From assembly GCA_028751875.1 (NCBI GenBank), contig CM054141.1, forward strand, positions 73,921,780 through 73,985,779: 64,000 bases of DNA. Direction: 5' to 3'. Positions 1-64,000 of this stretch are shown piece by piece. The translations under genes were made by a program, and so were the position numbers. The DNA comes from Rapana venosa. Its lineage: Eukaryota > Mollusca > Gastropoda > Neogastropoda > Muricidae. How positions within the stretch are numbered: the first letter of the stretch is position 1; each line of letters begins with the position of its first letter. The notes under the pieces were generated by a model, which had not been told where the DNA came from, did no database searches, and saw only the letters and a program-made list of their open reading frames with translations.

Positions 1-430
1 TTTAAACATAATATTAAAACACACACACACTGTCCAACATCAGCACCACCCATCATGAGATAAAAAAGCATCCACAAATCAGCAATATCTCACCACCACA
101 AACCCACCCCAACAAAAATCACTTTTCTCATGTGCGCACTAGGTAAACCCGTACGTCCGCACATTCACAAACATCGCTCGCGCACGCGCACGCACGCTCA
201 CACATTGTAAACATTGACCCATGCTCACGCATTTTAATAAGTCAAATTGTTATAACATGTTGTATAAGACAAATATCAATTAAATTAACACTATGTCTAT
301 TAAGATGTTGAACAGTCTAAAATAATAAACGTGCAACGTATTTTTATGGGAAAAAAAGTCATTTGTATAACATGTATGATAAGACAAATATCAGTGAAGT
401 TAATACTCTATTCTATTAGAAATTGAACAC
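1..430 (-). repeat. Outer module of the inverted repeat (same as 10140-10560 and 26638-26870)
   Basis: Read on the minus strand this is the same non-coding module that begins at 10140 and, in part, at 26638. It holds an alternating purine-pyrimidine run at about 170-200. No open reading frame of interest was seen. Confidence 0.7.
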
Positions 431-450
431 AGTTTACACTAAAAGGTAGC

Positions 451-452
451 CT

Positions 453-489
<37 letters not shown>

Positions 490-503
490 CCCATTTCGTC
501 TCT

Positions 504-559
<56 letters not shown>

Positions 560-560
560 A
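451..560. repeat. (CT)n followed by (AC)n microsatellite
   Basis: An imperfect CT dinucleotide run passes into a clean AC run just before the first LINE ORF region. A second CT tract lies past the far end of the same LINE near 6080-6125, so the element appears bounded by CT repeats. Confidence 0.95.
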
Positions 561-569
561 GAAGAGAAG

Positions 570-2245
570 ACAGTAGCTCAACTACAGACATTGTTACCAA
601 TATACTGAATTTCTTTGACTCTGTCAACACTTGGAGACAGGAAGATTTTGTGAAGGCCCTCCTTCCTAGCCTCGACCCCAGGGAAATCCTCCCAGGTGGG
701 CAGGCAAAATGGAGGTGCTGAATAACAGACAGCTCAGAGACAATCTGGGGCAGGATGGAATCAAAGTGGCCTCTGATCTCACCCACCAGCACAGGGAGAT
801 GGTGAATTTCTATCGCAGTCAAGCAAGATTGCCTACATTTATAACGGCAAACTGCAAGTAAAGGACAGACATCAAATTCATCCTCAGTTCTATGAAGAAG
901 ACCCCCACCAGCTTCACTCTGATGACTGAGCTCACAGCAAGGAGAAACTAACACTACTTCCAGAGCAGACAGAACTCAGTGGCAGGAGTTGGCACACCAA
1001 CAGACGAAGTGCCAGTCGCAGTTACCAAGGTCAGCCAAACAGAACTGATACCCCATCAGTTCGTGAAGTGGAGCAGAGAGACTGTGATGAAGCAATCATA
1101 GAGCTGCCTCAAGTGGGGAATACAGATGGTACAAGTGGCAGACAGGAATATTCCCCAGGGCAACATAAATGTGACTTAAGACCTATGGTTCCAGGCACTC
1201 GCCCATACTATGAAGTGACCAAACAGGGACAACCAGAACACAAAGACAGTAATGTGTCCACTGTTTACCAGGCCAAAGGCAGACATTCTAGGAAGAATAC
1301 CAGTGTCAAACACCCCCCAGGAATCAATCAGAGACAGAATGTCCAGCATTTGCATGTTAAAAATTATGTTAGTAGCAAAGCAGAGCAATACAGTGAAACT
1401 AGAGGGCAAATAGAAAAATCAAATCGAATGTAAAGCAGGGGCATGCTGTTGTTAATATGGACTTTGTTAGCAACATAACTGACCATGACGACAACACTGG
1501 CAATGTAACAAGTGTCATAAGTGACACCCAAGCTCTTAGTCCAGCTTTAAATGAGTCTGACCAAGAAATAGCAGACAAGGGGTCAGAAAGTAGGAAAGAC
1601 CACAAAATTGACAGGGTCTCCAACAGTGCTCAACATCCTGAAATGGACACACAATGTTCAAATCATGACAAAGTAGTCATATCTGTATTACAACACAACA
1701 GTGATTATGACAATGACAACATTGAAAATCTTGTCACTACCCATGGTCATGACGACTCTGTTCAGACAGTGACAGAGGACAGTTCAGAACAGCATGTCAC
1801 AACAGAAAATGGGACGTCAGTGACACTGGTTAGTTCACAACAACATGTCATGACAGAAGATAGGCAGACAGTGACACAGGACAGTTCACAACATGTCATG
1901 ACAGGCGATAGGCAGACAGTGTCACAGGACAGTTCACAACATGTCATGACAGGAGATATGCAGACAGTGACACAGGACAGTTCACAGCAGCATGTTGTGA
2001 CAGCAGATAAGCAGTCAGAAAATATGAAAGGTACTGGCATTCAGAAAACAACACCCTCAAGGGCAACAATGCATGACAGGCCCAAAAGGCGTGCTGCTTA
2101 TCTCAAGCAGTCAGGTCAACAACAAAAAACTGCCATGTCCAACAGGACAGGTACCCAAAGTAGTATACTGGATTCTCTGAGGAGAGCAGCATCATCTGAT
2201 GGCTCCAAAGAGAATGGAGGGGGTTCAGGAACAACAGAACAATGA
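570..2245 (+). pseudogene. LINE ORF1-like region, broken
   Basis: Translation is open in pieces: about 570-1065, 1068-1433 and 1457-2245 (262 codons), joined only by frameshifts. The protein is rich in Q, S, T, D and N. It lacks an obvious zinc knuckle or RRM that I can recognise. The last piece holds a short amino-acid repeat (near 1780-2010) and ends in a basic stretch (DRPKRRAAYLKQSG) that could bind nucleic acid. Its position just 5' of an endonuclease/reverse transcriptase region is why I call it ORF1; this is inference from context. The same protein is partly encoded, inverted, at 8606-8944. Confidence 0.6.
1780..2010 (+). repeat. Coding 45-48 bp repeat inside LINE ORF1
   Basis: Four to five imperfect in-frame copies encode variants of QTVTQDSSQHVMTGDR. 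The reverse-oriented copy at 8625-8830 shows the same repeats, so the expansion predates the inverted duplication. Confidence 0.8.
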
Positions 2246-2427
2246 TAAAAAGTCAAACACTGGGTCAGATAACACGAAATAGGGATTCAGCGGGCCATTG
2301 TTACTTGTAATGTCAGTAATGATAATAACAACTCATCTTGCAGGCTAGCAGGGACTTCTCAGCAAAGTGTTCCTCACAGGGAGTCAGCTGCAGATGTACA
2401 TACTGTAAATAAAACACAAATTGAGTT

Positions 2428-5400
2428 TTTTGAACTATAATGTTAATGGTTTGCTTGACAAATTGGAAAATAATGATTTCATTAACTTTTTTTGTCTTAT
2501 GACTTTATCTGTTTAACGGAGACTTTCATTGCGACTGATTTTTCTTCACCATTATTTCATGGTTATGTCATCTTTACACTAAAGGCTAGAAAGTTATCAC
2601 ACCATGGAAGATATTCAGTGGAATTATTGTTATGGTTAGAAAAAAGTTTACAACATACATTGAGCCAGTTGCAGAAAAGAATGAACATGCTGTTGTTATC
2701 CAAGTTCACAAGACTTGTTTTCAACTAACTACCATATTAGTTTGTCTGTACATACATTCCACCTCATGATTCTGTTCACTGGAAAGATAAACATGAATGA
2801 AGTTGGTTAGAAGTATTGGAACAAACTTTATTGGATTTACAGGAGTTTAATGGCAGTTTTCATATCCTACTTACAGGTGATTTTAATGCAAGGACAGCCA
2901 GTTGTAACTATTCCTTTGATGTTGATCATAACTTTCAAATACCAGATATTTCTAGTGCTGTTCGCGAATTTCTAGACAATCAGATGATCTTCACATGATA
3001 CCTTTGGAAACCAATTACTTGAGGTTTTGCATTATGTTTGATTGTGTCATTTTAATGGTTTTTGTGAATATGTTTTTGATGGCAGTTATACCTTTATTGC
3101 ATGTTTGGGCAAGTTACTGTAGACTATTTTATTGTTTCTTGTGAACTGCTGACATTGATCAACATTCCTGCAGTTGATATAAAAAAATGTGTCAGAATCA
3201 GATCATCTGCCTTTTGTTATGAAAATGCAACAGAAAAGTAACACAACTGGAGATTGTTATGAACTAGAAAAAATAGAGGAAATACATCCCTTGTAGAAAA
3301 ACTTAAAGGGAAATGATACAAAAAATGATATTTTCACCAATGCACTAAGAAGTGAAAACAGTAGCACTAAATGGCAGATGCTCTGAATTTGTTACACTTT
3401 GATGTAGATGGAGCTTTGTCGATATTTGTAGAATGTTTAACGAAGCCAGCAAGTGTAAGTATGTTAGACATTGAAAGGGGTCAGAAAAAGTCATCAAATG
3501 GTTTGATAGAGACTGTAGGAGGCAAAAAAGACAGTCAGACATACTTTAATTAAAGCATTTTAGAAGGACCAGGGAAGAAGAGGACGAATTAACTATGTGC
3601 ATGCAAGGAAATAAAAAAAAAGATACTTAAAACAAAAAGACAGGAACTCAGGAAACTAAAAGCAGAAAGCTTAGTTAACAATATTTCGGATTCTCCAAAT
3701 TTTGGAGACAGTTAAAAAGTTTTGGGGTTGTGGTACTAGAGCTAATTTAAAGAACACTATAGAAAACAGTTGATTGGGTAAATCATTTAAGTTTTTTTTT
3801 CCAAAGTAACAGAAGTACTAGTTATAATGACTGTAATAGTGATACAGACTTATTAGAGCAGGCAGATCATGAACTTAACCAAAGCATTTCAGAAGAGGAG
3901 GGTAAAAAGAGCAATAGATAAACTAAAATGTGGTAAAGGGAAGTGGTCTGGATGGCATAACTGCTGAAATGCTGAAGAATGGAGGCCAAGAGGTACACTG
4001 TTTTCTCATAAAATATTCAATTCTATTTTTGACAAAGGTATTTATCCACAAGCCTGGCAAAAGCTATCATAGTTCCAATCTTTAAAGGGAGATCCCAATA
4101 ACGCGGACAAATTTTAGGGGAAATTTTATTTTTTGAGTGTCCTGTCAAAGTGCTTCACATCTATACTAAACAGTAGATTGTATTCTTGGCTAAAAATAAT
4201 CAAATGATATCTGAAAAATCAGGCAGGCTTCAGGAAAAAATACTCTACTGTTGATCAGATCTTTAATTTGCATGCAATTGTCCAGAAGTACATGAAACAA
4301 CAAAGGCCGGAAATTATATGTTGCATTTTATAGATTTTAAAAAAAGCTTTGATTCTGTCAGACATGATTTACTTATAGGGTGTCATCAAAGATCAGGGAG
4401 TAAAGGGAAAGTTCCCTTGCAGCAATGTCAGCATGTATCAACATTATATTCATGTATACGGGCAAACAGTGAATTGTCCTGAATTTTTGGATGCCCAATT
4501 GGTGTGAGACAAGGATTGTGTGTTAAGCCCTACTCTGTTTTCTTTATTTTTAAACCATTTATTCCGAGACCATGGGTAAAAAAGGTAAAACATTGGGAAA
4601 ACAACTAGTACCAGACATCATGGAAATCTTTATCTTACTCTTTGCAGAGATGTGGCTCTTTTTTCACAACTCCTGGAGGTTTACAAAACCAACTGAATGT
4701 ATTGAAATCATGTTGTGGATGATTTGCAATTAAATGTCAATTCTGATAAAATGTAAAGTAATTGTATTTAGAAAGGAGGTTTTCTTGGAAAAATGAACAG
4801 TGGTTACGATAATTTCAAATTAGAAGTGGTAAATAAGTAATGTATTTAGGGTTTTAATTTTACGACAAAACTTAGTGCTAAGCTGGGCACAGATCATCTC
4901 GTGACCAAGGGAAAGAAAGCTGTCGTAGAATTAAATAGGGTTTTTCATAAATATCAAGAAATTAACGCTGAAACATTTTTCAAGATCTTTGACATTAAAA
5001 TACAGCCAATCTTTCTATATTCATCCCGAGATATTTGGGGGGTTTCATAAATTGGAACATATTAGAGAAAGTACACATGATGGCTTGCAAGAGATTTTTG
5101 GTTGTACCATTGAAACTCCAAATAAAATGATATATGGTGAGCTGGGTTCGATATCCTCTATACACCAACTCATGTATAAATAACTCTTAATATTGGATTA
5201 ATTATTACAAATGAATTCTAACAGACTACCCATATAATGCTTATCAAATGTTGCTTGCATGGATATATCTGGGAAAAAACTGTTGGGTTTCTATGATTAG
5301 ACAAATTTTATGTGATGCAGGATTTAGCTTTGTATGGCTTTCAACAGGTTTTGGTGACGTCAAGGGATTCTTTCATCTTTTAAGCAAAGACTAGTTGATA

Positions 5401-5830
5401 TGTTTAAACCAGAATGGTATGTACAATCAGAGACCGAGACAGATTGACAGTTACAGTGTTTTAAAACAATATTTGCTAAAGAAGAATATCTCTACACTTA
5501 GACCTACTGCTTTGAGTTGCTGTTTCACAGGTGAATGTAATGTTTTACCACTCAACAACAATGTACATCAATATAGTGCACAGAATCAGAAGAAACAATG
5601 TCCATTTTGTAAACCCAAAGTTGAAGATGAAAAGCATTCCTTTATGAATGTTTTGTGTATAATGATTTAAGAATTAAATTTTAAAGGATTGTGTTGATAC
5701 ACCTTTTCATGTATACTTAAAGCAAAACAGTAGCAAAAATCACTGCCTGTTTTAGATATAAATTCCATGCCATCAATAAGAGAAAAAGGTTGTTTTTTAC
5801 TTAGGTATTACACACAAAAAAAAACGGTTA
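2428..5830 (+). pseudogene. LINE ORF2: endonuclease and reverse transcriptase, broken
   Basis: The N-terminal part reads as an apurinic-type endonuclease: CLTETF near 2505-2525 and GDFNART near 2875-2895. The reverse transcriptase follows with a GLDGITAEMLK-like block near 3945-3985, a fingers block with STVDQIF near 4240-4265, DFKKAFDSV near 4335-4360 and GVRQG near 4501-4515. The C-terminus has a CPFC...H knuckle near 5599-5650. Many stops and frame changes interrupt it, so no functional enzyme is encoded. In a living element this protein nicks DNA and copies the element RNA into the genome. Confidence 0.75.
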
Positions 5831-5989
5831 TCTTTTGTTTTGATTTTGAAAAAAGGTTATTGATTTTATCCCGACATAAAGAAGGTACATTTAGATCAAA
5901 ATATGAATTTTTGTTTGTACATATGTATTTTTTTTGTTTTGTAATTGTCTTCATTATTTTTTTTCACTGAAATGACTTGGGATTGTGTA

Positions 5990-7873
5990 TGTTATCCCGT
6001 TTTTTTCCCCACTCTGGGCTTGTCAATTTTCTTTTAAAGCCAACCTTTAGGCCCCAAGGGTAATTCATTAAATTTTGAGTTTCTCTCTCCCCCTCTCTCC
6101 TCTCTTCTCTCTCTCTCTCTCTCTCCTCTGTAGTTCAAATGAAGATAAGCAATGCTCTTTTTAAAGAAAATGAGAATGAAAAAACCTTTTTTTTTTAATT
6201 TGCCTTTTATGAAAATTTTAAAAATAATTTCTAAAAGATTCGAAAAGATTTCCCTTTGGCACGTGCACCAAAGCCACAGTACTACTGGACATAAATTTAT
6301 CTCGATTTATTTTCCCTGCAACCCAAACCAAAAAAATAAAAAAACTTTTAGAAATTGTCATTTTAAAAGATGATACACTTCAAAACATTGTCGATTAGAA
6401 AGCACGTGAATTATTTTGTGATAATTTTCAAATATTGTGGAAAAATTTTCCTTGCGTTTTATTTCGCTGCATTGTTTCATATTTATTACGTTGTATAATA
6501 TGTTATAACCTTTTGTCATATGCCCCCTCCATTGCCCCGATTCTTTTTTAAATTTGGTAAGGCCCATGTACATAAAAGCCGAAGTTAAATCTCTCTCTCC
6601 TCTCTCTCTCTGCGTGGGGTTTTTGTTCAATTCAATTTTTGTCTACATTTATTAACACGAAATTTTGGTTGGGGTAAAACTATTTTTTAAATGGGAGGGG
6701 TTTTTAACTTGGTATCGTACGTTTTTTTAGAAGGGAGTTCAAAAATTTTGCAAGACAAGTGTGCATCACCACAATCGCTCGCTCTTCCTCAAACTCTTCT
6801 CTCGGTCTAAAATGGTTTTCTAAGAAGATCCCTTACAGAAGGGGTTTTAACCCAGTTTAAAAAATTTTTCCCCCAAAACCAAAAAAGATTTAAAAAAGCA
6901 TCATGGTTTAAGATAAACGGAACTTTTCCCTCTCCTAAAAGCAATTCCCAATGAATATTCCGAAATACCGAAAACCATGTGTCCCAATCCCAAATAGATT
7001 TGTTAAAATCTACTTTTTTTAAACCCCGCCCTGTGTTTTTACCCCCCCTTCCTGGTCATTTAGAAAAACCCCAAATCATTAACAATCTTCAAAATCTTTT
7101 TTTTCTCCACTTATGCATCAAAAATAAAAATCCACATTGATCTGTTTTGGGAAAAAAAGAAAAATTTCCCCCCCTTAATTACCAAAAATTTTCCCCTCTC
7201 CTCCCTCTCTCCTCTTCTCTCTGTAACGACATTAGTGACTTGCTTTGAAAAATTTAATGTTGTGTGTTGTGTTGTTTGTGTTGTGGTGTGGTTGTGTTGT
7301 GCCCTTCTTTTTTGATTTTGTTAACAATGAACTTGTCTGAGTTTTCCCCCCCCCCAAAAAGAAGTTTTGGGTTGTATTTTGTTGTTAATGCAGAAAAGGA
7401 TGGATTTTTTATTTGCAAAGTTCTGTTTGGACAATTTTCATTCTTTTTGTGGACTTTTTTACAATTCTTTAAAAAGGTTATATAGGATTCGCATGCATGA
7501 ATATGTGTGTTGTGTATATGTGGTGTATTGTGTCAGTGATATAATGACGCCCATTCACAGTGGTTTTAGATGAAAAGCGGAAAGAACATTCTGTTGTTTA
7601 TTTTTTGAAAATGCATGTAGATTGGTCATTTTTTCTTGTTTCCTTTTTGGCTTGCTGCTTGTACATAAAAAAATGTTTATTTCCTTTTGGTTTTTCTGTA
7701 CAAAGTAGGGGTTTTAAAAATTTTTTAAATAAAACAGTTCTTTATTTGTATTTAGGAAATTTTGCAATGGATAATTTTCCAGGATGTATTTTTGGTGTGT
7801 GTTTTTGTGTGTGTGTGTGTGTGATTATGTGTGTTGAGGGGTTTTTAATGTGGTGTTGGGTGTGTGTGGGTGT
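5990..7873. other. Low-quality, repeat-tail stretch with no recognised gene
   Basis: The stretch has CT-rich tracts near 6080-6125, 6590-6612 and 7195-7222, and many expanded homopolymers (runs of C, A and T) that look like consensus errors. A (GT)n run near 7797-7822 leads into the gap. Open frames here are low complexity and I do not support any as a gene. Confidence 0.7.
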
Positions 7874-8373
7874 NNNNNNNNNNNNNNNNNNNNNNNNNNN
7901 NNNNNNNNNNNNNNNNNNNNNNNNNNNNNNNNNNNNNNNNNNNNNNNNNNNNNNNNNNNNNNNNNNNNNNNNNNNNNNNNNNNNNNNNNNNNNNNNNNNN
8001 NNNNNNNNNNNNNNNNNNNNNNNNNNNNNNNNNNNNNNNNNNNNNNNNNNNNNNNNNNNNNNNNNNNNNNNNNNNNNNNNNNNNNNNNNNNNNNNNNNNN
8101 NNNNNNNNNNNNNNNNNNNNNNNNNNNNNNNNNNNNNNNNNNNNNNNNNNNNNNNNNNNNNNNNNNNNNNNNNNNNNNNNNNNNNNNNNNNNNNNNNNNN
8201 NNNNNNNNNNNNNNNNNNNNNNNNNNNNNNNNNNNNNNNNNNNNNNNNNNNNNNNNNNNNNNNNNNNNNNNNNNNNNNNNNNNNNNNNNNNNNNNNNNNN
8301 NNNNNNNNNNNNNNNNNNNNNNNNNNNNNNNNNNNNNNNNNNNNNNNNNNNNNNNNNNNNNNNNNNNNNNNNN
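7874..8373. other. Assembly gap of exactly 500 N
   Basis: Exactly 500 N is a placeholder length, so the real distance is unknown. It lies between the two arms of the inverted repeat, directly against the right arm. Confidence 0.99.
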
Positions 8374-10060
8374 TTTTTCTTTTTTTGTTTTCCCTAACCC
8401 CCCCCACTTTTTGGGACCCCACAATGAGCTGCTCTCCTCAGAGATCCGAATCCCTTTGGGTACCTGCCGTTGGACAGGCGTTTTTTGTTGGACTGATGTT
8501 TGAGAAAAGCAACCCTTTTGGGGCCCTGCACCATTTTTCCCCCTTGAGGGTGTTTTTTTTCTGAATCCCAGTACCTTTCATATTTTCTGACTGCTTATTC
8601 TGCTGTCAACAACATGCTGCTGTGAACTGTCCTGTGTAAACGTCTGCATATCTCCTGTCATGACATGTTGTGAATGTCCTGTGGCCCACTGTCTGCCTAT
8701 CCCCTGTCATGACATGTTGTGAACTGTCCTGTGTCACTGTCTGCCTATCTTCTGTCATGACATGTTGTTGTGAACTAACCAGTGTCACTGACGTCCCATT
8801 TTCTGTTGTGACATGCTGTTCTAAAACTGTCCTTGTCACTGTCTGAACAGAGTCGCCCATGACCATGGGTAGTGACAAGATTTTCATGTTGTCATTGTCA
8901 TAATCACTGTTGTGTTGTAATACAGATATGACTACTTTTTTCATATTTGAACATTGTGTGTCATTTCAGGATGTTGAGCACTGTTGGAGACCCTGTCAAT
9001 TTTGTGGTTTTTCCCTACTTTCTGACCCCTTTGTCTGCTATTTCTTGGTCAGATCTTTAAAGCTGGACTAAAGGCTTGGGTGTCACTTATGACACTTGTT
9101 ACATTGCCAGTGTTGTCGTCATGGTCAGTTATGTTGCTAACAAAGTCCATTTTTAAAAAACAACACTTCCCCCTGCTTTACATTCGATTTGATTTTTTCT
9201 ATTTGCCCTCTAGTTTTCACTGTATTGCTCTGCTTTGCTACTAACATAATTTTTAAACATGCAAATGCTGGACATTCTGTCTCTGATTGATTCCGGGGGG
9301 GTGTTTGACACTGGTATTTTCCTTAGAATGTCTGCCTTTGGCCTGGAAAAACAGTGGACACTTTACTGTCTTTGTGTTCTGGTTGTCCCTGTTTGGTCAC
9401 TTCATAGTAGGGCGAGTGCCTGGAACCTAGGTCTTAAGTCACTTTATTTGTGCCCGGGGAATTTTTCCTGTCTGCCATAGTACCATCTGTTTTTCCCACT
9501 TGGGGCAGCTCTTGATTGTTCATCCCAGTCTCTCTGCTCCACTCACGAACTGATGGGGTTACAGTTTGTTTGGCTGCCCTTTGGGTAACTGCGACTGGCA
9601 CTTCGTCGTTGGTGTGCCAACCCTTCCTGCATGGTTCGTTGCTCGGGAAGTAGGTAGTTTTCCTTGTGTTAGCTCAGTCATCAAGTAAAGCTGGGGGGGT
9701 CTTCTCATAAAACTGAGTGAATTTGATGCTGTCCTTTCTTGCATTTCCCTTTATAAATGTAGGCAATTTTCCCTTACGCATAGAAATTCACCTTTCCCCC
9801 TTGCTGGTGGGTGAGATCAGAGGCCCTTTGATTCCATCCGCCCAGATTGCTCTAGCTGTCTGGTTATTCGCACCTCCATTTGCCTGCCCACCTGGGGGAT
9901 TTCCCGGGGTCGAGGCTGGAAGGGGGCCTTCACAAAACTTCTTTTCCCCAGGTTGACGAGTCAAAAAATTCAGTAAAATTGGTAACAATGTCTGTATTGA
10001 GTATGTCTTTCTTCGGTTTTGTTGTGTTTGTGTGGGAGAGAAGGAGAGAGGAAAGGGGAA
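8374..10060 (-). pseudogene. Inverted copy of LINE ORF1 region
   Basis: On the minus strand, 8606-8944 encodes the same QTVTQDSSQHVMTG-type repeats as 1660-2000, and 9255-9480 and 9720-9956 match the complement of 1160-1410 and 660-860. Frameshifts are denser than in the left copy. The endonuclease and reverse transcriptase parts are absent or lost in the gap. It is either a second LINE copy in opposite orientation or an assembly foldback. Confidence 0.75.
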
Positions 10061-10130
10061 ATTAGAGAGAGAGAGAGAGAGAGAAGGAGAAGAGGAGATA
10101 GAGAGAGAGAAGGAGAGAGAGAGAGAGAAA
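10034..10130. repeat. (GA)n microsatellite
   Basis: An imperfect GA run at the outer edge of the inverted LINE copy. It mirrors the CT tract at 451-535. Confidence 0.9.
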
Positions 10131-10139
10131 ACTAAAGCT

Positions 10140-11280
10140 ACCTTTTGTTTAAACTGTGTCAATTTCTAATAAAATAGATTATTAATTTCACTGAATTTGT
10201 CATCAACATTTATAAAATGATTTTTTTTTCCCCAAAAAAATACGTGACGTGTTATTATTTTAACTTTTTAAACTCTTAATGAACAAGTGTTAATTTAATT
10301 GATATTTGTTTTTAACAAACTGTTATAAAAATTTGACTTATTAAAATGCGGAGATGGGTAAAAATGTTTCAAGGGTTGAGCGTGCGTGCGCGGCGCGAGC
10401 GACTTTTTGTGAAGGGCGGACGTACGGGTTTATAGTCGCCATGAAAAAAAGTGATTTTGTTGGGGGGGGGTTTGTGGGGGCTAGAAATTGTGTTTGTGGA
10501 GCTTTTTATTCATGATGGGTGGGCGAGTTGGGACAGGTGTGTTGTTTTAAATATTATGTTTTAAATTTTATTTTTTTTATGTATGGCGAGTCACCCCCGG
10601 AAATTTCTCTGTCTTTGGGGAATAAAGCTTTTGATTTTTTAATTGAATTTTTATGGTGTGCTTGGGGATTTAAATTGCTTTTCATAAACTCTAAGTCTGC
10701 CAAAATATTTGTCTCCCTCTAGTTTTTAGGGGGCTGTTACTTTCCCCTAAAAAAAACAAAAAACTTGTGATGAATTTGTTGACTTTTTTTCCCTTAGCTA
10801 ACATATATTTTCTTGGTTTTTCTCCTTTACATTGGGAAGGGGGGGGGGGGGTTGTTTGGTTGTTTTGTGTTGTTGTTGGGTGTGGGTTTTTTTTTGTTTT
10901 TTTTTGTGGGGGTGGGGGTGGGTGGGGGTGGGGGGGCGATTATTTGGTTGTCCCCTCTTCCTTGTTGTTGTTGCTGCTTTTTATTTGGTTCATGGATTCT
11001 TTGTATTTTTTTGTTGTTGTTTCTGTGGGGTTTTTTGTTAGTTTTGTTTTGCTTTATTTTATTTATTGTTTGCTTTTTTGCTCTCTTTTTCGTGTTTTTG
11101 TGGGGGATTTTAGTGTTGCGGGTTTTTGCCCTGTTTATGCGTGGAATATAGTGGGTATTAGGCTAATTTTATTATATTATCATATATATCCCTAAAGGGC
11201 GGGGTACTGGATGTAAACAGGGACCATGGGTGCTTATTCATTATCTTCGAAATAAAAGATTTGTGCATTGTCTCTCTCTC
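10140..11280 (+). repeat. Repeated non-coding module with retroelement-like 3' tails
   Basis: The stretch at 10334-11040 is repeated at 26638-27400, and 10140-10560 is repeated inverted at 1-430. Two tail-like ends are visible: AATAAA at 10621 followed by a TTGAATT-rich stretch, and AATAAA at 11251 followed by (CT)n. The second tail matches the complement of 13275-13400. G-rich and GT-rich low-complexity DNA lies at 10838-11060. I read it as retroelement 3' ends, not as a gene. Confidence 0.6.
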
Positions 11281-11704
11281 GCTCTTGCTGTCTCCCAATC
11301 TATTTTACATTTTACATGTTACTTAATTATAATCAGTGTAATCATTTTCTGTTAATGTTGGTTATATAGAATTTATGTGTTTATTGAACGCCTATCTCTT
11401 TTCTCTAAACACACACACACCACACCAAAATTGATATTCATAACAGATTAGCACAGACAAGCTTTAAAAAAATCTTTTTTGCAAACTACATTGGGAGCTT
11501 GGTTAATACATTTTCTGGATACAGTGGGCAAACGCTTGGGATGCCATTAGATAACAAGTCCCGTTCTGAACTGTTCTGAACAAGGCTAGTTTAATTGTTG
11601 TGGAAGGGAAGGGTTTTTACTTATGTAAATGCGGAAGTATTAAATGTAAAACGTATTTGTAAGATAAGGAGCATGCCGTGAAGTGATTTTCTGCATTTTT
11701 TACC
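11281..11704. other. AT-rich stretch without recognised features
   Basis: Apart from a short AC run near 11410-11422, I see no gene, repeat or RNA here. Confidence 0.6.
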
Positions 11705-12372
11705 TGATGACACAGAGACAGAGAGAGAGAGAAAAAGAGAGAGAGAGAGTGGGAGAGAGAGAGACAGAGACAGAAGGAGAGAGAAAGAGATAGAGAGAGA
11801 GAGAGAGATAGAGATGAGAGAGAGCAGAGGTGAGAGAGTGAGAGACAGAGAGAGAGAGAGACAGAAGAGAGACAGAGAGGTGACCAGGGGAAGAAGAGCT
11901 GAGAAGACAGCAGCAAGGGACGAAAAGAACAAGACAGAGAGAGAGAGAGAGAGACAGAGAGAGAGAGAGACAGGGAGTGAGAGACAGATGAGAGGAGAGA
12001 GACAGAGTAGAGACAGTGAGGAGAGGAGAGAGACAGGAGTGAGGAGTGAGAGACAGAGAGAGAGAGAGAGGGAGAGAGAGAGACAGAAGAGTGAGAGCGA
12101 CAGAGAGAAGACAGACAGACAGAGAGAGAGAGAGAGACAGAGGACAGAGAGGAGACAGAGAGAGAGAGAGAGACAGAGAGACAGAGAGAGAGGACAGAGA
12201 GAGAGAGAGAAAGAGACAGAGGAGAGAAAGAGAGAAAGAGAAGAGAGAGAGAACATAGAGAGAAGAGAGAGAGAAAGAGGAGAGAAAGAGAGAGGAGAGA
12301 GAGAGAGAGAGACGAGAGGAGAGAGAAGAGAGAGAGAAAAGATGAGACGAGAGAAAGGAGAAGGAGAGAGAT

Positions 12373-12417
<45 letters not shown>

Positions 12418-12751
12418 AGACAGGAAGAGAGAGACAGAGAGAGAGAGAGAGAAGAGAGAGAGAGACAGACAGAGAGAGAGAAAGAGAGAGACAGAACAGA
12501 CAGAGAGAGGGAGAGAGAGAGAGAGACGGAGAGAGAGAGACAGAGAGAGAGAGACACAGAGAGAAAAAGGGGGGTCAGAGAGAGAGAGGACAAGAGAGAG
12601 TAGACAGAGAGAGAGACAGGCAGCGAAGAGAGTGAGAGAGGACCAGGGAGAGAGAGGACGGAGAGAGAGGGGAGAGAGAGAGGAGACGGACAGGAGAGAC
12701 AGAGAGAGAGAGAGAACGAGGAAGAGGAGACGAAGAGAGAAAAAAAGAGAG

Positions 12752-12784
<33 letters not shown>

Positions 12785-12848
12785 CAGATGAGAGAGAGAG
12801 AAAGACGATATGAGAGTACATGGACCCACCACCTTTCCTCACACTAGA

Positions 12849-12880
<32 letters not shown>

Positions 12881-13051
12881 CACATGAGGAGAGACAGAGA
12901 GAGAGAGGGGAGGGAGGAGAGGAGAGAGACAGAGAGAGGAGACGGAGAGGAGATCAAGAGAGAGAGAGACAGAGAGAGAGAGAGGAGAGAAGAGAGAGAC
13001 GGTGAGAGAGAGAGCGACAGAGAGAGAGGGAGAGAGACGGAGAGAGAGGAG

Positions 13052-13089
<38 letters not shown>

Positions 13090-13278
13090 GGAGAGAGAGA
13101 GAGAGATAGAGACGGCGGGAGAGAGAGCAAGAGACAGAGAGATAGAGAGAGAGACAGAGAGAGAGAAGGAGAGACAGAGAGATGGAGAGAGAGAAGGAGC
13201 GAGAGAGAGAGAGAGACGGAAGTGAGAGAGGAGGGGGGGGGGGGGGGAGAGACAAGAGAGAGATAGAGAGAGAGACAA
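11705..13278. repeat. Very long imperfect (GA)n tract, about 1.6 kb
   Basis: The plus strand is almost wholly purine, built of GAGAGA with GAGACAGA interruptions and a single 36-bp break near 12808-12843. Long open frames on both strands (serine-leucine or arginine-glutamate repeats) are by-products of the dinucleotide. Such mirror-symmetric purine runs can form triplex DNA. Confidence 0.95.
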
Positions 13279-13480
13279 TGACAATGACAATGACAAATTC
13301 TTTTATTTCGTGGATAATGAATAGCACCATGTGCTTTTTACATCCAGTCCCGCCGTTAGGGATACATCTTAATAATAATAACCACAAATACTTATACAGT
13401 CTCACAATAAAAACAAGGGGAAATAACCCTTTTCCAAAACAGCCTCCCCCCCCCCAACACCCCCCCCCCCCCCCAAGAAG
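13275..13480 (-). mobile_element. 3' end of a retroelement, minus strand
   Basis: Read on the minus strand, the sequence runs through an ACTGGATGTAAA block to AATAAA (complement of 13302-13307) and a TGTCAT repeat, then (CT)n. The same end is found on the plus strand at 11200-11280. It is too short to name the family. Confidence 0.6.
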
Positions 13481-14304
13481 CAATTAAAAGAAAATCCTAA
13501 GAAATAACCCCACCACTACCCCCAACCCCCCAAAAAAACCTTGAACCAAAACAATCAAAACAAACAAAAAAGAGAATGGAAAAACCAAACAACAAAAGAT
13601 GATAAAATAGAGAAAAACAACAAACAACAACAACAAGAACAAAGAGCAACAACAAAGCAAGAAAATAACTCAACCAAACTTAATAGTCATAAAAGAATAA
13701 ACATCTAACATTGTCAAATGGTACACATATTGTTACACATAATTATAAGAAATTGAAACTAGGGCTCTCATTTAAACTTAAGGACGGGCAAGGTCAATAT
13801 CGTATGAAAATTATAAAAATAGATCCTTCATCAGGATAATATATGACTATAAGCCAGGGACGATTAAAAGGTGAGAGAGAGAGAGAGAGAGACAGGAGAC
13901 AGAGAGACAGAGAGTGTGTGTGTGGTATTTCAGAGATAAAATCCAATATATAAATCCCAAAACAGTATGCGATTCCCATCAACAATATTTTAGTTTTATT
14001 ACTCGTTTCAAATTATATGTCATGATAATGAATAAAATTTAATACCCTACATCACACAATAAAAACAAGTACAAACCAATGAAGGAAATTTAAAACTATA
14101 CTAAATATATGGAATTCTCGATAACAGTAACGATAACCTTCAACACTTTAGTTTGATTACTCATACAAAATTTTTAATGTCATGATAATCAAATAAATTC
14201 AGTACCATACTCTCCACACAATCAAACAAGGAGGGAAAGAAAGAAAGGAAAAACAAAACCCAGCCAATCTATAAGGTTCATGTGATGAGAAAAGAAGAGA
14301 GAGA

Positions 14305-14337
<33 letters not shown>

Positions 14338-14597
14338 GAGGGAGGGAGGGAGGAGAGTGGAGGGAGAGAAGAGAGAGTGTGTGTGAGTGTGTCGTGGGGG
14401 TGTTGGGTGTGTGTGTTGTGTGTTTCAGGGATAACACTTAAACTAAGAGAGAGGAGAGAGGAGAGAGAGTGAGAGAGAAGAGGAGAGAGAGAGGAGAGAC
14501 AGCCCTCGAAGTGAGGAGAGAGTGAGAGAGAGAGGAGAGAGAGAGAGGAGGCGAGAGATGAGAAAGAGAGACGATGAGAGAGAGGAGAGAGAGAGAC

Positions 14598-14630
<33 letters not shown>

Positions 14631-14640
14631 GAACGTTTAT
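13480..14640. other. A-rich DNA with several (GA)n tracts
   Basis: GA-rich tracts lie at about 13872-13916, 14290-14385 and 14447-14632. The remainder is AT-rich with no recognisable coding sequence. The tracts may be the tails of several minus-strand LINE insertions, since the one at 14632 directly abuts such a tail. Confidence 0.6.
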
Positions 14641-15600
14641 TCACAAAAAGGCCATTGGCCCAATTGCTTAGTATGTTGGTAGGGGTTAAAAGCACTAGAA
14701 ACGACAAAAGTTAATGTATAACAAAAAGTCATCTACAAAATATGACTTACTATAACATTTCTCTCTTATTTGAAAGCCTTTACATATATATAAAGGGAGG
14801 CTGTGCACAACCTCAGGATTACTATGATGTTAGGAGTAAACAGAGTTTAAATAAATTAGGCTTTGTCTATTATATTTAAAACAGTGATGTAATTCCTGCT
14901 AAACATCTATTTACTGGACAGCCAACACAGAACGTACTTCATCCTCTGTGCTTGCTTACATAATGGGCATAGCAGCCTGAGGTCTTCAATATCATGTTCT
15001 CTGTATCTGAATTTATGGAACATTTATGTCTGATACACATAAGTCTAAAACTTAGACTTAATTTCTTTTCAAATGTACTGTCCATATCAAGTTTTATGAT
15101 AAGTTTTGGAAATCATTGCGAAATTATAAATTGTCTGTACATTTGAAATCTTCACTGCTTTGTATTGATCACCCCATTGTTGCCATCGGCAGTCAATCAA
15201 TCTTTGCTGAAATAGTTAGTAAACTCTACAATTTCCGACTACCTTGATTGAGCCAAACAAATCCAAATCGAGTTCACACAAACAGGTACGTATTTGTGTT
15301 AGCCCAGTTGTTTTTCCTTTGACATCTAGAATCATAAAGCATCTTGTAGGATTTAGAGGATAGACCTGCTCTCATTCCATATAGGCAGAATCTTAATCCA
15401 ATATTAACTTATCTACAGGCGCATTAACAGAGAGCAGGATATCTATTAGTATCACTATATCAAGATCATTGGCGTGTACGTCTATTAAGCCTAAAAAAAC
15501 CGCTTTAATGCAAAGAGGTGCACTGATTCACAATGTTGCAGCTGCATCCAAGCCCCAATTTCTCACCATATAACTCAGTGGTTTGTATTTGTGCATTAAA
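14632..15600 (-). mobile_element. LINE 3' end with C-terminal zinc knuckle (LINE F)
   Basis: Translation of the minus strand gives, from about 15590 down to 14920, pieces of the C-terminal part of a LINE polymerase: a block reading TQIRTCLCELDLDLFGS near 15250-15300, a QRLIDCRWQQW block near 15185, and a CPLCKQA knuckle near 14950-14975. Frame changes and stops break it. The 3' flank ends in AATAAA (complement of 14636-14641) and then (CT)n. In such elements this knuckle probably contacts RNA or DNA. The reverse transcriptase core is missing upstream, where an AT repeat lies. Confidence 0.7.
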
Positions 15601-15744
15601 TATCTTATGAACAAGTCAAAAGAGTTATTATTCAAGTTCGTAGTTTTTTCAACACAAATAACAAGCTTCGTTTACCCTCGACTTGCCAGATCTTTACATG
15701 CTGTTGTGAAACTAAGCTTTTGTAGAAAAAACAGGATTCCTAAA

Positions 15745-15793
15745 TATATCTATATATATATATATATTTTATATTATATATATATAATATATA

Positions 15794-15832
<39 letters not shown>

Positions 15833-15847
15833 GTATATATTTAATAT
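15745..15847. repeat. (TA)n microsatellite
   Basis: An imperfect TA run. It marks where LINE F similarity is lost. Confidence 0.95.
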
Positions 15848-15849
15848 AC

Positions 15850-16458
15850 ATTAATCCACAGGCATTGACTTTTCCTTTGTACAACCAATTTTTCATGTGC
15901 AGCTAAAATAACCACCTTTGTGAATACAGGATATACTCTTATTCAGGATTAACCTTAAGATCAAGTGATGTTGCAGCACTGTTTAAGCTATTTAAGGGCT
16001 TTTGTAAGCTTACATACAAAACTGTTTCAGATGCAGGATTAAACATCATCAGCAATGCAGAAGAATAAACAACTCTAAAGAGAGAGATGAGGAGAGAGAG
16101 AGAGGAGAGAGGAGAGAGGGGGAGAGAGAGAGAGAGATGAGAAGAGAAGAGAGGAGAGAGATGAGAGAATGAAGTTTATTGCTATAAGCGGTTATGTCCA
16201 TTACCAAATTAAGGGCATGAATGATATTGGTTGCCAGAGTACATGAATGGAAACACATAATTACATTGTGTTGTATTGTTTGTTTTTTGTGTGTTTGTTT
16301 TGGAAGGGGGGCGGGGGTTGTCTATTTTTTCTTTCTTTTGTTCGAGAATCTGAATTCAGTTTTTCCTCTGTGCAACTACGAATGTGGTTGTTAAGTTCAA
16401 AATGAATGTCATTAACACTGCAGTTTTATGCTTAAATGCAGTGTCAAAGGTTTGCGCA
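15850..16458. other. Non-coding stretch with a retroelement tail
   Basis: A (GA)n tract at 16078-16165 followed by the complement of AATAAA at 16175-16180 looks like the 3' tail of another minus-strand retroelement. No coding sequence is recognisable. Confidence 0.55.
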
Positions 16459-19400
16459 TTAGCCACAGTCTACGGTCATGTTGAAGACTGACCTGCCTTT
16501 GTTTTTGCTTTCTGCTTGTCTCCACGAAATCTTGTTACTGTTACTGGTCCCGTAACCCGCCGGGTCGTAGGGGCGCTGGCATGTTGGACGAACGGTGGAC
16601 CAGCTGGCTCCACTTAGCGCTGTCGTGGGCGTGTGGCCTGGGTGATATTGAAGTCCTTCCTGTCCAATAACGGATGTCGTTCGGCCCACTTTCTCCTCTG
16701 TCTGCCCCGTCTTTCTTCCCCTGGATGTTCCTTGCAGGATGGTCTTTGAAGTCCTTCATGAGCTGTGTTATGTGCCCTCCATCTGAGTTTCCTCTTTTCA
16801 CCGTGGTCAGTAGGTCTTCATAGGTCCCGTACTTGTTGAGTGATCTTTCTGCGGACTTAATTGTTGAGACATGGTCCTTGTATGAGATGCCAGGCGACTT
16901 CTGAGGCCCATTCATTTCTACTGCTTGGATTCCTCCTTTGTAAGGTCTGCTTCTTTTCTTGCGTCCCCCTCAGTGTCATGCCCCACATGCGTAAAGGCAT
17001 GATTGAGAGACGACTAGAGCGTTTAGTAACTTTACCTTGTGGTTCCGAGAGGGATGTTCTGTCTCTCATTTGGTCTCAGTGCTTGCATTACTGCTGCTGT
17101 TGTTTTACCGCTCTTGCTAGGATTTCAGTCTTCGATCCTTCCTCAACTTATGATGGCATCCAAGGTACTTGAAATGGTTCAACTGTCTCCAGTTCTTCTT
17201 TTCCGAATGAGAGTGATCTTGGTGGGTAGATTGGCTGGGCACTGTTTGGAACATGAGCATGGTTTTCTTGGTTCTCATCGGTTCCATTTGCCGTATCGTG
17301 AGGATATTTCAGTCCAGTTTGCTTCACTAGGTTGGCCAGTTCCTCTTCATTTCCTGCCGACCGTCAATGTCATCGGCAAACCTGAGGTTGGTATTGTTCG
17401 CCCTCCAATGCTGATGTGCATGTGTGGTCTTTCCAAGGCGATTGCGTTCAAGGATAATGTAAACAGTGTCGGCGCGGACCCAACTGAGGTACGGAAACCT
17501 TTCCCCTACCGTGCCCTGTACGAGTACTGCATTGGTGGCTTGAGTAGGAGTCCTTGATGTATGATCAGCTTTGGCCCATGTTGAATTAGTTCATGGTGGC
17601 CCACAGCAGAGCGTCCATGCCATACCTCTATCGAAGGCCTTTCTTAAAATCAATGAAGAATACAAACGTTGGAAGATGTCTTGTGTTGATGCTGTATTTC
17701 TCACACAGAACCCTCAGTTGAATATGTGGTTCTGTGGTGTTTCTATTTGGGCGGAAAACCGGCCTGCCTCTTCGTGCGATGATTCTCCTTCTGCTGTGGT
17801 TTCAGCCTGTTCAGTGATCACTTTCAGCATGACTTTCTGGAAGACTTTTTGAGGCTGATTGTCCTGTATGTTTTGGCACTGCTGGAGATTTCCTTTCTGG
17901 GGAGATTGATGATGAGCGATTGTGACCATGGTGTAGGCCACTCTCCGGTCTGCCAGATCTTGTTGCGAACTGTAAGGCTGTCTGTCACTGCTTCTCCCCC
18001 GTGTTGGATCAGCTCTGCTGGGATGTTGGTCGATTCCTGCTGTTTTCCTTTCTTCAGCGATTCTAATTGCTACTTCTACTCTCGCGTAGAATTGGAAAGT
18101 TGTCTTTATTCGACGAGGCTTGGCTTGCAAGTACGTGGGGTCGCCTAGTGTCTGGATGATTGCTAGAGTCGGATCAGGATCGTCCTATCTGCCCAACAAT
18201 TTTCCTTCTTTTCTGTTGGCAATTCCTTTCTTTGTCCTGGATGTTACTGACACGTGCCTGTTTTCGTTTGGTGAGCTCTTGCACAAATCTGGTATGTGCT
18301 CTTCTGCTATTATTCTTTGTTCAGGCTCTCTTCGATTTCCTGTACATTGTTTCTCTATCCCTTCCTCCTTGGTCTTCCCTCATGGTCTTCCTGATCTTCT
18401 TGTTTACCTTCTCTGTACTCATTCTGCTCCTGTAGTGTTCTTGCTCTTCTTCAGGTCTCGTCTTTTGTCACACATATTCAAGATTTCATCTGTGACCCAT
18501 GGGTTGTGTTTTCAGCGATGTTTGCCAAGGAGTTTGCTTACTGTCTCAGTCATCACTGCGTTAAAACTGATGGTCAATCGTTTGGCATCTTCTTCAAGTG
18601 CCAGCAGTGGTGCGAATTTCCCTCCTATAGTTGCTTGGAAAGGATCGTGCGACTGGTAGGGTCATTCAGTCTTCATTTGAAATTGAGTCTGATGTTCTTT
18701 GTCTTATTGATTTCTTCAATCCGACTCTTAAAGTTCAGGAGCACGAGGTCATGATCGTGCCCATGTCTGCAACCTGGAATGTCCTCATCTTGGCTCTGTT
18801 GATGCCAGATCGAAAACCGGTTCTGCACAGGATGTAGTCAATCTGATTGTGATGGATCCCATTGGGTGCATGCCATGTCCAGCGTCGGGATGATTGTGGT
18901 TCTCCAAGGTATTGGCGAGCACAGTGTCGTTGTAGCTGGCAAAGTCCAGTAGTCGGAAGTACTCGTTCATTGGTTATCGGCATTACAGGTAGGGACGCAG
19001 AGTTTGCTGTAGTTCTTTCAGTGCGTCTCGTCCCACCTTGGCGTTCCAGTCTCCTGGATGATCAAGATGTCTTTTTATTCACCTTATCGATGATGCCCCC
19101 TGTAGTTGTTGTTGAAATCCTCTACGACTTCATCTCGTGATTCCGTTGTTGGTGCGTAGGCTTGAATCACTGTGATGTTGAATGGGGGGGGGGCTGCCCT
19201 GAGGCGGAATGGCCATAAGCCGGCTGTTTACTGGGTAGTATCCTATTACCGAGTTCTTGATGTTCTTGTTGACAAGCATGCCTACGGCCATTAATTATGT
19301 TTGTCCTGCTCTCCGCTAATAGTAGAGCATATGTCCTCGTCAGTATGGTGTTCCACCGTGCTCTTTCCATCTGACCTCAACCAGAGACCTACCAGATGCC

Positions 19401-19900
19401 AGGTGTACCTGTCCAGCTCGTATAGCAGTTCTTGGAGTTGCCTGTTTGGGCCAGACTTTTTGACGTTCCACGTTGCGATGGTTGATGTAGTCCCCCTTCC
19501 TTGATCTTTTTTGTAGGGGTTTTTCCACCAGTAGCACTCTTGGCCGGCCTCCGCCCTGGTGGCAGACGGAAGGCGTGTCCTTGTTGATCGGGCGGCGACC
19601 GTTCCGGTATATTCTTTATTGTTGTCCATTCCCTGTAGCGTTGTCTTGGGCAAAAGTAGCCTGGCGGGCCGCCCATCCTCTCAGGCGTGATTTTGGGGTT
19701 GGGTTGACTCCCCACATGTCACAGGTGGTACCGGAAGTCCATGGTACCGGTAGCAGAGGCACTCTGAACACTGACCTGCTTCCATGAATAAGGCAGGTGG
19801 CAATGCGACAGGGTGGTTTTCTGCGGTACTGTACCTTGCAGTTCAGACAGGGGTTACCATGTTTGTTGATGCTGTACATGCCAAACTGGTTTATCTTCAT
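16459..19900 (-). mobile_element. LINE A: endonuclease/reverse transcriptase retrotransposon, decayed
   Basis: On the minus strand the order is: N-terminal region (19900-19500), endonuclease (WNVK near 19470, an EVRWK-like block near 19380, GDWNAKVG near 19035-19060, NQIDYIL near 18840), reverse transcriptase (KKGNLQQCQN near 17905 and a weak FxPNRN-like block near 17740), and a C-terminal block with YEDLLTTVK near 16800 and a GRQ/W...WTG pattern near 16680. Frameshifts are frequent. This layout, one long ORF with endonuclease first and no RNase H, fits an RTE-like or related LINE; I did not assign a clade. A partial second copy of its 5' third lies at 27403-28270. Confidence 0.8.
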
Positions 19901-19914
19901 GGGAGAATAGGATG

Positions 19915-20100
19915 TTTTTCACCTTACCTGTCCAAATGGAAGCTATTCAATGTGACTTCACCTGTCCAAATGAAGCAATGTGACCTTCACCTGTCCAAAT
20001 GAAGCAATGTGACCTTCACCTGTCCAAATGAAGGCCAATGTGGACCTTCAACTGTCCAAATGAAGCAAGTGACTTCACCTGTCCAAATGAGCAATGTGAC
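19915..20100. repeat. 29-bp minisatellite, about 6 units
   Basis: The unit is CACCTGTCCAAATGAAGCAA followed by TGTGACCTT, with indels in this copy. Perfect units are seen in the second copy at 28286-28450. It lies immediately 5' of LINE A, so it may be the promoter repeats of that LINE. Confidence 0.9.
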
Positions 20101-20134
20101 GAAAACACTGTGCTGAAAGTAGCCTGTTGACACC

Positions 20135-20715
20135 GGAGAGAGTGGAGAGAGAGGAGAGGAGAGAGAGAGAGTGTGTGTGTGTTGTGGTGTGTGTGAGTGT
20201 GTGTGTTGTAGTGAAGTGACGTGTTGTGTGTGAGTGAGTGTGTGTGTGAGTGAGTGTGTGTTGTGAGTATGGAGTGTGTGTGTGAGTGAGTGTGTGTACT
20301 GTGTGTTTGTGTGTGTGTGTGAGTGTGTGTGTGTGTGTGTGTGTGAGTGAGTGTGTGATGTGAGTTAGTGGAGTGTGTGTGTTGTACTGTGGTGTGTGTA
20401 GTGAGTGAGGTGAGTTGTGTGTGTGTGAGTGAGTGTTGAGAGTGTATGAGATGTGTGAGTGTGATGTGTGAGAGAGAGAGAGTGGTGTGTGTTGTGAGTG
20501 TGAGAGTGTGTGTGTGTGTGTGAGTTGGTGTGTGTGTGTGTGAGTGTACGTGAGATGTGTGAGTGAGTATGTGAGTGTGTGTGAGTGAGTGAGTGTGTGT
20601 GTGATGTGTGTGTGAGTGAGTGTGTGTGAGAGTGAGTGTATGGGTGTGTGAGTGAGTGATCTGTTGTGTGTGTGAGAGTGAGTGAGTGTGTCGTGTGTGT
20701 GTGTGATGCTGTGAG
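20135..20715. repeat. (GT)n / (GAGT)n microsatellite region
   Basis: About 580 bp of GTGTGT and GTGAGTGAGT motifs. The matching region in the second copy is 28493-29010. Confidence 0.95.
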
Positions 20716-20924
20716 AGGATAGATAATTTCACTCAGTACTTATAAGCCCAACACCTGAGTCAAAGTGTTATGCTGTATAGTATGTTTGTACTTGAATTGG
20801 TTTGTATGCTTCGAGTAACCAAAAAAACAAACAAAACCACCCCCCAAAAGTTTATTACTTTCCCCTTAAAAAAATTTAAAGTTTAAAACTACATCTAAAT
20901 AAAAAGTCAACTCCAAAGAAGGAC
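20716..20924. repeat. Short module present three times
   Basis: The block from ATAATTTCACTCAGTACTTA onward is seen here, at 29026-29215, and again at about 31245-31390. The third occurrence sits where the end of LINE B should be, which suggests an assembly or recombination join. Confidence 0.75.
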
Positions 20925-23510
20925 TTTCTTGTGATCCAGGGCGACTGGAATGCCAAGATCGGACCTGACGCTTATGACCAATGGCCAGGGACAGTAGGCC
21001 GTTTTGGCGTGGACAACACTAATGATAGAGGTCTCAGACTTTTGGAATTCGCAAGCAGCCACAATCTTACTGTTGCCAACACCTTATACCCCCACAAGAC
21101 ATCAAGAAGAATCGACGTGGCATCACCAAATGGAAGACACATAACCAGATTGGACACATCTTGGCCCCCAAACCCGAAACGATTTAAGTCGAGCATCAAC
21201 AAAGCCCAGACAAGAAGTTTCCCTGGCGCTGATATCGGCAGTGACCACGACATGGTACTCATGACCTACAAGATCAAGCTGAAGACCAAGAACCAGAAGA
21301 GAATCCCGTCTTGCGGTTCAACATGGAAAAGCTGAGGACCCCGAAGTGCTGAAATCTTTTAAGCTGAGATAGGGGGCAGATTGGCAGCAATTCGAATTTC
21401 CTCAAGATGACTATCAACAACCTCACGAGACCTTCAGCAAGACCATTCAGGGAGGTCAGCGTGGAGATCCTTGGGAAAGAGAGGAAAAGAAACAAAACCG
21501 TGGGTTACCATACGATATTCTTGGACCTGTGCGACCAACGTAGGGAGTAGCTAAAGCAGTGAAGAAACAAAAAACCCCGAAACGGCCCGAAGAGTTATAG
21601 AACAGTCAACAGGTCATATCAGAAGAGATGACTGAGGCCATGGGAACTGGATGTCAGAACAATGCGCCAAGGTTGAGAAGGCAATGGCGAAGGAGACAGC
21701 AAAGAGGCGTACAGAACATCAAGGTAGCTACCAGTCCCAGCAGCCAAAGACCTCCGTATTGAAGACAAAGAGGGGTCCGTCCTTACAGAGAGCGCCACAA
21801 TTATGAAGAGATGGACAGAATATTGCAGAGACCTGTACAAAACTACAAGCTGAAGGCTGATCCGAACAAACTTCACGAGCAAGATCCTCCAGACCATCAG
21901 ATCCTGAAAGCACACAGGTGCTGGAGGGGAGAGGTAGAACGAAGCAGTAAGATCCTGAAGGAGGCAAGTCAACAGGGATTGACAACATCCCGGCTGAGCT
22001 CATCATGAACGGAGGCCCAGAGATGTCAGGGCATTAACAATTTCATCTGCCAAGCATCTGGACCAGCAAAGAGTGGCCTGAACAGTGGACCCAATCCATC
22101 ATAGTTCACTTCCAAAGAAGGAGAGACCTGAAGAAGGTGCCAAAATTACTGGAACAATCAGTCTGATATGCCATCCAAGCAAAGTTATGCTACGCATTGC
22201 CTTCGAACAGACTGAAACCACAAGCAGAAGAAATCCTATCAGAAGAACAGGCAGGCGTGATTCAGAACCAGGTCGAACACTGTCGAACAGATCTTCAACA
22301 TCAGAATGTACATAGAGAAGCATCTCCAAACATCAGCTAAGCTCTACAACAACTTCATTGACTTCAGAAGGCCTTCGACGCTGTGTGGCAAGAAATGCTC
22401 TGTGGCAAGGTTCATGAGAGACTATAGCTTCGACGAGGACCTGATTCAAGTCATCCAGGCGCGGTATGACACGCTCCCACAGTGCAAGTCCTCATGGGGG
22501 GAGAAATCGGGGAGTTCTTCCGGACTTCAGTTGGAGTTCGACAAGGCTGCCCGCTATCCCACGTTTTTTCACACGTGTTCTTTCTCGCTGGAGAACATAT
22601 GCAGGAGGCCTCTCTGGCTTCAAGACCACAATCACAATAGGAGGAAGGCCATGTCTGCAATCTTCTCGATTCGCAGACGATATTGATCTCCATGAGCCGC
22701 AGTGAAGAAGAAACTCCAGGATCTCCACTACCTGACTGGAAAATCTGCCAATGCCCACGGTATGGGAGATCAGCACGGAAAGAGCAAGATCCTTGTGAAC
22801 AGTACCACACGACCACTCCCACCAGCATCAAGATGAGTGGCGAGAACACTAGAGGAGGTGGAAACTTTCAAGTATCTTGGAGCATTCATCACAAAAGAAG
22901 AGCTCGAGCACCACAAGAGGTGAAGATCGACTTGCTGTGGCACTCTCCTCCATGACTAAGCTGGCGAAAGTGTGGAGAAGAAACCATCAACATCAGAACC
23001 CACACTAAGGTCAGACTCTACAAGGCACTTCGTCACATCCATTGCTTGTACAGCTGTGACAAGCATGGACCACTTACTTGCCGATTTAGAAAAACGTCGC
23101 ATTCAAGCCTTTGAGTTTGAAGTGCCTCAGGCGGATCTGATCATCACCTACAGAGACCGCAAAAACCAATGATACGTCTGCAGCAGATCGAAGGCACTTG
23201 GCTGGAAACAAGAAACCATTGCTAGATACAGTTCAAACGGAGGAGGAAACGAAGTGGTTTGGCACACCACAAGGCATAATCAGCCTTCAAAGGACCAGTC
23301 CTGCCATGGAATTGTGGAAGGAGCAAGGAGGCAGGGACGACCACGCAAAAGCTGGATATCCAACATCAAGGAGTGGACCGGCCTCACTATACCAAGCCTC
23401 CTGAAAACAGCCCAGGACAGAACCATTTGGCGGTCCACTTGCAGCGTCCGTGCGGGTACCCCAACGGTCGTCCCGACCAAGGGATGAGTGAGTGAGTGAG
23501 AAATAAAATT
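20925..23510 (+). mobile_element. LINE B: 5'-truncated endonuclease/reverse transcriptase element
   Basis: The first 405 bases are open (20931-21335) and begin within the endonuclease, with QGDWNAKIG at the start, PNG..H..R near 21130 and SDHDMVL near 21240. Reverse transcriptase blocks follow in shifting frames: TGIDNIPAELI near 21975, HPSKVMLRI near 22170, NFIDF near 22350, TSVGVRQG near 22525 and a DDI block near 22685. The C-terminus has the LAxxKRRKL-like and GRPRKSWxxNIKEWT-like blocks near 23250-23390. The element ends in a (GAGT)n tail near 23485-23500. The first part of the endonuclease is missing. In a functional copy the protein nicks target DNA and primes reverse transcription. 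Confidence 0.85.
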
Positions 23511-25384
23511 TGATGCAGCATCCATATATTTTGTCAGCAAAGAATAGGGCACATTTTGAAATGAAAGGGCCAGAGTTGGAAAAATGATCATTCGTCTTAT
23601 CTGCGTTGTTTTCCATAAAGTACAACACCTGGAAAAAAAGTACAGGTAATTTTGTTTACAGCCAAGAGTTGGGAACCAGCTGCACCGAAGTTTGCTGCCT
23701 TGTATCTGTTTCAAAGCAACTCATATTCAAAGAGCCTAATCTTGGTTGGAACCACATCACCATTTGAAAGTTGGTTTCAGCTTAAAACTCTTGCCCGCCA
23801 TTGCCTGCTGGTTAATGCTATTTACCACACGACGAGCTAAACACACTCGTTTTGGTTTGTTTGTTGTAACTTCATAAGGTCTTGTCCCTCAAAAACTTCT
23901 GCTTTCAACAGTTAACCGGATTTAGTGCAGTTTTTGCCTGCTTTGTATTTGATGGATACAAAGGCCATCCAACTGGGCGATCAATAAGGTCTTTTGCTAT
24001 GACTAATGCACAATCAGAAATCTCTCTCATGTTGTTTATTTCCTACGCGCAATCGCGTTGGATTTGAAACCTTTATTTTTCACACTGAAATGTATCTTTG
24101 CGTTGGATGTATCCCTTCAAAGCCAAGGTTGTCATCCAAACATCCTTGAATTTACAGCAGGCCCCCAGAATTGATGCCCTCATGCTGGGATGTAAAGGGG
24201 AAAAACTCTGAGAACGTTCCCCTTGAAAGTGAAAGTTGGCTGCACAATGGTAATAAACACTTTTTGTGAAAAACTAGACTGACTCAAAGCTCATGTGATT
24301 CTGAACAAATTTGGTAGGTTTGAAATTTAATTTTTCAGCAAACACTGTACCCCTTCAGTCCTTTGTTGTCTGCTAGCTTCCTTAGCCCAATATGCATGCG
24401 CGGGGTCAACGCTGTAGGAATACAGGCAAACCTCATTTGATGATTATTTCCAACTTTCTCATGACTACCTGGTATTGCTCTATGTCCTCAAATCCATAAA
24501 CAAGTGCACAGTCCATTTTTTCATACTTTAAAAAATCTATGAAAATAACCAACATTTTTTTGGGACTCCCCATCTATTGGAAAATTCTACATGACCCCCA
24601 AATTAATACTGGTGTGGAGTGAGCCTTATGGCATTGTCAGGATTCATTTTAGATTTTTATTGACTTTGTTCTGTTTGTAGTTGCTTTCTCCTGAGAAAAA
24701 GCACTTCTTAGCAATCACAATAGACCTCTGACAATTTTCAAGCAAGTCAGTTTTCACAAACATTTAAATCCTGGAGAGGTGTCTCATTTCCAAAGCTTTA
24801 GAAATCTTTACAAAGACAAGCATACCCTCTAGATCTATATGACAGGGGCCCCAGCATCCCCACAGGTTGGGGGCCGTGTAAATGTATTCTTGTGACTTTT
24901 TGTTTTCTGGGTCAACACCTGTCATTGTGAGTTAGAGTGATGTGTGGAAAGGGAAATCATTTTTTCTTTTGTATGTCCATATTAATAGATTATATGCATT
25001 AACCATTCTGTGACAATCTTGTGTTGGCAAAAGCATCAGATTATCTCATATTATAGTGCCTCACAAAAAGCTGAAAAAATGAAGCGAAACAAACCAAAAA
25101 GAAAAAACCCAACAGCGCCGCTCCCCACCCCCTCCAAATCTAGGACACAAAAAGACTACGGGCAATATTGTGCAAGTAGGACAAAAAAAACCCCACCCAG
25201 ATGACAGAAGAAAACAAAGAGATGTAAAAGTGACAGAAGAGAGTTTAAGAAACACAATAACCAGAATGTGGGAACACAGGCAACTGCATCATGAAGTTTA
25301 TCAGAAACAAAGAGAGAAGAGTAAATAAGTAATTGGCTTTTTCCCTCATTTCAGTGTTTCGGAGATGGGATGAAATAAATCTGG

Positions 25385-25620
25385 GTGACAATGACACATC
25401 AGTAGGACAATGCAGACAGCTGGTGACAATGACCCAGAGACCATGAGATGACAGCAGGTGACAATGAATACAGAAAACGAGATGGCAGCTGGTGACAATG
25501 AACATAAAGGACATGACAGCTGGTGACAATGAACAGAGAAGATAATGAAATGACAGCTGGTGACAATGACCACATTACACTGTGAGACGATAGATGGTGA
25601 CAATGAACACAGTAAACTTG
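25385..25620. repeat. GACAGCTGGTGACAATGA tandem repeat
   Basis: Six to seven units of 31-37 bp share the block GACAGCTGGTGACAATGA; spacing is irregular. The same array lies at 33330-33580 in the second copy. Confidence 0.85.
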
Positions 25621-25939
25621 CCAGGAACTTTTTGGTTTAAAAAAAATCATGGTAATATGCATATTCCTGTCATTTTGGGCCTCCTATCTGACAGAGATGA
25701 AAAAACAGACACAAAACAAACCACTACCCGTATGTGGTTTCCTGCCTTTATACCAATGTACACCCACAAAATAGTCACCAGATCACCAGTACGAAAAAAA
25801 TATACACACAGTATGGGTGTGTTAGAAATTATTAGTATTACTATCATTATTACAATTATTGTTTATAGCCCTTTAACCAGAGGCAACATAAATGAACAAA
25901 TCTGAAAAAAACATTACCATTGTACATTTCTTAAAGGAA

Positions 25940-26250
25940 TCATATTAAACAGATACAGTGACAGTCTATAAAGTCATCCATTACCCAACAAAATTTCAGT
26001 AAACAATCCACATTATTCATTATAAGGATGTCAATGGACAATTTATACTAACAAATATTCAGTGACAGTTCATATAAGCCATCATATTGTCATTGATCTT
26101 GTAACAATCCATATAACAATCATTCTGAGGACTGTCAGATGACAATTATTTAAACATTCCATATCGACAACAGATCCAAATAATAATTCCACATGATAAT
26201 CAATGATCATACAAAGGCTTAATGATAATACCTATTTCACAACAGATTCA
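25940..26250. repeat. Degenerate CAGTGACA...AATCCATAT repeats
   Basis: Loose repeats of ACAATCCATAT and CAGTGACAGT blocks run for about 300 bp. They are matched at 33920-34240. Confidence 0.65.
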
Positions 26251-26329
26251 GTGAAATGGATAAACAATCCATATAAACAACGGTTCAAGGCAATGTCTGC
26301 ATGGGGGTGCACGGTCTTTGAAAAAAAAT

Positions 26330-26638
26330 AGAATGCATGTTATCTTTTTGCCATCAGCATCAAGACCAGACTGATGTTTCCTGGTCAAGACCATACTTTG
26401 CCTGCATGTGAAACTGAACCATAACAACAGTGATTGAAAGGAGGATACAGCAATGGAGACCGAGATGCTTTTACAGAATCTTGGTATCTCCAAAACAAGA
26501 GATCCCATAACTAACAAAACTAGAATAGTGAAAATGGCCTTCAGGCCATATGACGAGCTCCTGACTTCAGAGAAAAACACTTGTAAAACTGAAGTGTTAT
26601 GGGCACACCACAAGAAACATGTGGACTGGCCAAGGACA
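26330..26638 (+). mobile_element. LINE C-terminus, cut off at 26638 (LINE K, copy 1)
   Basis: Broken translation matches the C-terminal region that follows the reverse transcriptase: an ETEMLLQNLGIS block near 26455, AFRPYDELLTS near 26540-26575, and WAHHKKHVDWP near 26600. The element is cut at 26638, where an unrelated module begins. The second copy (34330-34800) continues to its proper end, showing what was lost. Confidence 0.75.
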
Positions 26639-27400
26639 TTTGACTTATTAAAATGCGTGAGATGGGTACAATTGTTACAATGTGTGAGCGTGCGTTTGCG
26701 CGTGCGCGAGCGACTGTTTGTGAATGTGCGGACGTACGGGATTTAATAGTGCGCACATGAGAAAAAGTGAATTTTGTTGGGGTGGGGTTTGTGGTGGCTG
26801 AGTATTGATGATTTGTGGATGCTTTTTATCTCATGATGGGTGGTGCTGATGTTGGACAGTGTGTGTGTGTTTTAAATATTATGTTTTTAAATGTTTATGT
26901 TTTTATGTATGGCGAGTCACCAGCGGATTTCTCTGTCTCTTTGAGGTAATAAACGCTTTTGATTTTGAATTTGAATTTGTATGTGTGTGCTTGGGGATGT
27001 AAATTGCTTTTGCATTATCTACTAAGTCTGCTATTAATATTTGTCTCGTCTAGTTTACTAGGCGGCGCCTGTGTTCTGTCCCTGTGTTGTTACTTTCCCA
27101 TAAAAAAAAACAAAAAACTTGTGATGAATTTGTTGACGTTTCTTTCCGTTAGCTAACATTATATTTTCTTGGTTTTTCTCCTTTACATTAGGAAGGGGGG
27201 GAGGGGGTTGTTTGGTTGTTTTGTGTTGTTGTTGGGTGTGGGTTTTTTTTTGTTTTTTTTTGTGGGGGTGGGGGTGGGTGGGGGTGGGGGGGCGATTATT
27301 TGGTTGTCCCCTCTTCCTTGTTGTTGTTGCTGCTTTTTATTTGGTTCATGGATTCTTTGTATTTTTTTGTTGTTGTTTCTGTGGGGTTTTTTGTTAGTTT
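26638..27400 (+). repeat. Second copy of the 10334-11040 module
   Basis: It matches 10334-11040 through the alternating GC stretch, AATAAA at 26948 with the TTGAATT tail, and the G-rich run at 27195-27290. This copy seems less error-prone than the first. It joins LINE A sequence at about 27403. Confidence 0.85.
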
Positions 27401-27402
27401 TG

Positions 27403-28270
27403 TAGTCTTCAGTGCGTCCGCCCACCTTGCGTTCCAGTCTCCTGGATATCAAGATGTCTTTCTTATTCACCTTATCGATGATGCCCTGTAGTTGATTGTA
27501 GAATTCCTCTAACGACTTCATCATCGTGATCCGTTGTTGGTGCGTAGCTTGAATCACTGTGATGTTTGAATGGGCTGCCCTGAGGCGGATGGCCATAAGC
27601 CGCTGTTTACTGGGTAGTATCCTATTAACCGAGTTCTTGATGTTCTTGTTGACAAGCATGCCTACGCCATTAATATGTTTGTCCTGCTCTCCGCTATAGT
27701 AGAGCATATGTCCCTCGTCAGTATGGTTTCACCGTGCTCTTTCCATCTGACCTCACAGAGACCTACCAGATGCCAGGTGTACCTGTCCAGCTCGTATAGC
27801 AGTTCTTGGAGTTTGCCTGTTTGGGCCAGACTTTGACTTTTCCACGTTGCGATGGTGATGTAGTCCCTTCCTCTGATCTTTTTGTAGGGTTCCACCAGTA
27901 GCACATTTGGGCGCCTCCGCCCTGGTGGCAGACGGAAGGCGTGATCCTTGTTGATCCGGGCGGCGACCGTTCCGGTATATTCTTTATTGTTGTCCATTCC
28001 ATGTAGCGTGTCTTGGGCAAAAGTAGCCTGCGGCGCCCATCCCTCTCCAGGCGTGATTTTGGGGTTGGGTTGACTCCCCACATGTCACAGGTGGTACCGG
28101 AGTCCATGGTTACCGGTAGCAGAGGACACCTCTGACCTGACCTGCTCCATGAATGGCAGGTGGCAAATGCGACAGGGTGTTTCTGCGGTACTGTACCTTG
28201 CAGTTCAGCACAGGGTTCACCATGTTTGTTGATGCTGACATGCCAACTGGTTTCATCTTCATGACGAATA
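27403..28270 (-). mobile_element. Partial second copy of LINE A 5' third
   Basis: The minus strand encodes the LINE A N-terminal region and endonuclease up to the GDWNAK motif, where it is cut at about 27403. Blocks include WNVK-like, CEVRWKEHGE near 27735 and an NKKDIL block near 27455. The rest of LINE A (reverse transcriptase) is absent. It corresponds to 19010-19900. Confidence 0.85.
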
Positions 28271-28285
28271 GGATGTTTTCACCTT

Positions 28286-28455
28286 CACCTGTCCAAATGA
28301 AGCAATGTGACCTTCACCTGTCCAAATGAAGCAATGTGACCTTCACCTGTCCAAATGAAGCAATGTGACCTTCACCTGTCCAAATGAAGCAATGTGACCT
28401 TCACCTGTCCAAATGAAGCAATGTGACCTTCACCTGTCCAAATGAAGCAATGTGA
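28286..28455. repeat. 29-bp minisatellite, 6 near-perfect units
   Basis: Same unit as at 19915-20100, here with clean 29-bp periodicity (for example 28286, 28315). Confidence 0.97.
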
Positions 28456-28492
28456 CGAAACACTGAAAGTAGGCCCTGTTGCCACCGGAAGA

Positions 28493-28663
28493 GAGTGGAG
28501 AGAGAGAGAGAGAGAGAGAGAGTGTGTGTGTGTGTGTGTGTGTGTGAGTGTGTGTGTGTGTGAGTGAGTGTGTGTGTGAGTGAGTGTGTGTGTGAGTGAG
28601 TGTGTGTGTGAGTGAGTGTGTGTGTGAGTGAGTGTGTGTACTGTGTGGTGTGTGTGTGTGAGT

Positions 28664-28694
<31 letters not shown>

Positions 28695-29010
28695 GTGAGT
28701 GTTGAGTGAGTGAGTGTGTGTGTACTGTGGTGTGTGTGTGAGTGAGTGAGTGTGTGTGTGTGAGTGAGTGTGAGAGTGTGTTGTGTGTGTGTGTGTTGTG
28801 GAGAGAGAGAGTGTGTGTGTGTGAGTGTGAGTGTGGTGTGTGTGTGTGTGAGTGGTGTGTGTGTGTGTGAGTGGTGAGTGGTGTGTGATTGTAGTGTGGT
28901 GAGTAGTGTTGTGTGTGTGTGTGTGGTGTGTGATGAGTGTGGTGATGTAGTGTATGTGTGAGTGAGTGAGTGCTGTGTGTCGTGAGAGTGAGTGAGTGTT
29001 GTGTGTGTGT
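28493..29010. repeat. (GT)n / (GAGT)n microsatellite region
   Basis: Counterpart of 20135-20715. Confidence 0.95.
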
Positions 29011-29025
29011 GTGTGTGCTGTGAAG

Positions 29026-29215
29026 GATAGATAATTTCACTCAGTACTTATAAGCCCAACACCTGAGTCAAAGTGTAGCTGTAAAATTTTGTACTTGAAT
29101 TGGTTTGTATTTTCGGTCCCAAAAAAAACAAACAAAACCCCCCCCCCAAAAAGTTTATTCTTTCCCCTTAAAAAAAATTTAAATTTAAAAACTAATCAAA
29201 TAAAAAGCAACTCCA
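29026..29215. repeat. Second occurrence of the 20716-20924 module
   Basis: It matches 20716-20924 and leads into the LINE B copy as in the first region. Confidence 0.8.
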
Positions 29216-31440
29216 AAGAAGGACTTTCTTGTGATCCGGGCGACTGGAATGCCAAACGGCCTGACGCTTATGCCCAATGGCCGGGGCAGTAGGCCCGTTT
29301 TGGCGTGGAAAACACAAATGATAGAGGTTCAATTTTTGGGAAATTCGCAGCACCCCACTCTTACTGTTCCCAAACACCTTATACCCCACAAGACATAAAG
29401 AAGAACGACTGGCACTCACCAAAGGAAAAACTAACCAGTTTGCTACTTTTGGGCCCCCAAACAAATTAAGTCGAGCATCAAAAAAGCCCAGACAAGAAGT
29501 TTCCCTGGCGCTGTACGGCAGTGACCCGACAGGGTATCTGACCCTACAGTCAAGCTAAGACCAAGAACCAGAAGAAAAACCCCCGTTGCGGTTAAACATG
29601 GAAAAGCTGAAGGACCCCATCGCAAAATCTTTAAAGCTGAGATGGGGGCAGTTTTGCAGCATTGAATTTCCTCCAAGATGACATAACAACCCCGAGACCT
29701 TCACAAGACCTTTCAGGGGACAGCGCTGGGACCCTTTGGGGAAAGAGAGAAAAAAAACCCAACCGGGGGTTCCAACGATATTCGGGACCTGTGCGACCAA
29801 ACGTGGGGGCAAAACCCATGAAAACAAAACCCCGAAACGGCCGAAGATTTAGAACATAAACAGTAAATAAAGAAAAAGATGCTGGGCCTGGGGAACTGGA
29901 TGTCAGAAAAATGCCCCAAAGGTTGAGAAGGCAATGGCGAAAGAGACAGCAAAGAGCGTACCAGACCATAAAGGTTAACCCAAATCCCAGCAGCCAAAGA
30001 CCTCCGTTTTTGAAGACAAAAAGGGGTCACCCCTTACAAGACGCCACTATTATGAAGAGATGGACAAATATTAAGCCCTGTACACTCAACTGAAGGTGAC
30101 CCAACAAACTTCACGAGCAAGACCCCAACCAAAAACCCTGAAAGCCACAGGGCTGGAGGAAGAGGTGAAGAACAGTAAGACCCCGAAAGGGGCAAGTCAC
30201 CGGGGAATTGACAACACCCCGGCGAGCTCATCAAAAAGGGAGGCCCAGAGATAAACGGGGCATTAAAATCATTCCCAAACGATCTGGCCCAGCAAAAGGG
30301 GCCCTGAACAGGGGCCCCCAACCATCATATTCCATTTCCCAAAGAAGGGAGACCTAAAAAGGGCCCAAAATAACAGAACAACGTCTGAAAAGCCCCAAGA
30401 AGTTACACCATTCCCTTGAAAAATTAAAAACCCAAGCAGAAAAATCCATCAAAGAACAGGCAGGAAGACCGGGGTCGAAGACGCCCCAACAACCCACCAA
30501 ACTATAAAACATCCCCCCAAATCCACCCCAGCTCTACCAACTTCATTGACTTCAAGAAGGCCTTCGCCCGAGGTGGCAAAAAGCTTTTGGGGGCAAGTCA
30601 TGGGGAACTAAGTCTCAAACGAGACTGATTCAATCATCCCAGGGCTGTAGACAGCTCCCACAGTGCAGTCCTCAGGGGAAAATCGGGATCTTCCGACTTC
30701 ATGAGTTCGAAAAGGCGCTATCCCCCTTTTTCCGTTCCTGGAGACACAGCAGAGGCCCTTTGGCTTCAGACACAATCCATAGGAGGAAGGCAGTCTGCAA
30801 TCTTGTTGCGAGTATGTGTGTCAGGCGTAGGAAGAACTAGGGATTGCAACCAGAGGATGCAATGGTGTGGAGATGGGTGTGATGATCCTAGTGAACAGTC
30901 AACTCCCGAGTGAGTGAGTGGCGAGATAGAGATGGGGGTACTTGTATTTGGAGAGTGCAGTAAGTGGCGGCATGAGGAGTGTGAAGAGCTTGTGTTGACT
31001 CTCTGTGTGGGGAAAGTGTGGAGAGTCGACCCAGAGTGTGGTGTTTGTGTATGATGATCTTGTTGTACAGTGGAGCAGGGAAATTGTTGGGATGAGTGGT
31101 GTGGCTTCAAGCCTTGAGATGAGTGTCAGTGGAGTTGAATGACGTTAGAGGCAAACGGACTAGCTGGAGCAGATTGAGGTGGCGGGGAAACAAGAACCAT
31201 TGCTGATGTGTAAGTGTGTTATGTGTGTTTGGCCGAGAGAACAACTAACAGCTTATAAGCCCAACCTGAGTGAAATGGTTATGCTGTATAGGATGTAGAA
31301 CTTGAAGTTGTATGCTCGATAACCAAAGAAGACACCAACACACCCCCAAACGTCTAAATTACTTTCCCTAAAAAATTTAAAGGTACAACTACATCTCCGT
31401 GCGGGATCCCAAGGTTCCGCAGGATGAGTGAGGAGGAGAA
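29216..31440 (+). mobile_element. LINE B second copy, homopolymer-smeared
   Basis: Blocks of LINE B follow in the same order as 20925-23460: GDWNAK-like at 29235, PGADIGSDHD-like near 29500, NFIDFKK-like near 30540. Nearly every line has expanded or lost A, C and G runs, so no frame is open for long. From about 30780 the sequence becomes a mix of LINE B and GT-repeat sequence, and 31245-31390 is the module of 20716-20890. I take this to be poor consensus, not biology. Confidence 0.75.
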
Positions 31441-34330
31441 ATAAATATGCAGCATCCATATTGTCAGCAAAGAATAGGGCACATTTTGAAATGAAAGGGC
31501 CAGAGTTGGAAAAATGATCATTCGTCTTATCTGCGTTGTTTTCCATAAAGTACAACACCTGGAAAAAAAGTACAGGTAATTTTGTTTACAGCCAAGAGTT
31601 GGGAACCAGCTGCACCGAAGTTTGCTGCCTTGTATCTGTTTCAAAGCAACTCATATTCAAAGAGCCAAATCTTGGTTGGACCACATCACCATTTTGAAGT
31701 TGGTTTCAGCTTCAAACTCTTGCCCGCCATTGCCTGCTGGTTAATGCTATTTACCACACGAGGAGCTAAAACACTCGTTTTGGTTGTTTGTTGTAACTTC
31801 ATAAGTCTAGCCCTCAAACTCTGCTTTCAACAGTTACACCGGATTTAGTGCAGTTTTTGCCTTGCTTTGTATTTGATGGATACAAAGCCATCCAACCAGG
31901 GCGATCAATACAGGTCTTTTGCTGACTAACTGCACAATCAGAAATCTCTCTCCTGTTGTTTATTTCATCCGCGCAAACGCGTGCATTTGAACCTTTATTT
32001 TTTCACACTGAAATGTATCTTTGCGTTGGATGTATCCCTTCAAAGCCAAGGTTGTCATCCAAACATCCTTGAATTTACAGCAGGCCCCCAGAATTGATGC
32101 CCTCATGCTGGGATGTAAAGGGGAAAAACTCTGAGAACGTTCCCCTTGAAAGTGAAAGTTGGCTGCACACTGGTAATAAAAAATCACTCTTTTTTGTTTT
32201 TAAATCTTAATAACTGCACTAAAAGGCTTCATGTGATTCCCGAACAAATTTGGTAGGTTTGAAATTTAATTTTTCAGCAAACACTGTACCCCTTCAGTCC
32301 TTTGTTGTCTGCTAGCTTCCTTAGCCCAATATGCATGCGCGGGGTCAACGCTGTAGGAATACAGGCAAACCTCATTTGATGATTATTTCCAACTTTCTCA
32401 TGACTACCTGGTATTGCTCTATGTCCTCAATCCCATAAACAAGTGCACAGTCCATTTTTTCATACTTTAAAAAAATCTATGAAAATAACCAACATTTTTT
32501 TGGGGACTCCCACTCTATAGAAAATTCTACATGACCCCCAAATTACTACTGGTGTGGAGTGAGCCTTATGGCATTGGTCAGGATCATTTTAGATTTTTAT
32601 TGACTTTGTTCTTGTTTGTAGTTGCTTTCTCCTTGAGAAAAAGCACTTCTTAGCAATCACAATAGACCTCTGACACATTTTTACAAGCCAAAGTCAGTTT
32701 TCACAAACATTTATGATCCTGGAGAGGTGTCTCATTTTCCAAAGCTTTAAGAAATCTTTACAAAGCAAGCAAACCCTCTAGATCTATACTGACAGGGCCC
32801 CCAGCATCCCCACAGGGTTGGGGGCGTAAATAGTATATCTTGTGACTTTTTGTTTTCTGGGTTCAACACCTTGTCATTGTGAGTTAGAGTGATGTGTGAA
32901 AGGGAAATCATTTTTTCTTTCTGAATGTCCATATAATAGATTATATGCATTAACCATTCTGTGACAATCTTGTGTTGGCAAAAGCATCAGATTATCACAG
33001 TATTATAGTGCCTCACAAAAAAAGCTGAACCAAATGAAGCGAAACAAACCAAAAAGAAAAAACCCAACAGCGCCCGCTCCCCACCCCCCCCAAATCTAGG
33101 ACAAAAAAGAAACGGGCAATATTGTGCAAGTAGGACAAAAAAACCCCCACCCAGATGACAGACAGAAACAAAGAGATGTAAAAGTGACAGAAGAGAGTTT
33201 AAGAACACAATAACCAGAATGTGGGAACACAGGCACTGCATCATGAAGTTTATTCAGAAACAAAGAGAGAAGTAAAATAAGAATTGGCTTTCTTCCCTCA
33301 TTTCAGTTGTTTGCGGTGAATGGGACTGAAATAAATCTGGGTGACAATGACCACATCAGTAGACAATGACATGACAGCTGGTGACAATGACCACAGAAGA
33401 CCATGAGATGACAGCAGGTGACAATGAATACAGAAAACGAGATGGCAGCTGGTGACAATGAACATAAAGGACATGACAGCTGGTGACAATGAACAGAGAA
33501 GATAATGAAATGACAGCTGGTGACAATGACCACATTACACTGTGAGACGATAGATGGTGACAATGAACACAGTAAACTTGCCAGGAACTTTTTGGAAAAA
33601 AAAAATCAGGAATTTTTGCATTAATATATTCCTGTCATTTTGGGCCTCCTATCTGACAGAGATGAAAAAACAGACACAAAACAAACCACTACCCGTATGT
33701 GGTTTCCTGCCTTTATACCAATGTACACCCACAAAACTAGTCACCAGATCACCAGTACGAAAAAACTATACACACAGTATGGGTGTGTTAGAAATTATTA
33801 GTATTACTATCATTATTACAATTATTGTTTATAGCCCTTTAACCAGAGGCAACATAAATGAACAAATCTGAAAAAACATTACCATGTACAATTTCTTAAA
33901 GAATCATATTAACAGATACAGTGACAGTCTATACAGTCATCCATACTAACAAAATATTCAGTAACAATCCACATAATCATTATAAGGACTGTCAATGACA
34001 ATTTATACTAACAACATATTCAGTGACAGTTCATATAGCCATCCATATTGACATCAGATCTTGTAACAATCCATATAACAATCATTCTGAGGACTGTCAG
34101 TGACAATTCATTTAACATTCCATATCGACAACAGATCCAAATAATAATCCACATGATAATCAATATCATACAAAGGGCTGTAAATGATAATCCATATTCA
34201 CAACAGATTCAGTGACAATGGATATAACAATCCATATAAACAACAGGTTCAGCAATGTCTGCATGGGGGTGCACTGTCTTTTAAAAAAAATAGAATGCAC
34301 TGTTGTCTTTTTGCCATCAGCATCAAGACC
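31440..34330. other. Second copy of 23511-26330
   Basis: Long near-identical blocks align with 23511-26330, including both tandem-repeat zones. No gene is recognised. Confidence 0.85.
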
Positions 34331-34800
34331 AGACTGATGTTTCCTGGTCAAGTCCATACTTTTGCATGCATGTGAAACATGAACCATAACAACAGAGATT
34401 GAAAGGAGGATACAGGCAATGGAGACGAGATGCTTTTACAGAATTCTTGGTATCTCAAACAGAGATCACATAACTAACAAAACTAGAATAGAAAATGCCT
34501 TCAGGCCATATGAAGAGCTCCTGACTTCAGAGAAAAAACTGTAAACTGAAGTGTTATGGGCACACCACAAGAACATGTGGACTGGCCAAGACTGTCCTAC
34601 AGGGAACAGTACAAGGAGGGAGACGAAGATAACAGGAAGACAACATCAGAGAGAGGACTGGCCTTGAGTGGAATAACTCGTGAAGGAAAACTGAAAACCG
34701 CAAGAAGAGGAAGCTGGATGCAAAATCTTCACTGCTGCCCCAATCCAATCCTATTGTTTAGAGCCCTGCCGACCACAGAGGCCATATCAGGGCTGTCACC
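34330..34800 (+). mobile_element. LINE C-terminus (LINE K, copy 2, intact end)
   Basis: Translation in three frames gives the C-terminal blocks of a LINE polymerase: RCFYRILGIS-like near 34430, AFRPYEELLTS near 34500-34530, TCGLAKTVLQGT near 34575-34605, GRQ-like and EWTGLEWN near 34660-34680. It ends near 34800. Because it reads through the point at which copy 1 is cut, it shows that 26638 is a breakpoint. Confidence 0.75.
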
Positions 34801-35130
34801 TCTTCAAACTTTGAATCTCAGATAAAAAATGTGCAACTATATACAGATTAAAACGGGGTATAAAACCAACTCTACTGTCATTCCTTGTATCAACACCCTG
34901 GTCAACCATAAGGGTCAACCCAGGATGGTCACCACGTTGTGGGAGAAACCACATCAACCACACCATAAAATGAGATAAAACCAAAATCAGATTCCTTAAA
35001 ACAACCTTGTTCTTAGTATGTGACACTGTTAACACTTCAATCATAAGACTTCAGAATTAAAAGCGATTCCTCAGGGGTCACTAGATCAGTTAGGTGAAGG
35101 TTCTTTCGGCTGCCTATGTGCAGTCAATTT
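34800..35130. other. Unassigned unique-looking stretch
   Basis: No coding, RNA or repeat signal was recognised. Confidence 0.5.
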
Positions 35131-36070
35131 TTAGACTACACTTGGTGTTTTAACTGCACGTGTCTTTTTAGACTGCACTATGTGTTTTAGACTGACTGTT
35201 TTTGACTGCACTGGTGTTTTAGACTGCACTGTGTTTTTTGGACTGCACTTGTTTTTATGATGTTTTTTTAGACTGCACTGTGTGTTTTGGCTGCATGTGT
35301 TTATGCACTGGTGCCTTTTTAGGACTGTGCTGTGTTTTTTTAGACTGCAGTGTCCTTTATTGGATGGCTGCACTGTCTTTCAGGCTGCAGTTTTTTTTTG
35401 AAGACTGTCCATGTGCCTTTTTAGGATATGTGCGTCTTTTAAGACTGCATTCCTTTTGGACTGCACTGGTTTTTTAGTCTGTCTATGTGCCTTTTTATCT
35501 TACTATGTGCCTTTTTAGTCATGCACATGTCCTTTTATTGGACTGTATTGTCTTTTTTTAGCTGCACTTTGCCTTGGACTGTATTGTCTTTTTTTAGTCG
35601 CAAAGACCTTTGGTACTCAATAGTGCCTTTTTAGTACTATGTGCCTTTTGTCTGTACTTGCCTTTGTCCCATATGGACCTTTTTAGCACTAGTCCTTTTT
35701 CAAGATGCTAGGTCTATTTTTTAGTCTGACTATGTGCCTTTTGTCTGACTATGTGCCTTTTAGTCTGTCACTATTGTGCCTTTCTAAGTCTGACTATGTG
35801 CCTTTTTAGTCTGTACTATGTGCCTTTTTAGTCTGCACTATGTGCCTTTTTAGTCTGTACTATGTGCCTTTTTAGTCTGTACTATGTGCCTTTTTAGTCT
35901 GTACTATGTGCCTTTTTAGTCTGTACTATGTGCCTTTTTAGTCTGCACTATGTGCCTTTTTAGTCTGTACTATGTGCCTTTTTAGTCTGCACTATGTGCC
36001 TTTTTAGTCTGTACTATGTGCCTTTTTAGTCTGCATTGTCTTTTTTTAGTCTGCACTATGTGCCTTTCTG
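35131..36070. repeat. 22-bp minisatellite, about 40 units
   Basis: The unit is TTTTTAGTCTGTACTATGTG plus CC. Units are clean at 35800-36020 and degenerate before and after. Confidence 0.95.
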
Positions 36071-36269
36071 GACTGCGCTGTATCTTTTTAGACTGCATTG
36101 TCTTTTTTTGTTTGTTTTGAAACTGCACTATGTCTTTTTTTTTTTTAAAGAGACAGCACTATGTGTCTTTTTGGACTGCAATGTGTGTGTGGGTTTTTTG
36201 GTTTGCTTTTGGTTTAAACAGCACTATGTAATTTTTGGGGACTGCAAAATATGTCCTGTATTTATAGAC

Positions 36270-36512
36270 ATGTGTCATTTTTTAGACAAGACTATATATC
36301 TTTTATAGACAGTACTATATAGTTTATCTTTTTAGACAGTACTATACAATTTCTCTTTTTTAGACAGTACTACATAGTTTATCTTTTTTAGACAGTACTA
36401 TATATCTTTTTTAGACAGTACTACATAATTTATCTTTTTAAGACAGTACTACATAGTTTATCTTTTTTAGACAAAACTATATAATTTATCTTTTTTAGAC
36501 AGTACTACATCC
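36270..36512. repeat. About 28-bp minisatellite
   Basis: Units of the form TTTTTAGACAGTACTACATA plus GTTTATCT. The core TTTTTAGNC..TACTAT is shared with the neighbouring 22-bp array, so the two arrays are probably related. Confidence 0.9.
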
Positions 36513-36552
36513 AGATAGACACTGGAAGCAGCAGCCTGAACACTGACTGCAG

Positions 36553-37015
36553 ACAGACAGACAGACAGACAGACCCACTACCAGGCCCAGAACCAGCTCA
36601 ACACAGGGGAAAGCCACTACAGCAACAGAACCAGCTCAACACAGGGGAAAGCCACTACAGCAACAGAACCAGCTCAACACAGGGGAAAGCCACTACAGCA
36701 ACAGAACCAGCTCAACACAGGGGAAAGCCACTACAGCAACAGAACCAGCTCAACACAGGGGAAAGCCACTACAGCAACAGAACCAGCTCAACACAGGGGA
36801 AAGCCACTACAGCGACAGAACCAGCTCAACACAGGAAAGCCACTACAGCGACAGAACCAGCTCAACACAGGTGAAAGCCACTACAGCAACAGAACCAGTC
36901 AAAACAGGGGAAAGCCACTGAAGCGACAGAACCAGCTCAACACAGCGGAAAGCCACTACAGCAACAGACATCAAGCTCAACACAGGGGCAAAGCCACTAG
37001 ACGAAAGCACACGCG
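36553..37015. repeat. (CAGA)n followed by 38-bp minisatellite, about 11 units
   Basis: The unit is CAGAACCAGCTCAACACAGG followed by GGAAAGCCACTACAGCAA. Starts at 36588 and 36626 show the 38-bp period. Later units decay. 38 is not a multiple of three, so a coding role is unlikely. Confidence 0.95.
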
Positions 37016-39260
37016 ACAACAGAGGGAAAGCCACCGCTACAAAACCACCAGACCAACCTATTTTGAACAGAAAAGAAAACAAAAAGAAGGAGCTTAGCGA
37101 GGGAAAACTAAAATTGGGAAGAAAGGAAAAAAGGGTAAAGCACTTTGGAGAAATAAACATTTTAAAAGACAGACGTTTTTTTTGACCCGGAAAAAAAAAA
37201 TGGAGGGGCCTTTTTAAAGAAATTAAAAACAGTCCCATGGAGTGTGGGAAACCAGTTTTCACCCAACAGAAGCACATGACGCAAAGCCCACTGGGGGGAG
37301 GGGACGGGGGGCAGTTAAGGGCTTTTCCACGGCCAGGATAAGGGACCACCTATTTGCCCTGTTTTAGGGGGGATCTTTTCCTCTGTGATCAACATCGGGT
37401 TTTGCTGGAAATACAAAAAAAGGTCCCAAATTGGAACGCATGCAGAACATTTTGGCAATTTAAAACCTTTTTCCTCCTTTTTGGAAGAGTAATTTGTGCT
37501 GGTGTGGAATGGATGATAAAATTGACAAAACCACATGCACACAGGGACTAGATATTAAAATAAAATAAAAATGGATACGAGTGGTTATCCCATTATCCTC
37601 AAAATTAAGTGATAACCAAAACAAAACCTCAGTCGTTTGAGACATGTATACATTTGCATTTACAGATGATCAGTTTGGGATCTGTTTTGACCTTTCAGTT
37701 TTCAGGAAACTTGTCTGCTGCCTGCTTCACTGTACCAGTGCAGTCAGCGTAAAAGCAGGCAGCGTTCTGTAGAGGGATACTGACCATCTCCACTCTTACA
37801 AGGTACAGATTGTGTAGAACCCACAACATCTAGACAAAATGATGTAACAATGTATACTTTTCCTGTTTCATGTACACACACACACTGACCAGGTCTTCTG
37901 ACCAGAGTAAATTAGGTAATTGAAAGATACCTATTTCATCACAATAGTATTAATGGTTTTAGAGGTGTAATGCTTTTAGTGTGCCTCTGCATACTGGGTG
38001 ACCCAGGAAGTCTGGCAGAGTTTAAAATGGTGTGTTGAGATTATCTTCAGCCATGACTGACAAGCCCTTAGCCGCCTAGCAATGAACACTCTCCTGTGAG
38101 GGAGAAAACTCAGGAAATTTTGCAGTATGGCTGTGGAGCACTTAAAAAACAGTCACACAGGCAAATTTCCCTCATCCGTGTGTACTTCCAATTTCGTAGT
38201 GATTCTCAGGGGGGATGATGAGTCAGTGTTCAGCTGGAGAACGCACAGCAACAAATCATGGATTCAGTTGCTCACATTTTCATAAAAAGGGTCTCCCCAA
38301 ACACCAAGCATGCCCTGCCGCCCCCCACAAAAAAAAATGCTGCCGAGTCCATTTACAAAGATGCTTGGAAATCTACTGCAGTGAATCCGATTCCTCTACA
38401 CCACTCTCCTTCCCCACAGCAAGTCAATTAAGTTCAGGAGAAACCCACAGTGCCTTTCATTCCATCCCAGCTTTGCTCGCACTGGCAGTGATAAGTCAGT
38501 CACTCACTCCCTCTGTCACGGCACCTTTATCTGCCTTTTTTTCCTTCCTGTGTGATCCCCAATGCCTGGGGCCAGCCTTTCCACGTAACTAGTATCCCCC
38601 CTCTAAAAGTTCTGTGCTAGGAATTCCCTCTGTTCTGCCTTGTTCCTTTTCTTCCTTGTGTATTTTCTGCCTTCTTGGTCCATTATCCTTTTTTCCAGAA
38701 AGACTTAAAAGATAATTCTCTCCCCCACTGAAGTCGGATGTGCTGGGCCTGACTTTTCAGTGCTTAATGGCAGTGCAAGACAGACAGCAATTGCTGTCCG
38801 AGTGTTCAATAAAGAAACAAATCCCTGCACTCTTTTTCTTTTCCATTGTCATTTTATCAACTCGCTGTTCATTTCTTCAGTCAAGGTCTTTCTGCTGCTT
38901 ATAAAGATATAGAGCATGCCGGCCTATTTTTCACATTCTGGGGGGGGCAAAAGTAAAAAAAAATAATAAATAATAGCTATTCTCCCCCCGGGGGACCCCT
39001 GGGTATGCTTGCAAAGAAGCATTGCAAAATAGGATCTCTGCCCCCCAAACCGGGCATGTGTAAAAGGGCTAAGGGGGAACCCTCCCCCCAGGTGGGGGTT
39101 TTAACACGGGCTAAAAAACCCTGTTCTAAAAAAAACTTTTTTGTTCGGAAACGGCAACCAAGAAATCAACACAGGGGGACGGGCTTCAGGTCATCGGAAA
39201 ACTCGCATGAATGACGTGGTGAAAACCGAAAAGGAACCACGACAGGAAGAGGAAGTTTAA
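37016..39260. other. No recognised gene; low-quality in part
   Basis: 37020-37550 and 38930-39260 have expanded homopolymers. 37560-38930 is cleaner AT-rich DNA with no open frame I can support. Confidence 0.55.
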
Positions 39261-39269
39261 GCACCAAAA

Positions 39270-40050
39270 ATAAACCAAAATAGTATTCTGGAATGTAAGA
39301 AAAACCCTGTTTGAGACAGGGAAAAAGCGCAAGTTACAGCAAGATAAAAAGCACAATTTACAAATTTTCGGAGTCAGTGAAACCGATGGACAGGGTCAGG
39401 CAAAAAAGACCAACAGGGGAAAACAGTGCTGTACAGGGTAGAGATGACGGGCCCCCACCATGAGGGGGGTAAACAATTATCATGAGAAGGAAAGGGAAAA
39501 TGCCTGATGGGAAATGGAAACCTACAACACAATGAAAGAGGATAAAAATGAAAGGGAAGTGCTAATACCACAAACATACAGTCTATGCACCAAAAAACGA
39601 CAAGTGGGAGAAAAGAAAGCCAAAAATACATTTTATGAAAAAATTAAGGGGAAATGGAAAAAAACACCAAACCCTGACAGAGGATAGTGATGGGTGACCT
39701 AAATGCAAAAGTCGGAAAGACAACACAAACCAAGAAAGGCCAGGGAAAAGAAAGATTTTTTGGCAGCATAAATGAAACGGAGAAAAATTGGTGAATTCTG
39801 CATCAAACAACCTGGTCATTGGAGGGGCATTATTTGCACACCCTGAATCCCAAGCTTACCGGGTTTCCCCCCAAGGAAGAGACAAAAACCAGTCGACCCC
39901 CTGATGACAATGGGACATGGAGGGGACGCTCCTAGATGTAAAAGTAAGGAGAGAAACTTTTTTTGCTGCCCTACTCCAAAAAGGGCCCAAAAGCTTTGAT
40001 GAGAAGTTTTTTCCCAAGTAACTGAGGGGCATGACCAATCACATGAAAAA
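39270..40050 (+). mobile_element. LINE endonuclease fragment
   Basis: In shifting frames the plus strand reads as an endonuclease of the kind found in LINEs and in the BovB-derived CFDP2 protein: VFWNVRTLFETGK-like near 39285-39320, a GVSETRWTGSG-like block near 39370-39400, VLYSGRDDGPHHEGV near 39425-39470, MGDLNAKVG near 39690-39715 and an LVIGG block near 39810. It is broken by many stops and homopolymer errors. It may be the 5' part of the same family as the minus-strand element at 62359-64000, which lacks this domain in the window. Confidence 0.7.
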
Positions 40051-40999
40051 CCCTTTTTAGCTGAATCCTTTTTCCCCTTCTCCCCCTCTCTCCTTCCCTT
40101 TTGGGTCGAAAGTGGCATCTGCAAAACAGCGATATGGAGTTTCCCCCGGCCCATTCTACATATTACTTCTTATTGGATCCTTTTGTGAGCGGTACAAATG
40201 TACTGTTCATTTTTTTTCCTTTGGTTTGATGTTTTACAAAGTATGATCCCCAAAGATGCATTCTGGAGCGAGTCGCACTGTTTTAAATGGCTGCAGCAGG
40301 GGAGAGTGGTCGGGCCCTTGGATGGGGAGCGGGGAAACCTTCGGGGAAAAGGGGTCTGGGGGGACAGTCACACTAAATAGTCTAACCCCAAAATGCGCTT
40401 ACCTCAGCTTTCTTTTTTCCAACCCCTCTCACAAAAAAGAACACTAAATTTCCACGTCTCTATTGTAGGTAGAGTTTTCAGCAATACCACTACCGGGGTT
40501 GCCACCCTCTGTCCAGCTATTCTTTTATTCCTGAAAACCTCTCCCACCCACTGATCTCATGATTTGGCAAAGTAGGGATTTGGGTAAACGCCTCTTTTCC
40601 TTCTGCCCTAAATTTTCCCCTAAGAACTTTTTTCATCAGCCTTGTCTGTGTGTGTTTCTTTTTGGGTCATAAAAGGGGAGACACGCTTTGGCATTCAGAT
40701 TCCTACCCCTATTCCACAGGTCCCCCCCTGTAACCCTAACACTGTACAGGAGAGGGTTCACTTTAAAAGCAATGGCAACCACTGAATAAAAAAAATCTCT
40801 TTCCAAAAACTCCAAACATGTTACAAAGACCAAAAAAACCCACAAAAACAGAAGAAAAGAAAAACCCCCAAAAACACCCATAAAAAAAACAACAAAAACA
40901 ACAACAAAAAAGGGTCCATGATTTTGGAGAAAACTAATAGATCACAAACTGGATTGGGGTTTTTGGTGTGTGTGTGTGTTTGGTGTGTGTGTGTTTGTG

Positions 41000-41030
<31 letters not shown>

Positions 41031-41645
41031 CGTTTAAAAAAAACAATTGAAATAGTAGCATAAACATTTTCAGCTTTTTCATTTCTGTCTGTTCCTTCCC
41101 GTTCCATGCCTCATCATTCCAATCCCCCCACCCCACCAGGGTTAAGCTCATCACTCCCAAACCCTCAGTCAAAGAAATTCGGGGAGAGCTCACACAAGTT
41201 GGCACATGACTGATCCATCAATAAAAAGGTCTCGCACTGCTGCGGTCACTCGGGTGGGTTCAGGGGTACCTGATCTGAACCATCCTACAAAGGACACCAC
41301 CTACTGAACTTCCACTGACAGTAGTCACTGACCTGACTGAAAACACCCACTGGGGTGGTAACCACCTCAAAAATCCAGAACACAACCTCCAACATCAACT
41401 TCCCAGCCCTTTGGACTTTGAAAACCATTTCACCACAAGGATGGAAGTGAAGTGTATGAGAAACCAAAACTGAGATCACCATGAGTTCAAAACCTAACTA
41501 GGGCTACTAAACACGAGACAACTTATTTCTATTTGCATTATGATCAAATGTGATGAAGATGATGTAATGAATGAAGCTATGAAAATGCATCAACTTTGAG
41601 ATTTTTTGACATGCTTCCATCATTTTAAAATTTTATAAAAAAATA
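40051..41645. other. No recognised gene
   Basis: Homopolymer-rich at 40400-41040, including a G run of about 22 bases at 41009-41030 beside a GT run. 41090-41640 is AT-rich and featureless to me. Confidence 0.55.
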
Positions 41646-41693
41646 ATATATATATATAATAAATATATATATAAAAATATATATATATATATA
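41646..41693. repeat. (TA)n microsatellite
   Basis: An imperfect TA run just before an L2-like LINE fragment. Confidence 0.9.
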
Positions 41694-41715
41694 ATTAGAC
41701 TGGTTCATCACTATT

Positions 41716-42210
41716 GCTTCATTTAATCTTGTCACACATCTGTTTGTGTCACGATGAACTGCATTCTGACATTCCACCATTCTTTTCTTCCTTAAACAGC
41801 ACAAAAACCTGTAAAAAACAGAAGAAATATGTCACCCATCACAATCTCAAGGAAATAGACACTCAAACTTTCTCATTCCCAAGCAAACGAACGCCCTTTC
41901 ACAAATCTCTGACCACACTGACCTCTCTGAATACTATAACACAAATTCTCCACCAATTGCTTGACGACATGAACCTCCAACTGACCATCTCCTGCCTGAC
42001 AGACTTGTGCACCATGGTAACCCCAAACACTTGAGGCAAAGCGAAAAGGCCAGCAACTAGAAGGGTAGTGGCAGAAATCAAACACTAAAATCAACAAACA
42101 CTTTCTCCGAAAACAAAAAACAAAGTCAAACTTTTAATCCACTCAGCAAAGACAGACTATTACTCTCTCAAGTTCTCTGTGCTAAATCCATAAAACTCCC
42201 CCTTAACAAC
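41716..42210 (+). mobile_element. L2/CR1-like LINE, 5' part (copy 3)
   Basis: It aligns with the first 490 bases of the element at 59191-61671, starting at the same base pattern (GCTTCATTTAATCTTGT). It encodes, in broken frames, the linker between endonuclease and reverse transcriptase (SDHSAILF-like and KKYVTHHNLKEID). It stops near 42210, before the reverse transcriptase. Confidence 0.85.
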
Positions 42211-44850
42211 CTAACCCCCCCAAAAAAAAACCCAAAAAAAAAACAAACCCCCAACAACCCTCTATCCTATGGTTGTTTTTCTTTCTTGTTTTTTGTATGT
42301 CTAATACAGAGTTCACTGTTAGTACATTATTTTCCCAGCATAAACCCATAATGTAGCCTGCAGAAGATTTGACTATTTAGTGTTAAAAGAAAAAGGGTAT
42401 GTGTATGTACCCAATAAAAAGTATGTGGCAGTTTGTGGATTCCAAGGACTGGCTAGAGAGTATAGTTAGCAATGTGTGTTGGAGACTACCTAAGCATTTG
42501 GGGGGGGGGGGGGGGGGGGGGGGAGGAGTAACTTCAAACTCTTCCTTCAAAACCACTAATGCATGCTCACCTGAACTTTACTCCAAAGCCTCCTGCCCGT
42601 CAGACCTGCCTATGTCAGGGCCGGGCACCTCTCTGCCATCAACTGGTCACCTTTCAGCGACGACCTCGATTCTCACCTCCACCTTCACTGCCAAAAACCA
42701 CCCGGGACTACCTCCACCACCTTGCTCCTCCTCACAAGGTCTCTCCCTATCCCCCTGCACCCTTGTCAGCTGTTTTGGGGGGCCTCAGCTCCACGCAGCT
42801 CAATGTGAAAGAAGAACGTGCCGAAAGCAGATGAACAAAACCCAAAATCTGCTGTGCACGTAACAGTTTTTTTTACTCTGGCAAAAAAATAATGAACAAA
42901 TTTCACAAACACTTTTTTTTAAAACAAACAACAAAAAAAAAACCCAAACAAACAAACTTCTTCACAATGCTTAAGTTTCATTCTATAATGCAAAGATTTG
43001 TCTGCTACAAATCCAAACATTTTTTCAATGTTACTAACGCCCTTGTTCTAAAACCAAATGCAGCATTTTAAACCATCTGATATTCTGTCTGCTGATTGCC
43101 CCTGAAACTTGCTCTGATTTCTTTACCAGTACAATTTCTGACTTTCTTGGACAACTGATCAGAAGGATTTCAACCTCAACCAGCAGCTGAACCCTTTTTT
43201 TCCCAGGAATCTCAGATCACTTCAGCCCATCTCTGAAACTTCTGTCAAGAAAACCATTAAGTCCTATATTACTGGAACTAGTAAACGGGAAATCCTCTTC
43301 TCACCTTCGTCACGACAAAATGTCAAAAAGTTATATTCAACTTCTTTTTTTATTTATTTTTTTACTTCAGTTTAAAAATATTCACTTTAAAGATTTTGTC
43401 AAGCCTCTTTTAAACCCATAACCTTCGCATATCTTATAGAGAAACTCTCTGTAGTATTCGAAATTCACGCAGTTTTTTTCTGAAAATAAGGTACCTCAAG
43501 TACACAGAGTGCTGTACAGTTACTATTGTTTGCAGAGCTTTCATTTTTGGGCCCAAGTATAGATGTCATACTTTTTTTCTGCACCCAAGAAGTATGTCCT
43601 ACCTACATGTGTCGTGCTGCGTCCCCCTTTGTCACCAAATGCAGGTAAAATTGCAGTGACATCATGCTGTTTATCTACAACTATCCCTCTAACATGCGCA
43701 ATATTCCGTATGTGATTTAAAATTTAAAAAAGTGTGGTCCTGCCGAATGTGTCCCCAAATCACATCCACCGTCATGGTCATCCACTCGAACATTCACAAT
43801 TTCACAAAATTACTGTCACCAAGTATACATTTCTGAGTGGAAAGTATTCAAACATATTAAAAACAATGTTGACTAATGCGCATATATAGGTTATTTACAA
43901 ATATGCTCACGCCTACTTTTTACAAAGACACTAGTGTGTCCTTCACCAATAGCCAGTTACATGGCTGCCCACAATGCAGGTGTCACAGCCCAGTGTCGTG
44001 TCCAGGTGTGTTGGGCGTGTTTCCCCGGGTGAAAATCCCGATTAATTTTGAGAAATCTGGTTTTCGTCATAGTAGTACTGATCCAGACTCAGAAAATCTC
44101 AATCAGTAGACCAGTAGAGATGAATCCTTAGCAAATGCTTGATCCCCATCAGATCAAAATTGACAGGTAAGCCCTAATTTCCTCAGGTTGTTTTTCTGTC
44201 CATAATGGATTCAATGACTAAGCCTTTCACGGTGATCTTTGCCTAGCATAATTGTTAGTTTTCATCCACTGCAGTTTGAAAAAAATGTTGGGGCACAAAC
44301 AAAACAAAGTAATCTAAGGGCTTGGCATTCAGTGGGAGAGTTTGTGCCGGCCCAGTCGGCAGCGTGAAGTCTTGCACTGTGCAAGGCACTTGTGCGCTGC
44401 GCCATGTCGTCTGCTATGAAGCCAACGGAATGTTATCCTCAGCACCACTTTCCGACTCACTACCTTCTCCTATTTCATCTCCTTCTTCTACATCTACTTC
44501 AACATTGTCTTCTCTTTCAAACTGTTCCACTTAGCCAAAATAGCATCAATTTCCACATCAATATATTCCTCCAAAATCGTATCCTTCATCTTTGCTGCCA
44601 TTTTTAGCTACAAGAAAGCAAAGGGAAAGACAAAGCCATCACGGCCAATTTCTTGTCAACGGGAGGCTGTGTAGCATTTAATTTTTGGGGCCTATCCTTC
44701 CCTATTTATGCTGACCTCATGGAAGTTCATTCATAGCGTGCGTGTACCAGGAAGAGCTTAGTGCATGAGGAAAAATTCCCTACAAGGCTGAAATGATGTC
44801 CGCGGGGTGCGGCGGTAAAAAATGGAAGAGGGTTAAAGAATCCTTCACTT
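42211..44850. other. No recognised gene
   Basis: A G run lies at 42498-42522, and a C-rich stretch at 42550-42800 is open in several frames without family resemblance. A short minus-strand frame near 44600-44500 begins MAAKMKDTILEEYIDV and is followed by an acidic stretch; it could be the start of a transposase or a host exon but I cannot place it. Confidence 0.45.
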
Positions 44851-45475
44851 GATCCAAATGTCTCAAGAATTATACAAGTCTCTCCAACTTCCTTTTCTAA
44901 GGCAACTAAAGAGATACTTAAACATCTACAGCAAACACCCTTCCCTACCCTGATCAACAGCCTGTCGATCTGACAAACAGCAATGAACCCGCTCTGTTAA
45001 AATTGTAAATGATTTACTTACACACTTGATGATAGTGTCATCATCCTTTCTCTTTTCTCTTAGATCTGCCTGCAGCCTTTGACACTACGACCATTGTTTT
45101 CTGCTTTGTTGTCCTTTAAAATTCCCTTTTGATATCTTTGGTTTCGCATTGTCTTTGTTGTAGTCTTACCTTCTGACCACACACAAACGTTATCTGTAAA
45201 TGCTTCGTCTTCGTCAGCTTTAGTTCTAAGATATAGTGATCCCCCGGGTTCTGCCTTGGGCCCAGTCACTTATATTCTCTATACCCAGCCTCTTTCACAC
45301 AATTGTCCTTCAGCACTCTGTGTCCCATCACAGTTTCTTGATGATAATCACTCTTCATGTCAGGTCCCTATTTTTCCCCCAAGTAAACATCATTGTTCAA
45401 ACTACTAAAGCCTGAATTGCTAATGTGAAAGACTGGATGACAGGGAAAAAAGCTACAATTAACCTTAGTAGCGCA
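44850..45475 (+). mobile_element. L2/CR1-like LINE, first half of an interrupted copy (LINE H)
   Basis: The plus strand carries reverse transcriptase blocks in shifting frames: a TExALLKIVNDLL-like block near 44985-45020, LLDLPAAFDT near 45055-45085, a degenerate GVPQGSxLGPV block near 45240-45265, a YTQPLSHT block near 45275-45300, a DD-like block near 45340, and VKDWMTGKKLQL near 45428-45465. Similarity stops at about 45475 and resumes at 47755. This family differs from the copies at 55.8 and 59.2 kb but has the same domain order. Confidence 0.75.
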
Positions 45476-45830
45476 GTTCCCGAACATTTTGGGAAGACCT
45501 TTCAAAGCCACAAGGCAGATCCCAGGATGATGTAGGTGATCGTAACTGATGGCTCATTTTTTTGCTTTCAAAAGTCACCAATGACTGTTAAGGCCATTGC
45601 AGGCTGCAGAAAGGGTTGAAGGCATTCAGCACACATAAGCACAAGGATTTTTTATTGGTTAAAAGATTTTTTTTTTTCCAACCAGTCATGATCACCTTCA
45701 AGAAAAATGGTGGCCACTGTTTGCACCAGAACTTCTTGAAGTATTTCACAAGCTTTTTGACAAAATTGACAGGAGTTTTAGAGGCGAATTTGGTTGAATT
45801 AAACAGAGACGATGAGGTAAGGATTGTGCA

Positions 45831-46102
45831 TATATGTTCTTTCGAGCCAGAAGGCCATAGAGCCGGGGCTTATCCCGTTTTTGTAGGGGGTTAAGCGAAC
45901 GAGGTTTTTTCACCACCCCTGTGACAGGACGCTAGTCTGTCGCCAGAACTTCCCCAGAGAGGGGGACCCACTTTAACCGGGTGGAGTGAGGAAAAAGGAG
46001 GGGAAGTGGGTTTCCCAAGGACACAACACCGGGGCCGAGCGGGGATCGAACCCGCGACCTCTGGATCACGGGGGACCGCCTAAAACCACTCGCCACGTGC
46101 TT
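45831..46102 (-). mobile_element. tRNA-derived SINE with 13-bp target-site duplication
   Basis: On the minus strand it starts with a tRNA-like head: an A-box-like GTGGCGAGTGG (complement near 46090) and a good B box, GGGTTCGATCCC (complement of 46042-46053). A unique body follows. The direct repeat TAAGGATTGTGCA at 45818-45830 and 46103-46115 brackets it, as expected for insertion by LINE machinery. It would be transcribed by RNA polymerase III from its internal promoter. Confidence 0.85.
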
Positions 46103-46115
46103 TAAGGATTGTGCA

Positions 46116-46689
46116 ACACTTTTAAAATTGGTAAAAATTGATCAGATCTGATTGAATCAACGGGGTAGTCTTGTTGGGTGGACTTCTTCGTACTCCATGA
46201 TTTGAGTCAGTTTAATTTTTTATTTGACTCATGAGGCTTTGGAAAATGAAGTAGGTCAAATCATAGTGTTGAGTACCTTTTTCAAACGAATCAACTCATA
46301 TTTTTTGTCATAGAAGTACCACTTTGCATGGAATAGTCTTCACGCCAGAATCAAGATGGCATTGACATTTGCTGGATTTCCGAGCATAAATAGATAAGCC
46401 CACAAAACTCCTCACTTTTCAAACCCAGTTTCATAGATAAAGGGTTTTCCTAACATACCCCTTTCAAAGCCAACAACTTGCTTTTTTGTAAAAATCAATC
46501 CCGGGCCCCGATGTACGACAGTGATTGGAGTGCACAACTTTTTAAATTTTATTTTCATAGTCTTTAAACACACAAAGCGCTATAAAAATTACATCAAAAC
46601 AAAAGCTTGTTATCTAAGCTTCCCTGATTATATAGCTTTAACACAAATTAGTTCAGTAGACAATAAATTTCATGGTTGTTCCCTCCGTG
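46116..46689. other. No recognised gene
   Basis: AT-rich DNA inside the nested block that splits LINE H. Confidence 0.5.
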
Positions 46690-46815
46690 GGAAGACAACA
46701 TCAGAGGACTGGCCTTGAATGGAAATGATTTGATTAAAACAGGCAAGAAGACCACAGGAGGGAGGAAGCTGTTGCAAAATCTTCATGGGGCCCCCCTCAG
46801 TCCCCAGACATGATT
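46690..46815 (+). mobile_element. LINE K C-terminal fragment
   Basis: GGGAAGACAACATCAGAGGA and the following bases match 34638-34745, the C-terminal end of LINE K. Only the last part of the element is present. Confidence 0.7.
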
Positions 46816-47449
46816 GGGCGGGCAGGATAATATAACACCAAGGGTTTGTATTAATTCACCCTGCTCAAAAAAACAACCTGGCCAAGTTTTTTCGTTTTTT
46901 TAATTTGTTTTTTGCTGTCATTTTGAACGTCCCCGTCCTAATGTTCCATGGTTTTTATCTCCCCCCAAGGCCAAATAGATTTGTTTGTCTTCTCATGGGG
47001 TCCAGGGCCCAACTTATTCAGGCTGTGTTTGGACACCAAGGGTCCCCTGCAACTCTCTGGTCAATTTTTTGTTTATTTGTTTTTTCTGACTAACATTTTG
47101 AGACACCCCTACTTTATCCCCTACTAATTTCCCCGTATTTTTTGCTCTCGTGGGCCAGACTAGTGAGTTCCCACTTCGGGTGACCACCGCAAGCCCTCAA
47201 CGCCGTCCCCGTCGAAACCCCCAACCCCCAAGTCTTTGAACACAACTCTCACCCAGGCACATAATTGTAGGTTGAAACTGAAGCGAGGGACCGGAACCCC
47301 CAAGCCAACTTTGGCCAACCGAACAGAGAATTTTTTTTAATTCATAAAGAACAATGAACAATGAGGGAAGACCGAATTTGCTGCTGTGGAAGTGCATATG
47401 CTTTGAGACTATTTACAGTTGTACTCTACGCTTACTATCATAAATAACC
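46816..47449. other. No recognised gene; homopolymer-rich
   Basis: Expanded C, T and A runs suggest poor consensus. No feature was supported. Confidence 0.5.
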
Positions 47450-47688
47450 CGGCTCAACCGGCCCGAAATACCGACACCTGCAGTGTTGTCAGGTAATTAG
47501 CACACTCTCCAACTCGCATCAGTTTAAGTGGATGAAGCCGACTGTGTGGTCCCAGTCTCCCACTGAAACCCACAGCACACTCACACGGTAGACCGCGAGT
47601 CCCCAAAATCCCTATGACTCTTATGGGATTCAAACCCACGACCTCAACCTGTAACCCAAAGCACTAACCACTGCGCCATGGCAGCTGG
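47450..47688 (-). mobile_element. Second tRNA-derived SINE
   Basis: Minus strand: the A box TGGCGCAGTGG (complement of 47668-47678) and B box GGGTTTGAATCCC (complement of 47625-47637) are 30-odd bases apart, as in a tRNA gene. The head cannot close into a proper acceptor stem, so this is a SINE rather than a tRNA gene. The body differs from the SINE at 45831-46102. No target-site duplication was found. Confidence 0.8.
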
Positions 47689-47754
47689 TTAACACTAGCC
47701 AATGTTGATTCAGCCAGCAGCACTGAGCCCACAGCTGTAAATTCAGCGCTGCCA

Positions 47755-48410
47755 GGGTTAAAGGAGGGTAAAACTGAAATGTTGGTCATCACACAAAAGA
47801 AATTTCTTAACTCTGATTCACTTCTATCATACATAGTTTTGAATATGACTGATATAACTCTTTCCAAAAATTGTACAAACATCAGGAGTTTACACTGACA
47901 ATACTCTTAGCTTTCAGCAGCGCATCTCAAACATCTGCTGTCTTTGCAATCTTGAACTGCACAGAATAAGCTCCATCCAACACCTTTTCTCAGTTGAAGC
48001 CACTGAAACCTTTGTCTGTGTTTTCATTCTTTCTTGACTTGACCACCAGTTGCCCTGTTGTCTGGATCTCTTAAGTAACTTGTTGGCAGAATTCAGAAAG
48101 TACATAACCATTTTACTTGTCTTGCTCTTCCAGATTCCATCATTTTTATTCATTGCTTCGTGACATGCACTGGCTCCTTCCTGTAGAGAAATGGAACCCT
48201 GATCCTTCATACCTTTCCAGCATCCTTCAATTCTAGGTCCCATCTTGTAACTTTGCACCAGGGTGCACAACTTTCCTTTTCAAAACTCCTCTTGCTGGAA
48301 CTCTCTCCCTTACTCTCTCAGGCAAAGCACAACTTTTCAACCTTTTCAAGCCTAGCCTGAAAACATCTCTTTCAATCCGAAATCTATGTAAAGTGATGTG
48401 TTTTTGTGTG
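47755..48410 (+). mobile_element. L2/CR1-like LINE, second half of LINE H
   Basis: Translation resumes exactly where 45475 left off: KTEMLVITQKKFLNSDSLL near 47775-47835, then TDNTLSFQQRISNICCLC near 47895-47950, RISSIQHLFSVEATETFVC near 47960-48020, and a WNSLPYSLRQ block near 48295-48325. These are the C-terminal blocks that follow the polymerase core in L2/CR1 elements. It ends near a GT microsatellite at 48418. Confidence 0.8.
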
Positions 48411-48417
48411 TTTTTTA

Positions 48418-48513
48418 GGGTGTGGGTGTGTTGGTATGTGAGAGAGAGAAAAGGTGTGGTGTGTTCGTGTGTGTGTGTGTGAGAGGAGAGAGTGTGTGTG
48501 TGTGTGTGTGTGT

Positions 48514-48561
<48 letters not shown>

Positions 48562-48580
48562 TTTGTGTGTGGTGTTGTTT
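48418..48580. repeat. (GT)n microsatellite
   Basis: GT-rich tract after the end of LINE H. Confidence 0.95.
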
Positions 48581-48939
48581 CTTGTCTTGCATGTGCCCTT
48601 AAGTGCACAGGAGGTGATGCTGGGAGAGTGTGATGCTTTTACACAGGAGGCTGTAAATGATGCGCAAGTGTTTTTTGTTCATAATTGTGTGATGGTGTGT
48701 GCATCATGTTTGTAAGCACTAGAGCTTTCATAAGATATATTATGCGAACAAAACATCCTTACTTATAATAAACCCTTATTGGAGACTAACAGAGGACATT
48801 AACAGCAGACCTATACAGCTATAGTGCAGAATTCAAGCAGTGCAAATGTGATGCTGAAGGAAAATTTATGGCATATCCTTCCTAGACCAAGTGACAAATA
48901 AGGATGTGTGGAACATATCAGACAGACTGCTATGAAGAC

Positions 48940-49200
48940 CTCTTTACAAAGTCATGAAGAGACTGAAATGGAAATGGTCATGAACAAGATTGGGCACCTT
49001 GCAAAGATATCTTGCATGGCACAGTGCTGGGAGGTAAACAAAAAGGAAGACAGAAAAAGAAACAAGTAAAAAACATCCCGAATGGAGTCCAAGAAAGCTT
49101 TGCTGAAACAGCACTGGCACACAACCACAAAAAGAGAAAGCTGGTGTCCTTGCCCAGTACAGAACCCCACGACCGCTCCAATCAGTTAAGGGGCTAGTTT
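48940..49200 (+). mobile_element. LINE C-terminal fragment
   Basis: A 61-codon frame at 49012-49197 (HGTVLGGKQKGRQKKK...) has the pattern of LINE C-termini (GxRRRGRQ, then NI.EWTG, then W...V). It is related to LINE A and LINE K ends. A frameshift lies just upstream. Confidence 0.65.
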
Positions 49201-49559
49201 AGTGAAGCACAGTAAAACAGAAATGGTGACCAATCAGCAGAAGCACTCGACCTATCAAGACGTGGCAGAAAAACTGTTTGGGCAAGCCCTGCAGCAAAAA
49301 GCGCACGGTGGCTGTGATGGTGGCCCCTTGTGCAGCAAAAGGTGGCGCTGTCTTGTACACTTCTCACCCCGGAGGGCACGTGCACTGCTCCTCCTTTCCC
49401 TTTTTGGGCTCAGGTCACAAAAACCGTGAGAATCCCACGAAGGTGCAGCCTAGAACCAACACTGAGCATACATCACTGGGATATTTCACTCTACTAAAGG
49501 GATTGATTATACTTATTATTATTAGGTAGGCCAGGTTTTCTGCATTATTTTAAGACAAA
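49201..49559. other. No recognised gene
   Basis: No feature supported. GC content starts to rise here toward the host-gene region. Confidence 0.45.
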
Positions 49560-50006
49560 TTATTTTGAGTGGGCTGTGTTTTCTGTGTCAGGGATGACAG
49601 GCTGAGGGGAGTGGGCTGTGTTTTCTGCTCTCAAGACGACAGGCTGCGCTGTGTTTTCTGTGTCAGGGATGACAGGCTGCGCTGTGTTTTCTGCTCTCAA
49701 GACGACAGGCTGCGCTGTGTTTTCTGCTCTCAAGACGACAGGCTGCGCTGTGTTTTCTGCTCTCAAGACGACAGGCTGCGCTGTGTTTTCTGCTCTCAAG
49801 ACGACAGGCTGTCTCTGAGCCAGCCCAGAGTGTAGAGTTGCTGCAGCTGAGGAGGGTGAGGAGGGGGTGTTTTTCCTGCGCCACGACACCACCATGGAGG
49901 GGTTGACTACAAACACCTGGCCCATGGCCGCTGAGGGAGCACCCCACACCCACACCTGCTTCCACACTGGTATCAACAACACCTGCACACTCACTACTAC
50001 TGACAC
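49560..50006 (-). CDS. Possible exon with 11-residue repeats
   Basis: A 148-codon open frame on the minus strand. The upstream part (near 49960-49840) is not low complexity, including MGQVFVVNPSMVVSWRRKN. The downstream part is an in-frame repeat of QPVVLRAENTA encoded by a 33-bp tandem array. The array is also open on the other strand, so openness alone proves little. It lies on the same strand as the better-supported exons at 54.8 and 58.2 kb and could be part of the same gene or intronic. I do not recognise the protein. Confidence 0.3.
   Translation of the reverse strand: MSVVVSVQVLLIPVWKQVWVWGAPSAAMGQVFVVNPSMVVSWRRKNTPSSPSSAAATLHSGLAQRQPVVLRAENTAQPVVLRAENTAQPVVLRAENTAQPVVLRAENTAQPVIPDTENTAQPVVLRAENTAHSPQPVIPDTENTAHSK
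49575..49815. repeat. 33-bp minisatellite, about 7 units
   Basis: Unit CGCTGTGTTTTCTGCTCTCA followed by AGACGACAGGCTG. The first units differ (CTGTGTCAGGGATGACAGG variant). The period is a multiple of three. Confidence 0.95.
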
Positions 50007-50026
50007 CTACACTTCACTCACATTAC

Positions 50027-50158
50027 CACGATGCCTGTAGCAGTTCCAGGCTGCGCATGACATCATCCGGGGCTGGGGAAGAAGAGGAGGTGGAGCCATG
50101 CGGGACAGAGGATGTGATGGGAAAGCGGGGGACACTGGCCCCCCACACTGCCTCCTGT
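50027..50158 (-). CDS. Candidate internal exon (exon E)
   Basis: The minus strand has a fair 3' splice site (CCCGTTGCTGCAG before 50158) and a GTAATG donor after 50027. Between them one frame stays open and reads EAVWGASVPRFPITSSVPHG, then a serine run, then PDDVMRSLELLQASW, which has the look of a conserved helix. The exon would start in phase 2 and end in phase 0. The protein is not recognised. Alternative frames are also open because of GC content, so this is tentative. Confidence 0.35.
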
Positions 50159-50554
50159 CTGCAGCAACGGGAACCAGCAGCAGCACTGCAGCTACTTTAT
50201 TGTGCGGGACATCAAAGGGCTGCTGCTGTTCCTTGCTGCAGGAGTCGCAAGCAACATGGACACTGGAGATGTTGGCACATAGTCCGTGCACACTGTATAC
50301 CTGGAGCACCCTTCATGCCAAACTCAGTCACACAGTCCATTTCCGTGTCGTCACACAGTCCAGTTCTACTTTCACAGAGGTCACAGAATGAACGCCGTCA
50401 CTTCCCCATTCCCCTCCTCCTTCTTGCTGGTGACAGACGTTCCATCTTCACTGAAGTCAAACTGCAAATGGGAGATTCCGATTTATGCCAAGGCCACAGA
50501 TTCTGGGGCCCTGTGCACTGTGTTCTGTGCAAAAGCAGGCTTCACTGAGGCATG

Positions 50555-50690
50555 TGCAGCAGGCAGGAACTGTTGCCAGCAGGCAGGAAGTGTTGCCGGC
50601 AGGGAGGGAAGTGTTGCCACAGCAGGAAGTGTTGCCAGCAGGCAGGGAAGTGTTTTCCAGCAGGCAGGGAAGTGCTCACAATGGAGGTGA
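50555..50690. repeat. About 20-bp tandem repeat
   Basis: Units of AGGCAGGAAGTGTTGCCAGC, five to six copies with variation. Confidence 0.85.
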
Positions 50691-50805
50691 TGGGTAATGT
50701 CAAGGGGGTGAAGATCCTGCAGCTGTGGTGACTGTCTGACTCCGGTCTTGATACTGACTTTTCAATGCATTTGGGTCTCCTTATCACAACCAAATGTCCC
50801 CCTCA

Positions 50806-51020
50806 CACCGACCTTTCTCACAGTCTCTGCCCCCTTGGTGCAGTGAGGGAAAAATTTGGCTGTTGGACGTGTCCTTGGCCTGAATGACAGGGACAGGGGA
50901 CTGGGCCTTGAAAGGAGTCCAGAAGGGGTGGTGAGAGCGAGAGGGCTGGGGAGGCCCCACAGTGGACAAGACGGTGGTCCCAGAAGATTTGCAGCAAGCT
51001 GAGGACAAGAGAGGAGGACA
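50806..51020 (-). CDS. Candidate internal exon (exon D)
   Basis: Minus strand: a strong polypyrimidine tract and CAG (CCCTCCCCCTCCCTTTCAG) precede 51020, with a second CAG after 22 bases at 50999. The frame reads SSACCKSSGTTVLSTVGPPQ and continues through PFWTPFKAQSPVPVIQAKD to DCEK. A GTGTGAGG donor near 50806-50811 would leave phase 2, which fits exon E. The protein is not recognised and the other frames are also open, so the call rests on splice signals and phase. Confidence 0.4.
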
Positions 51021-51149
51021 CTGAAAAGGGAGGGGGAGGGCAGGGGCCAGAGGTCAAGTCAGCCTGGTCTGGCCAGGACAGTGGAATCGCAGGAACTCTG
51101 CTCTGCCAGATCACAGGGGCGGTTGTGCCGCAAAGGGGAGGGGAAAGGG

Positions 51150-51580
51150 CAGGGTGTCCATGCGCGCCATGTTGGCCGCTTCCAGCAAGGCCTCGAAGCC
51201 CAGCGGTTGCGAGGGCTGTCCTCGCCCCCCCCGCTCCCTGCCACTGCCGAAACGCCCACCGTCTTCCCCCCGCCCCGTCCTCCCCGGTCAGCAGTCTGCT
51301 GCCCATGCTTTTCCTCCTGGCCTGCTGGCTCTTCAGCGCCGTTTTGTCTCGCCCTTCCCTCCTCTGTCAGGAACACGGGCCTCCCGGGTGCTGACTTTGA
51401 TGGTTTTTTGCCGAGGAGGGGTCCCTGTCCTCTCCACAGGCTGCTTGTGGTCTGGCAGGGAGGAATGTCCAGGGCTTCAGCCAGGGGGGTGGGCAAGCGA
51501 GGAAGCTTAGAATTCTTCTTGGTTTTGATCACACAAACCCCCTGCCGTGTTCTGACAGATCTTTGGTCACAGACCCTCAC
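51150..51580 (-). CDS. Candidate exon (exon C), with a probable frameshift
   Basis: Minus strand: GTTGCTGTGGTTTTCAG precedes 51580. The frame reads VRVCDQRSVRTRQGVCVIKT and continues through KLPRLPTPLAEALDIPPCQ and a polar, basic region. Near 51290, in a G-rich run, the likely reading shifts by one base into a frame ending GFEALLEAANMARMDTLPFP, which looks like a conserved helix. A sequencing indel in the G run would explain this. The family is not recognised. The 3' boundary is uncertain. Confidence 0.4.
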
Positions 51581-51629
51581 CTGAAAACCACAGCAACAAT
51601 GTCACACACTCCCACAGGGGCAAAAACTA

Positions 51630-52541
51630 TTGGCATCAAGCTGACATTTCACTTTACAGGGGCAAATCTATTGGGATCAATGCTGACATACACTTACAGG
51701 GGGAAATCTGTTTGGCCATCAATGCTGACCATACACCTACAGGGGCAAATCTATTGGCATCAATGCGACATACACTCTACAGGAGCAAATCATTGGCATC
51801 AATGCTGACATACACTCTACAGGGGCAAATCTGTTGGCATCAATTGCTGACATACACTCTACAGGGGCAAATCTGTTGGCATCAATTCTGACATTACACT
51901 CTACAGGGGCAAATCTGTTGGCATCAATGCTGACATACACTCTACAGGGGCAAATCGTTGGCATCAATGCTGACATACACTCTACAGGGGGAAATCTTGG
52001 GATCATGCTGGCATAAAACTCTACAGGGCAAATCTATTGGCATCAATGTGACATACACTTTACCCGGGGGAAATTATTGGCAGCAAAGCTGACATACACA
52101 CTACAGGGCAAAATCTAATGGGATCAATGCTGACATACACTTACAGGGGCAAATCTGTTGGCATCAATGCTGACATACACTTTACAGGGGGAAATCTGTT
52201 GGGATCAATGCTGACATTAAAACTTTACAGGGGCAAATCTATTGGGAGCAATTTCTGACATAAACCCATTACAGGCAAAAACTATTGATATCAATGCTGA
52301 CATACACTTTACAGGGGCAAATCTATTGGCAGCAATGCTGACATACACTTTACAGGGCCCAAACTTTGGCAGCAATGCTGACATACACTTTACAGGGGGA
52401 AATCTATTGCATCAATGCTGACATAACACTTTACAGGGGAAATCTGTTGGCATCAATGCTGACATACACTTTACAGGGGGAAATCTGTTGGCAAGCAATG
52501 CTGACATACACTTACCAGGGGCAAATCTCCTGGCAGCAATG
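51630..52541. repeat. 41-bp minisatellite, about 22 units
   Basis: Unit ACAGGGGCAAATCTGTTGGC followed by ATCAATGCTGACATACACTCT (starts at 51903 and 51944, for example). Units carry scattered indels. It lies just upstream of candidate exon C on the minus strand, so probably in an intron. Confidence 0.95.
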
Positions 52542-54142
52542 CTGTCTGCATTTATGTATACAGATAAACATTAAAAAAACAGTAGACAAACTTGAGTGAT
52601 TTCAGACAGTTTTTCTATAGAATACATTTCCCGGGGCTCTTGGGGCATACACTTCTCCCTCACCTGCCGGCCATGTTCATGTTCCACATGTCCTTACAGT
52701 TTTATTTATTTTCTCTTCCTCTTCTCTTTGGCCTATCAGGAGTTTTCTGGAGGCTGTTTTCCCCTCTGAGAAGTCGATTTCTCTACAAACACTTGTGCAT
52801 TGCTCGCTGCACAAAATCCAGCCAGCAAGCAGTGCTGCAGAAAATGCTCGCCTCCAGACTACAGCTGGACCTCATCCTCTTCATCGCAACTTTAATACAG
52901 CTTTGAATTATACTCCCAAATAATCAATGTGTGAGAATGCTAAACAGGATGCAAAACATGAATTGTGAGAATGGAAAATACAAGAAAGAAAAAGAAAGAA
53001 TGAGCTTTTAAAAAAAGAAAAGAAATGAAAAAAGGAGAGACAAAGAGAGAAAAACAAAGGATTTGGGAAAAGACAGTGGTGGAACACTTACAGGGGAAAC
53101 TCCAGAAGCAAAGTAAGTATTCAGATCTTGGCCACTTCTGGGAGCAATTAACAGAATACTTATGATGTGAAAACACAGAAATGTGTTGGCTTTTTAATGC
53201 AATGTTTGTTTGGCAAGTGTGTGAGCTGACAGTGATATTCTGTTGCGTATTTAAAATACTACTTACTAGGTATTCAAATAAGAAAACATAGTTTTTACCA
53301 AAGAAAAAAATAAATAAATAAACTCATATATATATATTATATTATAGATACATATGAGGGATCCATCAGTCTCAAAAAAGGATGAGTTTGCGTCTAGGCG
53401 TCCATTTTTCTCCAGAGAGCAAGCCTGGGTAAGCGATGGAGGCAAGCTGTTACCCATGCAGGACAAACCCCCTCCTCTCCACGTCGCTGAATGGTTGCAT
53501 TGAAAGCAATCGCCGACAGACATGGTCCCAGTGCCGTCGCGGGAGCTGCTGCCAGAACGACGCTGTCTACAGCTCTGAAGGTCCGACCCACCTCCACAAC
53601 CTTGTCTTAACACGACACCTGTATGCATGCTGGGGGTTGGGTTTCTTTGTCATCCTCTCCTACCGCCACACAATAGCCTACTCTTCCAAAAGGCAGAACC
53701 GGTTTTATTGTGTGTGCAAGATGTTCTGCATGCGTTCGCACACGGGGCCTTTGCTTAGTCTCATCCAAAGGATGTGTGTGTGTGTGTTCTATTAGTATAA
53801 TATATTGGTATTGGTGTGTGCACGGCACACAGACACACACACATACAGATATATATATATATATACACACATACAGTGTTGATTCTAGGATTTCAAAATA
53901 AGGGGCCCAAGGGCCCCCTAAAATGAAAAAAAGGGGGCTTTGCCCCCCCCCCCCCTCAAAAAAAGGGGACAAGCAGTATATGCTTACAGTACCCTCAGAA
54001 CTCTTAGTTTCTGCTATTTTTTCAAGGAAGAGAAACAAAACAAACAAGCAGATATGTGGGCAGAAAGGATTAAATATTCACTTTAAATGTTGCAGTTAAT
54101 ATGCAGTAAGCACTTGTGACACAAAAAAAGAGAAAAAAAAAA
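52542..54142. other. Mostly unassigned; one GC-richer block
   Basis: A plus-strand CT-rich tract followed by CAG near 52738 resembles an acceptor, but no supported exon follows. The block 53350-53720 is GC-richer, open in several frames, and looks like a dispersed repeat; I cannot name it. Short TA and GT/AC runs lie at 53325-53345, 53775-53790 and 53828-53875. Confidence 0.45.
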
Positions 54143-54296
54143 AGGGGGGGGGGGGGGGGGAGAGAGAGAGAGGAGAAAAGAGAGAGAGAGAGAGATCAAA
54201 GTTAAATTTGTATTTCCACAATTCAGGGAGATAGATCTAGATGAGACGAGAGGTGAAAGCCAATATCAAAGTTTTTTCTCACCTAGATGGTACACT

Positions 54297-54365
<69 letters not shown>

Positions 54366-54431
54366 GAGAGAGCAAAGTCAATTTTATATTTCCACATTCA
54401 GAGAGAGAGAGAGAGAGTAGAGATGAGAGAG

Positions 54432-54463
<32 letters not shown>

Positions 54464-54545
54464 CCAAATTTGTATTTCCACATTCAGGGAGATAGATCCA
54501 GGTCTAGATAAGTTAAAGCCAATCGCACTGAGAGAGAGAGAGAAT
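54143..54545. repeat. (GA)n tracts alternating with a short module
   Basis: GA runs alternate with three copies of a block containing TTGTATTTCCACATTCAG (near 54205, 54385 and 54468), two of them followed by GGGAGATAGATC. This is a higher-order repeat of microsatellite plus spacer. Confidence 0.85.
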
Positions 54546-54555
54546 TGAATTGAAC

Positions 54556-54590
54556 GTGCCAATAAGACACAAAGGCATTGATGATGATGA
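54556..54590 (+). mobile_element. 35-bp 3' tail of the LINE J family
   Basis: GTGCCAATAAGACACAAAGG plus CATTGATGATGATGA matches the extreme 3' end of the minus-strand LINE at 62359 (complement of 62348-62385). Only the last codons and the TGA repeat are present, an extreme 5' truncation. Confidence 0.7.
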
Positions 54591-54816
54591 CTAAAATTTC
54601 ACACACACCCACAACAGAAAATTATTTTATTTGCAATGAAATTGGTCAAAACAAACAAAATGAGTGACAGAAATGCAGACAACCATTACTTGACATAATC
54701 CCAGAAGAAACAATGTCTCAAGATTTTTGGTGGAAGTGCATGACTGCGGTCCCTCCTAGCCATCCTGCCCCCTCCTCCTTGTCATCCTGTCTACTTTTTA
54801 AAGCCAGTGTTCTCAC

Positions 54817-54904
54817 CTTCCTGCCTTCCCATTCTGACGGCGTAGTCATGGTCAGACTGTGGGATCACATAGATCTCTCTGTACTGGGCCTCCTCATCCG
54901 TATT
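54817..54904 (-). CDS. Internal exon B of an unrecognised host gene
   Basis: The minus strand shows GTGTGTGTGCAG directly before the exon and GAAG|GTGAGA after it, both good splice signals. The 88-nt exon is open in one frame: NTDEEAQYREIYVIPQSDHD then YAVRMGRQE. It starts in phase 0 and ends in phase 1. It is not low complexity, and the wobble bases look codon-like. Phase 0 matches the end of exon A at 58186. The intron side of its acceptor is a long tandem array built from this same splice site. The gene family is not recognised. Confidence 0.7.
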
Positions 54905-54918
54905 CTGCACACACACAT
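54905..54918 (-). promoter_or_regulatory. 3' splice site of exon B
   Basis: The minus strand reads (GT)n then GCAG immediately before AATACGGATG. The GT run takes the place of the usual pyrimidine tract. Confidence 0.65.
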
Positions 54919-55261
54919 CAAACACCTGTATTATACACACATCAAACACCTGTATTATACACACATCAAACACCTGTATTCTGACAACACAACACACACA
55001 CATCAAACACCTGTATTCTGCACACACACAACACATCAAACACCTGTATTCTGCACACACACACACACATCAAAACACCTGTATTCTGCACACACACATC
55101 AAACACCTGTATTCTGCACACACACACAAAACACACACACATCAAACACCTGTATTCTGCACAACACCCACACTACTCACAAATACAAAAACACCTCTAT
55201 TCTGCACACACACACACATCAAACACCTGTATTCTGCACAACCACCTACACACATTAAACA

Positions 55262-55460
55262 TGCTTCTACTCACTCTAACCCTGTAAATCTCCCTCCTCA
55301 CATCAACACTTATCTGCACCTCACAACACTGACCACACACACAAAATCAAACCTACTCCACAAACATTTAAAAACGCTGGGATTACTGTACACACCCACA
55401 CTAGTCAACCTGACTGACCATTCCAGACATCCACGAAACAATTCATCAACACCACTGTAA
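55262..55460. other. Mixed sequence: array plus LINE
   Basis: The bases look like a blend of the acceptor array and the LINE sequence at 55803-56000 (for example ATGCTTCTACTCACTCTAAC against ATGTTTCTACTTGCTTCTG). It is probably a consensus error. Confidence 0.6.
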
Positions 55461-55802
55461 TTGAAATCCCACAGACACATTCAAACACCTGTATTCTGCA
55501 CACAACCACACATCAACACCAATGTATCTGCTCACACAACACACATCAAAACACCTGTATATCACAACACACAATCAAACACCTGTATTCTCACACACAC
55601 ACATCAAACACCTGTATTCTGCACACCACACACCACACACATATCAAACACCTGTATCTGCACACACACACACATCAAACACCCGTATTTGCACAACACA
55701 TCAAAACATCTGATATGCACACACACACATCAAACACCCGTATTCTGCACACACACACACATCAAACACTGTATTCTGCACAAACCACCCTAGTTCCACC
55801 TT

Positions 55803-57165
55803 AAACATGTTTCTACTTGCTTCTGATCAGTGAAAATCCCCTCCTCACTCTACTTGATTTAAATCTGCACCCTTTCGACACTATTGACCACTCTACCCTT
55901 TCTCTCCCGTCTTCAAAAAACGTTTTGGCATTACTGGTACAGCCCTACCGGTTTAGGTCATACCTGACTGACCCGATTCCAGACAGTCACAGAAACAAGA
56001 TTCAGTCAGTCCCTGCCAGACGGGAATGTGGAGCCCGCAGGGATCATTTTCTGGCCCTGTTCTTTACTCTCAAACACGCTCCACTGTCACATAAAATTTA
56101 AAAACGTCATCACCTTTTATGCAGATGACTCTCAGATTCTAAGCAGTGACAGTCCTGAAAATCTGTCTTCTCTTTTGATAAATATGGCCTACTGCTTTCA
56201 AGATATCCAAAACTGGATGATAGAGAACAAGTTACAACTAAATGCTGAAAAACTGAAGCCATGCTTGTAGGGACCAAAAACAAACTCCTTTCCATTACAA
56301 CAGCTTCAATAAAATTTTCGGAAAGGGCATCAGTCCCTCTATCCACTGCTGAAAAGTATTAGGGGTCATTATTGACAACACACTCTCATGCAAAAATTCA
56401 TCACCCAAAACCTCCCAGCCCCTGCTTCTATCAATTACGGCGTATTAGTGCAATTCAAAAGTCCCTGTCCACAGATGCAAAAATCAAAACTCGTGGCATC
56501 TCTCATTCTTTCATGTCTGGACTATTGCCCAAATTTTCTTTTGGCTGGTCTGCCAGCATCATCTATTCCACTCCCCTTTAACGTAATTTAAAACTCTGCA
56601 GCTCGACTAGTCCTCAGAAAGAAAAAATCTGAGCACATTACCCCTCTCTTGCGATCTCTCCACTGGCTGGGCCCGTGCCACAAAGAAAAACGACAAGATC
56701 AGTACCCTCTTTACAAATGTCTCCACAAAACAGCACCCTCCTACCTCTGTGAATGTCTTTCCACCTGTACACCCTTCTCGTTCCCTTCACTCTGCTGCAG
56801 ATTACTTGTGCTTACAAATACCTAGATTCAGCCAGTCCACTGTTGGCCGTCGCTCTTTCTCTGTTTTGGTCCATTGATTTGGAATGGCCTCTCTAATCTC
56901 TCTTCGCCAAAGACCTTCTTGTGACACTTTAAATCTGGCCTCAAGACATATTTTTTTCAAACCTAAAATTCTCTCCTGTTTCATTTCATAGCTATCCCTG
57001 CTTTTCAACAGCCAAAGATTTCCATCACCCTGCCAAAGTGTATACGGGGGTGTTTTGTGTGTGTGCTTTGGACTTGTTAGAACTATTACTTGCTATTGGG
57101 TTTCATGACTGTGTAAAAATGAGTTGAGGCAAGCGCTTTGATTTGTCTGTGCAAGATACAGCGTA
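55803..57165 (+). mobile_element. L2/CR1-like LINE, 5'-truncated (copy 2)
   Basis: It aligns with 60278-61630 of the element at 59191. Reverse transcriptase blocks include a TLLDLNLHPFDTIDH stretch near 55845-55895, a degenerate GxxxGIIFWPC block near 56025-56060, FYADDSQ near 56115-56135 and DIQNWMIENKLQLNAEKLK near 56205-56255. The thumb and C-terminal blocks follow in broken frames. The 3' end has AAGCGCTTTGATTTGTCTGT. It lies in the intron between exons A and B, in opposite orientation to the gene. Confidence 0.85.
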
Positions 57166-57192
57166 TGTTAGTTCCAGATATTTATTCACGTT

Positions 57193-58185
57193 GTCTGTCC
57201 ACAGGACATCACCTGTCTGTTCGTCCACAGACTCACCTGTCTGTCTGTCCATAGACTACCATGTATGTCTGTCCAGAGTGTCCATTCTGTCTGTCCACAA
57301 GTGTACTACTGCTGTCTGTGTGTAGTGGTGTGTGACTACATGTATGTTGTCCAGATGACTCACCATGTATGTCTGTCTGCAGTGACTCACCATGCTGTTG
57401 TCATGCAGTGACTCACATGTAGTCTGCTTCCCGGGACTCACATGTCGTTGTCTGTCGCAGTGACTCACCATGTCTGTCTGTCCGCGGTACTCACTGTAGT
57501 CTGCCCGCAGTGATCACCATTTGTCAGTCTGTCCCAGTGACTCCGTCTGTCTGCCACAGTGACTCACACTCTGCTCCCAGCGATACATGTCTGTCTGCCC
57601 ACAGTGACTCACCATGTATGTTGCCCCGTGACTCGCCATGTCTGTCCCACAGTGACTCACATGTTGCCACAGTGACTCACCATGTTGTCCACAGTGACTC
57701 ACCATGTCTGTCCACAGTGACTCACCCTGTCTGTCTGTCCACAGTGACTCACCCTGTCTGTCTGTCCACAGTGACTCACCCTGTCTGTCTGTCCACAGTG
57801 ACTCACCATGTCTGTCTGTCCACAGTGACTCACCCTGTCTGTCTGTCCACAGTGACTCACCATGTCTGTCTGTCTGTCCACAGTGACTCTCCATGTATGT
57901 CTGTCCACAGTGACTCACCCTGTCTGTCTGTCCACAGTGACTCACCCTGTCTGTCTGTCCACAGTGACTCACCATGTCTGTCTGTCCACAGTGACTCACC
58001 ATGTCTGTCTGTCCACAGTGACTCACCCTGTCTGTCTGTCCACAGTGACTCACCCTGTCTGTCTGTCCACAGTGACTCACCATGTCTGTCTGTCCACAGT
58101 GACTCACCATGTCTGTCTGTCCACAGTGACTCACCATGTCTGGTCCACAGTGACTCACCATGTCTGTCTGTCCACAGTGACTCAC
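57193..58185 (-). repeat. Tandem array of the exon A donor, 27-bp unit
   Basis: Minus-strand units read GTGAGTCACTGTGGACAGAC plus AGACAGG or AGACATG. Most units restate the perfect 5' splice site (A)GG|GTGAGT found at the true exon edge. About 20 units between 57640 and 58185 are nearly perfect; to 57193 they become degraded. Units are nine codons (R/M-V-S-H-C-G-Q-T-D) and stop-free. One 31-bp unit near 57870-57895 shifts the frame. Confidence 0.95.
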
Positions 58186-58188
58186 CCT
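58180..58188 (-). promoter_or_regulatory. 5' splice site of exon A
   Basis: The minus strand reads AGG|GTGAGT, a perfect match at intron positions +1 to +6. It is the exon-proximal member of the donor array. Confidence 0.7.
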
Positions 58189-58352
58189 GTCATCAGAATC
58201 AGCGTGCTGAGAACTGCTGTCTTCAGACAGTTCCACAGTGGCTTCCTCCTCCACACTCTCCTCCTCCTGCTCCCCCAGCAGGTCAGCTGTCACTGCCAGG
58301 TCAGGACTTGGTTCTGGTATTGACCAACGATATTTACCATCAACCAGGTTGT
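58186..58352 (-). CDS. Exon A of an unrecognised host gene
   Basis: The minus strand is open: NLVDGKYRWSIPEPSPDLAV, then TADLLGEQEEESVEEEATVE, then LSEDSSSQHADSDDR. The acidic, serine-rich end resembles a linker of a regulatory or membrane-associated protein, but I do not recognise the family. A TGA stop lies in frame a few bases upstream of 58359, so the exon must begin after it; AG at 58353-58354 is possible but lacks a good pyrimidine tract, so the start is uncertain. The 3' edge (AGG|GTGAGT, phase 0) is strong and agrees in phase with exon B. Confidence 0.65.
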
Positions 58353-59190
58353 CTTCCACAGATCAATGTCTATCCAATTATGATAGATATAAGCATAGTG
58401 AATGAATATGTCTTAACCTCAACAGTGTGTGTCATAATGAACTATTTCAACCATGTGTAGTATAGTGATTGAAAAATATTAACAGTTTACAGTGATTACT
58501 GTCATAATGTTCAATATATACAATCAGCAATGTGAACTGTCATAATAAATAACACTTACCAAGAATGGTGCATCCTGTCATAATGAATGCTTTGATCTGC
58601 ACCCCTTTTGGGATGAAATATAAAACCCCTCTTCTCACTATTCACTCTCTAATTCAGACAACACAAAACAAAGTCAAATCAGTCTTTCAAATATTAATTT
58701 CATACCCATACACCATTCACTCAAACATACACAACTACAAACTCATCTGCAAAATATTGCAACTACTGCCCTTTCAACATCAAGAATGAAAATAAACACA
58801 ATTTATATGACAATATCCTTCCTCACAATGATGCCTCAAATTAACAAATCTTTCAGTCAACAAAACCATGTTGGCAATGGTGTAAACACCTCTACATAAT
58901 CAGCATATAATACTGCTGCTGGATTCATTCGCCTCAATCATAATTATCGATACTGAATCATCTTAAAGCAAGAGGGGACATCATTTTTAATTTTTAATCA
59001 TAAATGGAAAATGATAGCAGAAAAGGCAAGTCAGAAATCAAGGTCTGATATCTATCTCAAATGACAGGATATAATATGTGCTGGTGAGACACTGATGAGC
59101 TTAGCCTGATATATCATGCTTTACCCAATCAATAAATGCCCTGCCACACACAAAAACCAATTGAATACAGTTAAGACCATATGATAACAT
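58353..59190. other. AT-rich, no recognised gene
   Basis: No supported feature. If the minus-strand gene continues, this is intron or 5' region. Confidence 0.5.
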
Positions 59191-59931
59191 GCTTCATTTA
59201 ATCTTGTTACATCTGTTTCTGTCACTGACGAACTGCATTCTGATCATTCCGCCATTCTTTTCCACCTCAACATCACAAAACCTGTCAGAAAGAAGAAATA
59301 TGTTACTCGTCGCAATCTTAAGGCATTAGACATTCATACTTTCTCTTCACAAGCTTCCGAACGTTTTTCACAAACCTCTGGCCACACTAACCTCTCTGAA
59401 TACTATAACACTGTTCTCCGCCAATTGCTTGATGAGCATGCACCTCCTACTGACCATCTCCTACCTGACAGACCCAGTGCGCCATGGTATACCCAAGACA
59501 TCCTGATAGCGAAGCGCAAACGCCGGCAACTAGAACGGCAGTGGCGGAAATCAAAAACCGAAATCAACAAACAGATTTTCCGAAAACAAATGAACAAAGT
59601 CAAACACTTAATCCATTCAGCAAAGACAGAATACTACTCTTCCCAAATTCTCTGCACTACATCCATAAAATCTCTTTTTTCCCTCACCTCAAATCTCCTT
59701 GGGTCTGCAAAAAACATCTCCTCTGCCTACCACCCACAGCCTGTCTGAACTTCCATCCATATTTTCTGCCTTCTTTTCAGACAAAGTTCGAAACATACGC
59801 TCCAGACTGGATCAGACTCATTTCCAGCCTGCACCTCCTGATCCCCAGTTCACTGGCACTCCTCTCTTTTCCTTCTGTTCCACAAGTGAAAAAGAAATCA
59901 TGACAATTCTGAAGGAAATGACTATAAAATC

Positions 59932-60900
59932 ATGCGACTTGATCCCATACCTGCTCCTGTTTTCTCACAATGCCTTCCACAACTTGTACCTATTATCACT
60001 AAAATAGTAAACTCATCTCTTCTGTCAGGACATTTTCCACAAGCTCTTAAAACCGCAATAGTCACACCTCTACTGAAAAAGCACGACCTTGATCCCAACA
60101 TTCTGAAGAATTATAGACCTGTCTCAAACTTACCCTTTGTCTCTAAAGTACTAGAAAAAGTTGTTCTCAAACAGCTCAACAGTCACCTTCATTCCAATGA
60201 TCTCCTTCCCCCTTTTCAATCTGCCTATCGCCCCAACCACAGCACCGAAACCACCCTAGTCCATACTTTAGATACACTTCTACTTGCTTCTGATGCAGGA
60301 AAAGTCTCCCTCCTCACTCTTCTTGACTTATCTGCAGCCTTCGACACTATAGATCACTCAATTCTTCTTTCTCGCCTCCAAAATACGTTTAGTATTAATG
60401 GCACAGCCCTCACCTGGTTTACTTCATACCTCACAGACAGATTCCAGAAAGTTATTGTAAACAAAATTCAATCAAAATCTGTCAAAATGGAATGTGGAGT
60501 CCCACAGGGATCAGTCCTGGGCCCCGTTCTCTTTACTCTCTACACTGCTCCACTCTCACATATAATAAACAACCACCATATTGATCATCATTTCTATGCC
60601 GATGACACTCAGCTTCAGTGCAGTGATACTGTTGAAAACTTGCCTTCCCTCCTGACAAATATGTCCTACTGCCTTCAAGACATTCAAAACTGGATGACTC
60701 GGAACAAGTTACAACTTAATGCCAATAAAACCGAAGCCATGCTCATAGGGACCCAACATAAACTTTCCTCCATCACAACAACATCAATAGAATTCGGCAG
60801 TGCGTCAGTTCCTTTGTCCAACTCTGTAAAGTATCCAGGTGTAGTTCTTGACAACACACTCTCTATGAAAAAATTCATCACCCAGACCTGCCAGTCTTGA
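59932..60900 (+). pseudogene. LINE reverse transcriptase core, open for 322 codons
   Basis: Motifs in order: NYRPVSNLPFVSKVLEKVV (60110-60165), PPFQSAYRPNHSTET (60210-60250), LLDLSAAFDTIDHS (60320-60365), GVPQGSVLGPVLFTLY (60496-60543), the catalytic YADD (60595-60606), and NWMTRNKLQLNANKTEAML (60690-60745). All three catalytic aspartates are present, so the palm domain is intact. It is cut at 60900 by a stop from a frame change. The enzyme copies element RNA at the nicked target site. The upstream endonuclease is absent, so it could not act alone. Confidence 0.85.
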
Positions 60901-61487
60901 TACTATCAACTACGGCGCATAAGCGCGATTCGCAAGTATCTGCCCACTGATGCAACTTCCAAGCTCGTCACATCTCTCATTCTTTCACGTTTAGACGACT
61001 GTAATTCTCTTTTGGCTGGCCTACCAGCATCATCCATCCATTCTCTCAACGCATACAAACTCTGCAGCTCGACTGGTCCTAAGAAAGAAAAAATCTGAAC
61101 ACATCACTCCTCTTCTGCGATCTCTTCACAGGCTGCCAGTCTCACAAAGACTGAAGTATAAGATCAATACCCTCTGTTTCAAATGTCTCCACAAATCTGC
61201 ACCCTCTTATCTCTGTAACTGTCTTCACCTGTACACTCCATCCTGTTCCCTTCATTCAGCCGCAGATACTTTGTGCTTTCGAACACCCAGATTCAAACAA
61301 ACCACTGTTGGCTGTCGATCTTTTTCTGTTTCTGGTCCGTCCATGTGGAATAACCTCCCTCTTTCACTTCGCCAAAAACCTTCACTTCATACCTTCAAAT
61401 CCAGCCTCAAAACACACTTATTTCCTACCTGACACTTTCCCCTCATATCCGTCTCTACTTTTCAACAGCATCCTTCATCTCCTCTCG

Positions 61488-61519
<32 letters not shown>

Positions 61520-61520
61520 T
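61488..61520. repeat. (GTGC)n microsatellite
   Basis: About eight GTGC/GCGT units inside the 3' untranslated part of the LINE. Confidence 0.95.
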
Positions 61521-61767
61521 GTACATACACGTGCATAAATTTGAAATATGTTCTTTATTATATTTGAGGAAAGTTGCATGCGCGTAAATGATTTGAGTGC
61601 AAGCGCTTCGATTTGTTTGTTTTACAAGATTCGGCGCTATATAAATTCCATATATCATTATTATTATTATTATAACATCATCAAGCTGGTGGGGAGACTA
61701 TACCAAACTTATGCACACCAAAAATATGTTGCGTAATCATGAACATTCACATTATTATAGTCTATCC

Positions 61768-62045
61768 GGGGACGGGATAGCTCAGTGGTCGGAGCACTCG
61801 CTTTCCCCCAGCCAAGTTAAGCAGCGTCGAGCGTGGTTACCAGTTGGATGGGTGACCGTTTGCGCGCCTTGGCTTCAGTACAGTTCCCCCAGTTCACCCA
61901 GCTGTAAATGGGTACCTGCCCTCATTAGGGTCAGGGAAGGTAAAGCAGCGAGGGAGAGGAGATGAACGCCGCCCTTAATATGCTGGCCCTAGAGAAGTGA
62001 GGTCTCTGACGCCTCGCTCCCCTACGACCTTATAGGTTATGGGAC
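61768..62045 (+). mobile_element. Chimeric tRNA/5S rRNA-type SINE
   Basis: The first 45 bases resemble a tRNA 5' half, with the A box TAGCTCAGTGG at 61778-61788. Directly after, 61814-61858 matches the internal control region of 5S rRNA: an AAGCAGCGTCGAGC block and GGATGGGTGACC. A body of about 190 bp follows, ending in GGTTATGGGAC and a TTACCTTACC-rich tail. It is neither a true tRNA nor a true 5S gene, because neither can close its terminal stem. A second copy lies at 63418-63704 in opposite orientation. Confidence 0.8.
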
Positions 62046-62177
62046 TCCTTTACCTTACCTTTTATCCCAAAAAACCAACCCACAAACTATATCACAACTC
62101 ACAATGGAATTGGTTTCTACTTATAAATGGTAAGAAAATCTTTTTTTTCACACAGCACACACAGCACAGGCACATGC

Positions 62178-62179
62178 TC

Positions 62180-62221
<42 letters not shown>

Positions 62222-62240
62222 GGTGGTGGTGGTGGTGGTG
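62178..62240. repeat. (GTT)n(GTG)n trinucleotide repeat
   Basis: About thirteen GTT units pass into about seven GTG units. Confidence 0.97.
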
Positions 62241-63406
62241 CGTTCCCCAGCTTTATACCCTGGGGGTCACCCAGAACATGCCACACTCTGACTCGCTCAT
62301 CCCAACTGGGAATCACTGTGAGATAGGAAGTACACTGGATGAGAAGTTTGCATCATCATCAATGCCTTTGTGCCTTATTGGCATGTAGGGCAGCAACAAA
62401 TGTTCTCCACTCCTGTCTGTCCTGGGCCAGCTTCTGAATGGTTCCCCAGGTATGTTGGAAGGTCTTCAGCTCTGTTTCGACAGTCCGACGCCAAGTATTC
62501 TTGAGTCGTCCTTGTTTGCGTTTTCCCTCTGGTGGCCAGTGGAGGGCTGTTCGGGCAATGTTTCCCTGTTCCCGATGGCAGATATGCCCTATCCATCTCC
62601 ATCGCCTATGCATGATGATGGTGTCAATGCTTTCCTGGTTGCAACGGGCAAAAAGTTCTTGGTTGGAGATGGTCTCAGGCCAGAAGATGCACAAGATTCT
62701 TCTGAGATTCTTTGTGTGGAATGTGGATAGTTTGTCAAGGTCACTCTCAGTCATCCTCCAGCACTCCGAGCCGTACAAAAGGGTGGAAAGTAAAACAGCT
62801 CTGGTATAGTCTTAGTTTGGTTCTGGTGCTGTACTGGGACGTTTTCCACACATTGTTCAGTTTTTCTGTAAGCATTTCTTGCTTTGCTAATCGGTTCTTG
62901 ATGTCCGCTGCCTGCTCCGCCGTCATGCCTAACAGTGCCCCGGGGTACGTGAACTCTTCGTTGTTGGTAAATCTTCTCCATTCACTGTGACCGGTGAGGG
63001 GTTCTGAACGTTCAGAGTCATCACCTCTGTCTTGTTCGACTGATTTCAGGCCTACTTGCTGTGCGAAAGTGTTGAGACGGGATGTCTTCTCTTGAATGTG
63101 ATGGTGGGTATTTTGAGAGCATCCCAGATCTTTCGGCAAAATTTAGGTCTTCAAGCATTGGGAAGGGGGGTCCATCTGATGCCCCGTGATGGTCAGCTGT
63201 TGTCTGTCTCATTCACCCAATCAATTGTCAGGTTGAAGAGTAGTGCTGACATGGGGCAGCCTTGTCTGACGCCGGTTTGTACACTGAAACTGGTTTTGCT
63301 GTTTCCTACTCTGCACGTGAAGTTGTTGTAGAAGCTCTTAATGATTTGGATAATCTCCTGTGGAATTCCATATGCTCGGAGTATGCGCCATACACTTTCT
63401 CGATGA

Positions 63407-63417
63407 ATGCTGTCAAA
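63407..63417. repeat. Target-site duplication, left copy
   Basis: ATGCTGTCAAA, repeated exactly at 63705-63715. Confidence 0.9.
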
Positions 63418-63704
63418 GGTGGTGGTGTCCCATAACCTATAAGGTCGTAGGGGAGCGAGGCGTCAGAGACCTCACTTTTCTAGGGCCAGCGTATTGAGGG
63501 CGGCGCCCATCTCCTCTCCCTCGCTGCTTTACCTTCCCTGACCCTAAAGAGGACAGGTACCCATTTACAGCTGGGTGAACTGGGGGAACTGTACTGAAGC
63601 CAAGGCGCGCAAACGGTCACCCATCCAACTGGTAACCACGCTCGACGCTGCTTAACTTGGCTGGGGGAAAGCGAGTGCTCTGACCACTGAGCTATCCCGT
63701 CCCT
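63418..63704 (-). mobile_element. Second copy of the tRNA/5S SINE, inside LINE J
   Basis: The minus strand reads AGGGACGGGATAGCTCAGTG from 63704, then the 5S-like block, the body and GGTTATGGGAC, then an (ACC)n tail. It is nearly identical to 61768-62045. The 11-bp direct repeats at either side and the interrupted LINE codons show that it inserted after LINE J. Confidence 0.92.
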
Positions 63705-63715
63705 ATGCTGTCAAA
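63705..63715. repeat. Target-site duplication, right copy
   Basis: ATGCTGTCAAA, the partner of 63407-63417. Confidence 0.9.
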
Positions 63716-64000
63716 AGCTTTTTCAAAATCTATGAAGTTGATATACAGCTGTCTCTGCCATTCCGTGCACTGTTCGATGATGTTGCTAAGGATGAAGATC
63801 TGGTCTATGCATCTTCTTCCTGGTGTAAAACCTGCCTGTTCCTTTCTGAGTTGTTGGTCCACTGCCTCTGAGATTCGTCCGATGATGATCTTTGCCAGAA
63901 TCTGGCTGGGAACAGATAGCAGAGTGATTCCTCTCCAGTTGTTACAATTGTTCAGGGCTCCTTTCTTTGGGATCTTCACGATGACTCCTTCTGTCCAATC

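Follow-up and report, generated by a model that had tools for sequence, protein, structure and literature searches.

A tandem array of predicted splice donors at an exon-intron boundary of an IRF-like gene in the gastropod Rapana venosa

An IRF-like gene and the minisatellites in its introns

The window, a 64-kb stretch of the 2.28-Gb Rapana venosa assembly (C8:73921780-73985779), carries on its minus strand three predicted exons, A, B and D, of an IRF-like gene. An upstream exon on the same strand (L003:2817-3407) encodes the second half of an IRF DNA-binding domain: it matches positions 56-104 of the 105 in PF00605 with 35.6 bits (cut-off 27), and also IRF1 and IRF2 chains in the PDB. Searching the genome with PF00605 returned four IRF-domain matches, only one of them at this locus. 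Exon A (58186-58352) has an open frame that runs from VEDNLV to HADSDDR and ends in ...GATGACAGG|gtgagt in phase 0; its phase 1 start suits the upstream IRF exon and its phase 0 end suits exon B. The acceptor of exon A is most likely AG|ACAAC at 58353, a weak site, with two more in-phase acceptors possible inside the exon; the choice is uncertain because the start of the exon, roughly as far as EEEATVEL, has no conserved counterpart in the Babylonia areolata protein P0007. A similarity between this start and the repeat unit described below was reached by 2 of 500 shuffles and is too weak for use. Exon B (54817-54904) is 88 nt long, runs from phase 0 to phase 1 as NTDEEAQYREIYVIPQSDHDYAVRMGRQE, ends in the donor GGAAG|GTGAGA and aligns to NTDDDAQYREIYVIPQSDHDYAVRIERQ of P0007.

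The terminal coding exon, D (49560-51580, minus), is matched by P0007 and by P0008 of Nucella lapillus. Indels interrupt its frame in the window; in a second assembled copy of the locus it is open over 668 codons. It holds coding repeats of 33 bp and 20/21 bp (window 49615-49811 and 50557-50674), which read QPVVLRAENTA and NTSLPAG in the second copy. A short exon C was also considered (52545-52516, at the head of a 40/41-bp array) and dropped, since nothing stands in its place between B and D in P0007, P0009 or P0010 and its CTGGTAAGT donor is missing from the second copy.

The exon chain was compared with related proteins, which are database entries, many of them predicted; the species giving the closest ones are caenogastropods. 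With the IRF exon in front, the chain matched six proteins, aligned over 23-35% of the query. The final chain, made of the upstream IRF exon, A, B, the later rejected exon C (10 residues) and exon D from the second copy, matched P0007 at 1.4e-67 and eight proteins in all, the other seven at E values up to 0.01, in a search that scored the 7993 candidates with most words in common. P0007 has the order SEDSGSQHAESDDR-NTDDDAQYREIYVIPQSDHDYAVRIERQ-HGEGSVTKILSE, and its alignment therefore sets the end of exon A at 58186, the limits of exon B at 54904-54817 and the point where B meets D. Moreover, SD[DE]R|NTD is uninterrupted in four gastropod proteins: P0007 and P0009 (Babylonia), P0010 (Littorina saxatilis) and P0012 (Nucella lapillus). 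The repeat words SHCG, CGQT and ESLW, from the two open frames of the array that follows exon A, occur in none of 14 related proteins, four of which recognisably span the A|B junction, all from other species. Because these four proteins cross the junction without any repeat peptide, we place the end of exon A at 58186 and the array in the intron. An earlier sequence-only reading had exon A end in AGG|GTGAGT on the minus strand, and both the open frame and the SD[DE]R|NTD passage in the relatives bear this out. The comparisons thus support exon A as a real coding exon with the array starting at its predicted donor.

This array is a 27-bp minisatellite at 57192-58191 (minus), reported by TRF as 39.0 copies with 81% matches and a score of 1023. 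It takes in the last 6 nt of exon A, and its first GT is the exon A donor at 58185-58184. Between 57193 and 58360 the minus strand has 29 exact copies of GTGAGT, exon A's own counted. Nine stand in AGGGTGAGT and fourteen in ATGGTGAGT, so that 23 of the 29 are preceded by AGG or ATG, as the sequence-only reading had described; neither 9-mer occurs in the rest of the 64-kb window. Dinucleotide shuffles of the array (n=200) had a mean of 2.9 GTGAGT and a maximum of 7. The first 18 units, beside exon A (58185-57703), are nearly clean and differ chiefly in whether ATG or AGG precedes the donor; one has GAGAGT in the donor's place. Well-kept units read GACAGG, as at the end of exon A, or GACATG before GTGAGT.

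The two halves of the array are kept very differently. We counted 11 substitutions at 58191-57701, nine of them the T/G switch between ATG and AGG, together with 7 deletions and 4 insertions, whereas 57700-57193 has 37 substitutions and 76 indels (63 deletions and 13 insertions). The ragged half is probably sequence error, because the second assembled copy holds a clean far half. That copy lies about 91 kb away on the same strand; the far part of its array is clean at C8:73887910-73888754 (L012:6131-6975), with 24 intact GGTGAGT, and the exon-A side is ragged and then cut by a 500-N gap, so that exon A does not appear in that copy. Units of 23 and 31 bp also occur in the second array. The earlier estimate was of about 20 well-kept and perhaps 35 units in all, and the true array is probably better kept than had been supposed. 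The number of units is uncertain, because other duplicated parts of the window likewise show numerous gap openings when aligned.

Such segments, inverted and direct and with many indel differences, pair 1-2242 with 8380-10564 (N gap at 7874-8373) and 19001-26634 with 27396-34590. An example within the window has 114 gap openings against 74 mismatches, which suggests unpolished long-read sequence. On a larger scale, window positions -80000 to -22000 (L009-L020) copy 14000-58000, together with inverted pieces, and the duplicated locus may reflect unpurged haplotypes, misassembly or a real duplication.

The donor array makes up only the first 1 kb or so of the roughly 3.3-kb A-B intron, which the earlier reading had taken to consist of the array. 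From 5' to 3', the intron consists of the donor array, an antisense LINE fragment of about 1.4 kb and an acceptor-bearing array. The LINE fragment, apparently 5'-truncated and on the plus strand, occupies approximately 55785-57190 and fills the space between the two arrays; 55782-57012 aligns with a longer copy at 60248-61469 over 1257 positions at 75.9% identity. Without it, the intron would be little beyond two arrays meeting. Retroelement-like stretches also lie at window 59190-61700 (plus), with an RVT_1 match at 59890-60900 (126.6 bits), and at 62359-64000 (minus), which looks reverse transcriptase-like by eye.

The acceptor-bearing array (54905-55782, minus; TRF) has a unit of about 30-33 bp, TGTGTGTGTGCAG|AATACAGGTGTTTGA, and ends at the exon B acceptor. 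Many of its units are ragged, and the well-kept ones include the first five bases of exon B (AATAC). Counting the exon's own, CAGAATAC occurs 12 times in the window copy and 14 times in the second. A third array, of 40/41-bp units with the acceptor-like TTTGCCCCTGTAG or a variant of it, lies in the B-D intron (51614-52544, minus) and stops about 35 bp short of the exon D acceptor; it has 22.7 copies in the window and 49.9 in the second assembled copy, whether these are alleles or duplicates. The end of this array aligns to the unit with a score of 30, reached by none of 500 shuffles, a match that is partly the array itself because the aligned stretch starts inside the last unit.

Pairing strength and reading frame of the array donors

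Scored for pairing with U1, 24 of the 29 donors reach -9.2 kcal/mol or better. The nine AGG-type donors, exon A's own among them, each score -10.1 kcal/mol, fourteen ATG-type donors score -9.2 and one further unit scores -12.2; the other five are weaker (-5.6 to -7.1). Over the 7806 GT sites of the window, the best 1% starts at -9.0 kcal/mol, which places the 24 donors within about the top 1%. The genome has 20 U1 gene matches, 15 of them above the cut-off, and the two U1 genes inspected both have the canonical U1 5' end. The consensus at positions -3 to -1 of a 5' splice site is MAG, whereas the array has AGG or ATG there. Thus the sites, which had been called perfect and each strong for U1, are for the most part strong without being perfect.

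From fifteen of the 29 donors, exon A would join exon B in frame and without a stop. These are all of the first 11, over which the unit length is 27 bp except for one unit of 24 bp, and 4 of the other 18, part of which fall in the ragged half. In the computed joins, in-frame use of downstream donors is predicted to add VSHCGQTDM/R blocks. That the first 11 donors are all in frame could reflect selection, yet the second copy has units of 23 and 31 bp.

Donor arrays elsewhere in the genome and the minisatellite background

We then considered the genome at large with a pattern of three AGGTGAGT, 10-40 bp apart, and with the same pattern read backwards as the control. The pattern had 936 matches (486+450) against 891 (511+380) for the control, in raw counts that take in simple GT/GA repeats and score one array many times through overlapping matches; there is therefore no clear genome-wide excess of donor-motif arrays by raw count. 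Among the matches listed, the first 100 or so places, all on C1-C3, were grouped by reading into 18 loci. Nine with simple-looking (G/T/A-rich) or short units were put aside and the other nine were read.

At five of these nine loci the first donor, by reading, stands at the end of an open, exon-like frame that follows an acceptor, and two of the five exons score above a Pfam cut-off. One is an ankyrin-repeat exon (L042, 1500-1801, in C2:10022600-10024400; Pfam Ank, 47 bits) and the other a REJ-domain exon (L041, 29.3 bits). An I-set-like exon at L038 has 18.8 bits, short of the 23.7 cut-off, and found no match in a PDB search; the exons at L043, a short one, and L045 are backed by an open frame alone. 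At L038, L042 and L043 the unit visibly copies the last 10-17 nt of the exon. No exon was seen next to the donor arrays of L037, L039 and L040, and upstream of the array at L044 the sequence is mostly N. A Vps10-like assignment of L045, made by eye, was given up when Pfam and PDB searches lent it no support. A further donor array close to the window (C8:74093227-74093621, L021; window coordinate 171448-171842) has six 67-bp units, each with CAGGTAAGT, and is preceded by what may be a short exon, whose acceptor is good. Frame keeping was rejected as a general rule of donor arrays, whose spacings elsewhere include 35, 22 and 67 bp.

Long complex minisatellites make up 6.7% of the 264-kb neighbourhood of the locus and 9.6% (three arrays) of 21.6 kb of non-N sequence from other contigs, the latter drawn from four 10-kb stretches, one of them all N. 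At 7-10% of the sampled DNA, in samples that are small, some minisatellites will fall on splice sites by background, a simpler cause than competition among donors or a decoy role. Within the IRF-like gene, three of six predicted junctions (the IRF exon donor, the acceptors and donors of A and B, and the acceptor of D) have, by reading, a long complex minisatellite no more than 40 bp away. At a background of 7.5%, three or more of six has a post hoc P of 0.007, which hints at more than background.

Collectively, these loci show that such a donor array is not unique to the junction at exon A. Donor-like arrays often stand at real donors; it does not follow that donors are hot spots. A wider reading, which we think less likely than not, is that splice junctions are recurrent birthplaces of minisatellites in this gastropod lineage. 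Many genes (IRF-like, ankyrin-repeat, REJ-domain and I-set-like among them) would then carry self-copied donors or acceptors that supply alternative donors, steps in protein length and raw material for new introns. In that reading the IRF intron, with a donor array, an acceptor array and little but a LINE fragment between them, would be an extreme case.

Origin of the array and its likely role

Arrays of this kind are known from amphioxus, in the globins BflGb6 and BflGb9 and in Adh3, TnC and PGBD5, where minisatellite-like tandem duplications of an exon-intron boundary are called mirages. Passages of the two reports describe them at 5' or 3' boundaries, with splice signals in many units and length differences between haplotypes; in PGBD5 more than one boundary of the gene is affected, and the authors state that their data suggest regular splicing is undisturbed (PMC3087553, PMC3902484). 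The globin mirages have few long units, of 150-160 bp (6 and 3 copies in BflGb6), and the Adh3 units are 10-72 bp (PMC3087553, PMC3902484). The snail array is like them in spanning a real exon-intron boundary, as it starts 6 nt inside exon A, and in having a splice signal in its units, with 29 GTGAGT. It differs in lying in a gastropod, in an IRF-like gene, in having about 39 short units and in that both ends of one intron are affected.

A second likeness is the human ABCA7 intron-18 VNTR, with 25-bp units, about 12 to 427 in number, whose first GT is the exon-18 donor; retention of one unit is described, and skipping of exon 19 goes with length (PMC5954066, excerpts). In the snail, too, the exon donor supplies the array's first GT, but the ABCA7 units shift the frame and lie in a C-rich region, whereas the snail units, at 27 bp, keep it at first. 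Introns from tandem arrays were reportedly the subject of Zhuo et al. in 2007. In human segmental duplications, tandem repeats at exon-intron boundaries change introns and the choice of splice site, as part of one report describes (PMC2812944). Such works concern intron modification and gain, and the A-B intron is likened to them for its boundary repeats only. The openly licensed literature searched contained no report that we recognised of splice-junction arrays in molluscs. An abalone gene has a 27-bp intronic minisatellite, for which the excerpted text mentions no splice-site link (PMC6905558), and a Conus gene has simple repeats in its introns (PMC3862624, in part). The array in the snail IRF-like gene matches a class that is already known, from a few amphioxus genes and human ABCA7, but little studied.

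We therefore favour, as the probable explanation, a mirage-like minisatellite at a splice junction of a gastropod IRF1/2-like gene; it would be a tolerated side effect of a genome very rich in minisatellites and not a selected U1 decoy. A short stretch reaching from the end of exon A into the start of the intron would have been duplicated in tandem, by replication slippage or unequal exchange; amplification and homogenisation to about 39 copies would have followed, leaving most units with a donor equal or nearly equal to exon A's own. The 3' end of the A-B intron would have undergone the same process with its acceptor. Splicing would most likely use mainly the exon-proximal donor, as the proteins of the relatives and the amphioxus cases suggest, and occasional use of a downstream unit would insert VSHCGQTDM/R blocks. 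The earlier reading had proposed duplication of the donor region; the GACAGG and GACATG units, the start at the real donor and a similar layout at three to five other exons fit this proposal, although the donor may have given rise to the array or the array may have spread onto the donor.

Competition among the donors, which had likewise been proposed, is possible. Splicing would then use many units and yield IRF isoforms in a ladder, carrying from 0 to about 10 extra VSHCGQTDM/R blocks, and array length would tune the protein or its expression. The stop-free, in-frame series of the first 11 donors and the equal or nearly equal U1 strengths agree with such a ladder, as does the retention of one 25-bp ABCA7 unit in about 2 ± 1% of transcripts (PMC5954066, excerpts). 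The 14 related proteins of other species, four of them recognisably spanning the junction and none with the repeat words, and the irregular spacing of the other donor arrays argue against it, and we regard such a ladder as unlikely. The earlier reading had named decoys for U1 beside competition. Selection for the array as such a decoy or landing pad, by which more U1 would gather locally and either suppress premature polyadenylation or delay the splicing of an immune gene, has the weakest support among the functional readings and appears improbable to us: the strong pairing of most units and the retention of the motif in two assembled copies speak for it, but a young, homogenised array retains any motif without selection, and the triple AGGTGAGT is barely more frequent than its reverse.

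We give very little credence to a coding array, in which exon A would be expanded and the true donor would lie past the repeats; the exon A frame does run on for 282 codons without a stop, of which 59 belong to exon A, but any stop-free unit trivially keeps a repeat open, a 31-bp unit shifts the frame within the clean half, and the relatives pass directly from SD[DE]R to NTD. It is just as improbable that the array was inflated or invented in assembly, for which the noisy window with its indel-rich duplicated segments, the N gaps and the nearby second locus copy might speak, since in both assembled copies the donor array has the same neighbours, the LINE fragment and the acceptor array; the number of units and the ragged half are nonetheless in doubt.

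With dozens of near-identical donors in a row, nature has in effect set up a test of how the spliceosome decides between equal 5' splice sites, and a splice signal in about 39 copies poses the question of how a cell selects the right one. With several further cases in one snail genome, it would become testable across many genes how copy number relates to splicing and whether tandem duplication gives rise to introns; if splicing proves normal, the array is a measure of how much splicing tolerates. The locus itself, at C8:73.92-73.99 Mb of 75.02 Mb, lies about 1.1 Mb from the end of the contig, a subtelomeric position that could raise its minisatellite load.
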